Made by a program: the position numbers and the translations under genes. The notes below the pieces were generated by a model. It ran no database searches, was not told where the DNA came from, and saw only the letters and a program-made list of their open reading frames with translations. 64,000 nucleotides of DNA, taken from positions 1,178,001 to 1,242,000 of the forward strand of contig CP048685.1 in assembly GCA_015698285.1 (NCBI GenBank), read 5' to 3'. The stretch comes from Candidatus Nitronauta litoralis (lineage in GTDB: Bacteria; Nitrospinota; Nitrospinia; Nitrospinales; Nitrospinaceae). The stretch's first letter is position 1, and each line of letters starts with the position of its first letter. Positions 1 through 64,000 of this stretch are shown here, piece after piece.

Positions 1-89
1 AAATGCTTGATTTCAATTGTAGCCTAAGTTTAAAAATACTGTTTTTCAAGAAAGACTTTTAGTATTTCTATTTTCACAGGTGACAACCC

Positions 90-1076
90 ATCAAAAACCG
101 TATTGTTAAAATCGTTTTGGCCCTGGCCGGTGGAGGAGCCGCCTTCACCCTGGCGTCCTGGCTGGTCATCAATTTTGCCTGGGGAATCCTGCCGGAATTT
201 GTTTTAAACCTGGCTCGGGACCCTTCCCTGCTTGAACAACCGGAAGCCAAACAATGCGGGGATTGCCATAAAGCCATTTACGAGGCCTGGCAAAAGAGCC
301 GCCACTCTCAGGCCTGGATCAGTAAAACCTACATCAAGGCTTCAGAAGACAGGACCAAGGAAAAGTGCCTGAATTGCCACATCCCGATCGAAGTCCGACC
401 TGGGAAAAAACCCGACCCCCGTCTCAATCAACGCGATGAAGGTATTTTTTGTGTTTCCTGTCATGTAAAAGATGGCGCTATGCATGGTCCGCACGATCTC
501 CTGGCACCGCCTCATCCAACCCGGCAGGATCAGGAGTATAACGGCTCAAAATTCTGCGGTTCCTGCCATGAAAAAACGTTTAAACAATGGCAACTGACGG
601 AGGAACGAGACACCTGCCAGTCCTGCCACATGCCGCGGACACGCAAACGTTTAACTCAGAAACCTCCATTGAGTTGGCTTCATCTGGAAAAATGGGTAGG
701 GGACCACCGTTTTCTTCATGGTGAGTTTGAACCGGGTACCCCGGCTGTTCAATTTACTTTTACAAAAAACCATGCAGTCGTCACTTTGGAAAACAATACC
801 ATCCCGCACGATGTGCCCACTGCAGACAATGGTGACCCTCGGTTGTTTCTTGAAGTCACGTTAATTGACCAAAATGGCGAACAGTGGGACCGTATCCGGG
901 AAATTCTTGCGCCCCAGCAGGAAACGGCCCTGGCTTACAAAAGTAAAAGGGTATTTCGCTACCGTGTGCCGGATTCAGTTACGGAAGCCCGTCTGAACCT
1001 GCGCTACCAGCCAGCCTGGGCCAAGGAAAGAGAAGCTATTTATTCCTACACGTTTTTAAGAAAGGAAACTGATTGA
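90..1076 (+). CDS. Pentahaem cytochrome c, c554/HAO-like family
   Basis: Probable membrane-anchored periplasmic multihaem cytochrome c that would pass electrons in the respiratory chain. It has five CXXCH haem sites (CGDCH, CLNCH, CVSCH, CGSCH, CQSCH) in its first half, and the first lies in a context (QCGDCHKAIYEAW) typical of the cytochrome c554 group. The C-terminal third has no haem motif and looks like a beta-rich domain with an IPHDVPT segment. A hydrophobic stretch near the N-terminus should act as signal or anchor. The first standard start is TTG at 117, but that would cut off the basic residues before the hydrophobic stretch. A good ribosome site (AGGTGA, 78-83) lies six bases before an in-frame ATC at 90, which would give M-KNRIVKIVLALAGGG. 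I place the start there tentatively. Substrate unknown. Confidence 0.8.
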   Translation: MKNRIVKIVLALAGGGAAFTLASWLVINFAWGILPEFVLNLARDPSLLEQPEAKQCGDCHKAIYEAWQKSRHSQAWISKTYIKASEDRTKEKCLNCHIPIEVRPGKKPDPRLNQRDEGIFCVSCHVKDGAMHGPHDLLAPPHPTRQDQEYNGSKFCGSCHEKTFKQWQLTEERDTCQSCHMPRTRKRLTQKPPLSWLHLEKWVGDHRFLHGEFEPGTPAVQFTFTKNHAVVTLENNTIPHDVPTADNGDPRLFLEVTLIDQNGEQWDRIREILAPQQETALAYKSKRVFRYRVPDSVTEARLNLRYQPAWAKEREAIYSYTFLRKETD

Positions 1077-1142
1077 TTCTGATAATGGATCAATTATAAA
1101 CTAGCTTTTAGTTTGCCATTTTCATCCTATTTGGAGAGAACA

Positions 1143-1994
1143 ATGAATCCTATGAAACAAATATTATCCGCTAGCTTCGCAATCTGTCTGCTTCTATTGG
1201 CAGGTAGTATTCAGGCCAAAGATCTGGTAGTAAAAGAACCGCCAAAATCAATGGACAAACTTTACCCTCCGCAATCCAAAGAGCCTAAATGGATTCAACA
1301 GATGCACAAATTATCTGGAAGTTTCGGCGGTGTGTTCGTCAACATGAAGGAAAAGGACTGGGAGAACGCCGACAAAAAAGCCGATGTTTTTCTGGAAGCC
1401 TACGGCGAGGCCGCCAAGATGATTCCAGAATGGAAAGATTATTTTGATATGGACGCAGCGAAAGCTTTCACGGAAGCGGTCAAAACTCATGATCCAGCAA
1501 AAATCGGGAAAGCTTCCGGCGGAGTGGGCAAAACCTGCGGCAAATGTCATCACGAACAAACCGTAGCCGTCTGGACCCGTTACCACTGGCCCAAGGTCGA
1601 GCACATGAAGATCACCGACCCGGTAAGTGAAAAAGAAATGGAATACGGCAAATACATGAAGACGCTGGCGGGCTCTTTCCGTGCGACGACTGTTAACTTT
1701 GGTGAAGGCCAGTATGCACGCGCTGCTAAATCCGCCAGGGCTCTTGAAAAACAGTTCACCGAATTAAAGTCAACCTGTTCGAAGTGCCACGTTACGGATA
1801 ACGTTAAACTGTTTTTTGTAGGCGACGAAACCAAAGCCGCTTTGCAGGCTATGCGCAAGGAACTCGATGCCGACAAACCCAATCCAGGCACCTTCTGGAA
1901 AAACGTAGGCATCCTCGGCAAACAGGGTTGCAAGAAGTGCCACCTCACCCACCGTTCTTACGCCATCATTCAGGAAATGTGGGAAGAAAAATAA
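1143..1994 (+). CDS. Trihaem cytochrome c with two cytochrome c'-like repeats
   Basis: Secreted electron-transfer protein of 283 residues. The start at ATG 1143 has GGAGAG just upstream and gives a clear Sec signal (MKQILSASFAICLLLLAG, cut near IQA). There are three CXXCH sites at about residues 132 (CGKCH), 212 (CSKCH) and 263 (CKKCH). The mature part is an internal duplication: the helical segment beginning MHKLSGSFGGVFVNM is repeated as MKTLAGSFRATTVNF about 130 residues later, each repeat ending in a haem site. The first repeat lacks the inner haem site kept in the second. It follows the pentahaem cytochrome by 66 bp and ends at a strong terminator, so the two are probably co-transcribed. 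Redox partner unknown. Confidence 0.8.
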   Translation: MNPMKQILSASFAICLLLLAGSIQAKDLVVKEPPKSMDKLYPPQSKEPKWIQQMHKLSGSFGGVFVNMKEKDWENADKKADVFLEAYGEAAKMIPEWKDYFDMDAAKAFTEAVKTHDPAKIGKASGGVGKTCGKCHHEQTVAVWTRYHWPKVEHMKITDPVSEKEMEYGKYMKTLAGSFRATTVNFGEGQYARAAKSARALEKQFTELKSTCSKCHVTDNVKLFFVGDETKAALQAMRKELDADKPNPGTFWKNVGILGKQGCKKCHLTHRSYAIIQEMWEEK

Positions 1995-2010
1995 ATTTTT
2001 TAAGAGAGTA

Positions 2011-2050
2011 AAAAAAAGCCCCGCCGGTTATTTCGCCGGTGGGGCTTTTT
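2011..2050 (+). terminator. Rho-independent terminator after the cytochrome pair
   Basis: A ten-pair stem (GCCCCGCCGG with CCGGTGGGGC, one G-T pair) at 2018-2045 encloses an eight-base loop and is followed by a T run. An A run on the left means it could also stop transcription arriving on the minus strand from the small lipoprotein gene. Confidence 0.85.
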
Positions 2051-2091
2051 AATTTAAACTATTTGGAATTGTTCTCTAAAACTTTTCTGCT

Positions 2092-2328
2092 CTAAAAAAC
2101 GGAATCACGGTCAATCTGATCCATCCTGATATCGTATTCTTTTCTGTCAATCTTCTTCGCATCAAAGTCTTCCTGAACCCTGTCTTTCATTCTTTTCAGG
2201 TGATATTCATATGACCCGGCACCGACAGCCGCACCGGCAGCGCCACTTAAGGCATTTCCCGTTGAGCAACCGGTCACTCCGACCATCACTATTAACAAAC
2301 TCGCTGCAACAATTTTTCTCATCCGCAT
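2092..2328 (-). CDS. Small lipoprotein, function unknown
   Basis: A 78-residue protein with a lipoprotein signal: basic MRMRK, a hydrophobic core and the lipobox VTGC, so it should be lipidated at Cys21. A Gly/Ala-rich stretch (GNALSGAAGAAVGAG) follows, resembling glycine-zipper segments, and then a charged helix rich in Lys, Arg and Asp. The start codon ATG has AGGAG upstream on the minus strand. It lies between the terminator of the cytochrome pair and fabI, and converges with the cytochromes. No family can be named. Confidence 0.75.
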   Translation of the reverse strand: MRMRKIVAASLLIVMVGVTGCSTGNALSGAAGAAVGAGSYEYHLKRMKDRVQEDFDAKKIDRKEYDIRMDQIDRDSVF

Positions 2329-2410
2329 GCTCCTCCAAAGGTGATTGCACTTGGATCCAGATTACCCAGATTTCAATCAAATGACAAACAACTTCCGTTT
2401 TTTTATTTAC

Positions 2411-3214
2411 TTATTCAGGGCGCTGAGCCTTGCGTACAATATCTTTGTCAAAATAATTTACGGACATGCCGGCATCCATCACAATCCCCTGTGCATTGAT
2501 ACCAGACGATCTTGGCGATAACAAATAGACTGCCGTGTTGGCGACTTCTTCTGTCTGCAATGCTTTCTTGCGCAGGGTCAACTGTTCGGCGTGCAGGTAG
2601 GAATCGATATAGCCGGGGATTCCGGCGGATGCGGACGACTTCAACAGTCCCGCGTTCACGGAATTAAACCGCACCTGGCTGAACTGGGAAAATGATTTTG
2701 CGAGGAAACATAATGAAGAATGCAGCGCCGCTTTCGCCGGCCCCATGTATCCGTAGTTCTCGGCGGCCATACGTGTCGTCGAAATACCGATAGTGACAAC
2801 AGAGGCATTGTTATCCAGCATATCCTTGAACGCATTGACGGTATGGATCAACGAATAACAGGTGATGTCGACTGACTGCAGAAAATCCTGCTTGCCGGTT
2901 TCGTGGAAAGGCTTCAACCCTTCACCGTAATTCGCAAATGCAATCGAATGCACGATACCGTGCACCGTGTCCGTTACCTTGCCCACCTCTTCGCGCAGTC
3001 GCGCGATTTCTTCTTCCTTTTCAACATCGCACACAAACACCGGTGCATCGCCGACCAGCGCCTGCACGCTTTCTTTGCGCGCCTCGGTACGCACGCTGTA
3101 AATGACGTTGGCTTTTTCCTGCTGAAGATTTTTCCCGATATGGAACGCAACGCTCTTTTTATTGGCAACGCCCATGACCAGAATGGTCTTGCCCTCGAGG
3201 TCGAGCCAGCTCAC
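2411..3214 (-). CDS. fabI: Enoyl-[acyl-carrier-protein] reductase, FabI type
   Basis: Catalyses the last reductive step of fatty-acid elongation, reducing the trans-2-enoyl-ACP double bond with NAD(P)H in the cytoplasm. It is a short-chain dehydrogenase of 267 residues, the normal FabI length. It has the FabI-type nucleotide site ([15 protein letters not shown]), the HSIAFA segment and the catalytic Tyr-x6-Lys pair (YGYMGPAK). Its GTG start overlaps the fabZ stop by four bases (GTGA), so translation is coupled. It is the last gene of fabG-fabZ-fabI. No acyl carrier protein or ketosynthase gene lies nearby, so this may be a dedicated or secondary set rather than the main fab operon. Confidence 0.92.
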
Positions 3215-3636
3215 CGTTCACGCTCCATCACCGCCACGGTAAAATCCACCGTGAGTGCGGTCTTCCCCGCCACCTGCACCTTGCCCTTGAGATAAAACGC
3301 AGGGCCGACGTGCTCTTTATAATCGACGGTCATGTCGAGTACGTCACCGGGATAAACGGCGTGTTTGAGTTTAACTCCCTGGACCCGTGACAACACCGGC
3401 ACCTTACCGTCTGAGTCAGTACCGCGTTTGGCCATCAGTAAGGCACCCGATTGAAACACGGCTTCGCAAATCAAAACACCGGGCATGATGGGGTAGTCAG
3501 GATAGTGGCCTTTGAAGCAGGGTTCGTCCGGACTTACAGTGCGCCGGGTAACAATCTGGTCGCCGGTGAAGGCTACGATTTCATCGACGAATAAAAATGG
3601 GGGGCGATGCGGTATGAGTTCTAGAATTTCGTCCAT
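3211..3636 (-). CDS. fabZ: 3-hydroxyacyl-[ACP] dehydratase, FabZ type
   Basis: Hot-dog-fold dehydratase that removes water from 3-hydroxyacyl-ACP to give the enoyl-ACP used by FabI. The 141-residue protein has the FabZ signatures: [11 protein letters not shown] at the N-terminus with the catalytic His, then [15 protein letters not shown] followed by the catalytic Glu in CEAVFQ. The start is ATG, three bases after the fabG stop, and the stop overlaps the GTG of fabI. The sequence of activities (reduce, dehydrate, reduce) follows the elongation cycle. Confidence 0.9.
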
Positions 3637-3639
3637 CGA

Positions 3640-4386
3640 TCAAAGTCCGCCGGTGACTTCCAATACGGTGCCGGTGATGTAAGAGGCTTCCTTGCTGGCA
3701 AGATACAGAACGGAGCTTGCGACTTCCTCGACTTCACCAAATCGTTTCATCGGTACCAGGTTAAGGTACAACTCCACACGTTCTTCCGGCAGGTCCGCAA
3801 TCAAATCGGTTCCGATGAATCCCGGAGACACACAATTGACGGTGATCTTCCGACGCGCCGTTTCCTTGGAAAGTGAAGCGGCGAAGGCGATCTGCCCGGC
3901 CTTCGAAGCAGCGTAATTACCCTGCCCCGGCATACCAAAGCGGGCCACCGGAGAGGTGATGTTCACGATACGACCATATCGTTTACGCGCCATGTTCTGC
4001 ACGGCAAACTTGCTCATGTAAAAAGTACCGGTCAGGTTGGTGTCGATCACCGACTGCCATTCCTCCTGCGCCATCATGCCGACAATCTGGTCACGGCGAA
4101 TACCGGAATTGTTTATCAGCACCTGGATCACACCCAGCTCTTCCCCGATCCATTTGAACAATTCTTCGACTGCGGCGTAATCGGTCACGTCACATTGTTT
4201 GACAATCAAACGATCGGCGTGTTCCTGGTTGGCTTCTTCAAAAGCTTTTGCCGCTTCGGTATTGCCCTGGAAAGTGACAAGAACACGGGCACCGGATTTT
4301 AAAAATGCCTCAGCGATGGCCCGGCCAATTCCCCGGGTACCGCCGGTGACAATAACTGTCTGGTCGTTAAAATCAAACTGGATCAA
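3640..4386 (-). CDS. fabG: 3-oxoacyl-[ACP] reductase, FabG type
   Basis: Short-chain dehydrogenase/reductase of 248 residues that would reduce 3-oxoacyl-ACP with NADPH. It shows the Rossmann motif TGGTRGIG at about residues 15-22, NNSGIRRD in place of the NNAG motif, a catalytic Ser in NITSPVAR, and YAASKAG for the Tyr-x3-Lys pair. The start is TTG with AGGT seven bases upstream. SDR enzymes are hard to tell apart by sequence, but linkage to fabZ and fabI supports a fatty-acyl substrate. It is the first gene of the three-gene block. About 540 bp of repeats separate it from the upstream desaturase-like genes. Confidence 0.85.
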   Translation of the reverse strand: MIQFDFNDQTVIVTGGTRGIGRAIAEAFLKSGARVLVTFQGNTEAAKAFEEANQEHADRLIVKQCDVTDYAAVEELFKWIGEELGVIQVLINNSGIRRDQIVGMMAQEEWQSVIDTNLTGTFYMSKFAVQNMARKRYGRIVNITSPVARFGMPGQGNYAASKAGQIAFAASLSKETARRKITVNCVSPGFIGTDLIADLPEERVELYLNLVPMKRFGEVEEVASSVLYLASKEASYITGTVLEVTGGL

Positions 4387-4904
4387 TGAAGTACCTCATT
4401 TAAGCGTTGGGAGCCATTTAATTTTTTAATTAAGTGAAAGTCTAAGGGCAGGACCCATTTGTACTGGGTTGACTGGAAAAAATTCAGATTTCTGGTCTGT
4501 TTTTTCTTCACCTTTAACAAAGAAAGCTTTGCGTAAGTACTAATCAAAGTCCAGTGCGAGATTCTTCTTCGCCTGACGGCTCATCAGAATGACATGCGAT
4601 GGGGGTTGCTTTTTTTATACCGTCCAACTAATCAATGTCATTTAAATTAAAAAGCAGAACCGTATACTGAGTTAGCCAAAGAGCTCGGGACAAACTCCGT
4701 GGAGCGAAGAATGACAGGAATGATACCATCTAAAGTCTGCGGTTTAAAAAAACCGCAAAACACAGCACGTCATTCTGAACGCAGTGTAACGGAGTGAAGA
4801 ATCTCGCCCTGGACCTTGGTTTTAGAGTTACGCAAAGCTCTTTTTAAAAAGAGCAGCCATTGAGTTTGCCGTAAACTATTCCCCGCATAAGCTAAAAGGT
4901 TTGA
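4387..4904. other. Repeat-filled gap between fabG and the desaturase-like genes
   Basis: No gene is seen. The stretch holds a small hairpin (GCGGTTT/AAACCGC, 4739-4756), a full copy of repeat family A at 4769-4840, and a shorter related piece (GAGCGAAGAATGACAGG) near 4700 in a mixed orientation. A promoter for fabG may lie near its left end, but I cannot point to convincing -35/-10 boxes. Confidence 0.5.
4769..4840 (+). repeat. Dispersed repeat family A, copy 1
   Basis: Begins GTCATTCTGA, continues with GTGAAGAATCTCGCC and ends TTTTAGAGTTACGCAAAGC. Other copies with the same head (GTCATTCTGA...GAAGAATCTCGCC) occur near 13216, 48250 and 51716, all outside genes. Confidence 0.75.
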
Positions 4905-4923
4905 GTTGCCCGTGCGGCTATCA
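4905..4923 (-). repeat. Stop-adjacent repeat D, copy 1
   Basis: Read on the minus strand, the TAG stop of the second desaturase-like gene is followed at once by TGATAGCCGCACGGGCAAC. The core GCCGCACGGGCAAC recurs directly after the stop codons of unrelated genes near 35212 and 51598, and in variant form after 14114. Confidence 0.65.
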
Positions 4924-6372
4924 CTAGACGTTGGCCGTCTCGAGTTTTTCTTTCGGCTGACGCACCGAGCGCAGGAACTTGTCGACTTCATTGGCCACGA
5001 TCACCCCATAGTTTGCGGCACCCAGCCAGCCGGACATGATGATCCCCACCGACCCGGCGTGGAACAGGCCTGCGATCTGTTTCGGCAAATCCTTGCTGAC
5101 CTTCAGCCCCTCAAACTTGGTGCCGAAGGAAACTCCGCCAGGATGCATTGTATAACGCTGAAAAGTGGTCGGTGTGGAGGCTTCGATGTGATCAATTTTT
5201 TTCCGGACATCGGGAACATATTTTTCAAGACAGTCCAGCGTTTCTTCGATCAACTCTTCTTTTTTACTGATGTAGTCTTCTTCGCTCAAATGCGCCCAAT
5301 CCTTGTAACGCGCATTGGTCGAAGACACGATGGCGTACTGGTTAAGGCCGGGACGCGTTTCCGGATAGTAAAAGGAAAACGTTCGGCTTCTGGTTTTGGG
5401 TTCGAGCAGCGATTCTGAGGTGAACTGGTCTTCTTCCGAGGTGAACAGGAGGTCACCAACATTGGGAATGGTCTCGCCTTTTTTGATTCCCATGTAGACC
5501 TGGCAACTGCTGTCGTTCAGCCGGACTTTTTTGACTTCATCAAGAAAGGTTGGCGAAAAATGTTCATGTCCCGCCAGTTTGTTTATGGTTGAGAGAATGT
5601 TCGAATTCGAAAGGACCGCTTCGGAAAATATTTTGCGGCCATTCACCCTCACCCCTTTAACCTGTTTATCTTCAATCAAAATCTTGTCGACCAGACAGTG
5701 GTTGCGCACATCCACGCCATTCTTCTTCAATTCCTTTTTCATCTTCTTGATGAGCTGGTCGGTGCCGCCTTTAAAGGTATAAACACCCTTGTCCATGAAA
5801 TTTGAAAATACAATGCCGTAAGTGATGGCGGGATCGTTCAGGGTGGAACCGTTGGCGTAGGTGATCGGTTCCATGAGCAGACGGTGGATGTCGTTTCGAC
5901 CCGGAAAAAACTTTTCGAACAGATCGCGGGTGGTCATCGACAGGTCGTCGAAAAAGTTCATGTTGCGCGCGGTCTGGAAAAACTCGTCGACGGTTTCCTT
6001 GAGCACGCCAAAACGCTCGCGCATGAGTCGCGTGAAATCTTCTTTATCGAAGGAGGTACCGAAGGAAAACTGGGGATTGTCGAACCGGATGTTTTTGAGG
6101 CGGACGATTGAATCGGCCACTTCACGACTCCAGTATTTGCGGCAGGTTTTGATCATGCCGATCGGGAAACCGTGCAGGGAGATATCCAGAATATGTCCCC
6201 CCTTGCGTTTGAACCAGGTCGCAAGTCCCCCGAAATTATAATGATGTTCCAGAATCAAAACCCGGTGGCCACATTTTGCCAACAAGTTAGCCGCTGTCAT
6301 CCCGCCAAGTCCGCTACCAATGATGATGGTATCGTAAGCGGAATGGACTCCCTTCAACCAGTTCTTAGCCAT
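4924..6372 (-). CDS. Phytoene-desaturase/CRTISO-like FAD oxidoreductase (second of pair)
   Basis: An FAD enzyme of the CrtI/carotenoid-isomerase/RetSat superfamily; such proteins remove, isomerise or saturate double bonds on long hydrophobic chains. From the ATG at 6372 it has 482 residues, with the dinucleotide site [13 protein letters not shown] at about 13-25, the adjoining EHHYNFGG motif and a C-terminal FAD-contact region rich in Gly ([20 protein letters not shown]). An in-frame upstream start exists, but 6372 is preferred because AGGAGAGG precedes it. The start overlaps the end of the previous gene by eight bases, so the two are translationally coupled and probably act together. No carotenoid genes (crtB, crtE) are present; the neighbouring fab genes suggest a lipid substrate. 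This is inference. Confidence 0.8.
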
Positions 6373-7789
6373 GCACCTCTCCTGCTTGCTTGATTGTCGA
6401 GCGGTCGGCCTGCAACACATGCCGGTTAGCTATTGAAATACCGCTCAATGTCGCTCCAATGATACCCAAAAACCCTTGATCTGTCCCGCAAATAAAGAGG
6501 TTGCGGAGCGGCGAACAGCCGTCCTTCACCTTTTGCGGCGACCCGTAAACCGCGCCATTGAGATGGCCGGTGTATTTATGAATGGTTTTTGGCGTGAAAG
6601 TGTCCAAAAATACCACATTTTGACGGAATTCCGGGAAAAATTTGAGCAATTCGTCAACCGAACGCTCCCTTTCCGCCTTTTTGGCCGCTCGATAATCAGA
6701 GCGGGGCAACTCATCCCACCTGGCAAAACTGGCCTGGTTGGTTAGGCGCAAAATGCCTTCTGACAAGGGCTCCGGATACTGGAAATTGTTCGGGGCGCAC
6801 AGAACGCCGGACGTGACATCCGCCAGCTCGTCTGGCACCCGGTAATGGAATCGGTCCGACGTGCAGAAAAAAACGATGCTCTTGTCGAACCCCAGATCCT
6901 TCGGCTCACGGTCGAGCACGAAGATGGATTCCGTGAACGACATGCGCCCTACCGGGTGATCGTCCGCCGAGGTTTCTTTCGGCTGGCAAAGGTTCAGCGT
7001 CTCAACGTATCCAGCAGAAGAGATCACCGAATCGGCTTCCAGCGTTTCTCCGTTATCCAGTTCGACCGATTGCAGTTCGCCATCATCAGAATGCAAGGCC
7101 GCAACCGGGGCACCCATGCGCAGCTCGCCACCCAGGGTTTCAAATTTTTCGCGCAGCAGGTTCAATATATAGGGCATGCCGCCGATGGGTTTGGCGAAGC
7201 CTTCCATGAACACGCTCTTGAACATGATGACGAACTGGTAGAAATCCATGTCGCCTTCCGATGCGTTGCCGTAATACATGAGGGGACAGAAGATCATGTC
7301 GATCAGCACAGGATCGGTGATGCAGGACTCGATCACATCGCGGGAATAGACTTTTTTGTTGTCGTCGAGATTGAGTTCGTCGAAATCACGGATGAGGGTG
7401 ACCAGTTTGCGGAAACCGTCTATTTGAGAGGGGAACTCGCGCGCCACTTCTTCTTCCAGGACTTGAAAATCGTTGGTGAACGACAGGGATCGTTCCGGGA
7501 AACGGATTTCGGACGTGCCCTGCTCGCACAGGCGGAAATCGTCGTGCTTGATGCGGAGTTGTTTGAGCAGCTTACCCAGCGGGGAAGTGCGCACGCCTTT
7601 GGGGGAAAAGTTGGTCATGGCGTGCAGACCGACATCGAACACGCGGCCCTTGCGCGCGTAGAACGAGTTGAGTCCGCCGATCTCCACGTGTTTTTCCAGG
7701 ATGACCGTTTTCTTGTCGAACATAGCGAGCCGAATCCCCGCCGCCAGCCCGGAAAGCCCCGCCCCAATAATAATCGCATCGTATTTCAT
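6365..7789 (-). CDS. Phytoene-desaturase/CRTISO-like FAD oxidoreductase (first of pair)
   Basis: Paralogous partner of the downstream oxidoreductase, 474 residues. The N-terminal Rossmann motif [13 protein letters not shown] (about 6-18) is followed by [13 protein letters not shown] and [15 protein letters not shown], the FAD-binding pattern of the CrtI superfamily. A C-terminal segment ([20 protein letters not shown]) completes the FAD site. It is first in the minus-strand transcript; no strong ribosome site precedes its ATG. Two different enzymes of this family in one operon usually act in succession or as a heterodimer. Phytoene-desaturase-like genes beside fab genes are also a feature of clusters proposed for ladderane synthesis in anammox bacteria; whether this cluster is related needs phylogeny. 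Confidence 0.8.
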
Positions 7790-8236
7790 AAAATGATTGT
7801 AAGGGAGAGCCTATTGAAGGGCAAGTGGTGGAACTATTGCAAAATCAAAGTGTGACAACCAGAGGAATTTCCCGTCACCTCTCCCGCAAAAATATCAGGC
7901 TCATATTCATTACGGTTTCTCTAAAGAATACAATTTGGTGCTATTGGACTTAAGACTGGACATCCGCCAGTATATTATATGGGAATTATGGATACGGTGA
8001 CTGTCCGGAGCAGGTAAATGAAATCCAGATATGAATACTTCCATGACTGTAACAGTTGAAATTTTAATAGAGTCTTTGCCATTTCTTGACTTTTTTAATC
8101 CCAATTTTATTCATATTAGGCATCATGCAACCTTTCTAAAAAAGAGGGAGACAACCTTGGACTAATAACTTCTCGATAAATCACGCACCAAGCCATAAAA
8201 TATGGAACATTATTCATTTCTTCCCTTATTTTTTGA
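7790..8236. other. AT-rich divergent intergenic region
   Basis: This 447-bp gap separates the minus-strand desaturase-like operon from the plus-strand NACHT gene, so promoters for both should lie here. I see no convincing gene; the one open frame (7910-8104, minus) has no coding features. No Shine-Dalgarno site precedes the NACHT start, and its upstream sequence is pyrimidine- and T-rich. Confidence 0.4.
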
Positions 8237-11200
8237 ATGTCTGACTTTTATATTCCTAGAAAATTGTATTGCGGTGATCAAATCGTAAGAGACATTGATT
8301 TGGTTGAAAAAATTGGTGTTTTCATAGTACTCGCAGAACCCGGTGCTGGCAAAACCGACTTGCTGAACTATTTTGGTCGAGCCCACAAGGTTCTATGTGA
8401 ATCAGCAAGCCTGTTCATACACGCTCCAGAATCTACTCAATCCATACTCATCATTGATGCTCTCGACGAATTAGCGCGCATAAACGAAGAAAAGATCACC
8501 GAGATCATCTTTAAGGCTCAAACCTCCGGTGCTCACAAAGTTATACTCGCAAGTCGCTCCTATGTGTGGGACGAAGCGCGGACAAAAGTCGTTCAAGATT
8601 GCTTCCGAATCAAACCCACGATCTTACGTCTCGAGCCTTTCGATAGTGATGAACAACGTCAGCTTTTCCTGCATCACCTGCCAAATGAGGATTTTGATTC
8701 TTTTTGTTCTGAAGTTGAGCGTTTCGAACTCACCCCAATTCTCGGAAACCCACAATTTCTTCTCCTTCTTGCCGAAGCCTATGTGCAAAGCGGCCAACGT
8801 TTTACTTCGAAGCGACAAATCTATGCCGATGCTATACGTAGGCTTGCAAGCGAGAGTGAGCAAACAGCTGGAATGCAGGGCCGTCCTCAGACGGACAAGA
8901 TTGTAGCCGTGGCCGGTGAAGTCTTCGCCAAGTTACTTCTTTCTGGAGCCACAGGTGTTTCTGCGATAGAACAAATCGGCGATGACGCTTATCCCTACCT
9001 CCAGAGTGTCGGTCCAGACGATGGCATTCTTACCTTCGCACTCAATACTCGCCTTTTTAGACCGACCGTGTCCGTCAACAGGCACGAGCCAATTCACCGT
9101 ATTGTTGCTGAATATTGTGCAGCAGACTATTTAGTGAAGATTATCGAAGACCCAACAAATATCTTTTCGATCAAGCGCTGTCTCGCCGTCATTGCACCGA
9201 ATGGGGCCGTGCGAAACGAATTGCGTGGATTGCTTGGCTGGATGGCATCATTGGGCGGTCCTTTGATCCAGGAATCTGTTCTCGACCTGGATCCCTACGC
9301 AGTCTTCGCCAACGGTGATCCCTCTCAACTCCTGCCTTCTTCGAAACAGCGGCTGCTAAAGAGCCTCGAGTCACTCGCAAGTATCGACCCATACTTCAGG
9401 CGCATGGATTCTTGGAGACGATTTAGTGTTGCCGGATTCTTTTCAGAAGACATTATTGAAGACGTTCGCCCCCTTCTAGCCCCAGCATTCTCCAAGTCCC
9501 ATTTAAGAGGCTTGCTTTTAGAGCTAATCCAAGGAGCTGACGCAGTTGTTAGCCTTCAAAACGAGCTTCGAGCAATCATGTATGATCCAAATACTGGATT
9601 TAATGAAAGAAAACAGGCTTACCAAAAACTCGATTCAATACCGGAAAATTATGACATCCCTGATTTTGACTTGCTTATCGGGCAGGCCTCCAAAGACTCT
9701 CTTAGAATTGCTTCAGAGATGGTTTCAAAGAAAGGGTGTAATCACTTTGGAATGACTAGAGTCCGGCAATTAATAAAGGAATTAGCGAAGCTCTATCCTA
9801 ACGATCACGCGAGCAGGCGCATAATCGGTTCTCGTTATTTCATCAAACAGTTTTTAACAACACTCGACCTCAACGAAGTACTGTATCTTCTAAATGAGAT
9901 TACAAGTGGCATAATCTGCACCTGCGGAAAAGAGAAGCCGTATCAGTGCACATGTCGTATAGGAATCAGTAAAATCGCTGGCCATCTTTTGGACAGGTAC
10001 TTCGAACTAATGGTAGGCCCTCATGACCCACACCAAATTTTGAAATGGGTACAACTACTTATTTTTCGAAATCAAATCGATGCGGAATATAGCGCATCAG
10101 TTCAAGCCTTGCGTTCCAATAGCGGTTTACGACGCGCAATACATATAGGTGCGTTTGACGGTCTTTCTACTCAGGAAGATATCAATGCCGCTAGGATGGA
10201 ATTTCTTATGAGGTATAGGCATTCCGGCCTCATCATACAGGTAGGCGATATCCGAGCAATAGTGGATCATGCAATGGTGACTAGAAACAATCCACTCTGG
10301 GAATACTTCATTGAGGCTCATAACCCATATGCTGAACCTGGAGGGGTTAACGAGCTTAGGGCACACATGAGAGCGCAGGCCCGTCAGTCAGCAGTCTTAC
10401 TTCAAATATGGGCCCGTGTAGAACGAGATCGTCGCAATCATTTACGTCAACAGCGGGGCAAATTTGGCCGATCAAATAAGAGTTATGAAAAAAAAGAAGA
10501 AGAGATTAGAGAGAAAAATTTCGAGCGCCTACAGCAAGACCGAATACTAATCGAAGCTGGACAACACTGGGGATGGCTAAAAGTCTTTGCGGGTCAGTAT
10601 CTTCACGAGCCCGATAAAATAGAAGATATCGTTGATGATCCGCAGACCTTAGAAAAAGCCCTGTTGAACTGTTTTGATTTTCTAGCGCCCCACATACCAA
10701 CCTTAGAAAAGCTATCGGAGCAACGGGGTACAGCCATCCCCATGGTCTTGCAGGCAGCATGCCTTGCAACATTCCGCCACAAAGGGGTGTTGGAGGATAT
10801 CCCCTTCAATATCTTGCGGGCCGTCAAAGCCGATGGGGTTGGCGGAGACGGATATCAAGAAGGTGAAATAGAAAGATTTGAAGCAGAGCTAGACAGATTG
10901 ATTTTCCCCTCGGATGCAGAAGCAATAACCTTTGCAAGAAGATATATAGAACCACAGCTAACGCGCACAGAAGATGGCTATATGGGGACCTACATCATTG
11001 ATCACGGCACCACATTCGGTTCCGTCAAAGGGAAACTTGCTTTAGAATGGTTAACACGCTATCCAGAGATGCCATCTACCGCACGTGAGCAGCTATTTGG
11101 CATAGCCGCAGCCCACGCAGACAGGGCAAAACTGAACGACCTCATTGATGCTCGCTGTAATGATCCCATCGATAGTTCCGAAGCCGGGGAGAAACGCAGA

Positions 11201-12205
11201 CAGTTCTGGCTTCTACGCCACTTCTTCTTTATCGCTCCAACCTCCGACACTCTGTGGACAGAATTTAGTACAGACCCTAAATCCATTTTTCCTATCGAAA
11301 ATTATGCTGGGCGAATGTCGAGGCATGATAACGAGGGTTGGCCACATCTAAACGCAGAACAGATTTATCGCGTTTTAGATGCTTTCACAACCTCATGGCC
11401 TAAAGTTGACCTGCCTAGTTCTTGGGGACCAGGAGATCCTGACAATGAAAAGGCCTATCGCTTCTTAAGAGATATTATCTATCAGATCGGGGAAGATGCT
11501 CCTTCAATTTCCATCCCTGTCTTCGACAGAATATTGTCCGATTCCCGCTTTTCGCACTTTCACAACGAAATTAAAAGCCAGAAAGCAGAGGCCGTCAAGC
11601 AGCTTGCTCATATAGACTACAAACCTCCTCGCCCAGCCGAAATTTCCAAGCTCTTGGATGAAAGCAAGATTGCGTCCGTGGAAGACATGAGAGCCCTGTT
11701 GATTGAACTATTAGATGAATATCAGGATCGCCTGAATGGGGCCGCAACCAACCCGGTGGAAGTTTTTTATTCTGGTGATGAGCGTGTTGATGAAAATACA
11801 GCGCGAGACCGCATTGTAGAAAAGCTTGAAGAACGATTGAATGCGCTGCATCTTGGAATTGTTGTTGAACATCAAATGCGGGATGCTAAGCGTTGCGATT
11901 TTACAGCATCAACATCAATCTACGGCTCTCAAGCAATACTAGTTACTGAAGTAAAAGGACAATGGAATAGAGAGCTCTACACCGCAGCATCGGCTCAATT
12001 AGCGGAACGTTACATGATTTACCCTGGTGCAGCAGATCAAGGCGTGTATTTAGTATTGTGGTTTGGTGGCGATGAGAAAATCGCTGGTAAAAAAAACCAA
12101 TCCATCACTTCGGCAAACGAGCTTCGCCAAGAAATTATTGCCAGCTTACCGGAAAGCCTTTTGGGCCGAATTGACGTTTATGTTTTGGACGTCTCAAGAC
12201 AGTAA
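8237..12205 (+). CDS. NACHT-type NTPase with C-terminal PD-(D/E)XK-like nuclease
   Basis: A 1322-residue lone gene, probably an anti-phage STAND protein. The NTPase is at the extreme N-terminus: Walker A EPGAGKTD at 34-41, Walker B IIDALDE at 72-78 with the acidic NACHT pattern (DxxDE), and a possible sensor Arg107 in LASRS. The 30-odd residues between the Walker motifs are unusually few. A long, mostly helical middle follows, with a possible metal site C561-x-C563-x7-C571-x-C573 and a charged coiled-coil-like stretch near 740-780. The last 120 residues hold a PD-(D/E)XK pattern: Asp1221, then TEVKGQW with Glu1238 and Lys1240, then AQLAERYM and a YLVLWF strand. The expected model is ligand-triggered oligomerisation that releases nuclease activity. 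The sensed signal is unknown. The gene has AT-rich flanks and no partner gene. Confidence 0.8.
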   Translation: MSDFYIPRKLYCGDQIVRDIDLVEKIGVFIVLAEPGAGKTDLLNYFGRAHKVLCESASLFIHAPESTQSILIIDALDELARINEEKITEIIFKAQTSGAHKVILASRSYVWDEARTKVVQDCFRIKPTILRLEPFDSDEQRQLFLHHLPNEDFDSFCSEVERFELTPILGNPQFLLLLAEAYVQSGQRFTSKRQIYADAIRRLASESEQTAGMQGRPQTDKIVAVAGEVFAKLLLSGATGVSAIEQIGDDAYPYLQSVGPDDGILTFALNTRLFRPTVSVNRHEPIHRIVAEYCAADYLVKIIEDPTNIFSIKRCLAVIAPNGAVRNELRGLLGWMASLGGPLIQESVLDLDPYAVFANGDPSQLLPSSKQRLLKSLESLASIDPYFRRMDSWRRFSVAGFFSEDIIEDVRPLLAPAFSKSHLRGLLLELIQGADAVVSLQNELRAIMYDPNTGFNERKQAYQKLDSIPENYDIPDFDLLIGQASKDSLRIASEMVSKKGCNHFGMTRVRQLIKELAKLYPNDHASRRIIGSRYFIKQFLTTLDLNEVLYLLNEITSGIICTCGKEKPYQCTCRIGISKIAGHLLDRYFELMVGPHDPHQILKWVQLLIFRNQIDAEYSASVQALRSNSGLRRAIHIGAFDGLSTQEDINAARMEFLMRYRHSGLIIQVGDIRAIVDHAMVTRNNPLWEYFIEAHNPYAEPGGVNELRAHMRAQARQSAVLLQIWARVERDRRNHLRQQRGKFGRSNKSYEKKEEEIREKNFERLQQDRILIEAGQHWGWLKVFAGQYLHEPDKIEDIVDDPQTLEKALLNCFDFLAPHIPTLEKLSEQRGTAIPMVLQAACLATFRHKGVLEDIPFNILRAVKADGVGGDGYQEGEIERFEAELDRLIFPSDAEAITFARRYIEPQLTRTEDGYMGTYIIDHGTTFGSVKGKLALEWLTRYPEMPSTAREQLFGIAAAHADRAKLNDLIDARCNDPIDSSEAGEKRRQFWLLRHFFFIAPTSDTLWTEFSTDPKSIFPIENYAGRMSRHDNEGWPHLNAEQIYRVLDAFTTSWPKVDLPSSWGPGDPDNEKAYRFLRDIIYQIGEDAPSISIPVFDRILSDSRFSHFHNEIKSQKAEAVKQLAHIDYKPPRPAEISKLLDESKIASVEDMRALLIELLDEYQDRLNGAATNPVEVFYSGDERVDENTARDRIVEKLEERLNALHLGIVVEHQMRDAKRCDFTASTSIYGSQAILVTEVKGQWNRELYTAASAQLAERYMIYPGAADQGVYLVLWFGGDEKIAGKKNQSITSANELRQEIIASLPESLLGRIDVYVLDVSRQ

Positions 12206-12482
12206 AATACAAATGGAAAAAACCTTAGCGCAAAGCAAAAATTGCTCAGAATACCTATGATATCCTTCGGATATTACCAGAGCGTCCACAACAAACCTTT
12301 TTCTGCCGCCAATTCATCTCCCTACTAAATAGCTCGCTCTTATTTCCTTCTTTCCTGGATTATCTATTCCCGATCGGTATTCTCTTATTAAAGGGTTAAA
12401 CGACTCTCCCCTGGCCAATTCTTCAAAATGCCCCTTACAAGCACTTTCTGTTGTTGACAAGTTTAGCTTCAGTTGCTAACAT
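12206..12482. other. Short AT-rich spacer after the NACHT gene
   Basis: No gene, terminator hairpin or known repeat seen. It leads into the palindrome upstream of the TetR gene. Confidence 0.4.
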
Positions 12483-12496
12483 ACCGACTGGTCGGT
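12483..12496. promoter_or_regulatory. Palindromic operator upstream of TetR gene
   Basis: ACCGAC-TG-GTCGGT is a 6-bp inverted repeat with a two-base spacer, 13 bp before the regulator start. Its context AACATACC...GGTTT is repeated after the gene with ACCAAC-TG-GTTGGT. Such short palindromes are typical TetR-family sites, so autoregulation is likely. Confidence 0.65.
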
Positions 12497-12509
12497 TTTT
12501 TTTGGATAA

Positions 12510-13097
12510 ATGATTATGAGCAAGAAAGAACAAATTCTCTGTGCGGCGCAGTGCCTCATGCTGGAAAAGGGCTTCGTCGCCACCACGGTGGACGATATCT
12601 GCCAGGCGGCGGGGGTCACCAAGGGCAGCTTCTTCCATTACTTCAAGGATAAGGAAGCGATGGGGCGGGAAGCTTTGACCGATTTCGCCCAATGCACTAA
12701 CGATGCGTTGTGCTGCGCTTTGCCGGAAAATGAAACCGACCCGCTCAAGCGTGTCTACAACGTGGTCGACGCGGCGATCAAGCTCACCAGAAAAAAGGAA
12801 ATCAACGGCTGCCTGGTGGGCATGTTCTCGCAGGAGCTCTCGCAAACGCATCCGGCCATCCGCAAGATCTGCGAACGGCTGTTCGACGCGCAAATCGCCA
12901 GCCTGGAAAAGGATCTGTCTGCGGCGAAAACGAAATACGCACCCAAGGCCAAATTCAAACCGAAGGAGCTCTCCGAATATTTCCTGGCGACCGTTCAGGG
13001 GTCCATGCTGGTGAGCAAGGCGAAAAAGGACAACAGCGTGATGGAACGCAGTCTTAAACAGTACCGGAATTACCTGAAAACCCTGTACGGTAAATGA
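12510..13097 (+). CDS. TetR/AcrR-family transcriptional regulator
   Basis: A 195-residue one-component repressor with an N-terminal helix-turn-helix of classical TetR form: QILCAAQCLMLEKGFVATTVDDICQ split around TTVDDI, then AAGVTKGSFFHYFKDKEAM at about 34-52. The C-terminal ligand domain is variable, as expected. ATG codons at 12510 and 12516 are both usable starts. The gene lies between two matching palindromes at 12483-12496 and 13120-13133, so it probably represses itself and something further downstream. The nearest downstream gene on this strand is the small Cys-rich protein 700 bp away. Ligand unknown. Confidence 0.88.
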   Translation: MIMSKKEQILCAAQCLMLEKGFVATTVDDICQAAGVTKGSFFHYFKDKEAMGREALTDFAQCTNDALCCALPENETDPLKRVYNVVDAAIKLTRKKEINGCLVGMFSQELSQTHPAIRKICERLFDAQIASLEKDLSAAKTKYAPKAKFKPKELSEYFLATVQGSMLVSKAKKDNSVMERSLKQYRNYLKTLYGK

Positions 13098-13119
13098 TTT
13101 TTTTTAGGCCGGAAAACAT

Positions 13120-13133
13120 ACCAACTGGTTGGT
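13120..13133. promoter_or_regulatory. Second TetR-type palindrome, downstream of the regulator
   Basis: ACCAAC-TG-GTTGGT differs from the upstream palindrome only by two compensated G/C to A/T changes that keep the symmetry, and the flank AACATA is the same. Compensated change argues that both are protein-binding sites rather than chance. Confidence 0.6.
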
Positions 13134-13215
13134 TTCTAAAAAAGGAGGCCGCACTTCGACAGGTTCAAGAACCGCTATTAGCGCTCTTGAATGTGACATA
13201 TTAAATCAAAGAACT

Positions 13216-13275
13216 GTCATTCTGAGCGAAGCGAAGAATCTCGCCTTTGCCTTTGGTTTTAGAGTTATGCAAAAG
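13216..13275 (+). repeat. Dispersed repeat family A, copy 2
   Basis: GTCATTCTGAGCGAAGCG, AAGAATCTCGCCTTTGC and TTTTAGAGTTATGCAAAAGG, the clearest copy of the family. Confidence 0.75.
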
Positions 13276-13543
13276 GTCTCCTTGTAAGGGGAGGGTGCGG
13301 GAGGGGTCCCACTTGGCGGTGGGGCCAAATAGCTCAACCATTTTGTGCTCCAAAAGTTTCAAGAGCGCATTGCCAAGTGTTTCCCGTTTACCGTGCGGTG
13401 AGCACCTCCCCCATACCCCTCCTTTTTTATTCAAGAACGCGAACAGCGTTTCTTGAAAGGGGGATATTGAAATTAGAAAAACCTGGAGGGACGCATTTTA
13501 GGTGAGGGCTTTGTTCTTTTAAATAATTTAGTTTTAGTACTAC

Positions 13544-13660
13544 GTCATTGCGAATGAAATGAAGCAATCCAGCCGGGCTACGCTCTGGATCTACCCCTGC
13601 GGGGCACGAAAGCTAAGGAAAAATATCTTGGCCACGCTCCTTTTAGTCGCTCGCGATGAC
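13544..13660 (+). repeat. MITE-like repeat B, copy 1
   Basis: A 117-bp unit starting GTCATTGCGA and ending CTCGCGATGAC, so its ends are inverted repeats. The middle carries GAAGCAATCCAG, GGATCTACCCCTGCGGGGC and CTTGGCCACGCTCC. It has no coding capacity. A near-identical unit lies at 14685-14800 and a fragment at 49954-49995. Confidence 0.8.
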
Positions 13661-13796
13661 AGGTCCTAGATCGCTGCAAAAGAGAAAATCTCTCTTTTCC
13701 ATTGGTTTTAGACCTAAGCAAAGCTTTTCTTATTTACCAGAGAAACATCTTCTGACGTTTTTCTGAATTTAATGACTAACCATAAGGAGAACTGAA

Positions 13797-14114
13797 ATGA
13801 CTGATTGTACCGACACCAACACCTGCGCCACCAATGAAGAATGCTGCCAGGTTGAAAAATCCCTGGGCGAAGCCTGTTGCCCGGTAGAAAGCACCATACA
13901 GATGGGCAACAAGGCGTTCTTCCAGGCGATGAAGGAAGTGCACGTTGAAAGTCTGAAGGAAAAAATCAAGGCTCAGTGGGGCAGCAAGATTGACCAGAAA
14001 TCGGACGCCATTGTGAAAGCGATGGGGACCCATTGGGAATCGATTCTGGCGCAAGGCAAGGCGCAGAAGGAACTGCGCGACGAGTTCACGAAGATCATGT
14101 TCCCCGCCGCCTAG
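13797..14114 (+). CDS. Small Cys-rich protein, function unknown
   Basis: A 105-residue soluble protein with AAGGAGA seven bases before its ATG. The first 28 residues carry six cysteines (4, 10, 16, 17, 27, 28), including two CC pairs, which suggests metal or Fe-S binding or a redox role. The rest is a charged amphipathic helical region (MKEVHVESLKEKIKAQWG and so on) without cysteines. The gene ends PAA-stop, and its last bases are echoed in the 97-bp tandem repeats that follow. The TetR gene with its two palindromes is the nearest regulator. I recognise no family. Confidence 0.7.
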   Translation: MTDCTDTNTCATNEECCQVEKSLGEACCPVESTIQMGNKAFFQAMKEVHVESLKEKIKAQWGSKIDQKSDAIVKAMGTHWESILAQGKAQKELRDEFTKIMFPAA

Positions 14115-14522
14115 GCCTCGCCGGACGGGCAACGAGAATCTAAGTTGCTTGCGATGGGAATTTTCCCGCTCGCTTGCATTATTGTTCGTGGAGAGCATGT
14201 TCTCCGCCTAGTCCTCGCCGGACGGGCAACGAGAATCTAAGTTGCTTGCGATGGGAATTTTCCCGCTCGCTTGCATTATTGTTCGTGGAGAGCATGTTCT
14301 CCGCCTAGTCCTCGCCGGACGGGCAACGAGAATCTAAGTTGCTTGCGATGGGAATTTTCCCGCTCGCTTGCATTATTGTTCGTGGAGAGCATGTTCTCCG
14401 CCTAGTCCTCGCCGGACGGGCAACGAGAATCTAAGTTGCTTGCGATGGGAATTTTCCCGCTCGCTTGCATTATTTTTCGTGGAGAGCATGTTCTCCGTCT
14501 AGTCCTCGCCGGACGGGCAACG
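14115..14522 (+). repeat. 97-bp tandem repeat, four full units and a partial fifth
   Basis: Units begin at 14116, 14213, 14310 and 14407, with a fragment at 14504, each exactly 97 bp apart and nearly identical. Each unit opens with CCTCGCCGGACGGGCAACG, the variant of stop-adjacent repeat D, and ends ATGTTCTCCGCCTAG, a near copy of the final codons and stop of the preceding gene. Two small hairpins lie inside (GGGAATTTTCCC and GGAGA...TCTCC). No frame stays open through the array and no spacers are present, so it is not CRISPR. Confidence 0.92.
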
Positions 14523-14574
14523 CAAAACCAGGAAGGGCAACAGAGATTTCCATTGGTTGCCAACAATGGATGAG

Positions 14575-14602
14575 GCGGGTGTGGTGGAACAGGCAGACAC
14601 CG
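14575..14602 (+). pseudogene. Possible 5' fragment of a tRNA-Leu gene
   Basis: GCGGGTGTGGTGGAAC followed by AGGCAGACACC closely resembles the acceptor stem and D arm of bacterial leucine tRNAs. No anticodon stem, variable arm or T arm follows, so this is at most a remnant. tRNA ends left like this can mark past integration, and the next 400 bp are repeats. Chance similarity is not excluded. Confidence 0.3.
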
Positions 14603-14684
14603 CATCCGCTTTTTCTTTTGACGCGGTATTCCCCTTCTACGAAGCAGGACTTTGCATAAGTTGAATTTGTTGGACAAAATGTGC

Positions 14685-14800
14685 GTCATTGCGAGGAGCG
14701 ATAGCGACGAAGCAATCCAGATCTCTGGATCTACCCCTTCGGGGCACGAAAGCTTAGGAAAAATACCTTGGCCACGCTCCCTCTGGTCGCTCGCGATGAC
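14685..14800 (+). repeat. MITE-like repeat B, copy 2
   Basis: A 116-bp unit with ends GTCATTGCGAG and CTCGCGATGAC as inverted repeats; the interior matches copy 1 over GGATCTACCCC, GGGGCACGAAAGC and CTTGGCCACGCTCC. A G-rich tract follows near 14870. Confidence 0.8.
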
Positions 14801-14939
14801 GGGCTTTTGGCCACCATTCCTATCAGACTAATCTGCTTTTATTTTAGACCTATGCAAAGACCTTCTTTCCAAGGGGGGGGGCAGGCCAAATACCCAACAA
14901 TGGAATAATTTTTGGAATGTAAATAAAGAACGAAAATTT

Positions 14940-15299
14940 TTATTTAGAAAAGGCGTTTTTATTCACCGGTTCCGGCTTGGGGAGTTGGTCGCTTATCGGA
15001 TTGTTGAGGCTTTCCTGATGTGCGGCGCCTTTGACAATACCCGACACCAGTTTTTCCGGCCAGCCGGCTTTCCGTTCCGGAAGAGGTGGGGGGGCCGGGG
15101 GGAGTCCGCCCTGCCGGGATGACTGGGTTTGTGCCTCTTCAGCTTTTTCCCGCGCCTGCATCTTCTCAACTTCCTGCAGACTCATGAACAGAGTCGATGG
15201 CGGCGCTTGCTTTGCAGACGCATCAGCAGACACAACTTCACCTGCCCAGGCAGGGGATGTAAAAAGCATTAGTGCCATGAATGGAATGGTGAATTTCAT
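14940..15299 (-). CDS. Secreted proline-rich protein, function unknown
   Basis: A 119-residue protein with a Sec signal (MKFTIPFMALMLFTSPAWA, probable cut after AWA). The mature part has a charged helix (EVEKMQAREKAEEAQ), a Pro-rich linker (GGLPPAPPPLPERK) and a polar tail, which suggests a periplasmic linker or adaptor. There are no cysteines and no recognisable domain. It follows the minus-strand arsC-like gene by 50 bp, so they may be co-transcribed. Confidence 0.65.
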   Translation of the reverse strand: MKFTIPFMALMLFTSPAWAGEVVSADASAKQAPPSTLFMSLQEVEKMQAREKAEEAQTQSSRQGGLPPAPPPLPERKAGWPEKLVSGIVKGAAHQESLNNPISDQLPKPEPVNKNAFSK

Positions 15300-15349
15300 A
15301 ATTTTATTCTACCACCTGAAAAGCCGCCGGAACAAAATTTAACATCCTA

Positions 15350-15697
15350 TTAAAGGATATCCAACACCTGCTCCGGGGGGCGGCCCAGCGCGGCTTTGCC
15401 GTTGGCGATTACAATCGGGCGTTCGATTAATTTCGGGTGCTGGACCATCATCGAGATCAATTCATCCTCTGATAAGGATGGATTGTCGAGACCGAGTTCT
15501 TTATATTCATCCTCTTTCTTGCGCATCAAATCCCTTGGTGCCAACCCCAGCTGACCCAGTATTTCCTTCAGCTTTTCCGCCGATGGCGGTTCTTTCAGGT
15601 ATTCAATGATGGTCGGTGTGATGTTCTGATCGCCCAGCAATTCCAGGGTCTGGCGCGATTTGCTGCATTTCGGATTGTGATAAATAGTCACGGACAT
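15350..15697 (-). CDS. arsC: Glutaredoxin-type arsenate reductase (ArsC family)
   Basis: Thioredoxin-fold protein of 115 residues matching glutathione/glutaredoxin-coupled arsenate reductases, which convert arsenate to arsenite. It has the catalytic Cys11 in HNPKCSKSR, the EYL strand, and the conserved ERPIV and GRPPEQ segments near the C-terminus. The start is ATG. No arsR or arsenite exporter is near. ArsC-fold proteins also include Spx and YffB, but the NPKCSKSR motif favours ArsC. A second, unrelated arsenate reductase type lies at about 34 kb. Confidence 0.85.
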   Translation of the reverse strand: MSVTIYHNPKCSKSRQTLELLGDQNITPTIIEYLKEPPSAEKLKEILGQLGLAPRDLMRKKEDEYKELGLDNPSLSEDELISMMVQHPKLIERPIVIANGKAALGRPPEQVLDIL

Positions 15698-15897
15698 GGC
15701 ATTACTTTTATTAAAAGGTTAATAGACGTTTGGAAGATTCCGCGAACAGCGAAAGCTTTTACTGACTGCTTCTGCAAAGATTGTAATGGACGTTTTGAAC
15801 AAACGAAAGTCTGTATTGATCAAAAATTATTTTCTACAGACATTTCAATACGAAGCGATAATCCACCTGCGCGTTTTGGGGCTGGTCTATTTTAAAA

Positions 15898-18435
15898 CTA
15901 GGAACTGCTGGCAGGAGTTTTCTCGAGGGCCCGTATTTTATCTTTAATTATTTTGACTTTTTCAGGCTGTCTTGTGCCGAATAACTGGACCGCATTTTTA
16001 AACAGGGGCAATGCTTCTTCCGGTTGTTTTTTCCCCACCATGGCCTCTCCCATGGTTTGAAGAGCCTGCGCTTCGCCATCAGTATTTTTGGTTTTTTGTG
16101 CAAGCAGACGCTTGTTTTGCCCTGCCTTCAAAGCCTCTTCCCAATTTCCTGCTTTAAGAAATGCATCTCCCATTAAACCGAGGATTCTGAGTTCCTCACC
16201 GGTAGCCTTGATCTTGCGGAGAATAGACCGGGAACTGTTGGCTAATTTTATTCCCTGCTCCGGATCTCCAGCCAGCATCAGGCAGGCCCCATGCAGGCCC
16301 ATTGAAAGAGCATGCCCTAAAGAATCGCGGATTTTTTGGTACAGCGTTGAAGCACTCTGATAACTGGATGCGGCCTTGGCGGGTTCATCGGTAAAGAGGA
16401 ACGCATCGCCCAGATTATGATGCAGCCCGGCAATGGATTTGGCGTCTTCGGATTTAACCTGGCTTTTCAAAGCATCCTGCAGGGTTTCGATAGCGGTTTG
16501 TGAATCGCCGGACTGCAATTGCGCCTGCCCCAATGCGGAAAGCAAACGGGTCTGGGAATTGGAGTCATTCATATTCCGGGCCGTTTCCAATGCCATTTTC
16601 AGCCACTCCATGGCCTTGCCGGGATCTTTTGCCAGGAGGTGAGTATTGGCAATTTCTTCCTGGGCTCGAAGGATGGCTGAATGTTCTCCAATGGTGTCGG
16701 CAGCTTTGACCTCATTCTGAAAATGTTCGAGCGCCTTGTTCCAGTTTTTCTGACCCAGGAAAGCCACACCCAGTCCATGCAAAACATCCAGTTCCACTTT
16801 GGGATTTTCCTGTTTCTGTGAAAGCGCGAGGGATTTTTCCAGAGATTCGATTGCCTTTTTCCAATTCTTGACGCTGTTGTATTCTTGCCCCAGAAACAGC
16901 AGACAGTTCAACTCCCCTTCTTCATCCTGGAGATTTTTGGCGGCCAGTAATCCGCCTTCCAGCCAGGGCAATCGGTTCTGGGCAGACTGGCGAAGTTGCA
17001 GCAAGGGATAACCCAATTCGGCAAATCCCTGGCAAATACGCGCGATTTCGTTGTCCTTCAGGCAATTGGCCTGAGCCCACGCCTGACCCGCCTGGAAATT
17101 TTTCCAATCCAGATCAAACAATTGCAAGGCCTGATCCTTTTTGGAAGCCAGGGTTGAGTTAAACAGGTCGTTTAACATTTGCATGCGGGTCATATAAAAA
17201 GTGGCACGCCTCAGGTCAGTTTGTCCCGGGTTAACTTTATTGAGCTTGGTTACCAGCCAGCGTTGAATAGTAGGCGGGATCTGGTACCGGTCGGTGTGCT
17301 CGTTAAACTCTACAAAACCGAGCCGCACCAGCATTTCCAGTTTTATGTTTTCTTTGTCTTCACAAATAAAGGCTTCCGCATCACCATAGAAGCTACCGCG
17401 GAATTGCATTAATTTTGACAATATTAATTTAACCGAGTCCGGGATAATCAGAAAAAGGATCGTCAATACAGTTTCAATTCCTGCCTGATTTCTGTTGGGT
17501 GCAGTTTTCTCAACCTCTTTAAAAATATCGCGCAGTTTTTTAGCGAACTTCTCCGGGTCGAAAGAGTCGAATTCATTCAGGAAACGACCGCAAAGACTGG
17601 CAGCCAGCGGGTTGTAAGCAGCGTAACGACCGATCTCCGCCCCCCAAAACCCAATCCGGCTTGCCCAAAGATTTAACAGGTCTTTTAAATTCTGTTCGGA
17701 AAGCGGCTCCAGTTTTTCCCAGTCCATATTTTCGATTTTTAATTTTTCTTCAGAAGTGAGGATCAAGCCAACGCTTTTGGAGGGTGGCATGAGTTTCAAA
17801 ACTTCCGCTGAGGTTCGAACATTATCGAAAAACAGCAGGATTTTTTTTCCGTGTAACAGTTTTCGATACTGGGCAACCAACCCTTCGAAGTTGGATGGTG
17901 TCTTGGAGCCGGGCGACAGGGAATTGATCACGTGGGCCATGGCCTCGCTGGTTGCCGTGTCCGGGTTATCAGCCAAATCAAAGTTAAAATAAATCTGGGC
18001 TTCGGGAAAAATTGGCGTGATTTTATCAACCACCTTCAAGATGGTTGCTGTTTTTCCTATCCCACGCGGTCCATGGAATGCGTTGAAATGCTTTCCATCC
18101 TTGAACCTGCCTACGATATTCACTATTTCAGTCTTTCGACCAAAAAAATCTTCGGGAGGAGCATCGACCTGATGTTGAGCCAGCGATTTGAGTTTGGAAT
18201 CGCCCTTTTCTTTCCGTACGTTTTCTATTTTCCTGGCAATTGAGGCGAGCCTGGAATTACCAGACCTGGGCTTTGAATTAGACTCCGACGGAGATTTTAC
18301 AAAACGAGACTGGGTTTCCCCACCTTCTTCTTTTTCAGATAGCACCCCACTGTCCTCATTTTCAGGCTTTTTAAAAATGAATATGAGGCCGATCCCGCCA
18401 ATCACAAGAATCATCAGGCCCAATATCATGGACAC
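15898..18435 (-). CDS. Membrane-anchored NB-ARC-like STAND NTPase with TPR repeats
   Basis: An 845-residue signalling or scaffold protein. A single N-terminal membrane segment (ILGLMILVIGGIGLIFIF, about 4-21) precedes a charged linker. The NTPase follows: an FFGR entry motif at 97-100, Walker A HGPRGIGKT at 121-129, Walker B KILLFFDNV at 198-206, and an NPLAASLCG segment matching the GLPLA region of NB-ARC proteins. The C-terminal half is tetratricopeptide-like repeats (for example LGQEYNSVKNWKKAIESLEKS split over helices A and B, and VAFLGQKNWNKALEHFQ). The start is GTG at 18435 (AGGGG seven bases upstream) or ATG at 18429. The ATPase faces the cytoplasm. No obvious effector domain is present; role unknown. 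Confidence 0.8.
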   Translation of the reverse strand: MSMILGLMILVIGGIGLIFIFKKPENEDSGVLSEKEEGGETQSRFVKSPSESNSKPRSGNSRLASIARKIENVRKEKGDSKLKSLAQHQVDAPPEDFFGRKTEIVNIVGRFKDGKHFNAFHGPRGIGKTATILKVVDKITPIFPEAQIYFNFDLADNPDTATSEAMAHVINSLSPGSKTPSNFEGLVAQYRKLLHGKKILLFFDNVRTSAEVLKLMPPSKSVGLILTSEEKLKIENMDWEKLEPLSEQNLKDLLNLWASRIGFWGAEIGRYAAYNPLAASLCGRFLNEFDSFDPEKFAKKLRDIFKEVEKTAPNRNQAGIETVLTILFLIIPDSVKLILSKLMQFRGSFYGDAEAFICEDKENIKLEMLVRLGFVEFNEHTDRYQIPPTIQRWLVTKLNKVNPGQTDLRRATFYMTRMQMLNDLFNSTLASKKDQALQLFDLDWKNFQAGQAWAQANCLKDNEIARICQGFAELGYPLLQLRQSAQNRLPWLEGGLLAAKNLQDEEGELNCLLFLGQEYNSVKNWKKAIESLEKSLALSQKQENPKVELDVLHGLGVAFLGQKNWNKALEHFQNEVKAADTIGEHSAILRAQEEIANTHLLAKDPGKAMEWLKMALETARNMNDSNSQTRLLSALGQAQLQSGDSQTAIETLQDALKSQVKSEDAKSIAGLHHNLGDAFLFTDEPAKAASSYQSASTLYQKIRDSLGHALSMGLHGACLMLAGDPEQGIKLANSSRSILRKIKATGEELRILGLMGDAFLKAGNWEEALKAGQNKRLLAQKTKNTDGEAQALQTMGEAMVGKKQPEEALPLFKNAVQLFGTRQPEKVKIIKDKIRALEKTPASSS

Positions 18436-18769
18436 AAGCTTTCCCCTTTGTTTTAAACAGCCAATCGCGGATGGAGTACCAGATATTCAGGATAAGGCTA
18501 AACCTGTAAAAATGAAGCCCTTTTTGGGGATGGGCATAAGGTTTTGCCCATTTTTGTAAATCATTCCTCAAGCTAGCCTTGATGGACCCTACTCCGAACT
18601 CAGAAAGTTTTGCCATATAAGTCAAAGGAATAGGGTAGAATTGACATTTTTGGGCGGGTTTGATAAACAGCTTGCATCCTGTAACCGGGCGGAAACCTTT
18701 TACTTCAAAACATTTCCGGCCTTTGACCCCACGCCGACCGAGGCTTTTCCTTAATCCCTGGAATAACTG
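18436..18769. other. Divergent intergenic region before glyS
   Basis: A 334-bp gap between the NB-ARC gene and glyS. Apart from the candidate glyS promoter no feature is seen. Open frames on the minus strand here lack coding features. Confidence 0.4.
18641..18669 (+). promoter_or_regulatory. Candidate sigma-70-type promoter for glyS
   Basis: TTGACA, a 17-bp spacer and TAAACA, about 100 bp before the glyS ATG. The -35 is perfect and the -10 is only fair. Confidence 0.4.
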
Positions 18770-20851
18770 ATGGCTGAACTTCTAATTGAAATCGGAACAG
18801 AAGAAATACCGGCGGGTTACATTGCTCCGGCCCTGGCCTCAATGGCGGAAAACCTTTCTGGCTGGCTTCAAAAAAACCACATCAAGGCAGGAAAACCCGT
18901 GACCTGTGGCACTCCCCGCCGCCTGACTTTGTGTATATCAGATCTCAATCCCATGCAGGACGATGTTGTGGAAGTCCACAAAGGCCCCAATGTCAAAGCA
19001 GCTTACGATGCAGAAGGAAACCCGACCAAGGCGGCACTGGGGTTTGCCCGAGGCAAGGGTCTGGATGTTTCCGAATTGAGCCAGGAAGACACTCCAAAGG
19101 GAAAAGTTCTGTGTGCCCGGATTGAAAAGACCGGACGCCCAACAAAAGATCTTCTCGATGAATATCTGCCCGACTGGATCCACGGTATTCCTTTCCCCAA
19201 AAAAATGCGCTGGGGAAGTAATCGCCAGGCATTTGTCCGGCCCCTTCACTGGATTGTTGCTGTGCTTGAAGGGGAGCCACTCTCTTTTGAAGTTGAAGGC
19301 GTCCAGGCCGGTAATACAACCCGGGGCCATCGATTCCTGAACCCGGATTCCCTGACCGTTGAAAACTTTGAAGACTATCGGGACCAGCTTTCAAAACATT
19401 CCGTCAGCGTTGATCCTGAAGAGCGCAAACAGGTCATCCAGAAACAATTAAAGGCTTTGGCAGAGGAGGTTGGCGGATTTATAAAGGAAGACTTGGAGCT
19501 ATTACAAACCGTAGCGCACCTTGTGGAATTACCCATACCCCTCCGAGGGCAGTACGATGCCCGGTATCTTGAACTCCCCGTCGAGCTACTTGAAATCACA
19601 ATGAAATATCACCAGAAGTATTTTCCGATCTGGGAAACCGAAACAAAGCTGCTTCCCTATTTTGTGACTGTGAGCAATATGCCTGTTGTAGAAGGATCCT
19701 CTATTATTCCCGGAAATCAGCGGGTGTTGAAAGCCCGGCTTGAAGATGCCCGCTTCTTTTATGAAGAAGATCAGAAAAAGCGCCTGTCGGACTTCACAGA
19801 AGCCTTAAAAGGGGTGGTATTCCAGAAAGATCTCGGAACCCTGTATGAAAAAGTCGAGCGATCTGTGGGCCTCATGGAACGTTTAAAAGAGTTCACAAGT
19901 GGAACAGATGTCGGTTTTATCGAAGTAGCCAAACGCGCTATTCGACTCTGCAAAGCCGACCTCAATACCCAGATGGTTTTTGAATTTCCGGAACTGCAGG
20001 GCATCATCGGTGGCTATTACGCCCTGAAAGATGAGGGAGAGCCGATCGCGACTGCCATCAAAGAGCATTACAAGCCGGCATTCGCTGGAGACGGTGTTCC
20101 CTCGACAGAGCTTGGGGCTTTTGTTGCGTTGGTGGATAAACTGGATACCATTGTCGCCTGCATCGGTGTTGGACTGATCCCCACAGGCTCAGAAGACCCT
20201 TACGCCCTGCGTCGCCACGCAATGGGGATTATCCAGATCCTGATTGAGAAAAATATCCCGGTAACCCTGGACTGCCTTACGGAAGCGGGCATCGCCCAAT
20301 TAGGCGACAGGGCAAAATTGGGACATGAGGAAATCCGCCAGCATGTACTCGACCTTTTCCACCAGCGCCTGAAGACAATGTTGTCCAATGAGGGCTATGA
20401 ATATGATGTCATTGATGCTGTATTGGCCTCCGGAAACCAGGATTCATTTAAAATTCTCCAGGCCAAGACCGCAGCTTTATCAGAATTAAAGAAAAAGGAT
20501 TATTTTGATTCACTGGCGGGAGCGTTTCGTAGAGTGGTGAATATACTGGAAGGGAAAACCTATTCGGGCCTGGATTCGAGTTTGTTTGAAAAATCTGCTG
20601 AGAATAATTTGCTGGATAAGGTACGTTCTATTGAAGAAGATGTGGTCAACCTGTTTTCCAAGCGGGATTTTTCCGGGGCCCTGGCCCGAATCGTCGAAAT
20701 CAGGCCAGAAGTGGATGCCTTCTTTGATGATGTCATGGTCAATGTCGACGACGAGAAAGTGAAGCACAATCGCAAAGCTTTGTTATCCGTAATCGCGGGA
20801 TTGTTTTCACAAATTGCAGACTTTTCCAAAATCGTCATCAAAAAAGGTTGA
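18770..20851 (+). CDS. glyS: Glycyl-tRNA synthetase beta subunit
   Basis: The beta chain of the tetrameric bacterial glycyl-tRNA synthetase, needed for tRNA recognition while the alpha chain (GlyQ) makes glycyl-adenylate. The 693-residue length is normal. The N-terminus has the diagnostic LLIEIGTEEIPAGYI, then RPLHWIVAVLEGE and the KYFPIWE region, and a C-terminal helical part with DDVMVNVDDE, which is part of the anticodon-binding region. The glyQ gene, usually just upstream, is not in this window. A candidate promoter lies about 100 bp upstream, and ppdK follows 98 bp downstream on the same strand. Confidence 0.95.
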   Translation: MAELLIEIGTEEIPAGYIAPALASMAENLSGWLQKNHIKAGKPVTCGTPRRLTLCISDLNPMQDDVVEVHKGPNVKAAYDAEGNPTKAALGFARGKGLDVSELSQEDTPKGKVLCARIEKTGRPTKDLLDEYLPDWIHGIPFPKKMRWGSNRQAFVRPLHWIVAVLEGEPLSFEVEGVQAGNTTRGHRFLNPDSLTVENFEDYRDQLSKHSVSVDPEERKQVIQKQLKALAEEVGGFIKEDLELLQTVAHLVELPIPLRGQYDARYLELPVELLEITMKYHQKYFPIWETETKLLPYFVTVSNMPVVEGSSIIPGNQRVLKARLEDARFFYEEDQKKRLSDFTEALKGVVFQKDLGTLYEKVERSVGLMERLKEFTSGTDVGFIEVAKRAIRLCKADLNTQMVFEFPELQGIIGGYYALKDEGEPIATAIKEHYKPAFAGDGVPSTELGAFVALVDKLDTIVACIGVGLIPTGSEDPYALRRHAMGIIQILIEKNIPVTLDCLTEAGIAQLGDRAKLGHEEIRQHVLDLFHQRLKTMLSNEGYEYDVIDAVLASGNQDSFKILQAKTAALSELKKKDYFDSLAGAFRRVVNILEGKTYSGLDSSLFEKSAENNLLDKVRSIEEDVVNLFSKRDFSGALARIVEIRPEVDAFFDDVMVNVDDEKVKHNRKALLSVIAGLFSQIADFSKIVIKKG

Positions 20852-20949
20852 AAACTCCTCTACGCATCCGCTAAATTGGGCCTTGCAAGGGAAACACACC
20901 TGTTTTGTTTTCCCGAATTCTGAATTACCAACCTTTGTCTTTTTCCTCC

Positions 20950-23574
20950 ATGACCAAAACACCCAAATACATTTATTTTTTTGGCGGCGATAAAACCGAA
21001 GGCCGGGCGGATATGCGTGACCTGCTCGGTGGCAAAGGAGCCAACCTTGCCGAGATGGCTTCCCTGAATATCAATGTACCCCCGGGATTTACCATCAGTA
21101 CCCGGGCCTGCACGGCTTACTTTAATGGAGGGGATAAATTTCCTCCATCACTCTGGGACGAAGTGATGGCCAATCTCGATACCTTGGAAAAAATCATGGG
21201 TAAAGAATTGGGTGGAGCTTCAGACCCGCTTTTGGTATCTGTCCGTTCCGGTGCCCCCGCTTCCATGCCGGGCATGATGGATACCGTACTGAACCTGGGT
21301 CTGAACGACAAGGCAGTTCATGGGCTGGCCCTCAAAACTGAAAATGAAAGGTTTGCCTTTGATTGTTACCGTCGGTTCATTGCCATGTTCGGCAACGTGG
21401 TACAGGGTATATCCGGAGAGGTATTTGAAAACATCATTCAAAAAATAAAGAACAAGCGCGATATCGAGCATGATGTTGACCTTTCGACCAAAGACCTGAA
21501 ATCCATTATTAAACAGTTTAAAAATGCTGTTAAGAAAAACACAGGTAAGGAATTTCCAACAGATCCCAAAGATCAATTAAGGCTGGCTATTAAAGCTGTA
21601 TTTAATTCCTGGAACACTCCCCGGGCCAAAACTTACAGGAAACTAAATAGTATTCCTCCGGAATGGGGAACTGGTGTCAATGTACAGTCCATGGTGTTCG
21701 GAAACATGGGCAATACCTCGGCCACCGGTGTGGCGTTCACTCGTAATCCCGCGACAGGAGAAAAGAAGTTTTTCGGGGAATATATGGTCAATGCACAGGG
21801 CGAGGATGTGGTCGCTGGCATACGCACCCCGAACCCGATCTCCAAGCTGGAAGAGGACATGCCGGAAAGCTATAAAACGCTTAATGAAGTTTGCCAGACT
21901 CTGGAAAAACATTACCACGACATGCAGGACATCGAGTTTACAATCCAGGACAACCAGTTGTTCCTGCTACAAACCCGATCGGGAAAACGTACCGCAGCAG
22001 CCGCAATCAAAGTTGCGGTGGACATGGTCAATGAAGGACTCATAAGTAAACAGGAAGCGGTAGCACGGGTTCCAGCCAATCAGATCGATCAGATTTTTCA
22101 CCCGATGATAAATCCCAAATCGAAAGCGGAATTACTGGGTCAGGGCCTGGGTGCTTCACCCGGTGCGGCCGTGGGCAAAATAGTATTTACCCCGGAACAT
22201 GCATTGGCATTGGCCGAAAAAAAAGAAAAAGTCATCCTGGTTCGTATGGAAACCTCCCCGGAAGATATCCATGGAATGAGTGTCGCTCAGGCTATATTGA
22301 CCGCCAAGGGCGGAATGACTTCGCATGCGGCGGTTGTAGCCCGCGCTATGGGCAAACCCTGCGTCTCAGGTTGTGGAGACCTCGCCGTCGATATCAAAAA
22401 GAAACAAGCGATCCTTAATGGAACTAAATTGCGGGGGGGAGACCCGATCACCCTGGACGGAACCACGGGGAAAGTATTTAATGGAAAGGTCGATCTGGTA
22501 CAGCCCCAGCTGACAGGGTCTTTTGCATCACTCATGACCTGGGTTGGCAAAATGCGTAAACTAAAGGTTCGCGCCAATGCGGATACACCTCATGATGCTC
22601 TTGTAGCGCGTGAATTCGGGGCTGAAGGGATCGGTCTTTGTCGAACGGAGCATATGTTTTTTGATGAAGACCGTATTCTTTGGGTCCGAAAAATGATTCT
22701 GTCCGAAACTGAAAAAGAGCGGGACGAAGCATTGAAAAAACTGGAACCCATCCAGCGCAGAGACTTCACAGAAATTTTTCGGGCCATGGAAGGCCGGCCA
22801 GTCACCATACGTCTGCTTGACCCGCCCCTCCACGAATTTGTACCCAGTGTCCCGGCGGAAATCAAAATTCTGGCAAAGGCAATGAAAATCTCCCCTTCCA
22901 AGCTGACCAAGAAAATTGATGCCATGAAGGAGCTGAACCCAATGCTTGGGCTGCGCGGGTGTCGTCTCGGAATTGTTTACCCAAGCATATACAGAATGCA
23001 GGTACAGGCCATAATGGAAGCTGCCTGCAAGCTTACTAAAAAGAAGTTAAAGGTATTTCCTGAAATCATGATTCCGTTGGTGAGTACTGTTTCCGAGTTC
23101 ATCCTGATGCGACAACATGTCGATGAAGTCGCCCTGTCAGTTATAGAAAAAACTGGAGTGAAAGTTAACTACAAAGTTGGCACTATGATTGAACTCCCGC
23201 GCGCGGCTATCACTGCCGATAAAATTGCACAGGAGGCAGATTTCTTTTCATTTGGAACAAATGATCTGACTCAAACGGCCTTTGGTCTCAGCCGGGACGA
23301 TGCAGGTAGTTTTCTGCCAGAATATATGAACCAGGATGTGTTGTCGCAGGATCCTTTTGTCAGTGTAGACAAGGAGGGTGTCGGATTTTTAGTTCAGATG
23401 GCGATTGAGAAAGGCCGAGGTGTTAAAGAAAATTTATCGTTAGGTATTTGTGGTGAGCATGGTGGCGACCCGGCTTCGATTGAATTTTTTCACCAGGCCG
23501 GTCTCGACTATGTGAGTTGTTCCCCTTACCGTGTTCCAACTGCCATCCTCGCATGCGCCCAGGCGAATATATAG
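20950..23574 (+). CDS. ppdK: Pyruvate, phosphate dikinase
   Basis: Reversibly makes phosphoenolpyruvate from pyruvate, ATP and phosphate. In autotrophs using the reductive TCA cycle it feeds gluconeogenesis. From the ATG at 20950 (TCCTCC precedes; a TTG 45 bp upstream is also open) it has 874 residues, the usual length. Domains in order are the ATP-grasp nucleotide domain (LLGGKGANLAEMASL at the N-terminus), the swivelling phosphohistidine domain with His459 in GGMTSHAAVVARA, and the PEP/pyruvate barrel with GIGLCRTEHMFF, MLGLRGCRLG and FSFGTNDLTQ. A regulatory Thr two residues before the His (T457) is present. It follows glyS on the same strand. Confidence 0.95.
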   Translation: MTKTPKYIYFFGGDKTEGRADMRDLLGGKGANLAEMASLNINVPPGFTISTRACTAYFNGGDKFPPSLWDEVMANLDTLEKIMGKELGGASDPLLVSVRSGAPASMPGMMDTVLNLGLNDKAVHGLALKTENERFAFDCYRRFIAMFGNVVQGISGEVFENIIQKIKNKRDIEHDVDLSTKDLKSIIKQFKNAVKKNTGKEFPTDPKDQLRLAIKAVFNSWNTPRAKTYRKLNSIPPEWGTGVNVQSMVFGNMGNTSATGVAFTRNPATGEKKFFGEYMVNAQGEDVVAGIRTPNPISKLEEDMPESYKTLNEVCQTLEKHYHDMQDIEFTIQDNQLFLLQTRSGKRTAAAAIKVAVDMVNEGLISKQEAVARVPANQIDQIFHPMINPKSKAELLGQGLGASPGAAVGKIVFTPEHALALAEKKEKVILVRMETSPEDIHGMSVAQAILTAKGGMTSHAAVVARAMGKPCVSGCGDLAVDIKKKQAILNGTKLRGGDPITLDGTTGKVFNGKVDLVQPQLTGSFASLMTWVGKMRKLKVRANADTPHDALVAREFGAEGIGLCRTEHMFFDEDRILWVRKMILSETEKERDEALKKLEPIQRRDFTEIFRAMEGRPVTIRLLDPPLHEFVPSVPAEIKILAKAMKISPSKLTKKIDAMKELNPMLGLRGCRLGIVYPSIYRMQVQAIMEAACKLTKKKLKVFPEIMIPLVSTVSEFILMRQHVDEVALSVIEKTGVKVNYKVGTMIELPRAAITADKIAQEADFFSFGTNDLTQTAFGLSRDDAGSFLPEYMNQDVLSQDPFVSVDKEGVGFLVQMAIEKGRGVKENLSLGICGEHGGDPASIEFFHQAGLDYVSCSPYRVPTAILACAQANI

Positions 23575-23670
23575 CCATTGTCTAAGCCTTCGCCGATGAG
23601 CAGGGCCAAATGTTCGATTAACCAACAGGGAAAACAGGGGAGGGAGCCTGCTCACCATCGTCATATTGGC

Positions 23671-25242
23671 TTAATAAGCTGAGGTTTCCTTATCAGAGGT
23701 CTCTCCGAAGTAAAGTGGCATAGTGAAGTAGAAGGTTGTTCCGATGCCCACTTCGCTTTCAAAACCTATCCTGCCTCCCATGGCTTCGATCAGGTTTTTT
23801 GAAATGGAAAGCCCTATACCCATTCCTTCTATCTTGCTGAATTCCCAATCAAGGCGTTCAAAAGGCTCAAATATTGTTTCAGCCTTATCTCCAGGAACCC
23901 CCATTCCGGTGTCGCGAACTATCAGGGTCAATTGATTCTCTTCGTCAGTTTTAATTCTGATTTCGACTTTGCCACTTGGACGGTTGAATTTAATGGCATT
24001 CGAAATCAGATTGTTCAATACCTGGCGAATGCGCTTTGGGTCTGCCTTTATGACAAGGTGATTATGAGGGAGGTTTCCACAATCAAGTGTGACATTGTAC
24101 TTTTGTGCCATTGGCTGAAGCATGGTCTCTGTCTCGTGTGCCAAGAGCACCATATCCACAGGCTCGAGATTCAAGATACACCCACCCGATTCTATCTGGG
24201 ATAATGTCAGCACTTCGTTGATCAGTGAATGAAGATGATTCCCTGCAGCAAAAATGTGGTCAATTGATTTTTCATTTTGCTCGCGGATATCCGTCTGGAC
24301 ATTCCACCCTCTCATTTTTAACAATTGACTGAATCCAAGTATGGCATTGAGTGGAGTTCGCAACTCGTGACTCATCCTTGATAGAAAATCGGTTTTAGCC
24401 CGATTTGCGTTTTCGGCAACCTCCTTCGCTTTTTCAAGGTCCTGGGTTCGCTCACGTACTTTGATAGCAAGGCTTTCCTTGGAATTCAAAATGGATATAT
24501 TCTGTTTTTCGATTTGTGAAAGCATTTTATTGTAATGATCCACTAACATTCCCATTTCCCCGCCCGTTTTTTTCTCTGCCCGCAACTGGTAATCACCAGT
24601 TTCTCCAACCTGTCGTGAAATTTTTACGAGTTGTGCGATGGGGTTTGATATTTGACGCGCTAAAAGAATCGAAACTGCAATCCCAAATAACATGACACCG
24701 GCAGCGATGAGAAAAAAACGAATCTGTTCGTTTAATATCCTTTCATAAATCGACTTTAAGGAAAACTCGACAACGAAACTTCCAAGTATCTTTTCCTTTA
24801 ATGTTTCAGGGTCATATCCTTTTATTGGAACTGCCCAACAAATTTCCTCGTTCTTAACCAATGGCTCCTTCTGGTTCAAAAGCTCTTTTACAGAAATATT
24901 TTGCAATCCCTCTTGATTCAACCCAGCTATGACATTGGATTGGTTATCTAAAATCAAAAGGGAGGATAACCTGGGCTCATTCTTCATCCGATTAATGATA
25001 TTGCGGATATATTCCAGGTTGAGATTACTCAAACCATATCCCAGAGCCTCTGCCGATAAATGAGTAAAGTTTATAATTTCCGACTTGGAAACCTGAAGAA
25101 CCAGTTTCCTGTTGCTATCCAGTGTCAAGGTAATGAATGTGATCATCACCAAAAACAAGACGGATAGGATGCTCAGCAGGATTTTAGTTTTAATCGGCAG
25201 GTCCGATAAAAAACCCGAAAATTTGACTTTATTTTTCAACAT
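23671..25242 (-). CDS. Orphan membrane sensor histidine kinase
   Basis: A 523-residue two-component sensor. It has a transmembrane segment at about 20-40, a periplasmic sensor region of about 135 residues, a second transmembrane segment at about 176-195, a HAMP linker (ISNPIAQLVKISRQVG), a coiled coil, and a HisKA domain with the phospho-acceptor His292 in MSHELRTPLNAILGF. The HATPase domain follows with N-box RQVLNNLISNAIKFN, DTGMGVPG and GMGIGLSISKNL. The periplasmic part resembles double-Cache or PAS-like sensors but has no certain family. No response regulator is adjacent, so the partner must be elsewhere. It converges with ppdK. Confidence 0.9.
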   Translation of the reverse strand: MLKNKVKFSGFLSDLPIKTKILLSILSVLFLVMITFITLTLDSNRKLVLQVSKSEIINFTHLSAEALGYGLSNLNLEYIRNIINRMKNEPRLSSLLILDNQSNVIAGLNQEGLQNISVKELLNQKEPLVKNEEICWAVPIKGYDPETLKEKILGSFVVEFSLKSIYERILNEQIRFFLIAAGVMLFGIAVSILLARQISNPIAQLVKISRQVGETGDYQLRAEKKTGGEMGMLVDHYNKMLSQIEKQNISILNSKESLAIKVRERTQDLEKAKEVAENANRAKTDFLSRMSHELRTPLNAILGFSQLLKMRGWNVQTDIREQNEKSIDHIFAAGNHLHSLINEVLTLSQIESGGCILNLEPVDMVLLAHETETMLQPMAQKYNVTLDCGNLPHNHLVIKADPKRIRQVLNNLISNAIKFNRPSGKVEIRIKTDEENQLTLIVRDTGMGVPGDKAETIFEPFERLDWEFSKIEGMGIGLSISKNLIEAMGGRIGFESEVGIGTTFYFTMPLYFGETSDKETSAY

Positions 25243-25444
25243 TAAACCTTAAACTCAATGCATTACGATTTATTAATAATGCGAAATTTCGCTTCTTCAA
25301 TAACGGTTTGGAGACCGGAGGGATGGCTGAGCTGAGCTTTTTTGCTGAATTTGATTATTTGTTTACAAAAATTCCTGTGCTATTAATAATAGGCCTAATT
25401 GCGACTTAATCAAGGCCATTTTGGGCATTTTCCCTTTTTCTCGC

Positions 25445-25867
25445 ATGGACAAATTTCTTATTCACCAGTTTCTTTTGATCCCGTTTATGGGAGGTCTTCT
25501 GGCGATTACCTCGCCTTCCCGGGCCTATGCTAATGAGAAAAAGGTTATCATCACCGAACCCGAAAATAATTCCACTGTCACCAATCCCTTCAAGGTTTGT
25601 ATGGAGGCTTTGGGATTAATTGTCGAGCCCTCCGACGGTGACCCTTATGAGGGAAGAGGACACCACCACATTCTATTCAGTTCATTGCCCAAAGATTTGA
25701 CTCGTCCCCTTCGGAGGAAGGAAGCCATCCATCTTTCGAAAGGGGAACATTGTGTCAGTTTAAATATGGAGCCGGGAAAGCATGTTATTATTGCCCTTTT
25801 CTCGTACGGAGACCACGTTCCCTATAAACCCGCAATATCAGACCGGATTCTGGTTACCGTCAATTAA
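25445..25867 (+). CDS. Secreted DUF4399-type protein
   Basis: A 140-residue exported protein. ATG at 25445 gives a signal-like N-terminus (MDKFLIHQFLLIPFMGGLLAI) cut near AYA. The mature part matches the pattern of DUF4399 proteins: EPENNSTVTNPFKVCMEA, the GHHHILF histidine cluster, SKGEHCVSLNMEPGKH and the ALFSYGDHVPY end. His- and Cys-containing DUF4399 proteins are often found beside multihaem cytochromes and may bind metal; the role is unknown. It lies 67 bp upstream of the decahaem cytochrome gene and probably shares its transcript. Confidence 0.7.
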   Translation: MDKFLIHQFLLIPFMGGLLAITSPSRAYANEKKVIITEPENNSTVTNPFKVCMEALGLIVEPSDGDPYEGRGHHHILFSSLPKDLTRPLRRKEAIHLSKGEHCVSLNMEPGKHVIIALFSYGDHVPYKPAISDRILVTVN

Positions 25868-25934
25868 TTCAAGAGGGTATGAATTAATTTGTTGAGGCTA
25901 TGAAGTTCTCTTTTCAGGGGTGGACCTGATTCCT

Positions 25935-26933
25935 ATGTTAAAAAGGCTACTCTCTTTTTTATTCGCGACGTTATCTTGTCTAGGTTCCTCTTTCCTGTTT
26001 TCTTCCGAATCACTTGCGACAAATTTTGATTGGGGCACCTTACAACCCAGCCTCAAAGGTCTTCCCTTTATTGCGAATTCGGGAAATCCTCAGGATGAAA
26101 CAGAATGTTTGTTATGCCATGAAAAGTATATCCGGGCATTTGGCAAAACATCGCACGCCAGAGCTTTTCAAAATAAACAACCCGGAAAACTGGGAAGTAT
26201 CTGCGAGAACTGCCACGGCCCCCTGGGTCAACACCTGAAGATTAAACTATCAGGAAAAAGAAAATCCCCCAGCTCAAGAAAACGTAAGCCACATTTTCTA
26301 TTTTCATTTAAAAACCCGTCTCCTTTTAAAAAAAATAAAGTCTGCCTGCAATGTCATGAATCGCAAAATAGAACGATGTTCTGGCAGGGCAGTTCGCATG
26401 AAATGACAGGGCTCGCCTGCGACAAGTGCCATTACATCAGCAAACGGCGCTCCCGAAAAAATCTACTACGCAACAAAGATTCTAAAAAGGTCTGTTTCCA
26501 ATGCCATCGCGACAAGCGTTCCAAAATGATGCGGACATCCCACATGCCTCTCCGGCAGGGAAAATTAAATTGCAGTTCGTGCCACAACCCGCATGGGGGA
26601 GATGGCCCGGCCCTCCTCAACCAAAGTTCGGTCAATCTGACCTGCTTCACCTGCCATCAGGAAAAACGCGGGCCCTTTATTTTTGAACACATTCCAGTCC
26701 GTGAAAATTGCAGTAATTGCCATGACCCCCATGGGTCAAATTTTCGGCCCCTTTTAAAACACAAAATGCCTTTCTTATGCCAACAATGTCATCTGCAGGC
26801 CTTTCACCCAGGCGACATTTACGACAATAAAAAACTCGGTGCCTCCTCCCGTCTAGGTGGAAAGTCCTGCGTTAACTGCCACAGTAATATTCACGGCTCC
26901 AACCACCCTGCAGGATCCAAACTGCAACGATGA
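25935..26933 (+). CDS. MtrA/DmsE-like decahaem cytochrome c
   Basis: Periplasmic ten-haem cytochrome expected to sit inside an outer-membrane barrel and carry electrons across that membrane. There are exactly ten CXXCH sites (CLLCH, CENCH, CLQCH, CDKCH, CFQCH, CSSCH, CFTCH, CSNCH, CQQCH, CVNCH) over about 332 residues, the number and size found in MtrA, DmsE and PioA. The signal MLKRLLSFLFATLSCLG is followed by a cut near LAT. I start at ATG 25935; GTG at 25920 is also possible. A basic insert (KLSGKRKSPSSRKRK) follows the second haem. The stop overlaps the barrel gene by four bases (ATGA). No surface cytochrome (MtrC/OmcA type) is next to it. Confidence 0.88.
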   Translation: MLKRLLSFLFATLSCLGSSFLFSSESLATNFDWGTLQPSLKGLPFIANSGNPQDETECLLCHEKYIRAFGKTSHARAFQNKQPGKLGSICENCHGPLGQHLKIKLSGKRKSPSSRKRKPHFLFSFKNPSPFKKNKVCLQCHESQNRTMFWQGSSHEMTGLACDKCHYISKRRSRKNLLRNKDSKKVCFQCHRDKRSKMMRTSHMPLRQGKLNCSSCHNPHGGDGPALLNQSSVNLTCFTCHQEKRGPFIFEHIPVRENCSNCHDPHGSNFRPLLKHKMPFLCQQCHLQAFHPGDIYDNKKLGASSRLGGKSCVNCHSNIHGSNHPAGSKLQR

Positions 26934-29218
26934 CACGATTTCTCCTCACACTCATGGTAATGTCATCAATGATGGCTTCGAGTGTTTGGGCCCAAGAGGA
27001 TCTACCAGTCTTTGATATTGTCGGTGGTATTCCAAATTCCAAAGATGAAAACAAATGGATTCACGAAGGCTGGAATGGTCAATTGACTTTGGGTGGGGCG
27101 GGAGTCTCCCTTAGCAGGCCTTCCTTTAAGTTCGGGGAATACTCGGGAATAGAGGGAACCGGCGGATACGCACTGGTAGAAGGCGAATTGCACCATTTTA
27201 AAGAAAACCGGTTTTTGGATATCTACGCCGATAACCTGGGTCTGGAAAACCGCAACATATCCTTCGACTATGGTAAAACCAACAGCTATCAGTTTTTCGG
27301 TGAATGGGATCAATCACCCCATCTATTGTTCAGTGAAAACCTGACACCCTACCAGGGAACTGGGAGCTCCCGCCTGTCTTTACCCTCCAGTTTCCCGAAA
27401 ATGGTTTCATTTACCAATACCCCCCTTCCAACTGGCAATCCCGTTGAACTGAAAGTGGATTCGCGAAATGAAGCAACTTTGGGTATGGTTAAACAACTAG
27501 GGGCTTATCAATTCGATATTAAATTTAACCGGATTGAAAAAAATGGGATTCGTTCGCTTGGCGGTGTGATCGGAAATTCTCCGGCCAATCCCATGGCGAT
27601 CATTCTCCCGGCTCCTATCGACTTTCATACCAATGAAGTTCGCGCTACCTTTTCAAAAAAAATAGAAAACGCAAATTTCAGTTTTCAATACTTTGGTTCT
27701 TTCTTTGACAACCGGCAGGATTCCCTTGTTTTTGATTCCCCTTTCGCCGGCCTGATTCCATTTTTCGACAATGCAAGCCCTTTGTCAGTAGGCCCCCTAC
27801 CGGCCCAAGGCAGGATTTCCCTGGAACCGGATAATCAATTTCATCAGATAAGGCTCGCCAGTGGGTGGAATCCGACCCCTTCAACCCGCCTGACTGCAAC
27901 GGCAGAATACGGTATGGCATTTCAGGATGATATGCTGATGCCTTACGCTGTGGACAGTAGCCGCGGTTTGTTGCCGCGACAATCAGCAGATGCAGCGATC
28001 AGCAATTTGATGATTAAACTAAAGGCAACCACTTCCCTGACACCCAAACTCAAACTAGCTGCTAAGTTCCGCCATTTCAGTACCGATAATCAGACACCCA
28101 TTTCCCTGTTTCAACCTGTTGTCAATGACACAGGGCCACAACAGCCTGTTTCAGGAGATCAATCTGTTTTCAATCTCCCGGTTCAATACTCCCAGAACCA
28201 GGGCAATCTTGATCTAAGTTTTCAGCTTTGGGACGCCACCATTCTCAAGACAGGCTTTCAGGTTCTTCATAAAGACAGGGACTTTCGCGCGATTGACGAA
28301 TCCATTGAAAATAAATTCTCCCTGGGAATCTCTTCAAATGAACTGAACTGGATGTCGGTAACTGCAAGCCTTTCATATGCACGCACAGACACGGATGGCT
28401 ATAACTTTGAGAACGTCCGGGCTCTAAGAAACACGCCGCAATTTTTGGGAAGCCCGACAAGCCCCCTTTTGGCTGCACCCGCCGATTTCAGGAAGAAGGA
28501 CATAGCCGAAAACAATCAACTTCAATCCATGTTAAGTTTGAATTTTTTTCCAGTTGAAAATCTTACGATAGGAGTTTCACACAACTGGATTCAACAGAAG
28601 TTTCCTGAGCAATTCATTGGTCTGCAAGAGGTCCAGGCCCAGAGCGCCACGATAGACCTCACACACAATCCTTTTCCGACTCTCTCTTATTCATTCTTCT
28701 TTTCTTATGACACCAATAAAATAGATCAGATGGGGCGGGCTCATAATTTTATTACACCCGGTTCCATCAACGACCCTAACCGGAATTATAGTGTAATGCT
28801 GGACGACAACTCTTATACGGCGGGGGCAGGTGGTGAATGGTTGATCTTCAACAACAGGGTCAACCTGAAAGCGGACTACTCAATTTCAAAAAATATTTCA
28901 GATATTGGTTTTATGGCAGGGCCTGATCCCTTCGTGGCCAATCCAGTCGACTTGCCATCCGTAAAAACCCTCCTCCATCAATTAAGTGGATCAGCCGAAT
29001 TCAATATCTCAAGAGAAGTGTTGGTGGGCATGCGGGTGATCTATGAAAACTTTTCATTCGATGATTTTGCACTCGATAGCGTCAACGCGCAGGGCCTGAT
29101 TTCACCATCTTCTTTTCCAACGTCTAACGGGGAAACGATCGCCCTCAGTAATACCATTCAGGATTACGAAGCCTACACCGGCATGCTGTATGTGACCTAC
29201 CGGATGAGCGAAAATTAA
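26930..29218 (+). CDS. MtrB/PioB-like outer-membrane beta-barrel
   Basis: A 762-residue outer-membrane porin that would sheath the decahaem cytochrome encoded just upstream. It has a clear Sec signal (MTRFLLTLMVMSSMMASSVWA). The rest alternates short amphipathic strands with turns rich in Asn, Asp and Gly throughout, such as FKFGEYSGIEGTGGYALVEG and LDIYADNLGLENRNISFDYG, as in MtrB/PioB. It lacks cysteines at the N-terminus, unlike the CXXC of Shewanella MtrB, and ends YVTYRMSEN without a terminal aromatic residue. The four-base overlap with the decahaem gene is strong evidence for one complex. Confidence 0.85.
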   Translation: MTRFLLTLMVMSSMMASSVWAQEDLPVFDIVGGIPNSKDENKWIHEGWNGQLTLGGAGVSLSRPSFKFGEYSGIEGTGGYALVEGELHHFKENRFLDIYADNLGLENRNISFDYGKTNSYQFFGEWDQSPHLLFSENLTPYQGTGSSRLSLPSSFPKMVSFTNTPLPTGNPVELKVDSRNEATLGMVKQLGAYQFDIKFNRIEKNGIRSLGGVIGNSPANPMAIILPAPIDFHTNEVRATFSKKIENANFSFQYFGSFFDNRQDSLVFDSPFAGLIPFFDNASPLSVGPLPAQGRISLEPDNQFHQIRLASGWNPTPSTRLTATAEYGMAFQDDMLMPYAVDSSRGLLPRQSADAAISNLMIKLKATTSLTPKLKLAAKFRHFSTDNQTPISLFQPVVNDTGPQQPVSGDQSVFNLPVQYSQNQGNLDLSFQLWDATILKTGFQVLHKDRDFRAIDESIENKFSLGISSNELNWMSVTASLSYARTDTDGYNFENVRALRNTPQFLGSPTSPLLAAPADFRKKDIAENNQLQSMLSLNFFPVENLTIGVSHNWIQQKFPEQFIGLQEVQAQSATIDLTHNPFPTLSYSFFFSYDTNKIDQMGRAHNFITPGSINDPNRNYSVMLDDNSYTAGAGGEWLIFNNRVNLKADYSISKNISDIGFMAGPDPFVANPVDLPSVKTLLHQLSGSAEFNISREVLVGMRVIYENFSFDDFALDSVNAQGLISPSSFPTSNGETIALSNTIQDYEAYTGMLYVTYRMSEN

Positions 29219-29541
29219 GGTTCATTAGAGATATCTTGGAAGAAGTCATCGCATACAAAGCTGATAAAAACCCAAGGAAATTTTTACTATGATTGAAGAC
29301 CACAATACCTGGTATGGGACTCATTTTTAATTCTACTCACGGTTACCGCCTTTTAGATCACCTTTTGAACATTCCTTCCTTTTGTAGATGCAAGAGATGT
29401 TGAAAGCATTGCTAACTGTTCGAACGCTACGACCCAAAAATAATTCAACCGGCAAAAAAAAACCGCCGTCGGGGTTAACCGACAGCGGGTCTATTTTTTT
29501 ACGGTACAAAAAGGTGCCGTTAAATAATTTCCTGTTTCCTT
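29219..29541. other. Intergenic region between converging genes
   Basis: About 320 bp between the barrel gene and the minus-strand hypothetical gene. Besides the terminator at its right part, no gene or repeat is seen. Confidence 0.4.
29450..29494 (-). terminator. Rho-independent terminator
   Basis: On the minus strand the stem CCGCTGTCGG pairs with CCGACGGCGG around a GTTAAC-containing loop and runs into nine T residues. It ends the transcript of the minus-strand secreted protein; a T run on the other side may let it work for the barrel gene too. Confidence 0.75.
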
Positions 29542-29544
29542 TTA

Positions 29545-30042
29545 CTAGGGCCAGTTGGGTTTGACAAACCGACAGGTATTTTCCAAATCCAGTTTGCGAA
29601 CCGGACCCGCAATGTTCACCCAATTGGCTTGTTCCAGCTCATTGATTTCAGCTTCGACCGCCTTTAATTTACCCAACTCGCCAGCATAATAGAATTTGTT
29701 TGCCGCCCAGCAATCTGCCTGGTCAACTTGATCATTGTGTGCTGGCACATTTGTCCCAGGACGAACCCTGTGTCCGAGAACCAATCTGCCGCACTCGCGG
29801 TGGTAAAGGAAAGTTTTGGCATCTTCACTCAGTCCGCTCTTCTCTCCCGCATCTTTATTATAGTGAATTTGTGGCGCACCATTGGACCGGTAAATGGCAA
29901 CCGCTAATTTGGACTGGTTGGGGTTTTCAACCCAAGCCACAACACGACCGTAATGATCCGTACAATGCGTTCCGGGGCCACCTGCCCAGGAAGTCGACAC
30001 AGCCGACATCAGGAATATGAGTGTCCAGACATACCGTTTCAT
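29545..30042 (-). CDS. Secreted protein, function unknown
   Basis: From the ATG at 30042 (GGAGAGCT upstream) this is a 165-residue protein with a Sec signal, MKRYVWTLIFLMSAVSTSWA. The open frame extends upstream, but that part is not needed and the signal fixes the start. The mature protein has four cysteines (in THCTD, RECGR, ADCWA, NTCRF), which suits disulfide bonds in the periplasm, and a short acidic helix (AVEAEINELEQANW). No domain recognised. It ends at a terminator and lies downstream of the KAP NTPase gene on the same strand, 180 bp away. Confidence 0.65.
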   Translation of the reverse strand: MKRYVWTLIFLMSAVSTSWAGGPGTHCTDHYGRVVAWVENPNQSKLAVAIYRSNGAPQIHYNKDAGEKSGLSEDAKTFLYHRECGRLVLGHRVRPGTNVPAHNDQVDQADCWAANKFYYAGELGKLKAVEAEINELEQANWVNIAGPVRKLDLENTCRFVKPNWP

Positions 30043-30221
30043 AGCTCTCCTCAATTTAAAAAAATAGCCGCCTCCCTCAAGGCAACCCTCATGGATATAA
30101 CAAATTCTTGTCGGCAACCCCCGTATACCCTTATCATCCAAGGGACGACCCTGCTCTCGAGCCTTAAAGGTCTCCATTTATTGCGCCTATAATAAGGGAA
30201 ATGCCAAAAGTTTTCAACGGT

Positions 30222-31940
30222 TTACTTGTCCGGTCCGGGGGCCTGGGCCACGCTGAAGGGACCTTCTGGTGCCAGAAACGAAAAACAGCGTGCAAACTCC
30301 AATCCTCCCGTCCTCCCCACAACCTCTGCCAACAGAGCCCGGTTCGCATAAACAAATTGAACCATTGACAAGGGGTAGCCTTTTAACTTGTTGCTCTTTG
30401 GGTCTATCTGATCCAGGAAAGTGTTATCCTTTTCCACCTCACCAAATAAAACGCTTCCCCATTTGGGCCAGTTTTGAAACAACACGAGCCAGTAAAATAA
30501 CCTTTCCGGCTCCAGCTTCCGGTCTCCATCCAACTGGGAATTAATGGCCTTTGCCAGTCGATACTGGTTGATAAGACATTTGACGCTTCGCGGACTGGCT
30601 TTGAGGTCCATCACCAGCGGATTTAATGCCTGCATTTCCTGTTCGGCAATTGCCATTTTCTCCTGCAGATCTTCCTGCCTCACGTTGATCAGCTCATGTT
30701 CATTGTCAATCTTTCCATCTTGTTGAGAAACTGTTGCACTGGCTCCCATCAAACGTTTGATGTATTTTCCATAGACCCAGGGTGGAGGTAACTGAAAGGG
30801 GATATGCACAATTTTCTGCAAAAAATATTGTCCATAGGCTTCCTTCTCTATTGCCGTAGCCGTATCTTCCAACATGAATTCATAGCGACTGGCAACCGCA
30901 TGTGACACAACACGGGAATCCATCCCAAGAACCGTCACAAAGGGCAGACCCTCCAGACACAGATGCACCGCCTCCAATACTTCGACCACCCGGTCAGGCG
31001 AACAGCGATCGAGGTCATCCAGGAAAATGGCTATTCTGGCGGGATTTTCCTTTTTATCCTGTATGGCCTTTTTAAACATTTTTCGGATCAGATCCAGTTC
31101 ATCAAAAGTCAATTGCCTGAATTCAGCCTTCCCGGTCCCGGTTGAAATACGATTGGCCTCCACTTGACTCAAAAAAGGATGTTTCCAGATATGCTTGAGT
31201 TTTACAAAGGACCAGGCAAACAAAAGGGTCAGAGCCCCCAATCCCATTAACAAGGACTCGGGTGTAATGGCTCCTTCGATCAAGCCCATCGATTTCAAAA
31301 CATCAGTGACACCAGACAACTCAGCAATTTTATTCAGGGGAACGGTGAGAGTGTCCGGTTGAGTGAGGCCAAAAAATGCCAGCGTACCGGTCACCCAGTT
31401 ATGGACTTTTTTAGCGCCCGCCATTGCCCGGGTCCGCATTTTTTTCAGGATATCGGCATTCCCACTGGGCTCGCTAATCAGCAGCAACCGCACTCGATCC
31501 TTAAAAGAAAATTGCCTGTCCAAAGCCAAAGCAATTTGCGATATCAACCCGAACCAGAGTGACGACGGGTCATCATAACGCCAGGGATTGAATTCGACAC
31601 ATTGTATTTTTGGAGAAATCATTTCACGGAGCTGCAACATGAAAGAGGACTTGCCGCTGCCCCATGGGCCATAGATACCCAGGGTAAGCGGGATTTCAGT
31701 CTTTGGGTGAGTGATCAAGGCCGCGAGGGCTTTGACGTAATGTTGACGATGGAGGGAATCAACTTTGGAAGGTTTATCGGAGTGAGCGTGTTCTGCGGAA
31801 GGCTTGGGATTGGGCTTCGACTTTTCGCTATCCCTTCCCTTTTTAGGAGGTACTTTTGATTTGCCCCAATCATCCTTCGGATCATCTTGAATTAACGAAT
31901 TTAAGTCTTCTTCAAACTTTAATTCTTCGTCTTTTTTCAT
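30222..31940 (-). CDS. KAP-family P-loop NTPase
   Basis: A 572-residue membrane-associated NTPase of the KAP group (named for Kidins220/ARMS and PifA). About 60 charged, disordered residues precede Walker A YGPWGSGKSS at 90-99 and the KAP motif FNPWRYDD. Hydrophobic membrane segments fall between the Walker motifs, as is typical: around 185-192 and LLMGLGALTLLFAWSFV at 230-246. Walker B is IAIFLDDLDRCSP at 303-315. Bacterial KAP proteins are often plasmid- or phage-related, and some act in phage exclusion (PifA), but many have unknown roles. The ATG start is clear. It is monocistronic or leads into the small secreted gene. Confidence 0.85.
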   Translation of the reverse strand: MKKDEELKFEEDLNSLIQDDPKDDWGKSKVPPKKGRDSEKSKPNPKPSAEHAHSDKPSKVDSLHRQHYVKALAALITHPKTEIPLTLGIYGPWGSGKSSFMLQLREMISPKIQCVEFNPWRYDDPSSLWFGLISQIALALDRQFSFKDRVRLLLISEPSGNADILKKMRTRAMAGAKKVHNWVTGTLAFFGLTQPDTLTVPLNKIAELSGVTDVLKSMGLIEGAITPESLLMGLGALTLLFAWSFVKLKHIWKHPFLSQVEANRISTGTGKAEFRQLTFDELDLIRKMFKKAIQDKKENPARIAIFLDDLDRCSPDRVVEVLEAVHLCLEGLPFVTVLGMDSRVVSHAVASRYEFMLEDTATAIEKEAYGQYFLQKIVHIPFQLPPPWVYGKYIKRLMGASATVSQQDGKIDNEHELINVRQEDLQEKMAIAEQEMQALNPLVMDLKASPRSVKCLINQYRLAKAINSQLDGDRKLEPERLFYWLVLFQNWPKWGSVLFGEVEKDNTFLDQIDPKSNKLKGYPLSMVQFVYANRALLAEVVGRTGGLEFARCFSFLAPEGPFSVAQAPGPDK

Positions 31941-32007
31941 AACTATTATTTCTTGTCATTTAATTCATAAGGAATCAACTTAAAGTATTTCTAAAAACTA
32001 TTAACTT

Positions 32008-32415
32008 CTAACCCTGCGCTTCAAAATCATCTTCACGCAGTTTTGCGGTTCCATCTTCCTGCAAAACCCAAAGCTCTTTATGAATGACACCGCTGGCTTT
32101 GTTCATTTTCCAGCCTGACTTCAATATCGCGCTTGTGGAATCGTTCACTTCAATTTGAGGATCGAGATATTCAACATCAGTCAAACCTTCATCAATAATT
32201 TTCTGCCAGAAAGCCTGTATCTGAGAGGTACCGGTAAACGTTCCGAAAGGCCGGGCCTCCATAATGGCATCGCTTTCATATTGTGCGGCACAACCCGCCG
32301 CATCTCCTGAATTGAACGCGGCTTTCCATTGCTCACTGGCTTTCTTAACCGCTTCAATCACAACGGCATTTTTATCCTGGGACGTCACTTCAATGGTCCT
32401 TTCCCTAAAGCCCAA
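32008..32415 (-). CDS. SnoaL/DUF4440-like NTF2-fold protein
   Basis: A 135-residue alpha+beta cone-fold protein. The opening helix ending in QWKAAFNSGDAAGCAAQYESDA and the strand series (FTGTSQIQAFWQKII, AILKSGWKMN, HKELWVLQEDG) match the SnoaL-like/DUF4440 group, which includes small enzymes and ligand-binding proteins. Substrate unknown. The start is uncertain: TTG at 32415 is the furthest, while GTG at 32388 has AGGGAAAGG upstream and gives a compact domain. Confidence 0.7.
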   Translation of the reverse strand: MGFRERTIEVTSQDKNAVVIEAVKKASEQWKAAFNSGDAAGCAAQYESDAIMEARPFGTFTGTSQIQAFWQKIIDEGLTDVEYLDPQIEVNDSTSAILKSGWKMNKASGVIHKELWVLQEDGTAKLREDDFEAQG

Positions 32416-32573
32416 ACAACTCTCTTCATGTCCATCAAAAAACCAATTTTTACAGGTGGTTATTTCGGCGTGCCGGGATCATCATAGCATGGTTGCGGCC
32501 TGTTTGGATCGCCAATACAGGCTTATCGCGACAAAACGGGTTGTAGATTTCAGAAAAGGAAATTGATCAGCTT

Positions 32574-33662
32574 TTAGTCAATGGTGGGTTTTGTAATACT
32601 GAACTGATCAAATACCTTACTGCCGGCGGGTTCTCCATCGCAGGGCAGTGGCACGCCTTTCCAGAAATCCTTCTTCGCTTTCCAACGCGGATTCCCCTTT
32701 GCGTCAGGCCCGGGGCAGACCCGGTGCGTTGTGGCCTTGATAGCGTGTTCGTCAATTTCAAGATGCACAAAGTGGTGAATCAAGGCGCGCACTTCGGATC
32801 GCTTCATCAATTCAGGTGGAGCGGTGTGCTCGGCATCACCCTGAACATCTGCCGGAGGTTTGAACTTGGCTCCGCCGCCGCCTGAAACAACCACCACAGG
32901 TCCTTTCCCTTGAACGTACTCGGTTCTCGCTTTCGGTGACGGATCCTCTTCTCCCTTTGGAGAAAAACGTTCGTAGGAATGTTCGTTACCCGCCAGAACC
33001 AGATCCGCTCCAAGTGCGGCCAATGTATCCAGCCATTGAACCCGCCAGGGCTTGTACCAGATGGTGGTGATTGGCGGATTGTGCAACGCAACGATGACCC
33101 AGTTACCATTCTTTTTGGCCTCGTCAACCAACGGCTTCATCCATGGAGTTGGATCTTCCCAGGGGAAGGTGTTGACCACGATGAACACCGCGTGCCCCAA
33201 TTGCACAACACCTTCAAGGTCGCGAGGTTGTGGTTTCGCGGCTGGAATCGTATCGAAGGGAGACGCCATCGGCTCAATTCCATTCCAGCAACCGGACGCT
33301 TTCGGTTTGCTCTTTTTGGGAGGCAGGTCATTATCCCCGGCAACAAAAATTCGAACCGGATAAGGCCGCACAAGCGTCATTCGAATTTCCTGCAAATATT
33401 TTTGTGGGCAGTGGTCTGGAAACATTTCAGGCTGGTAAACAAAATCGCCAAGGTGAAGAAGCACATCCGGTCGGGATTTACGCATGGCATCCTGCACCCC
33501 GAGGAACCCAGGATGATACGCGCGTTCACCCACACCGGTGTCCCCCACCACTGCAACGGTGAGTGGTCCTTCTTCATGGGCGATAACAGAAGAGCTCCCC
33601 ACAAGCATTAGCATCGCTATGAAAAAACCAATGAACCTCATCCCCAAATCGTTTGCTCGCAT
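32574..33662 (-). CDS. Secreted calcineurin-like metallophosphoesterase
   Basis: A 362-residue exported dimetal phosphatase. The signal peptide is MRFIGFFIAMLMLVGSSSVIA; the ATG at 33662, seven residues earlier, has GAGG seven bases upstream. The metal-ligand motifs come in the standard order: VVGDTGVG, LHLGDFVY, VAGDND (replacing GNHD), ALHNPP and LAGNEHSYER, the last matching the GHxHxYER block of purple acid phosphatases. It probably releases phosphate from an organic ester in the periplasm. No phosphate-regulation box was found. Confidence 0.8.
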   Translation of the reverse strand: MRANDLGMRFIGFFIAMLMLVGSSSVIAHEEGPLTVAVVGDTGVGERAYHPGFLGVQDAMRKSRPDVLLHLGDFVYQPEMFPDHCPQKYLQEIRMTLVRPYPVRIFVAGDNDLPPKKSKPKASGCWNGIEPMASPFDTIPAAKPQPRDLEGVVQLGHAVFIVVNTFPWEDPTPWMKPLVDEAKKNGNWVIVALHNPPITTIWYKPWRVQWLDTLAALGADLVLAGNEHSYERFSPKGEEDPSPKARTEYVQGKGPVVVVSGGGGAKFKPPADVQGDAEHTAPPELMKRSEVRALIHHFVHLEIDEHAIKATTHRVCPGPDAKGNPRWKAKKDFWKGVPLPCDGEPAGSKVFDQFSITKPTID

Positions 33663-33808
33663 ATTAGAACCTCAACTAATCAATTATTTTTGACCCGGCC
33701 ACCTGGCCTCACTTTAACACCAGGCGCTTTCCCTGTTAACCCGTATGGGCTCAAAGCAATTTTGAACACATCTCCAATTAATTTAACGTTAGACTCCACG
33801 TAACTGGG

Positions 33809-34246
33809 TCACTCATTTTCCAATCCTTCCGGCAATGTTTCTACCCACTGTCTGATTTCATCACGCACCCGGCGGTAATGTTGCAAAGCCTCTTCTTCCG
33901 TTTCTGCACCTTTTGCCAGACGCGGCGGATCATCGAATCCACGATGGATTACTTTTGTGTTTCCCGGGAACCGCGGGCAGGTTTCATCCGCATGACCACA
34001 CACGGTGACGACATAATCGAATTCAATATCTTTTAGCTCATCCACATGTTTGGATCGCCCTCCACTGATATCGACACCTGCCTCTTCCATCACCCGGCAA
34101 GACAGCGGATTCATGCCATGCGGGTCGACTCCTGCGGAATAAGCTGTATACAAATCGCCTTTCAATTCCCGTGTAAACCCCTCTGCCATCTGACTGCGGC
34201 AGGAATTACCGGTACAAAGAAATAAAATGTTTTGTGTGTCTGGCAT
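33809..34246 (-). CDS. Thioredoxin-type arsenate reductase / LMW phosphatase family
   Basis: A 145-residue protein from the ATG at 34246 (upstream codons are open but do not look coding). The low-molecular-weight phosphatase loop is LCTGNSCRSQ (Cys11-x5-Arg17), and two further cysteines in VTVCGHADETCPRFPG match the redox cascade of thioredoxin-coupled ArsC, so arsenate reduction is more likely than tyrosine dephosphorylation. FDDPPRL is the acid loop. It is divergent from the GNAT gene across 113 bp. No ars operon partners are nearby. Confidence 0.85.
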   Translation of the reverse strand: MPDTQNILFLCTGNSCRSQMAEGFTRELKGDLYTAYSAGVDPHGMNPLSCRVMEEAGVDISGGRSKHVDELKDIEFDYVVTVCGHADETCPRFPGNTKVIHRGFDDPPRLAKGAETEEEALQHYRRVRDEIRQWVETLPEGLENE

Positions 34247-34359
34247 ATTTCTAATGAGTTGTCTTTTGTGTATCCAGAAACTTTCTATGTTCTGTGTAAA
34301 TAGTTTATCATTGAATATAGGCAACCAATTAAAAACAAACGCGGCTTCGGTACAAAAAA

Positions 34360-35211
34360 ATGATCCATAAACTTTCACACCATGATATCGACGACCTTTA
34401 TGGGTTGTCCCGTGAAGCGGGATGGGAACACACGCCAGCCGACTGGGATACGTTGCTTAAATCTGGCAATGCCTTTGGACACCGCAATGAATCGGGAAAA
34501 GTGATCAGTTCCCTGGTGCTCACTTCTTTTGGCAAAACAATGACGGCACTCGGCATGTTGATCGTCCGAGAGGAAAACCGGCGGCTGGGTCTGGCCACTT
34601 CCCTGCTGCGCCATGCCATCAACGAATCAAATCCTGAATCACGTCCCCTTATGCTTTGTTCTGGAAAAACGGTCGAAGGTTATTACCAGAATTTCGGGTT
34701 TCGAACGGTGGAGCGGTTATCGAAACTTGAAGCCGGACCCAATATTGAAGTTCCCGACTCCGGGTTTTCCTCCAAGATAGATGTTCATCCTTTTAATTCT
34801 GAAAACCTGGAGCGGGTGATTGGGCTGGACACCGAGGTACACGGTTACGACCGCAGTGCCATGCTCACCGTCCGGGCAGAGCAGGCCACTACCAAAACCG
34901 TGATGCTCAAAAAAGGTGGAGGCACCTTACTCGGTTACGGATTCGGAATTTTGCAGGGAGAACAAATGCTGGTCGGACCCGTGATTGCATTCAACCGTTT
35001 CACGGCCCAGGAAATAATTCGCGAAGTCACCAAAGACCACAACGGGCCTGTCCGGATCGATGTCATGCATCAGCGACAGGACCTGAAAGAAGTTTTACTC
35101 GATGCAGGGTTCAAGGAAACGGAACGGCAACCGATCATGCTGTTGGGCGCATCAGAACTACCGGGTAGGCGGGACCATATTTTTTCCCCCGCCTCACAAG
35201 CCTGGTGCTAA
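34360..35211 (+). CDS. GNAT-family N-acetyltransferase with C-terminal extension
   Basis: A 283-residue protein. The N-terminal half is a GNAT fold with the acetyl-CoA site in IVREENRRLGLATSLL (RxxGxA) and the YYQNFGF motif typical of the family's last strands. The C-terminal half (MLTVRAEQATTKTVMLKKGG and after) fits an SCP2-like or second GNAT-like domain, as in many two-domain acetyltransferases. Substrate unknown. It starts at ATG opposite the arsenate reductase gene, and its TAA stop is followed at once by repeat D. Confidence 0.75.
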   Translation: MIHKLSHHDIDDLYGLSREAGWEHTPADWDTLLKSGNAFGHRNESGKVISSLVLTSFGKTMTALGMLIVREENRRLGLATSLLRHAINESNPESRPLMLCSGKTVEGYYQNFGFRTVERLSKLEAGPNIEVPDSGFSSKIDVHPFNSENLERVIGLDTEVHGYDRSAMLTVRAEQATTKTVMLKKGGGTLLGYGFGILQGEQMLVGPVIAFNRFTAQEIIREVTKDHNGPVRIDVMHQRQDLKEVLLDAGFKETERQPIMLLGASELPGRRDHIFSPASQAWC

Positions 35212-35231
35212 GTGCTCGCCGCACGGGCAAC
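35212..35231 (+). repeat. Stop-adjacent repeat D, copy 3
   Basis: GTGCTCGCCGCACGGGCAAC follows directly on the TAA of the GNAT gene. It is identical over 19 bases to the copy after the LRR gene at 51598-51616. Confidence 0.7.
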
Positions 35232-35842
35232 GGAATTCCATCTTGCTGACTCGTAAAATCGACTTGGTTAAGAAAAAACAGTCAGGGCTATTTAAAACTG
35301 GCCCTTGTCCTCCGCGGACGGCGAACGGGCGACCTTGTGGTCAGTAAGCCTTAAAAACATTTTACGCGCATATTTAATATCCCCCCTTCCACGAAGGGGG
35401 ACGCATAGCAGGGGGATTTGAAATTTAATTTCGCCTGTAGCTGTCTCGAGAATCCATCACCCAACAAGCCAGCAAACTCAGCAATCCCCCCAGTCCCCTT
35501 TTACAAAGGGGATGTAATTCTACTCTCTTGGCGGAAGGCCAACAATTAACTGGAGTCATTCAGCTGGAAAAGAGGGCACCTCTTTAGGCTTTGCACCGTC
35601 TTTCTTTTCACTTCAGGATTAAGTCACAACCACGACAACTCTTGTGGCCGTGGCAGTGTTTCCAGACGAAGCAGAATAGATTACCGAAAGTACCCCGGGT
35701 CGCCCCTTCCTGCAGGCACTTGAGTTACTTATATGCCCGTTTTTTCTTATTTTTATTGCCTATTTTGCAAAACTGGCCTTAACCTTAAAATATAGCGATT
35801 TATTGAAGGTTATTGTTCAGCTGATATTTCTGGAGGGATACC
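35232..35842. other. Repeat-rich intergenic region
   Basis: About 610 bp with no convincing gene. It holds a GGACGGCGAACGGGCGACC segment near 35319-35337 whose first part recurs inverted near 51888, and two G-tract repeats (ATCCCCCCTTCC...GAAGGGGGAC at 35381-35402 and ATCCCCCCAGTCCCC...AAAGGGGAT at 35484-35515) of a kind also present near 13430 and 48075. Confidence 0.45.
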
Positions 35843-36058
35843 ATGCCCGTTGTTTGCAACAAATGCAGGAATTATGTTCAGCAAACTGGGATCGCGTGTC
35901 CGGTTTGTGGAGAAGTGGTTGCGGAGGCCCCTAAATACACCTTTCGGGATAAATGGCGTGAAGCCTGGGAATTGGACAAGAATCTGCTCCCCTATTTTAT
36001 TGTGGGATTTGCCGGGCTCACTTTGATTTTTCTTTTCCTTTTATATAGAGCTTATTAA
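35843..36058 (+). CDS. Small zinc-ribbon membrane protein
   Basis: A 71-residue protein with TGGAGGGAT before its ATG. Two CXXC knuckles (CNKC at 5-8 and CPVC at 19-22) form a zinc ribbon of the rubredoxin/zinc-finger type, followed by a basic/aromatic linker and one transmembrane helix (LLPYFIVGFAGLTLIFLFLL). The zinc ribbon should face the cytoplasm. It is 12 bp upstream of the DUF3592-like gene and probably forms an operon with it. Confidence 0.75.
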   Translation: MPVVCNKCRNYVQQTGIACPVCGEVVAEAPKYTFRDKWREAWELDKNLLPYFIVGFAGLTLIFLFLLYRAY

Positions 36059-36070
36059 TAGGGAAATTCC

Positions 36071-36520
36071 ATGAAGGTATTAATGGGATGGGCAATGCTG
36101 TTCGCGGCTGCAGGGACCATCGGAAAAAAAATATTACTGGGACGGGAAGTTCAAAGGGCCATGGCCTGGGCAAGGGCTGATGGAGAAATTACCAAATCCA
36201 AGATAGTGATGAAAGACAGCCAGGCAGGTATGAATTCGCCTAATAAAACTTTTAAAGCAGAGATTATATATAAATATACTGCAGGTAAACGAAGCTATCG
36301 AAATAGCCGCATCTGCCTGGGTGGTCAACTACAATTATCGTTGCGTGGCAAGGCGGAAGACTATTGCGGACGGTACCCAGTTGGGCAGACCGTTTCCGTG
36401 TATTACGACCCCGACAACCCTTCAGACTCCTGCCTGGAAAGAAGAGAAGAAACCTCGATAATGTATCTTGTTATAGGAGTCGTATTCGCTATTGTTGGAA
36501 TCTTTTTCATCACGGGGTAA
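36071..36520 (+). CDS. DUF3592-like membrane protein
   Basis: A 149-residue protein with a hydrophobic N-terminal helix (MGWAMLFAAAGTIGKKIL), a beta-rich central domain (FKAEIIYKYTAGKRSYRN through VGQTVSVYYDPDNPSDSCL) and a C-terminal helix (IMYLVIGVVFAIVGIFFI). The VYYDPDNPSDSCL signature and two-helix layout are those of DUF3592 proteins. Function unknown. It is coupled to the zinc-ribbon gene upstream. Confidence 0.75.
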   Translation: MKVLMGWAMLFAAAGTIGKKILLGREVQRAMAWARADGEITKSKIVMKDSQAGMNSPNKTFKAEIIYKYTAGKRSYRNSRICLGGQLQLSLRGKAEDYCGRYPVGQTVSVYYDPDNPSDSCLERREETSIMYLVIGVVFAIVGIFFITG

Positions 36521-36964
36521 GCTTTCCACCGTGGTAGGACCAGCCAGACCCGAAATCAAAGTGACGATGTAAGTCGGGTTGGTGGCACGTCAAGTCGTTC
36601 ATTTCAATGACAGCTGATTTACCTGTGACCGTGTTCAGGGTTTACGGTAGGATGAAAAATCGATTACCTTTCCAAGTGACTTCCGACCACTATCCAATGC
36701 CTCGTTTCACAAAAATCCGTTGCGCTCTCCTGATGTGGCATAGACCGGTGTGGCGAATGCGAGTATAGAGAAAAACGATAAAATTTTTTGAAACCTGGTC
36801 GGCAAACAATAATTAAAACAGGTTGGGCAATTAGAGATATAAAGGTCAAACAAAAAAGTTGGAACAGTCCTGCCGGCAGCCTGTTGAAGACAGACTACTT
36901 TCAATTGAAAATAAACTATTCCTTGAACCAACACTTTGGCCACTCAAGGTAATTTCAACACAAG
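36521..36964. other. Intergenic region left of the insertion sequence
   Basis: About 440 bp, without a supported gene. Open frames here lack coding features. If the insertion was recent, this stretch was once continuous with that right of the element, 38443-38615; joining them does not give an obvious gene. Confidence 0.4.
36955..36964. repeat. Target-site duplication, left copy
   Basis: TCAACACAAG matches the ten bases at 38433-38442 on the other side of the element. IS256 elements usually duplicate about 8 bp. Confidence 0.7.
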
Positions 36965-38432
36965 GGTAGTGTCAAGAAAGTTTCGCACTTTGAATTTTGG
37001 AAAGCCCTCAATCAGGTCTGCATTTGTTGGACCTGTGGGGGCTGTCGGGAAACGCGAAGCGTTTTCCACAACTCCACAGGTCATTGTTCATGCCGCCTGG
37101 TTCTGCTCCATCTCCTTAAGTGGGTCCATGCTGATATATCTTCTGATACCCCACCTGGTTCCGGCAACGTGTCTGAGTCTGGCCGCCGCCAGCATCAAGG
37201 CCGATTGCCCATCCGGAAAACAACCGACCACTCGCGTCCGTCGTCTGACCTCTCTTAGGATTCTTTCCAGCGGATTGTTCGTTTGGATATTTCGCCAGTG
37301 CTCTCTCGGAAACGCGTAGTAAGACAACGTCTCATGCGCTCCGTCTCTCACTTTCTCTGATGCCTTCGATAGCTTCATCGTAAGTAGTTTGGTAGCCACC
37401 GATTCTATCTTCTCAAGTGCCGCCTGCCGGTCTTCCTGTGCATGAATGGCTTTCAACATGTTCGACACTTCCTTCATCTTATTCCGGGGAACCACCGAGA
37501 ACACGTTCCGGTAAAAATGTACCGTGCATCGCTGATGGTCTGAATCAGGATAAAAGTCGCTGAGTGACTCTACCAAACCCAGGCACCGATCAGAGATGAA
37601 CAGCTTCACACCTTTAAGCCCCCGTTCCTTTAGGTGCCGAAGGAAACCGCTCCAACCCGCCTTGTCCTCCTTGGTGCCTTCACAAACGCCCAGCACTTCC
37701 CGGTAACCCTGCCGGTTCACGCCGATGGCCACCAGTACCGACACGTTCTTCACCTCACCGCCCCAACTCCGTTTCAAACAAATCCCGTCCAGATATACAT
37801 ACGGGTATTCCCCTGTGATCGGGCGGTTCCTCCACTCATCGATCTTCACGTAGATCTTCTTGTTGAGCTGGCTCACTGTGCCGGGGCTCACACGAGTTCC
37901 CCAAAGCGCCTGGGTGATGTCCTCCACACGACGAACTGAAACTCCGGCCAGATACATCTCCATCAGCGCTTCCTCAACAGAGGACTCACGCCGACGATAC
38001 CGCTCAATAATAGCCGTCTCGAACGTCAACGTTCTTAGCTTCGGCACCTTCAGGTCCACCTCGCCAGCCTGGGTTTGAAGCTTACGGTCATAGTGGCCCG
38101 CACGCGTGTCCTTACGTCCCTCCGAACGCTCATACTTGCCAGCACCACACAAACGGTCTGCCTCAGCATCCAGAAGGCCGTTCAGCGTTTCCTCAACCGT
38201 CGAACGCACAATCCCGTTCACATGACTCTGGATTTTCCCCTCATCTATCGATACAATGTTCTTCACAATTGGTGATGCCACGTCTTTCTTAGACTTCGCT
38301 TCCATATTAAGTCCTCCTGGTTTTAGGTCCGGTTCTCGTTTCTCGCAAAACGAAGTATACAGACCAAAAGGAGGACTTTCCTTTTTCCAGCCAACACGAC
38401 CAGATTAAATGTGCGAAACTTAGCTTACGTTA
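36965..38432 (-). mobile_element. IS256-family insertion sequence
   Basis: About 1468 bp, bounded by the 10-bp direct repeat TCAACACAAG. Both ends carry imperfect inverted repeats sharing AAGTTTCGCAC (left 36978-36988; right, inverted, 38411-38421). It holds one intact transposase gene. Intact coding and clean target duplications suggest fairly recent insertion. It lies about 180 bp downstream of nxrC. Confidence 0.88.
37088..38305 (-). CDS. IS256-family (Mutator-type) transposase
   Basis: A 405-residue DDE transposase with no frameshift. The Mutator-family blocks are present: VPKLRTLTFETAIIERY split near the N-terminus, YVYLDGICLKR with the first catalytic Asp, LFISDRCLGLVESL with the second Asp, HQRCTVHFYRNV, and the C-terminal NNPLERILREVRRRTRVVG region that carries the catalytic Glu. 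A start codon ATG has AGGAGG upstream on the minus strand. Confidence 0.95.
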   Translation of the reverse strand: MEAKSKKDVASPIVKNIVSIDEGKIQSHVNGIVRSTVEETLNGLLDAEADRLCGAGKYERSEGRKDTRAGHYDRKLQTQAGEVDLKVPKLRTLTFETAIIERYRRRESSVEEALMEMYLAGVSVRRVEDITQALWGTRVSPGTVSQLNKKIYVKIDEWRNRPITGEYPYVYLDGICLKRSWGGEVKNVSVLVAIGVNRQGYREVLGVCEGTKEDKAGWSGFLRHLKERGLKGVKLFISDRCLGLVESLSDFYPDSDHQRCTVHFYRNVFSVVPRNKMKEVSNMLKAIHAQEDRQAALEKIESVATKLLTMKLSKASEKVRDGAHETLSYYAFPREHWRNIQTNNPLERILREVRRRTRVVGCFPDGQSALMLAAARLRHVAGTRWGIRRYISMDPLKEMEQNQAA

Positions 38433-38442
38433 TCAACACAAG
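38433..38442. repeat. Target-site duplication, right copy
   Basis: TCAACACAAG, the same ten bases as the left flank of the insertion sequence. Confidence 0.7.
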
Positions 38443-38550
38443 ACCTTCTAAATAGAAAAACTTTATGGCCATCGATAACATCCTCCCGCTTTACAAAAAA
38501 CAGCTACCTTTTCACAAAGAATAGATTAAAAAAGCGGTGGAAGCTTTTTC

Positions 38551-38593
38551 AAAAAAAAAAAAAACCGGGAAGCAGGCAAAGCCCACTTCCCGG
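38551..38593 (-). terminator. Rho-independent terminator after nxrC
   Basis: On the minus strand ACCGGGAAG pairs with CTTCCCGGT, extended by an inner GGGC/GCCT-like segment, followed by a run of 14 T with one break. It is the end of the nxr cluster. Confidence 0.85.
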
Positions 38594-38615
38594 TGAAAAA
38601 ACTTTTTTTTGGAGA

Positions 38616-39632
38616 TTAATACTCCAAGGTATGAAACTGGGTTACAGCTTTCTGACCATTCCGTTCTTTGTTCTGACCATTCCAGATAGCGATAGCCATT
38701 GGAGTTTTAGAACCACTGAACTGAGTGTCATTCTGGTCATTGGTGCTCAAAGCCCGCTTGAACACAACTGACCAACGGTTGTTAAACCAGTTTCCTTTTC
38801 CGTCAACATCCTGATGAGCCTGAGTGGTCAAGGTAGAGAAACCTTCAGCATTCAGGTCTTCAACTGGAGATCGGCGCATAGAAGCGTCAGACAGGATATT
38901 GTGGGTTGCCCGACCAGGATTGTAAACACCTTCGTTTTTACCCATACCACGGTCAACGAAAGAGTTACGCTTCGAGATATCGGTTGCGCCACCGGTATGA
39001 ACGCCGTTGCCCGCACGCTGATCTTTAGAACCAGACACACCTTCTTTCAAGGCCGCTTTCATTTCAAGTTGCCCTGAAGGCTCATACATGTAGTAACCGC
39101 CAGAACCCATACCCATGTTTTGGTACTGGTCTTCTACATCCTGCATACCTGCGTTTCCAGCAGCACCAGCGCCTTCTTTATCCCAGGTGCCTTTCCACTG
39201 CCAGATGTTAACGCGCTCGCCTTCACCGCCCATTGTGAATGGAGGCTCTTCGCCAGCTTGATTTACAGGGAACATAAGAGCTACCTGATCTTTATATTGC
39301 TGTGACCGAACCATAATGTCATTACGAGTCGGGTCCAACCAGGTCAGCATAACGGCGATTTCTTTGTCATTCCGTACAGCCTTAACACGCACCCATTTAG
39401 TGGATGGGTTAGGCCACATTGGATTTGTGATCATCTGGGGATCCATTTCAATGGTGATGTGCTTTCCAGCAGTCGGACCATAAGATGGAGACCAGAAAGG
39501 ATCAGTTGGGTCTACAGGAATTTCTCCCTGAACCCTTAACGCTTTAATGGTTACAGCGTTTGCAGCTACAGCAAACATGCCAACCATCAGCGCGGCAATC
39601 AAAGCGAGTATTACCGACTTTTTAAAATTCAC
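38616..39632 (-). CDS. nxrC: Nitrite oxidoreductase gamma subunit, haem-b type
   Basis: A 338-residue exported protein of the family of haem-binding gamma subunits of type II DMSO-reductase enzymes (ethylbenzene dehydrogenase/NarI-replacing). It has a Sec signal (MNFKKSVILALIAALMVGM, cut after ANA) and beta-sandwich sequence with ITIEMDPQMITNP, EIAVMLTWLDPTRND and SVVFKRAL. In NXR it would accept electrons from the NxrB clusters through haem b in the periplasm and pass them to cytochrome c. It is third in the minus-strand cluster, 117 bp downstream of nxrB, and ends in a strong terminator. Haem ligands cannot be fixed from sequence alone. Confidence 0.85.
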   Translation of the reverse strand: MNFKKSVILALIAALMVGMFAVAANAVTIKALRVQGEIPVDPTDPFWSPSYGPTAGKHITIEMDPQMITNPMWPNPSTKWVRVKAVRNDKEIAVMLTWLDPTRNDIMVRSQQYKDQVALMFPVNQAGEEPPFTMGGEGERVNIWQWKGTWDKEGAGAAGNAGMQDVEDQYQNMGMGSGGYYMYEPSGQLEMKAALKEGVSGSKDQRAGNGVHTGGATDISKRNSFVDRGMGKNEGVYNPGRATHNILSDASMRRSPVEDLNAEGFSTLTTQAHQDVDGKGNWFNNRWSVVFKRALSTNDQNDTQFSGSKTPMAIAIWNGQNKERNGQKAVTQFHTLEY

Positions 39633-39691
39633 TGTTTTCCTCCTGTTAGCCTTACGTAGCAGATTCCGAATTATGAGCAGTTAGCTCGAGA

Positions 39692-39730
39692 AAAAAACAA
39701 CCATTCCGGGGCGGCAGACCCGCCCCGGAA
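39692..39730 (-). terminator. Terminator-like hairpin between nxrB and nxrC
   Basis: A perfect 11-bp stem (TTCCGGGGCGG with CCGCCCCGGAA, five-base loop, 39704-39730). On the minus strand a T run follows after AATGGTTG. It could trim nxrAB mRNA or lower nxrC expression. A function in mRNA stability is equally possible. Confidence 0.6.
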
Positions 39731-39749
39731 GTGACAGAGTCCAGGTTTT

Positions 39750-41027
39750 TTAGAATGCACCCGGATGTTCTTCAGGCCGTACGTAAAATGGCTCTTCGAC
39801 CGTCACGCGGATGATCTCTTTGCCTTTACGGTTGAACCCGATTACCGTGTCGTTATACATCTCGAACTTCTTCCCGTGGATGTTGGTCTCGAATATTTTC
39901 GGACCTGGCTCACGCTTCCACTTGAAGATAATCCGCTGCGTCGTTCGGAACAACTGCAACACGCCCAACAGGTCGCGATCCGGTACCATGTACTGATCAA
40001 TCGCATGATCAACACCTGGCCCAAACATCTGCTGGCTGTATGCTCGTGGCACGTGACGCGACGGAACATAATAACCGTTAGGCTCTGTTCCCAACTGCGG
40101 ATACAGCGGCAACGCTACCTTACGGTCTCGAATCAGATAGTACTGAGGATTGTCCGGATCATGCGCCCATTCACCGTTGCTGCCAATCTTGACAAGACCC
40201 TGCAAGCGAATCTTACCAACACATGCGGCCATACAACGGGTCTCCATCTGATCACCCTCGGTCAAAGGATCCAATCCTTCAATTCGGGGGTAACAGGCGA
40301 TACATTTCTCGGAAATACGAGTCGTACCACGGAACATCGGCTTCTTGTAAGGACACTGCTCAACACACTTCTTATAACCACGACAGCGGGACTGATCAAT
40401 CAAAACGATTCCGTCTTCCTGACGCTTGTAGATCGCTTTACGCGGACAGGCCGCCAAACAACCCGGGTACGTGCAGTGGTTACAAATCCTCTGCAGGTAG
40501 AAAAACCAGATCTTATGCTCTGGCAATACTGAACGCGTGCCGTTGTCCCCACCAAACGTTCCCTCACGGGACTGGGTGAACTCACGACCATGAGCCGTAT
40601 CCTCACCAAAGTTCGGAAAACGCCACTCTTCGTCAGTCGGTACATAACCGATCGCCTGCTGGTTCAGACCAATCTTCGCTGGTGCTTCAAAAATCGTCAC
40701 ACCCTCGTATACACCGTGAATGGCCTTGTTTGACGTCTTACGGACGTTCCATACATTCTGACCTGGGTTGGATTGCTCCAACATCTTCAAAATCTTCCAG
40801 TCCCAGAACTGAGGATACCCACCATAAGGCTTCGTCTCTACATTGTTCCACCACATATACTCCTGACCCTTGGAAAACGTCCAGGTGGACTTATGGGCCA
40901 TCGTACATGTCTGGCATGCGATGCAGCGGTTTGTATTAAATACAAACGTAAACTGCTCTTTCGGATGCCTTTCCTCGTACACATAGGTCGCCATGCGACC
41001 CAATTGCCAGTTATAGACTTCAGGCAT
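39750..41027 (-). CDS. nxrB: Nitrite oxidoreductase beta subunit (Fe-S)
   Basis: The electron-transfer subunit of NXR, 425 residues with four Cys clusters in ferredoxin-like order: CIACQTCTMAHKSTW, CNHCTYPGCLAACPRKA, CRGYKKCVEQCPYKKP, and CIACYPR followed by RCMAACVGKIRLQG. These would bind three [4Fe-4S] and one [3Fe-4S] cluster, as in NarH-type subunits. It has no signal peptide, as expected of a protein exported together with the Tat substrate NxrA. It follows nxrA by 115 bp containing a hairpin. Codon use looks strongly biased, as in highly expressed genes. Confidence 0.93.
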   Translation of the reverse strand: MPEVYNWQLGRMATYVYEERHPKEQFTFVFNTNRCIACQTCTMAHKSTWTFSKGQEYMWWNNVETKPYGGYPQFWDWKILKMLEQSNPGQNVWNVRKTSNKAIHGVYEGVTIFEAPAKIGLNQQAIGYVPTDEEWRFPNFGEDTAHGREFTQSREGTFGGDNGTRSVLPEHKIWFFYLQRICNHCTYPGCLAACPRKAIYKRQEDGIVLIDQSRCRGYKKCVEQCPYKKPMFRGTTRISEKCIACYPRIEGLDPLTEGDQMETRCMAACVGKIRLQGLVKIGSNGEWAHDPDNPQYYLIRDRKVALPLYPQLGTEPNGYYVPSRHVPRAYSQQMFGPGVDHAIDQYMVPDRDLLGVLQLFRTTQRIIFKWKREPGPKIFETNIHGKKFEMYNDTVIGFNRKGKEIIRVTVEEPFYVRPEEHPGAF

Positions 41028-41101
41028 TGTTTAACCTCCCTAAAAACTGAAACCCGAGGGTTTGCAGTCGGATTGATTTTTTAACGTTGAAATACCGTTC
41101 A

Positions 41102-41130
41102 AAAATCGCGGGGCCCTGAAAGGGCCCCGC
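41102..41130 (-). terminator. Terminator-like hairpin between nxrA and nxrB
   Basis: A perfect 9-bp stem (GCGGGGCCC with GGGCCCCGC, loop of five, 41108-41130) followed on the minus strand by GATTTTTG. It could be an attenuator or processing site within the operon. Confidence 0.6.
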
Positions 41131-41142
41131 AACATCGCCTCT

Positions 41143-44100
41143 TTAAATCTTAACGCGTACGTATTGTCCCGCGAGATACATTTCAGCAAAACGGTCTTTC
41201 AGCGGAGACTCAGGAGTGTAGCCCGTTCGGACTGGCTCCCAAAGCCCCTTACCGTGCAGACCACCGTCTTCCGCCTTGGAGAATTTAACCAAAGTTTCCT
41301 TCGGCGTGGCGTTAACAGCGTGGTTGTCTGCCTCGTAACCATGCTTGAACTTCATCTTGGATTTTGCCTTATGGAACAGACTGTCAGTCTGATGCATCGG
41401 CATCAACCAAGACCGGGTGATGGACTGCTGACCACCGTAACGGAAGTTAGACTGATAAGGAGTGGTCATGGACATTGCACGTCCGTCTGGCCGCTCTTCA
41501 TGAGCCTTAACCGTACGCTCTGTACCGGCCCACGTTGCATGTTTCATCATCGTGGTGTGATACGGATACGCAGGGTTGTACTTCGCACGCAACATCAGGC
41601 GACCAACCTTATAACGAGGATCGGAAGGTTTCCAACCCATATAAGGACGATCAGCCGGATTAGCGTCACAGTAGATATAGTCACCATCATTGATACCCAG
41701 ATCCTTACAAAGGAATGGGTTCATATGAACTTGCCATTCACCCACACCAGGAGACCGTTTGTCCATGCGATATGGATCACCAAAGTTGTTGTTCCAGATC
41801 ATGTTCCAGTCAGTCGTCGCCCAGGACGAATGAGCGGTATGTCTGGACTTCGGAGTTACGCAGTAAAAACGATATCCCTTTTCCCACAAGAAGTTTTTGG
41901 TCGTACGTACTGAAGACCATGGCTTCTTGATATTCCGCACGTGACGCAGATCCGGATCTTGCTCGTCTTCCGGAATTCCGTAGTCATCAGGACGGATGTA
42001 GGGATTGGTGGACACGATAACGTTCGGCAGGTAAGGCGTTGCTTCCGGACCTTCCCGGTGAACGATAAAGTTTTCACCCCATTCGATCGCTTCCGGCTCA
42101 TCATTGTAGAACTGGATACGTCCGTTTGGTGTGTAGTAAGGTTTAGACTCGGTAAACATCTCCCAGAACGGAGAACGCGGATAAGTTCTGAACAACAACA
42201 GACACGCACCCGGCTCACCATACTTGCCGTTGATGATGTCATCGATGTTGTAGCCCATACCCGTGGTCGACGTGGTGAACAACCGACGAATCATTGCTTT
42301 CGTACGGTTAGGAGCTTTACCTTCGTAAACCTTCATATAATCAGCAAAACGCTTGTCACCTGTGACTTCAGCCAACCGCTTGGCGAATTCCCGATGAATC
42401 AGGTTATCGTCAATGGTGTCGAAAACAGGCTTAATACCGGTACCACCCCAAATCTGATGGAACGGATTAGAACAAGCCGAAGTGATCTCATAACTCTCAA
42501 ACTCAGCCCAGGAGTTCGGCGCAAGTACGATGTCTGAGTACTCACAAGAACCCGTGAACTCGATGTCCTGAGCCACGATCATGTCTACGTTATTGTTGGT
42601 GTTGAACACCAGCTCGTAGAACCACTTCGCATTGTTGATTACGTTAACGTTTACAAACCAGATCAGCTTGGAAGGACAAGGCATATGGGAACGACCCGTG
42701 AAAACCTTACGTCCATACCGTGGGGTATTAACGATAAGAGCTTTATCACGATGCGCCCAGTAGCTGACTTCTTCACCCTTCAGGTAACCCTTAACATTGG
42801 CCCAGTCAGTATTCTTGGCTGGATCAGTGATCGGGTTGAAAGGATCTTCAGCAACCATCGCCGCAAAGCCAGGACCTGACCAGTGAGAACCCTGGTAGTT
42901 ACCAGCTTTGTAGTTTCCGGCCCAGGTATGAGAACCGGAACCCTTCGGACCTACGTTACCGGTCAACATCAGCGGAACATAGGATGCGCGGTTATGCATG
43001 GTGGCATGGAAGTAGTGATTGATACCCTCACCGTAGTGGATCTCAACGGGGAGAATCGTACCCATGTCACGCGCCAGACGAACAACGAGATCCTTAGGAG
43101 CATGAGAAATCTGATGAGTGGTATCCAGATCGTAGTCCTTCAGATGGATCTTGTACATTTCGTACAGAGGCATAGCCGTGATGGTCTTGCCATTTACAAG
43201 CTTAATATCATAAACACCGTCCAGAGCTGGATCGATGTTCTTTTTACGCATTTTCGCACCGATGTCTTCGCGAGTGATCGCTACAGGCTTGTCGGTGTTG
43301 GTATCCCAGACAACAAAGTCCGGCATTTTGTCCCGATTGAAGTTCTTCATCCACTTGGTGGTGAAGCCATCTTTCGGAAGCGGCTGAGGCTTATAACCGG
43401 GAATAAAATCATCCGGATGCAAGCGCGTCAGGTTATCGGTACGTACCAGAAGAGGCATATCGGTGTAATCCTTGATGTAAGGAATATCCGTCAACCCTTC
43501 GTCCATGATGATTTTGGCCGTACCAAGGAAAATGGCGATATCTGAAAGACCAGCGCGAACCGGAATCCAGTAATCAGCCTTCGTCGCAGGAGGATTGTAC
43601 TCCGGCGCAATAGAAACCAGCGTACCACCACGTTCCATGATTTCAGTGTACCAATGCGCTTCCGGCATCTTGTTTTCAATGAGGTTTTTACCCCACTGAA
43701 TGGTCAGCTTCGCATAACGATGATCAGCGAAGTCGATGTCAGAAGTCTGCATACCATGCGTCCAGGAATGCCCCGGAGCCTGATCACCATGCCAGGTGTA
43801 GTTGGACCACGCACGACCACCCAACACCTGACCAGGACCACGGCCACGCACGATAGCATCGAGCAAAGCAACCATATTAGCAAGACGGTAGATACCGTAC
43901 TTACCAACAACCCCCAGAAGACCCATACCACCACGGTACTTCATAACGCGCGAGCCGGAACCCCCCATGGCTTCGATCATTTCTGGCTGATAACCTTCGT
44001 TTTTCAGGCGCTGGGCACCACGAGGACCGGAGTAGGCTTTACCTACGGCAACGTGACCCTTAGCCAGATAAGTGAAGGTCTGATCCCAGGTTATACGAAC

Positions 44101-44604
44101 AAACTCGTCCGTTCCCCGGCTGGTGAACTTATACTTTTCACGGTTTTCTTTGTCGAGATAAGGAAACCCGTCATCCGCCCACTGTTTCCAGCCAACGCGA
44201 ATCATCGGGTACTTATTCCGATAAGGACCGTAAACGCGGCGAGGGAAGGTCATGCCGCGCAGACACATGCGTGGGTTCCAGGCAGCATCTGCCTGGTTAC
44301 CATACAGGTCAAGGATCTTATGGTGATCGTAGTTCTGCTCAATCCGCATCAGAATGCCGTTACGGACGAATCCGCGAACACGACACTGATGGGTGTCATT
44401 CGGAGAACAGCAGTAAGTGAATGAACGTTCATACTTGTACTGGTCACGATAGACTTCTTCCCAACGACGATCCGGATAGGACTCGAGGGGATTACCTACC
44501 TTAACAACCGGCTTTAACTGTGCTCCGACTCTCTTGCTCGAAAGTGCCATCGCCGAAGCGACCCCAGCACTGACCTGCAAGAATTTGCGACGATTCAAAC
44601 GCAT
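41143..44604 (-). CDS. nxrA: Nitrite oxidoreductase alpha subunit (molybdopterin, catalytic)
   Basis: Oxidises nitrite to nitrate at a bis-MGD molybdenum centre. It is a 1153-residue type II DMSO-reductase-family protein with a twin-arginine signal (NRRKFLQVSAGVASAMA, cut near GAQ), so it acts in the periplasm, as in Nitrospina and Nitrospira rather than Nitrobacter. Cys65, Cys66, Cys74 and Cys114 (in YCCSPNDTHQC and MCLRG) fall where the N-terminal Fe-S cluster is bound. The NYTWHGDQAPGH segment probably carries the Asp ligand to Mo. VNVNVINNAKW, NNNVDMIVAQDIEFTGSC and the C-terminal domain match the family. First gene of nxrABC. The leader is long with a terminator-like hairpin. Confidence 0.94.
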   Translation of the reverse strand: MRLNRRKFLQVSAGVASAMALSSKRVGAQLKPVVKVGNPLESYPDRRWEEVYRDQYKYERSFTYCCSPNDTHQCRVRGFVRNGILMRIEQNYDHHKILDLYGNQADAAWNPRMCLRGMTFPRRVYGPYRNKYPMIRVGWKQWADDGFPYLDKENREKYKFTSRGTDEFVRITWDQTFTYLAKGHVAVGKAYSGPRGAQRLKNEGYQPEMIEAMGGSGSRVMKYRGGMGLLGVVGKYGIYRLANMVALLDAIVRGRGPGQVLGGRAWSNYTWHGDQAPGHSWTHGMQTSDIDFADHRYAKLTIQWGKNLIENKMPEAHWYTEIMERGGTLVSIAPEYNPPATKADYWIPVRAGLSDIAIFLGTAKIIMDEGLTDIPYIKDYTDMPLLVRTDNLTRLHPDDFIPGYKPQPLPKDGFTTKWMKNFNRDKMPDFVVWDTNTDKPVAITREDIGAKMRKKNIDPALDGVYDIKLVNGKTITAMPLYEMYKIHLKDYDLDTTHQISHAPKDLVVRLARDMGTILPVEIHYGEGINHYFHATMHNRASYVPLMLTGNVGPKGSGSHTWAGNYKAGNYQGSHWSGPGFAAMVAEDPFNPITDPAKNTDWANVKGYLKGEEVSYWAHRDKALIVNTPRYGRKVFTGRSHMPCPSKLIWFVNVNVINNAKWFYELVFNTNNNVDMIVAQDIEFTGSCEYSDIVLAPNSWAEFESYEITSACSNPFHQIWGGTGIKPVFDTIDDNLIHREFAKRLAEVTGDKRFADYMKVYEGKAPNRTKAMIRRLFTTSTTGMGYNIDDIINGKYGEPGACLLLFRTYPRSPFWEMFTESKPYYTPNGRIQFYNDEPEAIEWGENFIVHREGPEATPYLPNVIVSTNPYIRPDDYGIPEDEQDPDLRHVRNIKKPWSSVRTTKNFLWEKGYRFYCVTPKSRHTAHSSWATTDWNMIWNNNFGDPYRMDKRSPGVGEWQVHMNPFLCKDLGINDGDYIYCDANPADRPYMGWKPSDPRYKVGRLMLRAKYNPAYPYHTTMMKHATWAGTERTVKAHEERPDGRAMSMTTPYQSNFRYGGQQSITRSWLMPMHQTDSLFHKAKSKMKFKHGYEADNHAVNATPKETLVKFSKAEDGGLHGKGLWEPVRTGYTPESPLKDRFAEMYLAGQYVRVKI

Positions 44605-45671
44605 TGTGTTTTGAAACCTCCCTTAAGGTTAAAGTGAGTACAACTTACAAACCATTTTTCTGGATGCTGCCAAAAACCACTGGGACATTAAATCCGCCCC
44701 GTTTTAAACCTCGTTTCAGAAGCCTGAACCTCTAGAAATGAGCCGAGAAACCCCACACAAGCGGAGCTCCCGATTGAAAAATTTTCCTACCTTACAATCT
44801 ATTTACTGCGGACTGATCCCGCAAGGTGCCAAAATAAAAAAACCCCATTCCAAGGCTATTTTCCGCCTTAAAACAGGGTACCGTTTAACGAAGCTTTGTA
44901 ATGCCTTTGTGTAAACAATTCCAAACTCTCCGTCACCGAAAACATGAAAATCACATAATGAAAATGCTTTTTACCGCTATGTTTTGGTTTGAGCATGCTT
45001 CTTTATACGCAAAACCAAAATACTTGTCAAACCCTTTTTTTAAAGGAAAATTCAGGGGTTTCGCACCCATCTCACCACCCTCCCGACCGATTGTCGTTGC
45101 CCAGAACCGTTTCGTACCCGAAGGCCCTGAATTTCCAGAAATTTAGTCGCCAACACTGGTTTTTTCAATGTTTATTTGCCCTCACAGCCTTTTTTCTTTT
45201 GAGTTAATTCCAAAATAAATATATTTTTTTATACTCAAAATCATCCATTTTTTGATAAAGCCATTCTTTTATAAAGGTTTATTCGAAATTCGCCCGATCT
45301 CCAGGAAACAATATATCGCAAAAAAAACATTCTGAAAATCATCTCTTTACATTGAATTATTTGCAGTTTTATGGGGTCTGAACACTCTTTTTTCTCCAAT
45401 ACCCCTCCCATCATTTTCAAAAATTTGAAGGTTTTGATCCATATTTTGAATCTTTTTTAATAAACAAACTCCTAAAGACGGTATCAGCAAACGGGTAAAC
45501 TACTGGTTTTTCTTTTCTTATAGTAATTGCCGGAAAATTTAACCGCCTTATAATATGCTCAGTTTTTTCTTATAATGGCACCTCACACATGGATCCTGCC
45601 AGAAAACCCTGATCCTCTGCTTTTCCTCAGTACAGGAAAACGTTATAATCGCCCTTTTTTCGGCCAAATTT
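44605..45671. other. Kilobase divergent region between nxrA and coaD
   Basis: About 1.07 kb, AT-rich and without a convincing gene. The frame at 44901-45146 has no homologue-like features or ribosome site. Apart from the hairpin at 44843-44878 it must hold the nxr promoter, but no clear -35/-10, sigma-54 or known operator pattern was found. Long T/A tracts dominate 45180-45560. Confidence 0.4.
44831..44878 (-). terminator. Terminator-like hairpin in the nxrA leader
   Basis: On the minus strand CCC...TTTTAAGGC pairs with GCCTTGGAA...GGGG around a GGAAAATA loop, followed by seven T. It lies about 230 bases before the nxrA start. It could be an attenuator if the promoter is further upstream, or simply chance in an AT-rich region. 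Confidence 0.45.
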
Positions 45672-46154
45672 ATGACAAAGCGTATTGCCATTTATCCCGG
45701 TACGTTTGACCCGGTGACCCTCGGTCACCTGGACATCATGGGCCGGGCACTCAATTTGTGCGACCATCTGGTGGTGGCGGTTGCCCTCAATCCCAAAAAA
45801 AACCCCCTGTTCCCGATTGAAAAAAGGGTGGAGTTTATTAAAGAGGGGCTCAACTACAATGGCAAGGTGGAGGTTAAACCGTTCGATAATCTTTTGATCG
45901 ATTTCGCGAATGATCACAAGGCTACCATAATCATCAAAGGACTGCGGGCGGTGTCTGACTTTGAATACGAACTCCAAATGGGACTGATGAACCGAAACCT
46001 CAACAGTTCGGTCGAAACCATCTTCCTGATCCCAAGCCAGGAATATTCTTTCCTCAGTTCCAGCTTCGTGAAGGAAATTGCAAAACACGGTGGCGATGTC
46101 GGTAAAATGGTCCCTCCCCACGTGCTCACTGCATTATCACAGGTTGAATTATGA
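45672..46154 (+). CDS. coaD: Phosphopantetheine adenylyltransferase
   Basis: Penultimate step of coenzyme A synthesis, adenylating 4'-phosphopantetheine. The 160-residue length is normal. The nucleotidyltransferase motif is PGTFDPVTLGHLDI with the catalytic TxGH, followed by KGLRAVSDFEYELQM and the substrate-adenine loop PSQEYSFLSSSFVKE. ATG start; the stop overlaps the start of the downstream aminotransferase by four bases (ATGA), so they are co-translated. Confidence 0.96.
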   Translation: MTKRIAIYPGTFDPVTLGHLDIMGRALNLCDHLVVAVALNPKKNPLFPIEKRVEFIKEGLNYNGKVEVKPFDNLLIDFANDHKATIIIKGLRAVSDFEYELQMGLMNRNLNSSVETIFLIPSQEYSFLSSSFVKEIAKHGGDVGKMVPPHVLTALSQVEL

Positions 46155-47344
46155 AATTATCTGAACGCATAAAAAATTTAAAACCATCCATGACTCTCGC
46201 CATCACCGCCAAAGCCAAAGCACTGCGTGCTGAAGGTCTGGATGTAATTGGGCTCGGTGCAGGTGAACCCGATTTCGATACACCCGAATTCATCAAACAG
46301 GCGGCCATCGATTCCATCAAACAGAATGATACCCATTACACCCCGGTTGGTGGAACGGATGCAATCAAGGACGCGATCATAAAAAAATTAGAGCGCGACA
46401 ATGGTGTCTCTTATGCTCGCGACAATATTGTGGTGTCATGCGGAGCCAAACACTCCCTTTACAATCTCGCCCAGGCTTTATGGGAAACAGGCGACGAAGT
46501 TATTCTGCAATCACCGTACTGGGTGTCTTATCCGGAAATCATTCGCCTCGCCGGCGCTACTCCTGTGATCATCGACACCGATGCCGATTCAGAATTCAAA
46601 ATGTCTCCAACACAACTGGAAGCGGCGATCACACCCAACACACGCGCCCTGATCCTGAACAGCCCGAGCAACCCCACCGGATTGGGCTACACCCGGCAGG
46701 AACTGGAAACCTTGTCCCAGATTGCTCTCGACAAAGACGTGACGGTGATCTCTGATGAAATTTACGACAAGATTGTGTTCGATGGCTTTGAACCAGCGTG
46801 CCCGGCTTCATTCAGTGAAGAATTGAAAAAAAATACGATCGTCGTCAACGGCGCATCCAAAGCTTACGCCATGACAGGATGGCGCATCGGGTACATCGCT
46901 TGCGAACCGGAGATCGCCACCGGTGTCACCAAACTCCAGGGACAAAGCACGTCAAACCCGTGTTCCATAGCCCAGGCCGCGGCAGCAGCCGCTTTCGTCG
47001 GCGACGATGTCGACGTGGCGCGCATGTGCGATGAATTTAAAAATCGCCGCGACTATTTACTCGAGCGCTTCGAGAAAATGCCGGGCGTCTCCTGCCCTAA
47101 ACCGATCGGAACGTTTTACAGCTTTCCGGACATCTCCGGCTCATTCGGCAAAACCTGGAATGGCAAAACCATCGAAGGTTCTCTGGACTTCTGCGAATTC
47201 TTACTGGAAACTGAGAAGGTCGCTGTTGTACCAGGTATCGCCTTCGGTGCAGACAAACATGTGCGGCTCTCGTTCGCGGCTTCGCTTGATGTTTTGAAAG
47301 AAGCGTCGGACCGTATTGAACGTGCGTTGAAATCTTTAACCTGA
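46151..47344 (+). CDS. Class I aspartate/aromatic aminotransferase
   Basis: PLP enzyme of 397 residues that would move an amino group between aspartate (or a similar amino acid) and 2-oxoglutarate. It has the family marks GLGAGEPDFDTP at the N-terminus, NSPSNPTG, SDEIYDKIVFDG, the Schiff-base Lys237 in GASKAYAMTGWRIGY, and RLSFAAS near the C-terminus. The sequence is of the I-gamma type, which includes prephenate/aspartate transaminases, so the exact substrate is open. Overlaps coaD. Confidence 0.9.
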   Translation: MKLSERIKNLKPSMTLAITAKAKALRAEGLDVIGLGAGEPDFDTPEFIKQAAIDSIKQNDTHYTPVGGTDAIKDAIIKKLERDNGVSYARDNIVVSCGAKHSLYNLAQALWETGDEVILQSPYWVSYPEIIRLAGATPVIIDTDADSEFKMSPTQLEAAITPNTRALILNSPSNPTGLGYTRQELETLSQIALDKDVTVISDEIYDKIVFDGFEPACPASFSEELKKNTIVVNGASKAYAMTGWRIGYIACEPEIATGVTKLQGQSTSNPCSIAQAAAAAAFVGDDVDVARMCDEFKNRRDYLLERFEKMPGVSCPKPIGTFYSFPDISGSFGKTWNGKTIEGSLDFCEFLLETEKVAVVPGIAFGADKHVRLSFAASLDVLKEASDRIERALKSLT

Positions 47345-47366
47345 AAGACCATTTCAAAATAAAATC

Positions 47367-47660
47367 ATGTTTCTGAAGAAAGACGATCTTGTCAGCGTCC
47401 AATGCCACAACGGGGATTCGCCTGAATGCCCGAAACACGGGGAATTCTTTGACAACGAACAGGAAGCCGAAGAGTACGTCGAAGAAGAATGCTGGATACC
47501 CACCGGCGATGGGTGGATCTGCCCCGATTGCAACATCCACTTCATGAGAGAACTTGTCAAAGTGCGTCGCGACAAGAAGCAAACCGAAATCAAGAAAAAG
47601 GAAGACGATTCCGGCGATGATAATTTACTGGAACTCGAAGCCGGCATCGATGCTCCCTGA
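47367..47660 (+). CDS. Small Cys/His zinc-binding-like protein, tandem copy 1
   Basis: A 97-residue protein with probable metal sites: CH (13-14), CPKH (21-24), C42 and CPDC (52-55) followed by H58, enough for one or two zinc ions. The core ECWIPTGDGWICPDC is followed by a basic helix (LVKVRRDKKQTEIKKK) and an acidic tail. It begins at ATG 22 bp after the aminotransferase stop. A second gene 45 bp downstream is about two-thirds identical over the first 70 residues. No family name known to me. Confidence 0.75.
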   Translation: MFLKKDDLVSVQCHNGDSPECPKHGEFFDNEQEAEEYVEEECWIPTGDGWICPDCNIHFMRELVKVRRDKKQTEIKKKEDDSGDDNLLELEAGIDAP

Positions 47661-47705
47661 AAATTTTTAACGGCTCTCGATTATCTATTTATAAAAGGAC
47701 TGATC

Positions 47706-47993
47706 ATGTTTGTGAAAAAAGACAATCAGGTCAGTGTGGAATGCCACACCAAGGATTCACCCGAGTGTCCGCAGCACGGGGAGTTTTGCGAGACGGAAGA
47801 CGACGCGCAGGAATGGGTTGAAGACGAATGCTGGATTTTTTCCGGGGAAGGGTGGATCTGCCCGGACTGCAACACCCACTTCATGCGGAACCTCGCCAAT
47901 GTCCGCCGGGATATGGAGCAGGATAAAAACAAAGACGACGATGACGACGAACCAGAGGTCGATCTCGTTGTCGGCATCCCCACCGTGCTTTAA
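47706..47993 (+). CDS. Small Cys/His zinc-binding-like protein, tandem copy 2
   Basis: A 95-residue paralogue of the preceding gene with all metal-type residues kept (CH, CPQH, ECWIFSGEGWICPDC, then H) and one extra Cys in GEFCE. The C-terminal tail is strongly acidic (KDDDDDEPEVD). AAAGGA precedes the ATG. Two diverged copies in tandem suggest a duplication with split roles. Confidence 0.75.
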   Translation: MFVKKDNQVSVECHTKDSPECPQHGEFCETEDDAQEWVEDECWIFSGEGWICPDCNTHFMRNLANVRRDMEQDKNKDDDDDEPEVDLVVGIPTVL

Positions 47994-48464
47994 AAGTTTG
48001 CTCATTGCAAAAGAGACCTTTGCATAACTACATAAAATGGCAACATGCATTTATTCAAGAGCCGCTATTCGTGTTCTTGTATCCCCTCCTTAAAAAAGGA
48101 GGGGATACAGGGGAGGTTGTATTCATGACCCCTCCCATACCCTCCCCTTGAAAGGGGAGGAAAAAAGTTGTAACCAAAAAGTTTCTGTTAAATAAAAAAT
48201 TTTGGGTTATGCAAAGGTTTCATTCTAAAAGGGGCAAAAAACATAACATGTCATTCTGAAGCCCATCGGGCTGAAGAACCTCGCCTTTGCTTTTTTTTTA
48301 TGGATGTACAAAATTTCAATTTGAGAAATGACTTTGAGGTGTCCCCTCGGTTTTGCCGTCGATCATATCAACTCTAAACTTTTGAAACTTTTTACCTCAT
48401 TGATCGCGATTAAATCTCCCGCATTCCTACTCTATAAACCGGAAGCGCAAACAAAGGAATTTTT
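47994..48464. other. Repeat-rich spacer
   Basis: About 470 bp without a clear gene. It has G-tract repeats (CCCCTCC...GGAGGGG pairs at 48075-48165), TTTGCATAA/TTATGCAAAGG pieces near 48020 and 48211 matching the tail of family A, and a family A copy at 48250-48290. Confidence 0.45.
48250..48290 (+). repeat. Dispersed repeat family A, copy 3
   Basis: GTCATTCTGAAGCCC, a small CCCATCGGGCTG variation, then AAGAACCTCGCCTTTGC. The middle differs from the other copies but keeps local dyad symmetry. Confidence 0.65.
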
Positions 48465-48638
48465 ATGGAAGTTTATGTCCTGATGTATTCCGATCCTTCG
48501 AAGGGGATCGTGGATAAAATAATTTCAATTCATAAAACGCACAATGGCGCGTTCCAGGCCATGGTCGAGTGGACCAAGGAGTCCGAGGAGAGAGAAGATA
48601 TGGATACGGAAATCGCCGTTTGCGAATTACAGGATTGA
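48465..48638 (+). CDS. Small hypothetical protein
   Basis: A 57-residue frame with AAAGGAA before ATG and sensible protein composition: MEVYVLMYSDPSKGIVD, an amphipathic helix, and an acidic end (EWTKESEEREDMDTEIAVCE). It lies between repeats and the toxin-antitoxin pair. No family recognised; it may be a genuine short gene or the remnant of a longer one. Confidence 0.4.
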   Translation: MEVYVLMYSDPSKGIVDKIISIHKTHNGAFQAMVEWTKESEEREDMDTEIAVCELQD

Positions 48639-48734
48639 GCCTGAAAGCTCAGCAAATTTTCATAAGGAACTGTTTCCTAAACAGAACACCCTTTTAAGGG
48701 TAGGCCGTAATGAACGCTTTTTTTTATTTACTTT

Positions 48735-49148
48735 TCATTTAGAGAACCATTCATAATTTAGATTTTTTTTTTTAGAATTTTCCATCAGCCAGATGGCAAA
48801 GTCTTCTTCGCTTAACTTTTTTGTTACGAGATCCAGAATAGCCTGGGTCGTCTCGGCTTCTGGCGCAATAAGGTTTTGTCCATTGATTTCAAGAAAATGC
48901 GCACCTACTAAAAAAGCCGTGCGTTTATTGCCATCAATAAAGGGGTGGTTGCGGATGATTTCTGATGTATAGGCCGCTGCCAGATCAAACAAATCCGGTT
49001 CACCATTTGAGAATATTTGCTCTGGGCGGGCCATTGCGGCTTTCAATAAACCTTGATCACGGATACCCGCCTGACCTCCGTGTTCCACAATTAATTGTTC
49101 ATGAAATAATAGAACAAGCTTGGGGTTTATCCAGATGGGTTCTTTCAC
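48735..49148 (-). CDS. doc: Doc-type toxin of the Fic family
   Basis: A 137-residue death-on-curing protein. Doc toxins inactivate elongation factor EF-Tu by phosphorylation. The catalytic loop HPFIDGNKR at 68-76 is the Doc/Fic motif (His68, Asp72, Lys75, Arg76), in a helical context starting FHEQLIVEHGGQAGIRD and ending AAAYTSEIIRN. The ATG overlaps the stop of the antitoxin by four bases. A C-terminal Lys/Asn-rich tail is longer than usual. Confidence 0.88.
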   Translation of the reverse strand: MKEPIWINPKLVLLFHEQLIVEHGGQAGIRDQGLLKAAMARPEQIFSNGEPDLFDLAAAYTSEIIRNHPFIDGNKRTAFLVGAHFLEINGQNLIAPEAETTQAILDLVTKKLSEEDFAIWLMENSKKKNLNYEWFSK

Positions 49149-49372
49149 TTGGCGAGTTGTCTCAAAGTATTCCTATAGCGAGACATGATTCCCTTGGCAA
49201 TTTTCATCTGTTCTTCAAATTCTGGATCGTAAGGAGTGATCTTGTATCCACCATCTGCGGATTCTGTAAAAAAAACCCTATCACCCTCTTCCAAATTCAT
49301 CTTATTTAAAATTTCTTTGGGAAATATAATTCCAGAAGCATTTCCAATTTTTCTGATTTTTAAATCCACCAT
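49145..49372 (-). CDS. AbrB/MazE-type antitoxin
   Basis: A 75-residue swapped-hairpin DNA-binding protein (SpoVT-AbrB fold): VDLKIRKIGNASGIIFPKEI then LNLEEGD-like MNLEEGDRVFF. The C-terminal part, rich in Lys/Arg and Glu, would bind and block the Doc toxin. It is first in a two-gene operon with four-base overlap to doc. The palindrome at 49397-49414 is a likely autoregulation site. Confidence 0.85.
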   Translation of the reverse strand: MVDLKIRKIGNASGIIFPKEILNKMNLEEGDRVFFTESADGGYKITPYDPEFEEQMKIAKGIMSRYRNTLRQLAK

Positions 49373-49396
49373 GGCGCAGCTCCCAATATTTATACC

Positions 49397-49414
49397 TTAT
49401 AACAATAGTTATAA
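49397..49414. promoter_or_regulatory. Palindrome upstream of the antitoxin gene
   Basis: TTATAAC-AATA-GTTATAA is a perfect 7-bp inverted repeat, 24 bp before the antitoxin start. It fits a self-repression operator overlapping the promoter. Confidence 0.6.
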
Positions 49415-49515
49415 CATGTTTTGTGCATCAACCGGAGCCCTTCATATGCATTACAAAAAATAACGGTGGGATTCTTTCCTTGGGCAGGCCCTGGACAGAC
49501 TCATCCAGCTTTTGC

Positions 49516-49914
49516 TTAAACATTCGTCAATATCACCGCTGTAATACAAATCGCCACTAACTTATACCCGCTGTAAATACCAAAGGGAATTTTGGAGCGG
49601 TCTTCCCAGAAATACGGAACGGCAACAACGGGGGCGATCACGCCCAGCCACAATACCAGCACCACCTGTATTGCTTCGCCGGTGCTTTGTATATTGAGCG
49701 CGCCGAGCAGCCACGACAAAAAAAGCGCCATCGCTACAGCGCACACGCCGCTCGCCGCGTATGCGGGTTTAGCGCTATCGCCCAGGTCCTCAGATTTTTC
49801 GATGCCCACGGCCTTCATCCACATCTTGCCGAACAACACGGGCGAGTACCACAAGGCACCCAGCATCATGTCCGCTACGATCGCGATGCCTATTGCAAGA
49901 AAGTTGAACTCCAT
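49516..49914 (-). CDS. DUF1761-type membrane protein
   Basis: A 132-residue protein with four hydrophobic helices and the diagnostic features of DUF1761: the start MEFNFLAIGIAIVADMMLGALWYSP, split as two segments, with LFGKMWMKAVG and a final FGIYSGYKLVAICITAVIL. Function unknown. It is monocistronic on the minus strand; GGGAGTGAGACG precedes the ATG. Confidence 0.8.
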   Translation of the reverse strand: MEFNFLAIGIAIVADMMLGALWYSPVLFGKMWMKAVGIEKSEDLGDSAKPAYAASGVCAVAMALFLSWLLGALNIQSTGEAIQVVLVLWLGVIAPVVAVPYFWEDRSKIPFGIYSGYKLVAICITAVILTNV

Positions 49915-50331
49915 CGTCTCACTCCCGTTTTATTGTAATTATTTTTAGTGAAACCCCGGCTGGATTGCTTCGTCGCAAAGGCTCCTCGTAATGACGAACC
50001 CTTTGTTCCAAAATATTTAAGGTCTCCTTGCCATTCCCTTCCAGGCTCAGGGAGGTTGGAGGTTTATGTGTCCGTGAAATTAATAGAAGGTTGGAAGCTG
50101 ATTGAGAGCGGTGATGTGCCTGGTCTCTCTTCAAGAATGCAGTAAACATGTCACCCGGCACTCTAAAAATGCAGGCGAGGCAAAACTGATCTTAGCCTTT
50201 TGCCCATACGGGGAGCACCCGCCAAGCGGCTCTTCGCCGACAGCGAGCGGGAACAAGTTTCTCAAACTTTCAAAAAATCTTTTCTATAAGACCCATCAAA
50301 ACCATGGCTCTTTGCCCCACCGCAAGAGAGG
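49915..50331. other. Intergenic region with repeat fragments
   Basis: About 420 bp with no supported gene. It holds a minus-oriented fragment of MITE-like repeat B at 49954-49995 and a GGGGAGCACCCGCC/CGGCTCTTCGCCGAC stretch near 50208-50240 that resembles the GC-rich pieces around 13390. Confidence 0.4.
49954..49995 (-). repeat. MITE-like repeat B, fragment
   Basis: Read on the minus strand: GTCATTACGAGGAGCC, then GCGACGAAGCAATCCAG and CCGGGG, matching the left end of the full 116-bp copies. Confidence 0.7.
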
Positions 50332-50865
50332 TTAGATCTTGTATGCGGGGGTGACGGGTGCCGGACCTTTTACGTGGTCTACAAGGGTTTCCTGTTGAAC
50401 CTTGTCCTGCAGTTTGATCAACGCGTCGATGACCATTTCAGGTCTCGGCGGACAACCCGGTATATAAACGTCCACCGGAATCAGCGTATCAATTCCCATC
50501 ACGGTTGCATAATTATCATAGAATCCGCCGGAAACTGTACACACACCGTAGGCCACCACCCACTTGGGCTCCGCCATCTGGTTGTAAACTTTTACCAGAA
50601 TCGGCGCCTGCTTATGGCTGATGGTTCCCACCACCATCAACAGATCTGCCTGACGGGGAGAAAAACGGGGGAAGGCCGCACCAAAGCGGTCCAGATCGTA
50701 TCGGGGTCCGGCCACGGACATAAACTCCATCCCGCAACATGCGGTGATGAAAGGATAGATAAAGAAGGAATATTTTCTAGCCCAGTTAACCGCCTGGGTC
50801 ATCTGGGTCACAATTACATTATTGCCCAGACTCACTTCCAGTTCGGACTGTTGCAAATTAGCCAT
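50332..50865 (-). CDS. nuoB: NADH-quinone oxidoreductase subunit B
   Basis: The NuoB subunit of complex I, which holds cluster N2, the last redox centre before quinone. The protein has 177 residues from the ATG at 50865 (GAGGAG upstream). The N2 ligands are seen as tandem Cys in ITACCGMEF, Cys in VCTVSGGFYDN and Cys in IPGCPPRPE. The usual neighbours nuoA, nuoC and nuoD are absent: an LRR-protein gene and repeats flank it. It may be a second copy outside a main nuo operon, or the operon is split in this organism. Confidence 0.93.
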   Translation of the reverse strand: MANLQQSELEVSLGNNVIVTQMTQAVNWARKYSFFIYPFITACCGMEFMSVAGPRYDLDRFGAAFPRFSPRQADLLMVVGTISHKQAPILVKVYNQMAEPKWVVAYGVCTVSGGFYDNYATVMGIDTLIPVDVYIPGCPPRPEMVIDALIKLQDKVQQETLVDHVKGPAPVTPAYKI

Positions 50866-51036
50866 TGGAAAAACTCTCCTCAAAGACGGAACTTCGGGTT
50901 ACAATGAAGGCCCTTATCATAGCAAAGAACGGGCAGGAACACCAAGATTTCGGCTGAGCGCCTTCACTTTTTGGCAACCTCAGGGTAAATTGCGGTATCT
51001 AATAGGAAACAGGAAATAATCCGGAGGAATGGGTGA

Positions 51037-51597
51037 ATGGATACATCGCTGAATAAAGAGTCCAAGGGCCAGAACAGGGCCTTTGAAGAAACTGAGGAAA
51101 TGGTAAAGTCAGAATTGAGCAAAGATGGCAAAACGCTTGATTTAACAGCTTGTTACCTGAAAGAACTGGGAGCAAAAGATGTTGCCCGGATGGAGATCCT
51201 GCGTGATCTTTCCACCCTGGAAATGGGAACCAATCTGATAGGAACCAAGGGCGCCCGCTATCTGGCCCAATCCAAAACCCTGGTCAACCTCACCTCCCTG
51301 AACCTGTTTTACAACGCTATTGGCAACGACGGTGTGAAGCATATCGCCATTTCGGACAACCTGCTCAGTCTGAGCAACCTCACCCTGTCCGATAACAACA
51401 TCACAGACGAAGGTGCCAAATACCTTGCCAAGTTTCTGCCACTGTGGACCAACCTGCGAAGGCTGGACCTGCGTCTCAACAAAATCCGCGAAGAAGGGCA
51501 AGTCGCCCTGATGGAGGCCAAAGAAAAAACCGGTATCCAGCAACTCCTGCTCGACAAGTTCGAAGGCTTCAACGTCAAAGGCGGCGGCCACCTCTAG
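51037..51597 (+). CDS. Leucine-rich-repeat protein (RNI-like)
   Basis: A 186-residue cytoplasmic protein (no signal peptide) with about four leucine-rich repeats of the ribonuclease-inhibitor type: LSTLEMGTNLIGTKGARYLA, LTSLNLFYNAIGNDGVKHIA, LSNLTLSDNNITDEGAKYLA, LRRLDLRLNKIREEGQVALM. Such solenoids bind other proteins; the partner is unknown. GGAGGAA lies before the ATG. Stop-adjacent repeat D follows directly on the TAG stop. Confidence 0.85.
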   Translation: MDTSLNKESKGQNRAFEETEEMVKSELSKDGKTLDLTACYLKELGAKDVARMEILRDLSTLEMGTNLIGTKGARYLAQSKTLVNLTSLNLFYNAIGNDGVKHIAISDNLLSLSNLTLSDNNITDEGAKYLAKFLPLWTNLRRLDLRLNKIREEGQVALMEAKEKTGIQQLLLDKFEGFNVKGGGHL

Positions 51598-51616
51598 TGC
51601 TCGCCGCACGGGCAAC
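51598..51616 (+). repeat. Stop-adjacent repeat D, copy 4
   Basis: TGCTCGCCGCACGGGCAAC follows directly on the TAG of the LRR gene, identical over 19 bases to the copy after the GNAT gene. Six bases on, the module CCACCTGGCGGTGG follows, a form also present near 13309 and 63418. Confidence 0.75.
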
Positions 51617-51906
51617 AAAAAACCACCTGGCGGTGGGGGCCAGCTAAAAACCCATTTGGGCATACCCTGAGTTTTGTGCTCTCACAAAATAATTTTTCTA
51701 GAAAAATAACAGCCTGTCATTCTGAACGAAGCACAGCGAAGTGAAGAATCTCGCCTTTGTTTTTTGTTTCACAAAGGGCTTCCAAGTTCCCATGTGCCAT
51801 TTGACAAGTTTATTATTTTTACCGACCAAAAGTTCCTGCCAAAACCCAACACAATGGACAAACCTCTAGCCCCCCAAGGTGGGTTTTGTTCGCCGTCCGC
51901 GCAGGA
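51617..51906. other. Repeat-bearing spacer
   Basis: About 290 bp with the CCACCTGGCGGTGG module (51623-51636), family A copy 4 (51716-51765) and a TTCGCCGTCCGCGCAGG piece near 51888, an inverted match to GCGGACGGCGAAC near 35318. Confidence 0.5.
51716..51765 (+). repeat. Dispersed repeat family A, copy 4
   Basis: GTCATTCTGAACGAAGC, then GAAGTGAAGAATCTCGCC, then TTTGTTTTTTG. It matches copies 1 and 2. Confidence 0.75.
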
Positions 51907-52719
51907 CTAGACGAATTCAATGGGGTGTTGATGGTCCAGGAGGTTGCCTTTCTGGCAGGCCTCGCGGAAATGCATCAGGCCTGCCAGCTCCTGTTCCCCG
52001 AGATGATACAGAATACTATTGGTCAGGTAGTCTTTGCAGGCTTCAGCCGAGAGCCCGATATTCTTCACACACGGTAGTAGTGTGATGGCATCCAGCATAT
52101 TTTTCCCCATATCCGCCGCGCCTTTTAAAAACTGAATCAATTCCGGCGAAGGTCTCGCTTCAGGACGGACCGCCATGACCGCATGCACAAAAGATTTTCC
52201 GGTCAAGCGAAACCACTCTTCACTGAGATCATATACCGTAAGATCCGGGTGACCTTCTTCCAATAAAAATGCCTGGTCCCCGATGATGAGGACTGCATCG
52301 TTCTGCTGCAACATACTTTCAGGATCAGGATCTGCTCCTCCTTTGATAACAGAAGGTGGCAGTCGCCGATGGAACAGGATGTTCAGCAGGGCCACCGAGG
52401 TGCGCGACCGGTTGTCCATGGCAAGTGTCCGGACCTGGTCGAGTGGTTTTTTAGTGACAAGCAGCACACTGCCAACGGGTCCACGTGAGGCGATGCAGAC
52501 TTCAGGTATAAGCCGGTAGGCATCCGCATTTTTCAGGTATTCGATTGAAGGAACCATGGCGATATCGAGCTCGCCCGCATGGAGTTTTGCTGCGAGCCGT
52601 GCCGGGTTGTCCAGAGCGAGATCCAGATTCAACCTCACGGCATCCATTTTTAAAGGAAGGACCAGCGGCTGGGCATTGATAAAGTCGTGTATTCCCAGAC
52701 GTAATTTTTGGGAGGCCAT
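51907..52719 (-). CDS. mqnA: Menaquinone biosynthesis MqnA-type chorismate dehydratase
   Basis: A 270-residue periplasmic-binding-protein-fold enzyme of the MqnA/MqnD group. MqnA converts chorismate to 3-enolpyruvylbenzoate, the first step of the futalosine route to menaquinone. From ATG 52719 (AGGAAAG upstream) it begins MASQKLRLGIHDFINAQPL, with the family marks ARLAAKLHAGELDIAMVP and SIEYL, and LAMDNRSRTSVALLNIL. The longer open frame upstream runs through the hppA terminator and is not coding. No other mqn genes lie in the window, so MqnA rather than MqnD is inferred from the N-terminus. Confidence 0.8.
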   Translation of the reverse strand: MASQKLRLGIHDFINAQPLVLPLKMDAVRLNLDLALDNPARLAAKLHAGELDIAMVPSIEYLKNADAYRLIPEVCIASRGPVGSVLLVTKKPLDQVRTLAMDNRSRTSVALLNILFHRRLPPSVIKGGADPDPESMLQQNDAVLIIGDQAFLLEEGHPDLTVYDLSEEWFRLTGKSFVHAVMAVRPEARPSPELIQFLKGAADMGKNMLDAITLLPCVKNIGLSAEACKDYLTNSILYHLGEQELAGLMHFREACQKGNLLDHQHPIEFV

Positions 52720-52738
52720 GAGTTTCTTTCCTGGCAGA

Positions 52739-52785
52739 ATAAAAAAAAAACCGGGATGGGAAAAATCCCACCCCGGTTTTACTTC
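52739..52785 (-). terminator. Rho-independent terminator after hppA
   Basis: On the minus strand ACCGGGGTGGGA pairs with TCCCATCCCGGT around a short T loop and runs into ten T. It separates hppA from mqnA. Confidence 0.85.
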
Positions 52786-52798
52786 AGTGTTTGCGGAA

Positions 52799-54874
52799 TT
52801 ACAAGAACATCGGTGCGAGAACCAGTGACACAATGGACATCAGTTTGATGAGGATGTTCATCGCAGGGCCAGAAGTGTCTTTCAGCGGATCACCAACCGT
52901 ATCACCAACAACAGTTGCGTGATGCGCATCAGAACCCTTACCGCCCAGTGCACCAGCTTCTACGTATTTTTTAGCGTTGTCCCAGGCACCACCACCGTTC
53001 GACATGAACAGCGCCAGCAGAACACCCACCAGTGTTGCACCAACCAGCATGCCACCCAGCGCTTCCTTACCCAGCAGGAAGCCGATGATGATCGGCATGA
53101 TAATCGCGATCACACCCGGTGCGATCATTTCGCGCAGGGCTGCGGTGGTGCTGATGTCGATACAACGTGCGGAGTCCGGCTTGCCGGTACCTTCCATAAT
53201 TCCTGGAATCTCGCGGAACTGTCGGCGAATCTCTTCCACCATGACGAATGCGCCGCGTCCAACCGAGGTCATGGTGAGAGCTGCAACGGTGAAGGGAATA
53301 ACACCCCCGATGAGCACACCGATGATGACGTAAACGTTGGTGATGTTAATGACATCGACCCCTGCCGCCTGTGTGTAAGCTGAAAACAGGGCCAGAGCTG
53401 TGAGTGCTGCGGAACCGATGGCAAAACCTTTTCCGATTGCCGCTGTGGTGTTACCGAGCTGGTCAAGGCTGTCGGTGATCTTACGGGTTTCTTCACCCAG
53501 GCCTGCCATTTCTGAAATACCACCCGCATTATCTGCGATGGGGCCGTAAGCATCCACCGACATGGTGATTCCAACAGTGGCCAGCATTCCAACCGCCGCC
53601 AGAGCAACACCATAAAGGCCCGCCAGTTTTACTGAAGCAAAGATGGCGATACAAATGGTGAGGACAGGGGCTGCACAACTTTCCATGGCCACAGCCATTC
53701 CGGTGATCATTACTGTTGCAACACCTGTCTGGCTGGACTCAGCGATTTTGGTAACCGGTGCGCCTGCAGTGTAGTATTCGGTGATGAGGCCGATGATGAT
53801 ACCGGCGAAACAACCGAATGCCAGAGCGCCAAAGACGCCCATGGGCAGACCCATGAATTTAACCACGATGAAAGAGGCGAAGAGCATGACTGCTGCACTG
53901 ATAAACGTGGAGTTCCTCAACGCATCAGCAGGGTCCATGGAGGACAAAACTTTAATGGAACGGATACCGATGATGGAAGCGACCAGGCCAACCATGGCGA
54001 TCACAACCGGCAGCGCCATGTATTCAAACTGCTGGGTCATCATGCCTGCGCCAATCGCGATAGTCGCGATCATGGAGCCGACATAGGATTCAAAAATATC
54101 TGCGCCCAGACCGGCGGTGTCACCCACGTTGTCGCCAACGTTATCAGCGATAACCCCCGGGTTACGTGGATCATCTTCCGGGATACCCGCTTCCACTTTA
54201 CCTACGAGGTCAGATCCAACGTCAGCGATCTTGGTGTAGATACCGCCGCCGACACGTGCAAACAAGGCGATGGAACTCGCGCCCATTGCAAATCCGCTGA
54301 TCACGCTGATTGAGTCGCCACGTGCAAACAGGAGAAACAACCCACCAACACCAACAAGACCGAGGCTGGCAACACAAAGTCCCATAACCGCGCCACCGTT
54401 AAACGCCACGTCCAGCGCTTTAGCCTGACCTTCGTCATTAGCCGCTTGTGACGTTCGGACGTTTGCGGTAGTGGCTGCATTCATGCCAAAGAAACCGGCA
54501 GCCATGGAACACACGGCACCAAGCAGGTAAGCGATTGCAGTCCAGAATCCAATCCAGATACCTTTGGTAGAACTGATCACCAGGATCAGCACCACAAACA
54601 CGGCAAGAATGAAATACATCAGGATTTTGTATTCCCGTTTCAGAAAAACCATCGCCCCTTCGTGAATGGACTCGGCAATTTCCATCATCTTCTCATTGCC
54701 TTCGGACTGATCGTCCACGTACTCAAATATTTTCCAAGCCACGATCAAGCCGAAGATTCCAAACAGGAATCCGAAATAGGCGAAATTGCCTGAAGCATCG
54801 GCCGCCGTACAAATCAGGTAAATGACCATGGCGAGACCGACAAAAACCATCTCACCCTTATATTCCTGCATCAT
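52799..54874 (-). CDS. hppA: Membrane-bound ion-pumping pyrophosphatase
   Basis: Couples hydrolysis of pyrophosphate to export of H+ or Na+. It has 691 residues and many membrane helices. The catalytic pyrophosphate-binding motifs are [20 protein letters not shown] split around DNVGD, then [12 protein letters not shown], and [10 protein letters not shown]. The segment [10 protein letters not shown] carries Ala at the position that in potassium-dependent enzymes is Ala and in potassium-independent ones is Lys, so it should need K+. Whether it moves H+ or Na+ cannot be told. ATG at 54874 or 54871. It ends at a strong terminator. Confidence 0.95.
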
Positions 54875-55038
54875 ACTGTCTATTCCTCCGTTGATTTATT
54901 TTGATCTTCTTTTTGACATGGTAATGGGTATTTTAAAGAATCCGGAATGCGATCCATTTGATTCTGATATCGTGTGGCCTTGCAGTGAAAACCCCAGCGT
55001 GTTGTTGCTGACTTCTTTAAATTCTTCAGAACTTCAGA

Positions 55039-55581
55039 TTACTGTCTTGATCTGAGTTCAGTCAGGATTTCTTCCACCCGTTCGACCGCAAGATCCAGTG
55101 TCAAATTGAACTGTGCCTGTTCGTCCTCGTTGAACTCTGACAATACATGGTCAACCAGGTCGGCCCGGTTGTTCGGTCTACCAACGCCTATCCTCACCCT
55201 GTAGAACTTGTCAGTTTCGAGGCGTTCAATAATCGACCGCACGCCTTTTTGCCCTGCGTGCCCCCCACCAAACTTGCGTTTGATTTTGCCGACAGGCAGG
55301 TCGATTTCATCGTGCAATACAATAAGTTGCCCAGGATCCAGATCCTCAGCCTTCATGAGAGCTCGTGCCGACTTGCCGCTTTCGTTCATGTAGGTCATCG
55401 GCTTGGCAATCAGAATTTCTTCGCCTTTTATCTTGCCCACACCCCCCATGGCGTGGCAACCCTGTCTGTCAACAGGAATACCGTATTTCGATGCCAGAAG
55501 ATCGACCGCCTGAAACCCCGCATTGTGTCGGGTCCGGGCATATTCAGAACCCGGATTGCCAAGTCCCAGCACCCAGTACAC
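55039..55581 (-). CDS. pth: Peptidyl-tRNA hydrolase
   Basis: Releases tRNA from stalled peptidyl-tRNA. It is 180 residues with the Pth signatures: WVLGLGNPGSEYARTRHNAGF, with catalytic His19 near the N-terminus, KPMTYMNESGKS, LIVLHDEIDLPVGKIK with the catalytic Asp, and GGHAGQKGVRSI. The ATG is eight bases after the rplY stop, so it is the last gene of prs-rplY-pth. Confidence 0.96.
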   Translation of the reverse strand: MYWVLGLGNPGSEYARTRHNAGFQAVDLLASKYGIPVDRQGCHAMGGVGKIKGEEILIAKPMTYMNESGKSARALMKAEDLDPGQLIVLHDEIDLPVGKIKRKFGGGHAGQKGVRSIIERLETDKFYRVRIGVGRPNNRADLVDHVLSEFNEDEQAQFNLTLDLAVERVEEILTELRSRQ

Positions 55582-55589
55582 GTCTTGAA

Positions 55590-56234
55590 TCAGCTTTCTG
55601 TTTTGGCTTCCTCAGCCGCAGGAGCTTCGCCCTCTTCTTCGGCGCCCTCTTCCTCAGCCGGTTTTTCTTCTTTCACTTTTACCTGGTGAACGGAAACCAC
55701 TGCCGTTTGAGGATCATCCATCACTTCGGATTTTTCCGGAACCTTCAAATCTGATACGTGGACCACTTCATCCAACTGAATCGCGGTCATATCGACATCA
55801 ATGGTTTCAGGAATGTCGCCGGGCAAACATTTGATTTCCAGCTCATGCACAAAGTGCTCGACCAGAGCGCCCAGTTTTTCTGCCGGAGAATGCCCGACCA
55901 GACGAATAGGAACCCGCACCTTCAATTGTTCTTCAAGATTGATTTCAAAAAAATCAGCGTGCAGCCACTGGTCCTTATATGGATGCATCTGTGCTTCTTT
56001 CAAAAGCACCGTCCGTTTGGGAACAGAATCACCTTCAATCGACAAGTCGATTAGAGTGTTGATTCCAGCTTTGTCCAGAATACGGTTGAGTTCGATAGGG
56101 TTGGTGATAAAGGACACATTGTCCTTTGCTCCATAAATAACACCGGGGAGTTCCCCTTTTTGACGGATTCGGCGATTGGGACCTTTGCCCCGTTCTTCCC
56201 GGATACGTCCAGTTAAGTTTGCAAACGTTGTCAT
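55590..56234 (-). CDS. rplY: 50S ribosomal protein L25, long (Ctc) form
   Basis: Binds 5S rRNA. The 214-residue protein has the L25 N-terminal domain (GKGPNRRIRQKGELPGVIYG, and LKEAQMHPYKDQWLHADFFEI) and the C-terminal beta domain of the general-stress CTC form (VPIRLVGHSPAEKLGALVEH), ending in an acidic tail rich in Glu/Ala. ATG start with AGGAGAAGG upstream. It lies between prs and pth, as in many bacteria. Confidence 0.95.
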   Translation of the reverse strand: MTTFANLTGRIREERGKGPNRRIRQKGELPGVIYGAKDNVSFITNPIELNRILDKAGINTLIDLSIEGDSVPKRTVLLKEAQMHPYKDQWLHADFFEINLEEQLKVRVPIRLVGHSPAEKLGALVEHFVHELEIKCLPGDIPETIDVDMTAIQLDEVVHVSDLKVPEKSEVMDDPQTAVVSVHQVKVKEEKPAEEEGAEEEGEAPAAEEAKTES

Positions 56235-56255
56235 GAATCCTTCTCCTGCTTTTAT

Positions 56256-57242
56256 TTACTGTTGGTCAGATTCCGAATCGAACAGGGAACTGACCGACGT
56301 TTCACTGTGAATTCGAATGATCGCCTCTCCAAGCAGAGGGGCAACAGATAATACTTTAATTTTTTCAACCGCCTTGAGTTCGTCTCTCAGCGGAATGGTG
56401 TTCGTTGTGATCACCGACTTCAGCGGCGAATTCTGAATGCGGTCGCCTGCCGGTCCAGATAATACCGGGTGAGAACAGCAGGCATGCACTTCGCGTGCGC
56501 CAGATTTCAGGAGCGCATTGGTGGATTCCATCAAAGTACCGGCTGTGTCTATCATGTCATCAACGATAACTGCCGTTTTGCCTGTGACGTCCCCAATTAC
56601 ATTCATCGCCTGGGCTTCGTTAATTGATTCCCGCCGTTTATCGACAATGGCCAACGGGGAACCCAACCGCTTGGCAAAAGCACGGGCACGCTCCACTCCA
56701 CCGGCATCAGGTGAAATCACCATAAGATCTGGCAGGTCAAGACTTTTGATGTAAGCGATCAGGACGTTCATCGCAAACAGGTGATCCACGGGCATATTGA
56801 AGAAACCCTGAATCTGCCCCGCATGCAGGTCCACAGTAAGCACCCGGTTGGCACCTGAAGCGTGTAACAGGTCTGCTACCAGTTTTGAAGTGATCGGCAC
56901 CCGGGGTTCACACTTTCTGTCCTGTCGTGCATAACCGTAATAAGGTATTACCGCGGTGATTCTCTTGGCAGAGGAACGTTTCAGGGCATCGATCATGATG
57001 AGCATTTCCATCAGGTTATCGTTGCCGGGGGAACAGGTCGACTGAATCACAAAAACATCGCCACCACGGACATTCTCCTCAATCCGGACGTAGTTTTCAC
57101 CGTCAGAAAAATTCTTGAGGACCGATTTGCCGATTTCTATCCCCATGTACTGGCAGATATCGGTGGTCAGCGCATGGCTGGCTCTTCCGGCAAATACCAG
57201 AACACGGTTGTTGTTATCACTAATCTCTTGTTCTCTGCTCAT
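56256..57242 (-). CDS. prs: Ribose-phosphate pyrophosphokinase
   Basis: Makes PRPP for nucleotide, His and Trp synthesis. It has 328 residues with the class I PRPP-synthase motifs: the metal site VDLHAGQIQGFF, the catalytic flexible loop region, the PRPP-binding motif VIVDDMIDTAGT, and SPDAGGVERARAFAKRL. It starts ATG ten bases from the tRNA-Gln gene (the two are close), and is followed 21 bp later by rplY. The order TPR-lolB-ispE-tRNA-prs-rplY-pth is typical. Confidence 0.96.
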   Translation of the reverse strand: MSREQEISDNNNRVLVFAGRASHALTTDICQYMGIEIGKSVLKNFSDGENYVRIEENVRGGDVFVIQSTCSPGNDNLMEMLIMIDALKRSSAKRITAVIPYYGYARQDRKCEPRVPITSKLVADLLHASGANRVLTVDLHAGQIQGFFNMPVDHLFAMNVLIAYIKSLDLPDLMVISPDAGGVERARAFAKRLGSPLAIVDKRRESINEAQAMNVIGDVTGKTAVIVDDMIDTAGTLMESTNALLKSGAREVHACCSHPVLSGPAGDRIQNSPLKSVITTNTIPLRDELKAVEKIKVLSVAPLLGEAIIRIHSETSVSSLFDSESDQQ

Positions 57243-57251
57243 ATCAAAAAC

Positions 57252-57328
57252 TGGCTGGGGCGGGAGGATTCGAACCTCCGAATGCTGGGTCCAAAACCCA
57301 GTGACTTAAACCACTTGTCGACGCCCCA
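57252..57328 (-). tRNA. tRNA-Gln (anticodon TTG)
   Basis: A 77-base cloverleaf with encoded CCA. On the minus strand it begins TGGGGCG and ends CGCCCCA-G-CCA, so the acceptor stem pairs fully. The anticodon arm is CTGGG-TTTTGGA-CCCAG, which puts TTG in the anticodon positions, and the T arm is GGAGG-TTCGAAT-CCTCC. TTG with a T-A start to the acceptor is characteristic of glutamine tRNAs. It sits between ispE and prs, as in many bacteria. Confidence 0.95.
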
Positions 57329-57577
57329 TTGTCCTTTAGTGTTTTCTCCGGTCCAAATGTTTATCCTTATGTAAATTTTCCGATGTATTTCCTCGTGAAT
57401 CTGGAAATCCCGGTAACAGCAATTACAGTTGGATACAATAATGGCTAAAGGGGAGAAGATCCTGGTGAATGAAAACCTCTGGTCATTTCAGTTCTTAAAA
57501 TAGACCATCCCCGGAACGTCGACGATGACCGGTACACGTTAAACTGTTGGGGTTTCACCGGGTCCTGTTTTCCTGGC

Positions 57578-58492
57578 TCAAGGTCTGATGGCCTGGGGAT
57601 AATTGAGGACCGACTCCGGTAAAAACTCGGAGACATTGGAAACCGTTTCCGCAAGGTATGTATTCCAATCCTCCGCAAAACTTTGGGCTTCCGCCTGTTT
57701 CGCCTGCCGGGAGTCGGAAAAAATTCCAAATACCGTGGACCCACTGCCGGATACAAGCACTCCTCGGGCGTTTTGGGCCTTTAAATGCTCCCAAACAACC
57801 TTCACTTCCTTAAACCTTTCTAAAACAACAGGTTCCAGGTCGTTGTGGAGATGGCCACCCAAGCTGTCTATATCCGCTTTGGAAAAAATTTTGGACAAAA
57901 TCTTAATATTATTTTGGGTTGATGTCAATTTTAAATTCAATCGTTTATAGACTTCTGCGGTGCTCACGGACAAGTGTGGAGTGAGTAATAAAACCTGGAA
58001 TTTGGGGCATGGTTTGATCCGGGTCAGAACCTCCCCCCTCCCTTTGCCAATTGCAGTAGGCCCGACCAGAAAAAAGGGGACATCGGACCCTAATTCGGCC
58101 GCCAAAGGTTGAAGTTCATCATGGGTCAGGCCCAGATCCCAGAGATAATTAAGCGCCAGAAGTGTTCCGGCAGCATTTCCACTGCCCCCACCCAACCCGG
58201 CTCCTGAGGGAATTTTTTTTTCCAGATGGATCCGGCAATGGAGGTCCGTGCGATCCGGAAACAGTTTTTGAAGCCCCAAAGCGGCCCGCATCACCAGATT
58301 GCTCTCGTCTGTCGGAATTTCGGACCGGTTACAAGTCAGTGTGAGCCCATCACATTCTGTATCAAAATCAAGAGTGTCGTACAGGCTCACCATCTGGAAC
58401 AGGGTTTCCAACTCATGAAACCCGTCTTCACGCTTGCCAAGTATCCACAACCCCAGATTGATCTTGGCTGGAGTATTGATCGTTAATTTCAT
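57578..58492 (-). CDS. ispE: 4-diphosphocytidyl-2-C-methyl-D-erythritol kinase
   Basis: ATP-dependent step of the MEP isoprenoid route. It is a GHMP kinase of 304 residues with the N-terminal PAKINLGLWILGKREDGFHE (start of the substrate site), the phosphate-binding loop IPSGAGLGGGSGNAAG, and the C-terminal GHMP motif VSGSGSTVFGIF. ATG start. It follows the LolB-like lipoprotein gene, 130 bp downstream, in the conserved order with prs. Confidence 0.95.
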   Translation of the reverse strand: MKLTINTPAKINLGLWILGKREDGFHELETLFQMVSLYDTLDFDTECDGLTLTCNRSEIPTDESNLVMRAALGLQKLFPDRTDLHCRIHLEKKIPSGAGLGGGSGNAAGTLLALNYLWDLGLTHDELQPLAAELGSDVPFFLVGPTAIGKGRGEVLTRIKPCPKFQVLLLTPHLSVSTAEVYKRLNLKLTSTQNNIKILSKIFSKADIDSLGGHLHNDLEPVVLERFKEVKVVWEHLKAQNARGVLVSGSGSTVFGIFSDSRQAKQAEAQSFAEDWNTYLAETVSNVSEFLPESVLNYPQAIRP

Positions 58493-58624
58493 GACTTATA
58501 AATATCCATCAAGATCTTCAAAGCAAGTCAACCCTCCTTTAAAACCTTCCAGAGCTTGAAAGGACCGCTTGATTAGTTTTTAAATTAGCTGAAATAAATA
58601 ATAGAGGAAGGTTTACCCGTCACT

Positions 58625-59422
58625 TTATGAACGGGGAACATCTTTCCCGCTTTTGAGCCCGGGCAGTTTTGGAGAAAAAGTTTCATCCGAAACGCCCTTG
58701 TTGATGACCGGGTCTGAATACACCAGCGTAACCTGATCCTTCTGCGCGGCTCGCGCAACACTCACTTGATGCGGGAATAGATATCCATCCACATCCTTGT
58801 AGTCACCCCAGGCAACGGAATACAGGGGACGAGGCCCAACCCATTTATGCATCGACTCCGGTAGCAGGGTTTCTGCGTTTAACCTGATACGCAGGGAAAC
58901 GCGACGTGCTCGTTCATGTCCGTTCAAAACGTACTGGGTCTTATCTTCGTTTAATTCTGCTGGCCCCCATTCCATATGGCCCAGCCGAGGGATATCACCA
59001 TAGAACACCGGCACGTATTCACTGAAGTCGATCACGGTTCCCAGTATTTCGTGCATCATATTCCAGACTTCAAGACCCTGATACATCCGATGCTTTTTCA
59101 AATCAAATAACCGGGAATTTTCACCTCTCTGGATAAAAACACTCACTGGCTGATTGAAAGGAGTCAGGGTGTCAAGCCGTAAACGCTCTTTTCCTTTAAG
59201 CAGGATGACCTGCCGGAAACTCTGATCCCGCCTGGGTGTCGTGACAACGGTCTTTATGAAAGCGCGCAGGTCCTTGACCTGGCCCTGGCGGGCCAACAGT
59301 TTATTCTGGAGATAGGTGGCGGATATGGTTTCCTGATTATAGTGTTCAGGAACCACATCAGGACCACTCTGGCAACCTGTACTGAGCAGCAGGGCTACCA
59401 GTAAAAATAACAAACGCATCAT
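58625..59422 (-). CDS. LolB/DUF4292-like outer-membrane lipoprotein
   Basis: A 265-residue lipoprotein with the lipobox LLSTGC (Cys17). The mature part is beta-rich in the manner of the LolA/LolB fold (VILLKGKERLRLDTLTPF, PVSVFIQRGENSRLFDLKKH, YVLNGHERARRVSLRIRL), which inserts lipoproteins into the outer membrane. Its place directly upstream of ispE and prs supports LolB or the functionally similar DUF4292 protein. ATG codons at 59422 and 59419 are both possible. Identity as true LolB is not proved. Confidence 0.75.
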   Translation of the reverse strand: MMRLLFLLVALLLSTGCQSGPDVVPEHYNQETISATYLQNKLLARQGQVKDLRAFIKTVVTTPRRDQSFRQVILLKGKERLRLDTLTPFNQPVSVFIQRGENSRLFDLKKHRMYQGLEVWNMMHEILGTVIDFSEYVPVFYGDIPRLGHMEWGPAELNEDKTQYVLNGHERARRVSLRIRLNAETLLPESMHKWVGPRPLYSVAWGDYKDVDGYLFPHQVSVARAAQKDQVTLVYSDPVINKGVSDETFSPKLPGLKSGKDVPRS

Positions 59423-59468
59423 GTAAATCCTTATAAAAACGGGGAAACCGGACAGGGTACGATTGGGA

Positions 59469-61748
59469 CTACCGGGCCTTCATCTTCTCCCGGGTCTCGC
59501 GGAGTTTTTCTTTCAGCTTGGAGGGGTCGGGAACCTCACCGGTTGGATCATCAAGTTTTTTCATCGTCAGGGCAAGGCTGGTTTTCCAGGCTTCATGGGC
59601 TTCACTGAATTTTTTCATTGAAAATAAAACATCGCCCAGATGGTCATATAAAACGGGATCGGGAGACACATAAATCATGGCCTTCTTTATTTTTTCCAAA
59701 GCGGCATTGTAGTCGCCCTTTTTAAAATATATCCAGCCCAGGCTGTCCAGGAAATATCCGTTGCGCGGCTGAATACTGAGGGCTTTGTCCAGGTGCTTGA
59801 TAGCACGGTCGAGATGCAATCCCTGCATGGCAAAAAGATAACCGATAAAGTTATGCGCATTGGAGTGATTCGGGTTGAGTGCGATCACCCGTTCCATGGC
59901 CTCTACCGCCCGCTGGAAATCACCTTTCCGTTCATACAAGGCGCCGAGTTCAAAAAAGTAGGCATCTTTTTGATCGTCCAGCTCAATGGCTTTCTGGATG
60001 GTGTTGATGGCCTGATCGTACTGGGAAAGAGCCATGTGGGCGAGTGCCAGCGAGTGGTACAGTCGGTCGTTGCGCGGCTCGTGCTTGAGGGCCGATTCCA
60101 GAAGGCCCACAGATTTATCCATCTGCTGATCCATGCCATACAGGCGCGCCAGATTCAGGAGGAGGTCGACACGGTTCTGATCTTCAGCTCCACGACGATA
60201 GGCTTCCACTTCAATAATGGCCTGATCGACCCGCCCCAGAATTTCATAAATTTTCGAAACGATGAGTCTTATTTCCAGGTCGTTTTCATTAGCCAGCACC
60301 AGACGGAATTCATCAATCGATTCGAGATAAGCGGCCTGTTCGTAGTAAACAGCACCCAGAAGAGCGTGTATGGGAATCTCCTTAATCTCCAGCGGATCCA
60401 GCGTCTTGTTTTCCATCGCGTTTGAATCCACGACCAACGCTTCTATCTCTTCATAACGTTTCTTGATTTCGGGGTTGGGCAGGGTTTTCTTGAGTATCTT
60501 GTATTGCTCCAGGGCTCTTGCGTAATGGCCTTGCTGTTCCATGACACGGGCCAGATACTTCCTGGCTTCGAACAGGCTGGGCCTGAGGTTGAGAGCGTTG
60601 TTCAATTCTTTTTCCGCTTCCCCGAATTGCCGATCCCCCGCCAGAGCACGTCCCAGATAAAAGAATCCCAAGGGGTTGTGTGTATCCGCAACCGTCATGG
60701 CGCGATAAGCCTCTATGGCTTCCTGCGGGCGTTTCATCTTTTCGAACAGATCACCCATCATCAGTTTTGACCGGGCATTTTTTGGATCCTGATCAAAGAT
60801 TTTTCCATACTGGTTGAGAGCTTCCTGGTGTCGTCCCTGGGCCGCGAGGACATCTGCAAGAACCATTCTGATATTGTCGTTTTTCGGAAAGCGCTCCAAA
60901 GCCTTCGTAGCATACAGGCGGGCGTCTTCAAGCCGACCAGTGCGCAGGGAAAGGCGGACCAGCCGTTGTGCAAATTCTTCTCGCTCCGGCTCGTATTTGA
61001 CCAGCTCCGCAAAGTGGTCGCGGGACTTATCAAACCGCGCTTCCCGGAAATTTTGCAGCCCCATTAAATAATGGTAATAAACCCGCGGATCGTGAAGGTC
61101 GGCTTCCGGGTTTTTCTCCTTTAACTTGCGAATTTTTTCAACCGCGTAAGATTGGCCGATATTGATTTCAGGTTGAAGCACAGCTTTGGAGCTGGTGCCT
61201 TCGGTGCCGCCACTAGTGCTGGTTTCCCCTTGTGTGGCTGGCATGCTGGTGCAGTTTGCCAATAAAACGACCAGAGCCAAAAGGCTTGCACTGTGCTTGA
61301 TGTGCCGCCCGATCCGGGCCAATGTTTCCTTGAGATGAGAATCCTGAATCATATCCAACCCTTCAATGTCCCGACCATCCGGATTAACGGTTTGCGGCCC
61401 GGAGTTTTTAATTTTCGTTTTCGTTATTTTAGCAGGCAACGCTTTAGGTTTGAAATTGGTATTTTCGCGATACCGGATACGGGTGAACCGGTCTTTGCCA
61501 AACGACCTGTTCAAAGTGACAAGCAGTCTCGGCTCCAGGGATTTCAGGGCAGGAATCCAACTCTCCCCAGCCACTTCAACATAAAGAGTTTTTTCGGTAA
61601 GACGCTCCACCCGCGCGATTGCCGAAAGGTCCTGACCGACAGCCAATTCCCATTGTAACGCAATCCATGACAACTCATCATCCCGAAGATTGGGAATCTT
61701 ATCGGTTGCTGAGACTAAAACCTTCCCCAACGGGCTCCAGGAACGCAT
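59469..61748 (-). CDS. DUF721/DciA-like domain joined to TPR lipoprotein
   Basis: A 759-residue open frame of two unlike parts. Residues 1-95 resemble DUF721/DciA proteins (GKVLVSATDKIPNL, IALQWELAVGQDLSAIARVE, LYVEVAGESWIPAL), small cytoplasmic helicase loaders. Residues 96-132 are linker. Residue 133 is a Met with AAGGG upstream and a signal of its own: a basic stretch, then SASLLALVVLLANC, where the last Cys looks like a lipobox. From there on there are about ten tetratricopeptide repeats (for example KSRDHFAELVKYEPEREEFA and LFEARKYLARVMEQQGHYARA). The short form would be an outer-membrane TPR lipoprotein of 627 residues. Full-length translation would put a helicase-loader domain before a signal peptide. 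Confidence 0.75.
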   Translation of the reverse strand: MRSWSPLGKVLVSATDKIPNLRDDELSWIALQWELAVGQDLSAIARVERLTEKTLYVEVAGESWIPALKSLEPRLLVTLNRSFGKDRFTRIRYRENTNFKPKALPAKITKTKIKNSGPQTVNPDGRDIEGLDMIQDSHLKETLARIGRHIKHSASLLALVVLLANCTSMPATQGETSTSGGTEGTSSKAVLQPEINIGQSYAVEKIRKLKEKNPEADLHDPRVYYHYLMGLQNFREARFDKSRDHFAELVKYEPEREEFAQRLVRLSLRTGRLEDARLYATKALERFPKNDNIRMVLADVLAAQGRHQEALNQYGKIFDQDPKNARSKLMMGDLFEKMKRPQEAIEAYRAMTVADTHNPLGFFYLGRALAGDRQFGEAEKELNNALNLRPSLFEARKYLARVMEQQGHYARALEQYKILKKTLPNPEIKKRYEEIEALVVDSNAMENKTLDPLEIKEIPIHALLGAVYYEQAAYLESIDEFRLVLANENDLEIRLIVSKIYEILGRVDQAIIEVEAYRRGAEDQNRVDLLLNLARLYGMDQQMDKSVGLLESALKHEPRNDRLYHSLALAHMALSQYDQAINTIQKAIELDDQKDAYFFELGALYERKGDFQRAVEAMERVIALNPNHSNAHNFIGYLFAMQGLHLDRAIKHLDKALSIQPRNGYFLDSLGWIYFKKGDYNAALEKIKKAMIYVSPDPVLYDHLGDVLFSMKKFSEAHEAWKTSLALTMKKLDDPTGEVPDPSKLKEKLRETREKMKAR
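61350..61352 (-). promoter_or_regulatory. Probable internal start of the TPR lipoprotein
   Basis: ATG with AAGGG six bases upstream on the minus strand inside the DUF721-like linker. It begins MIQDSHLKETLARIGRHIK and leads straight into the hydrophobic signal and the LANC lipobox. Confidence 0.6.
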
Positions 61749-62067
61749 TTATTGACCACCGAACTCGATCGTTTAAAAAAGCCTGAAAATAGGGCTATAT
61801 GGTTCAAAAACCGGGGAAGGGCCCCGGGGAACCATCCCAGGCTATGCCCCTTATATCGTATACCCGAAAACCGTTTGACCCTTATGGTTATTTTAGAGTA
61901 TGTTTACGGTCATCACCAAACTTTTCCTGGGTATTTGCACATTCTCCTGTTCCGGGCGGTCAACCGGGTTCCATTGACAGCCTGTAGGAAAAGTTGTTTT
62001 TCCGGAATCCACTGAACATAAATTTGACAGCAGGTCGTGTCGTCGAACACATCCTTTATTGAGAATC

Positions 62068-63417
62068 ATGCCCGTAGCCAAGAAGAAAGCAAAAAAGATA
62101 GTCAAAGAAAAGCCGTCACAGGCCGAAATGGTGCCGCCGGAGGTCAGGTTGCTGGAGTATGAGGAGAGGATTCATCAGCTCGAGACCTGTTACCGCATTA
62201 CCGGCCTGCTCAATTCCGAATTGAACCAGACCATCCTGCTGGACACGATCATGAAAATCGCCAAAAAGGTGATGCGGGCCGATGCTTCCAGTCTGCTCCT
62301 CATCGACGAGGAACACGGCGATCTGGTGTTCCAGGTCGCGCTCAGCCGGGTCGGCGAAGCCATCAAAGGTCTCACGCGGATCAAGCTCGGTCAGGGCATT
62401 GCGGGCACCGTTGCCAAGACCGGTCGGCCCATGGTCATCAAGGATGCCTACAAAAGCAAAAAGTTCGATTCCTCTTACGACAAGAAAACGGGATTCAAAA
62501 CCGGGTCCATCCTGTGTGCTCCGCTGAAAGCGAAAGACAAGATCATCGGCGTGTGCCAGGTGATCCATAAACAGGGCAAAGGCAAGGTGTTCACCCGCAA
62601 AGACCTCGCGCTGTTCAAACTGGTATGCGACAGCGCGGCCCTCGCTATCCAGAACGCGCGCATGCATCACATCCTCATGGAAAAACAGCGGCTGGAAAAG
62701 GACATGGAGTTCGCCCAGTCGGTGCAGGAAAGTTTTCTGCCACAAAATTTTCCCGAGCATCCCGATTTCCAGTTTTGCGCAAACTCGATTCCGGCAAAAA
62801 ATGTGGGCGGCGATTACTACGATTTCATCAAGCTCAGTCCCTCTACCCTCGGAATTTTGTTGGGAGACGTTTCCGGCAAAGGAGTCCCCGCCGCGTTGCA
62901 GATGGCACGGTTGATGAGCGACTTCCGTTATGTGTCGACCAAAAACTCCGAGCCAAAAGATGTTTTAAAAGAAGTGAACAATATCTTTTTCGAACGGTCC
63001 TATCGAGGCATGTTCACCACCGTTATTTATATTGTGCTCGATTTAAAAAACAAACGGATGCACATAGGAAATGCCGGACACCTGCCCATGCTGTTACAGA
63101 AAAAGGGCGGCAAGGTGGAAGAGATCGCGCCCGCGACTGGCACGCCACTGGGCATGCTGCCGCACACACACTATCAACAGGTGGAGAAAGAACTGGAACC
63201 GGGCGATCGCGTTGTGTTGATTTCAGACGGGGTGACGGAAACCAAAAGCATGAATGATGAACTGTTCGGCGAGAAACGCCTTATTAAATTTCTGGAAAAG
63301 GAAAAAGGCGAACCGGCTGTGCTGCTACAGCAACTGGAAAAAAAGCTGAACGAATTTTCTACCGACGCCCCACAGTTCGACGATAAAACCACCGTCTCCT
63401 TCCAACTCATGCGCTAG
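62068..63417 (+). CDS. GAF-domain PP2C-type (RsbU/SpoIIE) phosphatase
   Basis: A 449-residue stress-signal protein. After a Lys-rich N-terminus (PVAKKKAKKIVKEKPSQ) and a short coiled coil comes a GAF sensor domain (about 55-190, ASSLLLIDEEHGDLVFQVA, GIAGTVAKTGRPMVI). A linker helix (KDMEFAQSVQESFLPQ) leads to the PP2C SpoIIE-type phosphatase: AKNVGGDYYDF, GILLGDVSGKGVPAAL with the metal Asp residues, FTTVIYIVLDLKN, GNAGHLPMLL, VVLISDGVTETK and FDDKTTV at the end. Such proteins dephosphorylate an anti-sigma-factor antagonist. The partner genes are not in the window. ATG at 62068 is preferred; a TTG nine bases upstream is also in frame. Confidence 0.9.
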   Translation: MPVAKKKAKKIVKEKPSQAEMVPPEVRLLEYEERIHQLETCYRITGLLNSELNQTILLDTIMKIAKKVMRADASSLLLIDEEHGDLVFQVALSRVGEAIKGLTRIKLGQGIAGTVAKTGRPMVIKDAYKSKKFDSSYDKKTGFKTGSILCAPLKAKDKIIGVCQVIHKQGKGKVFTRKDLALFKLVCDSAALAIQNARMHHILMEKQRLEKDMEFAQSVQESFLPQNFPEHPDFQFCANSIPAKNVGGDYYDFIKLSPSTLGILLGDVSGKGVPAALQMARLMSDFRYVSTKNSEPKDVLKEVNNIFFERSYRGMFTTVIYIVLDLKNKRMHIGNAGHLPMLLQKKGGKVEEIAPATGTPLGMLPHTHYQQVEKELEPGDRVVLISDGVTETKSMNDELFGEKRLIKFLEKEKGEPAVLLQQLEKKLNEFSTDAPQFDDKTTVSFQLMR

Positions 63418-63433
63418 CCACCTTGCGGTGGGG
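63418..63433 (+). repeat. CCACYTKGCGGTGGGG module directly after a stop codon
   Basis: CCACCTTGCGGTGGGG begins at the base after the TAG of the GAF-phosphatase gene. CCACC/GGTGG is a small hairpin. Similar modules are at 13309-13324 and 51623-51638. Confidence 0.55.
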
Positions 63434-63436
63434 CGA

Positions 63437-63772
63437 CTAAAAAACTCCCGAATAGTAAGCCATAATAACCAAAGCGAGAATCAAGATTACAAAAGCCACC
63501 CATGGGTTTAGTTGATCCTCCCTCTTTTTATAAAATAGCTCATCGTCGACTATCCTAAAATAATATAAAGCGCAAATTGTCACCACGGGTATTAACCCTA
63601 AAAACATCCCGACAAAAACCTGCGCCTTAATTGGAAAACTATAAAAATAATTCCTTATTTCCGGGAATCCACCTTCGTTGAAAAGTAGGATAAAAAAAGC
63701 GATCAAAACAATAATGAAAACTAGATTTTGGGCCCAGCGCGGGTTTTTGAGTTTTTGTGACTTGTTGCACAT
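63437..63772 (-). CDS. Small membrane protein, function unknown
   Basis: A 111-residue protein with three hydrophobic helices (WAQNLVFIIVLIAFFILLF, VFVGMFLGLIPVVTICALYYF, and WVAFVILILALVIMAYYSG) separated by short charged loops. The loop between helices 2 and 3 contains DDELFYKKREDQLNP. No family recognised. The start overlaps the last base of the upstream gene's stop, so the two are translationally coupled. Confidence 0.65.
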   Translation of the reverse strand: MCNKSQKLKNPRWAQNLVFIIVLIAFFILLFNEGGFPEIRNYFYSFPIKAQVFVGMFLGLIPVVTICALYYFRIVDDELFYKKREDQLNPWVAFVILILALVIMAYYSGVF

Positions 63773-64000
63773 CAGGGTTTCTTCTTCGTTTGATCGGTTC
63801 GGAGGTTGGCATAAGCTGGCGGCTCATACTTGTTCTCTTTATAGACCAGGAACCACAGATAAGGTTCTACCAGTAAACCAATCAGGCCAATTCCTCCAGC
63901 AATGCTCCAGCTAAAGCCCTCTATGTAATCGGACACACCCAGCAAAATAAAGACCACAAAGGCCACCGGCAACCCAAATAAAAGTATTCGAACCGTATCA
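63772..64000 (-). CDS. Membrane protein, 5' end cut by window edge
   Basis: The open frame reads through the right edge, so the start lies outside. The visible part has two hydrophobic segments (PVAFVVFILLGVSDYIEGF and IAGGIGLIGLLVEPYLWFLV) and a polar tail ending TDQTKKKP. It is coupled to the small membrane protein that follows. No family recognised. Confidence 0.55.
   Translation of the reverse strand, partial: DTVRILLFGLPVAFVVFILLGVSDYIEGFSWSIAGGIGLIGLLVEPYLWFLVYKENKYEPPAYANLRTDQTKKKP

What the first reader, a model, noticed from the sequence alone, without database searches (positions are those of the whole stretch)
8237..12205. Lone NACHT NTPase with C-terminal PD-(D/E)XK-like nuclease: candidate undescribed anti-phage protein
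The sequence shows an N-terminal NACHT-like ATPase (EPGAGKTD; IIDALDE) with only about 30 residues between the Walker motifs, a very long helical centre with a CxC-x7-CxC site, and a nuclease-like end (Asp1221, Glu1238, Lys1240). Bacterial NACHT proteins (bNACHT) and Avs STAND nucleases are known anti-phage defences. In Avs2-like proteins the nuclease is N-terminal; here it is at the C-terminus and the ATPase is at residue 30, so the architecture may be a separate clade. AT-rich flanks and no partner gene suggest transfer.
Basis: partly seen in the sequence, partly recalled or inferred. Interest (0 to 1): 0.72.

Follow-up and report, generated by a model that had tools for sequence, protein, structure and literature searches.

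The report
EruA-family NACHT nuclease, anti-phage gene
This is a single, horizontally acquired bacterial immune gene of the already named EruA family: an NLR-like ATPase switch fused to a DNA-cutting domain, real and probably anti-viral, but not undescribed.

Summary
The 1322-aa ORF (8237-12205, +) has a NACHT/nSTAND ATPase at residues ~20-150, a long helical centre with a CxC-x7-CxC site, and a C-terminal PD-(D/E)XK fold. Across a 90-row alignment the Walker and nuclease residues are essentially invariant. AlphaFold2 plus Foldseek put the N-terminal half with NLRP3, NLRC4, NOD2 and Avs4, and the C-terminal domain with restriction-type nucleases. PADLOC (2023) does not list it. The gene is accessory: over the EruA cut-off in 1 of 77 genomes of its phylum. 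Genus synteny stops ~430 bp upstream, GC3 is low, and its nearest relatives (58-59%) are Bradyrhizobium. Homologues are lone genes on conjugative plasmids, in viral contigs and at varied chromosomal sites, with no shared partner gene. The same genome carries a related HyoA, also with a C-terminal nuclease motif. Most likely mechanism: the helical centre senses a phage product, the NACHT module switches or oligomerises, and the C-terminal nuclease cuts DNA. The reversed order (switch first, nuclease last) differs from bNACHT25 and Avs.

The parts
8237..12205 (+). EruA-family gene, 1322 aa, whole system in one gene
   Evidence: ORF; NF058535 1257.7 bits, residues 13-1320 to profile 11-1318 of 1318
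8333..8356 (+). Walker A, A33-E-P-G-A-G-K39-T40
   Evidence: G36, G38, K39 in 89/89 rows with letters
8447..8470 (+). Walker B, L71-IIDALDE78
   Evidence: D74, D77, E78 in 90/90 rows
8555..8569 (+). R107-SYV-W111, invariant Arg and Trp at and after a beta strand (possible sensor-type element, role inferred)
   Evidence: R and W 90/90; strand E101-107 in model
9095..9112 (+). H287-RIVA-E292, invariant motif in the likely C-terminal part of the NACHT module
   Evidence: H and E 90/90; helix H288-304 in model; role inferred
9917..9955 (+). C561-x-C563-x7-C571-x-C573, probable zinc-binding site in the helical centre
   Evidence: each Cys in 82/90 rows; absent in the divergent plasmid lineages; metal binding inferred
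11609..12202 (+). C-terminal PD-(D/E)XK nuclease-like domain (residues 1125-1322)
   Evidence: AF2 pLDDT 85.3, pTM 0.82, alpha-beta-beta-beta-alpha-beta order; Foldseek top hits Can2, MspJI, PaqCI, FokI, BamHI
11897..11899 (+). D1221, predicted metal-binding aspartate
   Evidence: 89/89, on second core strand
11948..11956 (+). E1238-x-K1240, predicted E-x-K of the nuclease
   Evidence: 89/89, at the end of the third core strand
11996..12013 (+). Q1254-L-x3-Y1259 helix motif
   Evidence: 89/89, helix 126-135 of the model

Best explanation
A single-gene, NLR-like anti-phage protein of the EruA family. SHOWN: full-length family membership; conserved NACHT ATPase and nuclease motifs; predicted folds; accessory, mobile distribution. 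INFERRED: in the uninfected cell the protein is held off by the NACHT module. The long, variable helical centre (about residues 440-1040) recognises a phage product or a phage-altered host factor. ATP binding and oligomerisation through the NACHT module then bring the C-terminal PD-(D/E)XK domains together, and they cut DNA of phage and/or host, so the infection is stopped or the cell dies before progeny are released.
For: NCBIfam EruA equivalog 1257.7 bits over its 1000 cut-off. nSTAND3 over its Pfam cut-off. Residues 1-640 model (pLDDT 88.5) matches NLRP3 (E 4e-8), NLRC4, NOD2 and Avs4 bound to phage portal. Nuclease domain model matches mainly PD-(D/E)XK enzymes. Motif residues invariant. 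Over the cut-off in 1 of 77 phylum genomes. Homologues on conjugative plasmids and in viral contigs. Nuclease-bearing bNACHT25/32 are anti-phage and need the nuclease residue (PMC12169576).
Against: No experiment here or in the papers held shows activity for this protein or names the trigger. The primary paper for EruA was not found. PADLOC has no match. Foldseek E-values for the nuclease domain are weak (best 4.6e-3, none below 1e-3), although the hits are coherent. The gene neighbourhoods of homologues are mixed and only occasionally defence-related.
Confidence: 0.85

Rival explanations
1. Same protein, but the target is incoming plasmid or other mobile DNA, or RNA, rather than phage: a mobile-element rivalry gene carried by conjugative plasmids and prophages.
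For: Many homologues lie on conjugative plasmids (23 of 34 matching plasmid records typed conjugative), some directly beside transfer genes.
Against: NCBIfam calls the family anti-phage; the nearest structural class includes Avs4 bound to a phage portal and bNACHT proteins that respond to phage proteins (PMC12169576). The two roles do not exclude each other.
Confidence: 0.1
2. A housekeeping or regulatory STAND protein with a degenerate nuclease domain.
For: STAND/TPR proteins of signalling type occur in these genomes, one of them in this window.
Against: Over the cut-off in 1 of 77 phylum genomes; active-site residues invariant in 89/89 rows; nearest relatives are alphaproteobacterial.
Confidence: 0.03
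3. A clade distinct from EruA with its own, undescribed mode of action.
For: Only 19-39% identity to the plasmid-borne family members aligned; the Cys4 site marks a sub-branch.
Against: It scores over the EruA equivalog cut-off end to end, as do L010-L014 from both sides of the split.
Confidence: 0.08

Closest known systems
EruA (NCBIfam NF058535, NACHT domain-containing antiphage protein)
   Same: Full-length profile match over the equivalog cut-off (1257.7 bits against 1000), same length and colinear
   Different: Nothing tested separates it; the carrier belongs to a phylum in which no other held genome passes the cut-off
HyoA (NCBIfam NF058534)
   Same: NACHT near the N-terminus, helical centre, C-terminal D...E-x-K...QL..Y nuclease motif; partial profile match (best stretch residues 287-767, whole-protein E 5e-30)
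   Different: 103.8 bits against a cut-off of 1200: not a HyoA. A true HyoA is elsewhere in the same genome (G000:C1:1399561-1403874)
bNACHT25/32 (clade 6 bacterial NACHT proteins)
   Same: NACHT module coupled to a PD-(D/E)XK nuclease
   Different: Nuclease is N-terminal and NACHT central there; here NACHT is N-terminal and nuclease C-terminal
Avs4 and other Avs/AVAST STAND proteins
   Same: STAND fold, large repeat region; Foldseek hit to the Avs4-portal complex; nuclease effectors in several members (own knowledge)
   Different: Effector at the other end (own knowledge); sequence similarity to them not detected here

Membership tests
EruA (NF058535) | Whole-protein score over the curated equivalog cut-off (1000 bits) | tested here: met
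   1257.7 bits, E 0
EruA (NF058535) | Full-length colinear match | tested here: met
   residues 13-1320 to profile 11-1318 of 1318
EruA (NF058535) | Anti-phage activity | not testable with these tools
   needs phage challenge
HyoA (NF058534) | Score over 1200 bits | tested here: not met
   103.8 bits, partial
NACHT / STAND NTPase | Walker A and B with STAND-type core fold | tested here: met
   nSTAND3 over cut-off, NACHT model below its own cut-off (19.5 against 26.7); fold matches NLRs
bNACHT as defined by tripartite order (N effector, central NACHT, C sensor) | N-terminal effector domain | tested here: not met
   ATPase begins at about residue 20; no domain before it; definition from PMC12169576
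PD-(D/E)XK nuclease | D...(D/E)xK on adjacent core strands within the alpha-beta-beta-beta-alpha-beta fold | tested here: met
   one homologue also weakly hits Pfam PDDEXK_4 (E 0.0026)
PD-(D/E)XK nuclease | Metal-dependent DNA cleavage | not testable with these tools
   needs purified protein
Known PADLOC (2023) defence families | Any profile match | tested here: not met
   no match at E up to 1

The most novel reading that the evidence does not exclude
EruA and HyoA together form a reversed-order class of bacterial NLR-like proteins (switch at the N-terminus, sensor in the middle, nuclease at the C-terminus), so activation must reach an effector at the far end of the sensor rather than next to the NACHT module; the Cys4 site would be part of that coupling or of sensing in one branch.
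Probability: 0.3. Interest if true: 0.45.

Novelty: new member of a known kind. Interest (0 to 1): 0.22.

Why it matters
It extends an already named anti-phage family to a phylum where no other held genome passes its cut-off, with evidence of transfer from an alphaproteobacteria-like source. It also supplies a deep alignment with testable residues and points to a C-terminal-effector design shared by EruA and HyoA that differs from the usual bacterial NLR order. As a discovery of a new system it does not stand.

Tried and rejected
PADLOC (no match). PDB by sequence: nothing meaningful, with the single sequence or with profiles. A single-sequence genome-contig scan found nothing; an alignment query gave 80 loci. 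Search for a conserved partner gene: the largest neighbour clusters are in 5 of 90 loci and look like mobility or repair genes. Paper searches for EruA/HyoA found only an unrelated E. coli regulator of the same name, PMC12839154. DefensePredictor's main text mentions NACHT in other systems; its supplement could not be read. Promoter and terminator scans did not exceed chance. No related DNA in E. coli genomes.

Full report
OBSERVATION. The ORF at 8237-12205 (+) encodes 1322 aa without interruption. In a 90-row alignment of the protein with 89 long homologues (over 1150 aa), Walker A G36/G38/K39 are in 89/89 rows with letters. Walker B D74/D77/E78, R107, W111, H287 and E292 are in 90/90. The nuclease residues E1186, E1211, D1221, E1238, K1240, Q1254, L1255 and Y1259 are in 89/89. 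The short Walker A-B spacing (35 residues) is normal for the family (32-40, median 36). Each Cys of the CxC-x7-CxC site is in 82/90 rows; the divergent plasmid members (L012-L017) lack it.

FOLDS. Residues 1-640, predicted with 50 homologues, give pLDDT 88.5. The best PDB matches are NLRP3 (E 4.2e-8), NLRC4, NOD2, NLRP7 and phage-portal-bound Avs4. Residues 1125-1322 give pLDDT 85.3 and pTM 0.82, with the alpha-beta-beta-beta-alpha-beta order of PD-(D/E)XK nucleases. D1221 is on the second core strand, E1238/K1240 on the third and Q1254/Y1259 on the following helix. Foldseek E-values are only 0.005-0.1, but the leading hits are mainly Can2, MspJI, PaqCI, FokI, BamHI, Mus81 and NucS/EndoMS, all of this superfamily by general knowledge.

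IDENTITY. NCBIfam NF058535 (EruA, 'NACHT domain-containing antiphage protein', equivalog) matches residues 13-1320 over profile positions 11-1318 of 1318 with 1257.7 bits; the cut-off is 1000. So the gene belongs to a family already named and described as anti-phage. PADLOC 2023 does not hold it. The paper behind the name was not found in the open library, so what has been published on mechanism is not known to me.

DISTRIBUTION. In the phylum only the window's own genome exceeds the EruA cut-off: 1 of 77 genomes, with weak partial matches in five others. Of 60 nearer relatives none has a match to the protein itself. The upstream FAD-protein pair is conserved in order in two genus relatives (82% and 78% DNA identity) and two family relatives, and the DNA alignment ends at window 7789-7810, so synteny stops about 430 bp before the gene. 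Genes that follow in the two genus relatives lie elsewhere in this genome. EruA has GC3 43%, against 60-75% for four upstream genes and the TetR gene, and 52% for the STAND/TPR gene. The nearest relatives are Bradyrhizobium (58-59%), and the protein groups with them at 100% SH-aLRT support among rhizobial sequences (quick tree). This supports horizontal acquisition. Elsewhere the family is on conjugative plasmids, in viral contigs and in Pseudomonas loci with shared phage-like neighbour genes. No neighbour family recurs in more than 5 of 90 loci, and defence neighbours are only occasional (type I specificity subunit, MADS, Hma, EcoRII-type). It therefore works as a single gene, or with host factors only (inference).

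PARALOGUE. The same genome carries a HyoA (1750 bits against 1200) about 213 kb away, G000:C1:1399561-1403874. HyoA too is over its cut-off in 1 of 77 phylum genomes. In the alignment with HyoA, D1221, Q1254, L1255 and Y1259 are invariant and HyoA shows its own E-L-K, so both families seem to end in the same kind of nuclease.

MECHANISM. Best reading: sensor in the variable helical centre, NACHT switch at the N-terminus, DNA-cutting effector at the C-terminus. Variation is highest at about residues 440-560, 640-760 and 1000-1040, and lowest at 281-400 and 1241-1280, which fits a conserved switch and effector around a faster-changing sensor. In bNACHT25/32 the nuclease is N-terminal, is required for defence, and degrades DNA on activation (PMC12169576). 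Here the order is reversed, which matters for how activation is passed on. Trigger, oligomeric state and target DNA are not shown.

VERDICT. Observation confirmed; function probably anti-phage (0.85); novelty claim rejected: new member of a known kind.

Noticed in passing
G000:C1:1399561-1403874 (L009 829-5202): A HyoA-family anti-phage protein (1750 bits, cut-off 1200) in the same genome, also ending in a PD-(D/E)XK-like motif.
   Followed up: partly
L009 5319-6098 (+): 259-aa ORF just downstream of HyoA with 'ADFIAEGSIIELKIL', a D...E-L-K pattern like a small PD-(D/E)XK protein.
   Followed up: no
window 15898-18435 (-): 845-aa protein with N-terminal hydrophobic segment, P-loop ATPase region and TPR repeats; found at 71% and 55% identity in two genus relatives, so probably a resident signalling protein.
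   Followed up: partly
window 12454-12510: TTGACA-17-TAACAT promoter-like site followed by the palindrome ACCGACTGGTCGGT directly before a TetR-family gene (12510-13097): a likely autoregulatory operator.
   Followed up: no
L112 4133-8269 and 9039-10592 (genus relative G002): Near the matching site of a genus relative, beyond the conserved FAD-protein pair and an apolipoprotein N-acyltransferase-like gene, lie a serine recombinase and a 1378-aa STAND/Arm-repeat ATPase: the site may be a variable hotspot.
   Followed up: partly
L021 5983-10264, L029, L054, L089: Several EruA homologues are split into two ORFs, suggesting inactivation, insertion or sequencing errors.
   Followed up: no

Follow-up and report, generated by a model that had tools for sequence, protein, structure and literature searches.

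Does the nitrite oxidiser Candidatus Nitronauta litoralis possess a conduit that carries electrons across its outer membrane, and in which direction would they flow? The question is raised by two overlapping genes in a 64,000-nucleotide stretch of contig CP048685.1 (positions 1,178,001 to 1,242,000; referred to as the window, with coordinates counted from its first letter), for which an original prediction had proposed a porin-cytochrome pair of the MtrAB/PioAB layout in a nitrite oxidiser. The host is indeed a nitrite oxidiser, Ca. N. litoralis EB, and the pair was present in all three genomes of its genus.

Identity of the gene pair

The first gene (25935–26933, + strand; alternative GTG start at 25920) encodes an MtrA-type periplasmic decaheme cytochrome c of 332 aa, with an N-terminal signal sequence recognised by eye. 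As predicted, this secreted protein carries ten CXXCH sites, the first at residue 58; shuffling its residues 20,000 times gave at most three. It scored 243.3 bits against TIGR03508 (cut-off 192.2), a family named after DmsE, and matched PDB entry 6r2q_A with an E value of 1.9e-60. The Pfam MtrC/MtrF domain was barely over its cut-off in MtrA itself (30.6 vs 30 bits), and a NapC/NirT match (21.9 bits) lay under the cut-off of 24.1. All ten CXXCH sites were invariant in 12/12 Nitrospinota MtrA sequences, including that of the window, as were H74, H100, H155, H220, H252, H266, H291 and H320, with H203 and H324 kept in at least 90% of the 12; from the alignment to 6r2q_A, these ten further histidines are probably the distal heme ligands.

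The second gene (26930–29218, + strand) encodes an MtrB/PioB-type outer-membrane beta-barrel protein with the expected length of 762 aa, which exceeded the cut-offs of PF11854 (331.2 vs 23 bits) and TIGR03509 (252.7 vs 240.05 bits). A profile of 11 Nitrospinota MtrBs aligned with residues 41–695 of the 695 in 6r2q_B. The two genes share four bases (ATGA, 26930–26933, + strand), which combine the ATG start of the barrel gene at 26930 with the TGA stop of the cytochrome gene at 26931–26933, as had been claimed. The NCBIfam cut-offs of GSU2203/2204 were missed (210.3 vs 325 and 36.2 vs 350 bits), and AlphaFold, supplied with two sequences for each protein (window and L002), yielded mean pLDDT values of 33.9 for MtrA and 28.1 for MtrB. 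The curated families, the profile alignments to 6r2q over nearly the full length and the conserved hemes support the assignment of the genes, by sequence, to the MtrAB/MtoAB/PioAB-type porin-cytochrome pairs.

Genomic neighbourhood

The gene upstream of the pair (25445–25867, + strand) encodes, in line with the original prediction, a secreted protein of the DUF4399 family that contains a GHHHIL motif (PF14347, 50.6 bits vs a cut-off of 28; 140 aa from an in-frame ATG at 25445, or 148 aa from a TTG at 25421). It is preceded by a divergent gene (23671–25242, − strand) for a membrane histidine kinase (HAMP-HisKA-HATPase by Pfam), a probable regulator. Homologues of the DUF4399 and kinase genes occupied the same places in G004, G009 and G010 and a contig end in G011, so that the linkage of both to MtrAB is kept in five genomes from three families. 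All three DUF4399 sequences viewed (G000, G004 and G009) contained the HHH motif. As a specific marker of MtrAB, DUF4399 was rejected, since it occurred in 60/77 genomes, including some without MtrAB. The scanned neighbours of MtrAB comprised the kinase, the DUF4399 protein, an ORF without a family over the cut-off, a KAP NTPase and a phosphoesterase, with neither DmsA/DmsB nor HiPIP/PioC among them. Scans for promoters (8 sites vs a shuffled mean of 6.7) and terminators (2 vs 5.8) gave nothing usable.

Among the non-overlapping ORFs of at least 60 aa in the window, only three contained CXXCH sites (117–1076, 1113–1994 and MtrA). Therefore no heme-protein gene follows the pair within the window, as anticipated for a surface cytochrome. 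MtrAB has no MtrC/OmcA-type gene beside it, and in both directions 23 kb are free of further heme ORFs. The pentaheme protein encoded at 117–1076 matched the Pfam MtrC/MtrF domain (34.0 vs 30 bits), with TIGR03507 not listed for it, and NapC/NirT at 22.1 bits, under the cut-off of 24.1.

An nxr-like operon (38616–44604; so named from family, gene order and organism) lies 9.4 kb past the end of the barrel gene, close to the predicted 9 kb. It is located on the opposite strand, with an IS256 transposase gene in between. The weight placed on this closeness was not supported: across 14 further stretches, none longer than 20 kb, no ORF clustered with the nxr-like ORFs, and closeness to nxr was thus rejected as a functional link.

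Related loci and partner genes in Nitrospinota

In three genomes of the sister genus (G015, G018 and G019), MtrAB follows an 11-heme NapC-like cytochrome and lies beside a Rieske/cytochrome b cluster. The same cluster genes were found in two genomes from a genus of another family (G005 and G006), followed by a Cyc2-like cytochrome-porin that replaces MtrAB. A triheme c7 gene was located within 2.3 kb of MtrAB in 4/12 genomes and within 2.3 kb of the Cyc2-like gene in 5/7 genomes with a strong match. Seven of the 12 MtrAB loci (G000, G003, G004, G009, G010, G045 and G072), read together with their flanks, had neither the bc cluster nor c7 beside them, and neither was present downstream of MtrAB in the G011 stretch.

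The strict Cyc2 motif, given in PMC8406198 as AXPXFAR[Q/K][T/Y] ahead of CXXCH and PXL behind it, was false in all four proteins scanned by script; P was replaced by S in 5/5 and F by W in 4/5 aligned proteins. RKY was kept in 5/5 and PXL in 4/5, the G005 protein having PRV. The idea that MtrAB and Cyc2-like genes exclude each other was also considered and rejected as suggestive at most (motif in 2/13 MtrB genomes vs 22/64 others; profile in 4/13 vs 29/64).

Trees were built from 12 Nitrospinota sequences and Photobacterium, with long and unsure deepest branches. In the MtrB tree, the window's genus and G004, a genome of another family, formed a group (100/99) that left out g3, which shares the family of the window's genus; the MtrA tree recovered the same grouping (86/92). 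In G033, only a C-terminal MtrB fragment was present. A search of a plasmid collection returned one match for MtrA (Photobacterium); MtrB and the Cyc2-like protein had no match there.

The genome of Ca. N. litoralis was searched for possible partners. PF03264 (NapC/NirT, CymA/ImoA-type) gave no match at an E value of 0.01, with E. coli matched as a control; a Cyc2-like gene was not found by motif and profile search, nor were an 11-heme NapC-like protein, a triheme c7 or a close accessory cytochrome b. TIGR03507 (MtrC) matched 0/77 genomes at 1e-10, a threshold at which no control genome matched either, and the model scores Photobacterium MtrC at 392 bits.

Comparison with known systems

The pair resembles MtoAB of Sideroxydans lithotrophicus in combining a decaheme MtrA-type cytochrome with an MtrB-type barrel without MtrC. 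The Mto cluster is described as also containing the cytochromes MtoD, PmcA and ImoA (PMC13390432), whereas the window pair stands without a heme ORF within 23 kb and, unlike MtoAB, has a neighbouring DUF4399 gene and histidine kinase. With PioAB of Rhodopseudomonas palustris TIE-1 it shares the two-protein layout without an extracellular cytochrome, but the long heme-free N-terminal extension reported for PioA (PMC6831781, PMC10654088) is absent from the window's MtrA, and a HiPIP (PioC) from the scanned neighbours. Homology to Shewanella MtrCAB (6r2q) is nearly full-length for both proteins, and the MtrA of the Photobacterium sp. DA100 (L116) MtrCAB locus is 38% identical to that of the window. 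However, the Photobacterium locus includes one gene of the OmcA/MtrC family and another of NapC/NirT-like type, neither of which lies beside the window pair. The barrels differ as well: the window's MtrB contains no cysteine, and the N-terminal CXXC known from metal reducers was found in 0/12 Nitrospinota MtrBs (two partial, N-termini included), whereas it is present in Photobacterium MtrB and, as CKGC, in 6r2q_B. In Shewanella, loss of C42 is reported to abolish ferric reduction (PMC12175506). Cyc2, one heme fused to a porin, has an architecture unlike that of MtrAB, although in the cluster of G005 and G006 the position of MtrAB is filled by a Cyc2-like gene.

Direction of electron transfer

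With moderate confidence, the pair is read as an MtrAB-type conduit that most likely works inward, with Fe(II) as the first candidate donor, supplementing or replacing nitrite whenever available. The ten c-hemes of MtrA would line up as a wire inside the MtrB barrel (barrels of this family have 26 to 28 strands; PMC10654088, PMC4245776), so that electrons could cross the outer membrane without MtrC. A surface donor, Fe(II) foremost, would reduce the outer heme, from which electrons would pass through a putative periplasmic carrier to an oxidase, or to the quinone pool for CO2 fixation. The neighbouring histidine kinase may control the conduit.

Oxidation of an extracellular donor, as originally proposed, was made likelier, though not demonstrated, by the exchange of MtrAB and the Cyc2-like gene in the relatives' cluster, which favours electron uptake, for example from Fe(II). 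Uptake is also favoured by the lack of an adjoining MtrC, of a CXXC in MtrB and of a NapC/NirT match in the genome, and clusters without an outer-membrane cytochrome are described as being especially those of Fe(II) oxidation (PMC4245776). The pentaheme protein with its MtrC/MtrF match (117–1076), the NapC/NirT matches under the cut-off and the MtrAB loci that lack the bc cluster and c7 count against it. Because the 11-heme protein, c7, cytochrome b and Cyc2-like gene were not found here, the case for uptake draws on relatives; the Cyc2-like proteins also depart from the strict motif, so that direction, donor and partner are inferences. MtrA, MtoA and PioA are described as lacking function-specific clades, and MtrCAB as working in both directions (PMC8805035).

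An outward conduit, which at low O2 would dispose of electrons through a putative periplasmic carrier with Fe(III), Mn(IV), a partner cell or an electrode as the acceptor, is less probable. Outward flow is the best-known direction of the family, and the neighbour of MtrAB in the sister genus is NapC/NrfH-like, a family known for quinol oxidation. Fe(III) reduction by MtrAB or MtoA/MtrB without MtrC is reported to be possible (PMC4245776), and Mn(IV) at +466 mV could accept electrons from nitrite; nitrite electrons (+433 mV), however, would be unable to reduce Fe(III) at about 0 mV (PMC9040806), and the absence of a NapC/CymA-type match, an adjoining MtrC and the MtrB CXXC speaks against this direction.

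A role in metal acquisition or detoxification, in which the pair would change the redox state of Fe or Mn at the surface for uptake or removal with the DUF4399 protein as a metal-binding helper, is unlikely. The adjoining secreted protein in five genomes, its HHH motif in the sequences viewed and the adjacent sensor kinase would fit such a role, but DUF4399 is widespread and occurs in genomes without MtrAB too, and the bc-type cluster adjoining MtrAB in the sister genus points to respiration. A transferred locus kept by chance without a present role might explain the grouping with G004 in the MtrB tree and the fragment in G033; it is very improbable given two intact frames, ten hemes kept and the presence of the pair in all three genomes of the genus. 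Least credible of all is a DmsEF-like conduit feeding an extracellular molybdoenzyme reductase, which would draw on the name of TIGR03508 and a molybdoenzyme operon 9.4 kb away, because that operon is nxr-like, lies on the other strand beyond the transposase gene and has no ORF clustering with it in the 14 further stretches.

Returning to the inward conduit, we tentatively extend it to a modular chain, itself rather doubtful, in which the unrelated MtrAB and single-heme Cyc2-like porin would serve interchangeably as front ends to a single module, made of the 11-heme NapC-like cytochrome and Rieske/cytochrome b, in Nitrospinota. Nitrite oxidisers would thereby draw on Fe(II) electrons at a potential below that of nitrite, and Nitronauta would have kept MtrAB and joined it to another putative periplasmic carrier.

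Significance

MtoAB and Cyc2 genes have already been published for Nitrospinota MAGs, with MtoAB in three of Nitrospinaceae (PMC11995701), and the window pair joins this known kind. No description of a swap between MtrAB and a Cyc2-like gene in one cluster was found in the parts of the literature consulted. If the swap holds, it would provide comparative evidence on the direction of MtrAB, for which trees alone are reported to have given none (PMC8805035). The strain that carries the pair is in culture and its genome is closed, so the idea is testable. Nitrospinota are described as the most abundant known marine nitrite oxidisers (PMC8026999); with a working conduit, some of them would gain a second source of energy or electrons, and in sediments and biofilms the oxidation of nitrite would be tied to the cycling of iron or manganese. 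A modular chain, if real, would spare part of the reverse electron flow for CO2 fixation.

The mtrAB pair and its neighbours

The decaheme cytochrome gene mtrA (25935-26933, + strand) encodes 332 residues with ten CXXCH motifs, against a maximum of three in 20,000 residue shuffles, and its product was assigned to the DmsE/MtrA family (NCBIfam, 243.3 bits, cut-off 192.2). It overlaps by ATGA with mtrB (26930-29218, + strand), whose 762-residue product was identified as MtrB/PioB by Pfam (331.2 bits) and NCBIfam (252.7 bits, cut-off 240.05). A search of the genome, a single contig of 3,921,641 bases, returned one PF11854 match. Profiles of the Nitrospinota proteins were aligned with positions 16-333 of 333 (MtrA, 6r2q_A) and 41-695 of 695 (MtrB, 6r2q_B) of the Shewanella baltica MtrAB structure (PMC10654088). 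In 12 Nitrospinota MtrA sequences, the ten CXXCH motifs were invariant (12/12) and ten further histidines were kept in at least 90%. The MtrAB/PioAB layout originally predicted from the secreted decaheme protein and its four-base overlap with a barrel was thus recovered, and the pair very probably represents an MtrAB-type conduit.

As originally noted, a DUF4399 gene precedes the pair. Together with a histidine kinase gene, it is also found upstream of mtrAB in G004, G009 and G010 (genomes from a set of 77 Nitrospinota), the kinase gene being divergent in the window, G009 and G010 and not in G004. In G011, contig C58 ends with these two genes and contig C7 starts with mtrAB. The DUF4399 family is common (60/77 genomes). 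The nxr-like genes (38616-44604) are located 9.4 kb from the pair, close to the ~9 kb originally noted, yet none of their ORFs had a clustering partner among the ORFs of 14 other stretches, so that this nearness tells little and the weight placed on it was dropped. An IS256-family transposase gene (37088-38305, - strand) lies between the two regions, and a 1322-residue protein scoring above the cut-off for the NACHT antiphage protein EruA (1257.7 bits, cut-off 1000) is encoded at 8237-12205 (+ strand). In G003, the gene for a secreted protein with three CXXCH motifs and a cytochrome c554 domain (L055, 15709-16290) overlaps the mtrB end by four bases.

Distribution and phylogeny

In previous work, three Nitrospinaceae MAGs were reported to contain MtoAB and several to contain cyc2-like genes (PMC11995701). 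Among Nitrospinota MAGs, MtoA was reported for four and Cyc2 for eight (PMC11442690), and the presence of Cyc2 in Nitrospinota was also described in PMC9769843. The paper on the N. litoralis genome (PMC8026999) does not use the terms 'porin', 'MtrA' or 'DmsE' in its main text, and neither does PMC10839748. PF11854 was found in 13/77 genomes, including G033 by a short C-terminal fragment alone, and TIGR03508 exceeded its cut-off in 12/77; all three genomes of the window's genus carry mtrAB. The G033 fragment (L068, contig C16, ~9815-10204) comprises 62 profile positions of the MtrB end and may be what is left of a lost locus.

In the MtrB tree, the window's genus joined G004, a member of another family (support 100/99), and not g3, another genus of its own family; the same grouping was obtained for MtrA (86/92), the deepest branches being unsure. 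This grouping across families points to transfer or to the loss of alternative copies.

Exchange of MtrAB for a Cyc2-like protein in relatives

In a sister genus of the window's family (G015, G018, G019), an 11-heme cytochrome gene directly precedes mtrAB. On the opposite side of the 11-heme gene, divergent genes encode a pentaheme cytochrome, a Rieske protein, a two-part cytochrome b and another pentaheme cytochrome. The N-terminal region of the G019 11-heme protein scored above the Pfam cut-off for NapC/NirT. G005 and G006, from another family, contain the 11-heme, Rieske, cytochrome b and pentaheme genes in the same order (spread over two contigs in G005), the 11-heme gene showing 53% identity. 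No MtrB was found in either genome; instead of mtrAB, the gene lying 3' of the 11-heme gene on the same strand encodes 418 residues with a single N-terminal CXXCH. Judged by motif and layout, its product looks like a Cyc2-type fused cytochrome-porin: it has a signal sequence (by eye) and RKY before CXXCH, while PXL after CXXCH and a C-terminal phenylalanine each occur in 4/5 Cyc2-like relatives. The strict Cyc2 motif (PMC8406198) is not matched, and scans of two of the five Cyc2-like proteins gave no Pfam or NCBIfam family above cut-off in either.

A triheme c7 protein, present in 26/77 genomes, is encoded near mtrAB in 4/12 (G015, G018, G019, G043) and near the Cyc2-like gene in 5/7 genomes with a strong match (G005, G006, G007, G035, G036). 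Since MtrAB and the Cyc2-like protein occupy the same cluster and c7 lies near both, the two conduits have partners in common. Our literature search, which was not aimed at this exchange, found no mention of it, and we do not claim it as unpublished.

A simple rule linking conduit to cluster is contradicted by several loci. The accessory Rieske/cytochrome b genes of G043 lie on a separate short contig, without an 11-heme match in that genome; in G013, a short contig carries part of the cluster, and neither MtrB nor the 11-heme gene was found in that genome; and no Rieske/cytochrome b cluster was seen beside mtrAB in G000 (the window's genome), G003, G004, G009, G010, G011, G045 and G072.

A second recurring cluster (L114, L161-L165; G036, G043, G045, G011, G009, G038) combines Rieske, cytochrome b and octaheme cytochrome genes. 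The octaheme cytochromes share 78-92% identity with the G036 one, and a Cyc2-like gene adjoins the cluster in G036 and G038. L104-L108 and L112 (G005, G045, G047, G023, G043) encode further single-heme porin-like proteins that come closer to the Cyc2 motif, with PxFAR before CXXCH in 6/6 and the strict motif in 1/6. Small monoheme proteins of one cluster are encoded near such genes in G005 and G047, and in G015 and G018 they occur near MtrAB.

Candidate partners in the genome

The window's genome gave no match to the 11-heme cytochrome (1e-10), the triheme c7 (1e-6) or the Cyc2-like protein (motif and profile searches), and two cytochrome b matches whose identity to the accessory cytochrome b is just 41% and 34%. 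NapC/NirT was not detected at E 0.01, with an E. coli positive control recovered; in single-protein scans, two window cytochromes scored below the cut-off (22.1 and 21.9 vs 24.1 bits). TIGR03507 (MtrC/OmcA), which does recognise a Photobacterium MtrC, matched in 0/77 genomes in a search run without a positive-control genome. It likewise matched none of three other large multiheme proteins inspected in this genome, two of which are ExtM-like and one encoded beside Rieske/cytochrome b genes. The MtrC/MtrF Pfam domain (cut-off 30) scored 34.0 bits in the window pentaheme cytochrome (117-1076) and 30.6, barely over, in MtrA.

That pentaheme cytochrome shares 25% identity (E 6.5e-16) with the first pentaheme protein encoded in the g3 cluster. 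The product of the gene after it has three CXXCH motifs and a cytochrome c' domain (both genes within 117-1994, + strand). Four consecutive heme-protein genes lie elsewhere in the genome (L176, 8135-14190; contig C1, ~518134-524189), among them two large ExtM-like cytochromes (11 and 10 CXXCH, below family cut-offs).

Direction of electron flow

Phylogenies do not separate MtrAB by direction, MtrCAB is reversible (PMC8805035), and Fe(III) is also reduced by MtrAB or MtoA/MtrB without MtrC (PMC4245776), all of which speaks against a firm claim on direction. Oxidation of an extracellular donor such as Fe(II), one of the two roles originally proposed, is nevertheless favoured by the Cyc2-like exchange in relatives, because Fe(II) oxidation is the function ascribed to Cyc2 proteins (PMC8406198) and the two conduits share partners. 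Uptake is also favoured by the lack of an MtrC gene adjoining the pair, by the failure to find a CymA type and by an MtrB without CXXC (0/12 in Nitrospinota), a pair whose first cysteine Shewanella requires to reduce ferric iron (PMC12175506). Energetics point the same way, as Fe(II) (~0 mV) is better suited than nitrite (+433 mV) to supply the quinone pool with electrons (potentials from PMC9040806). We give about even chances that uptake is the main use of the MtrAB conduit in this nitrite oxidiser.
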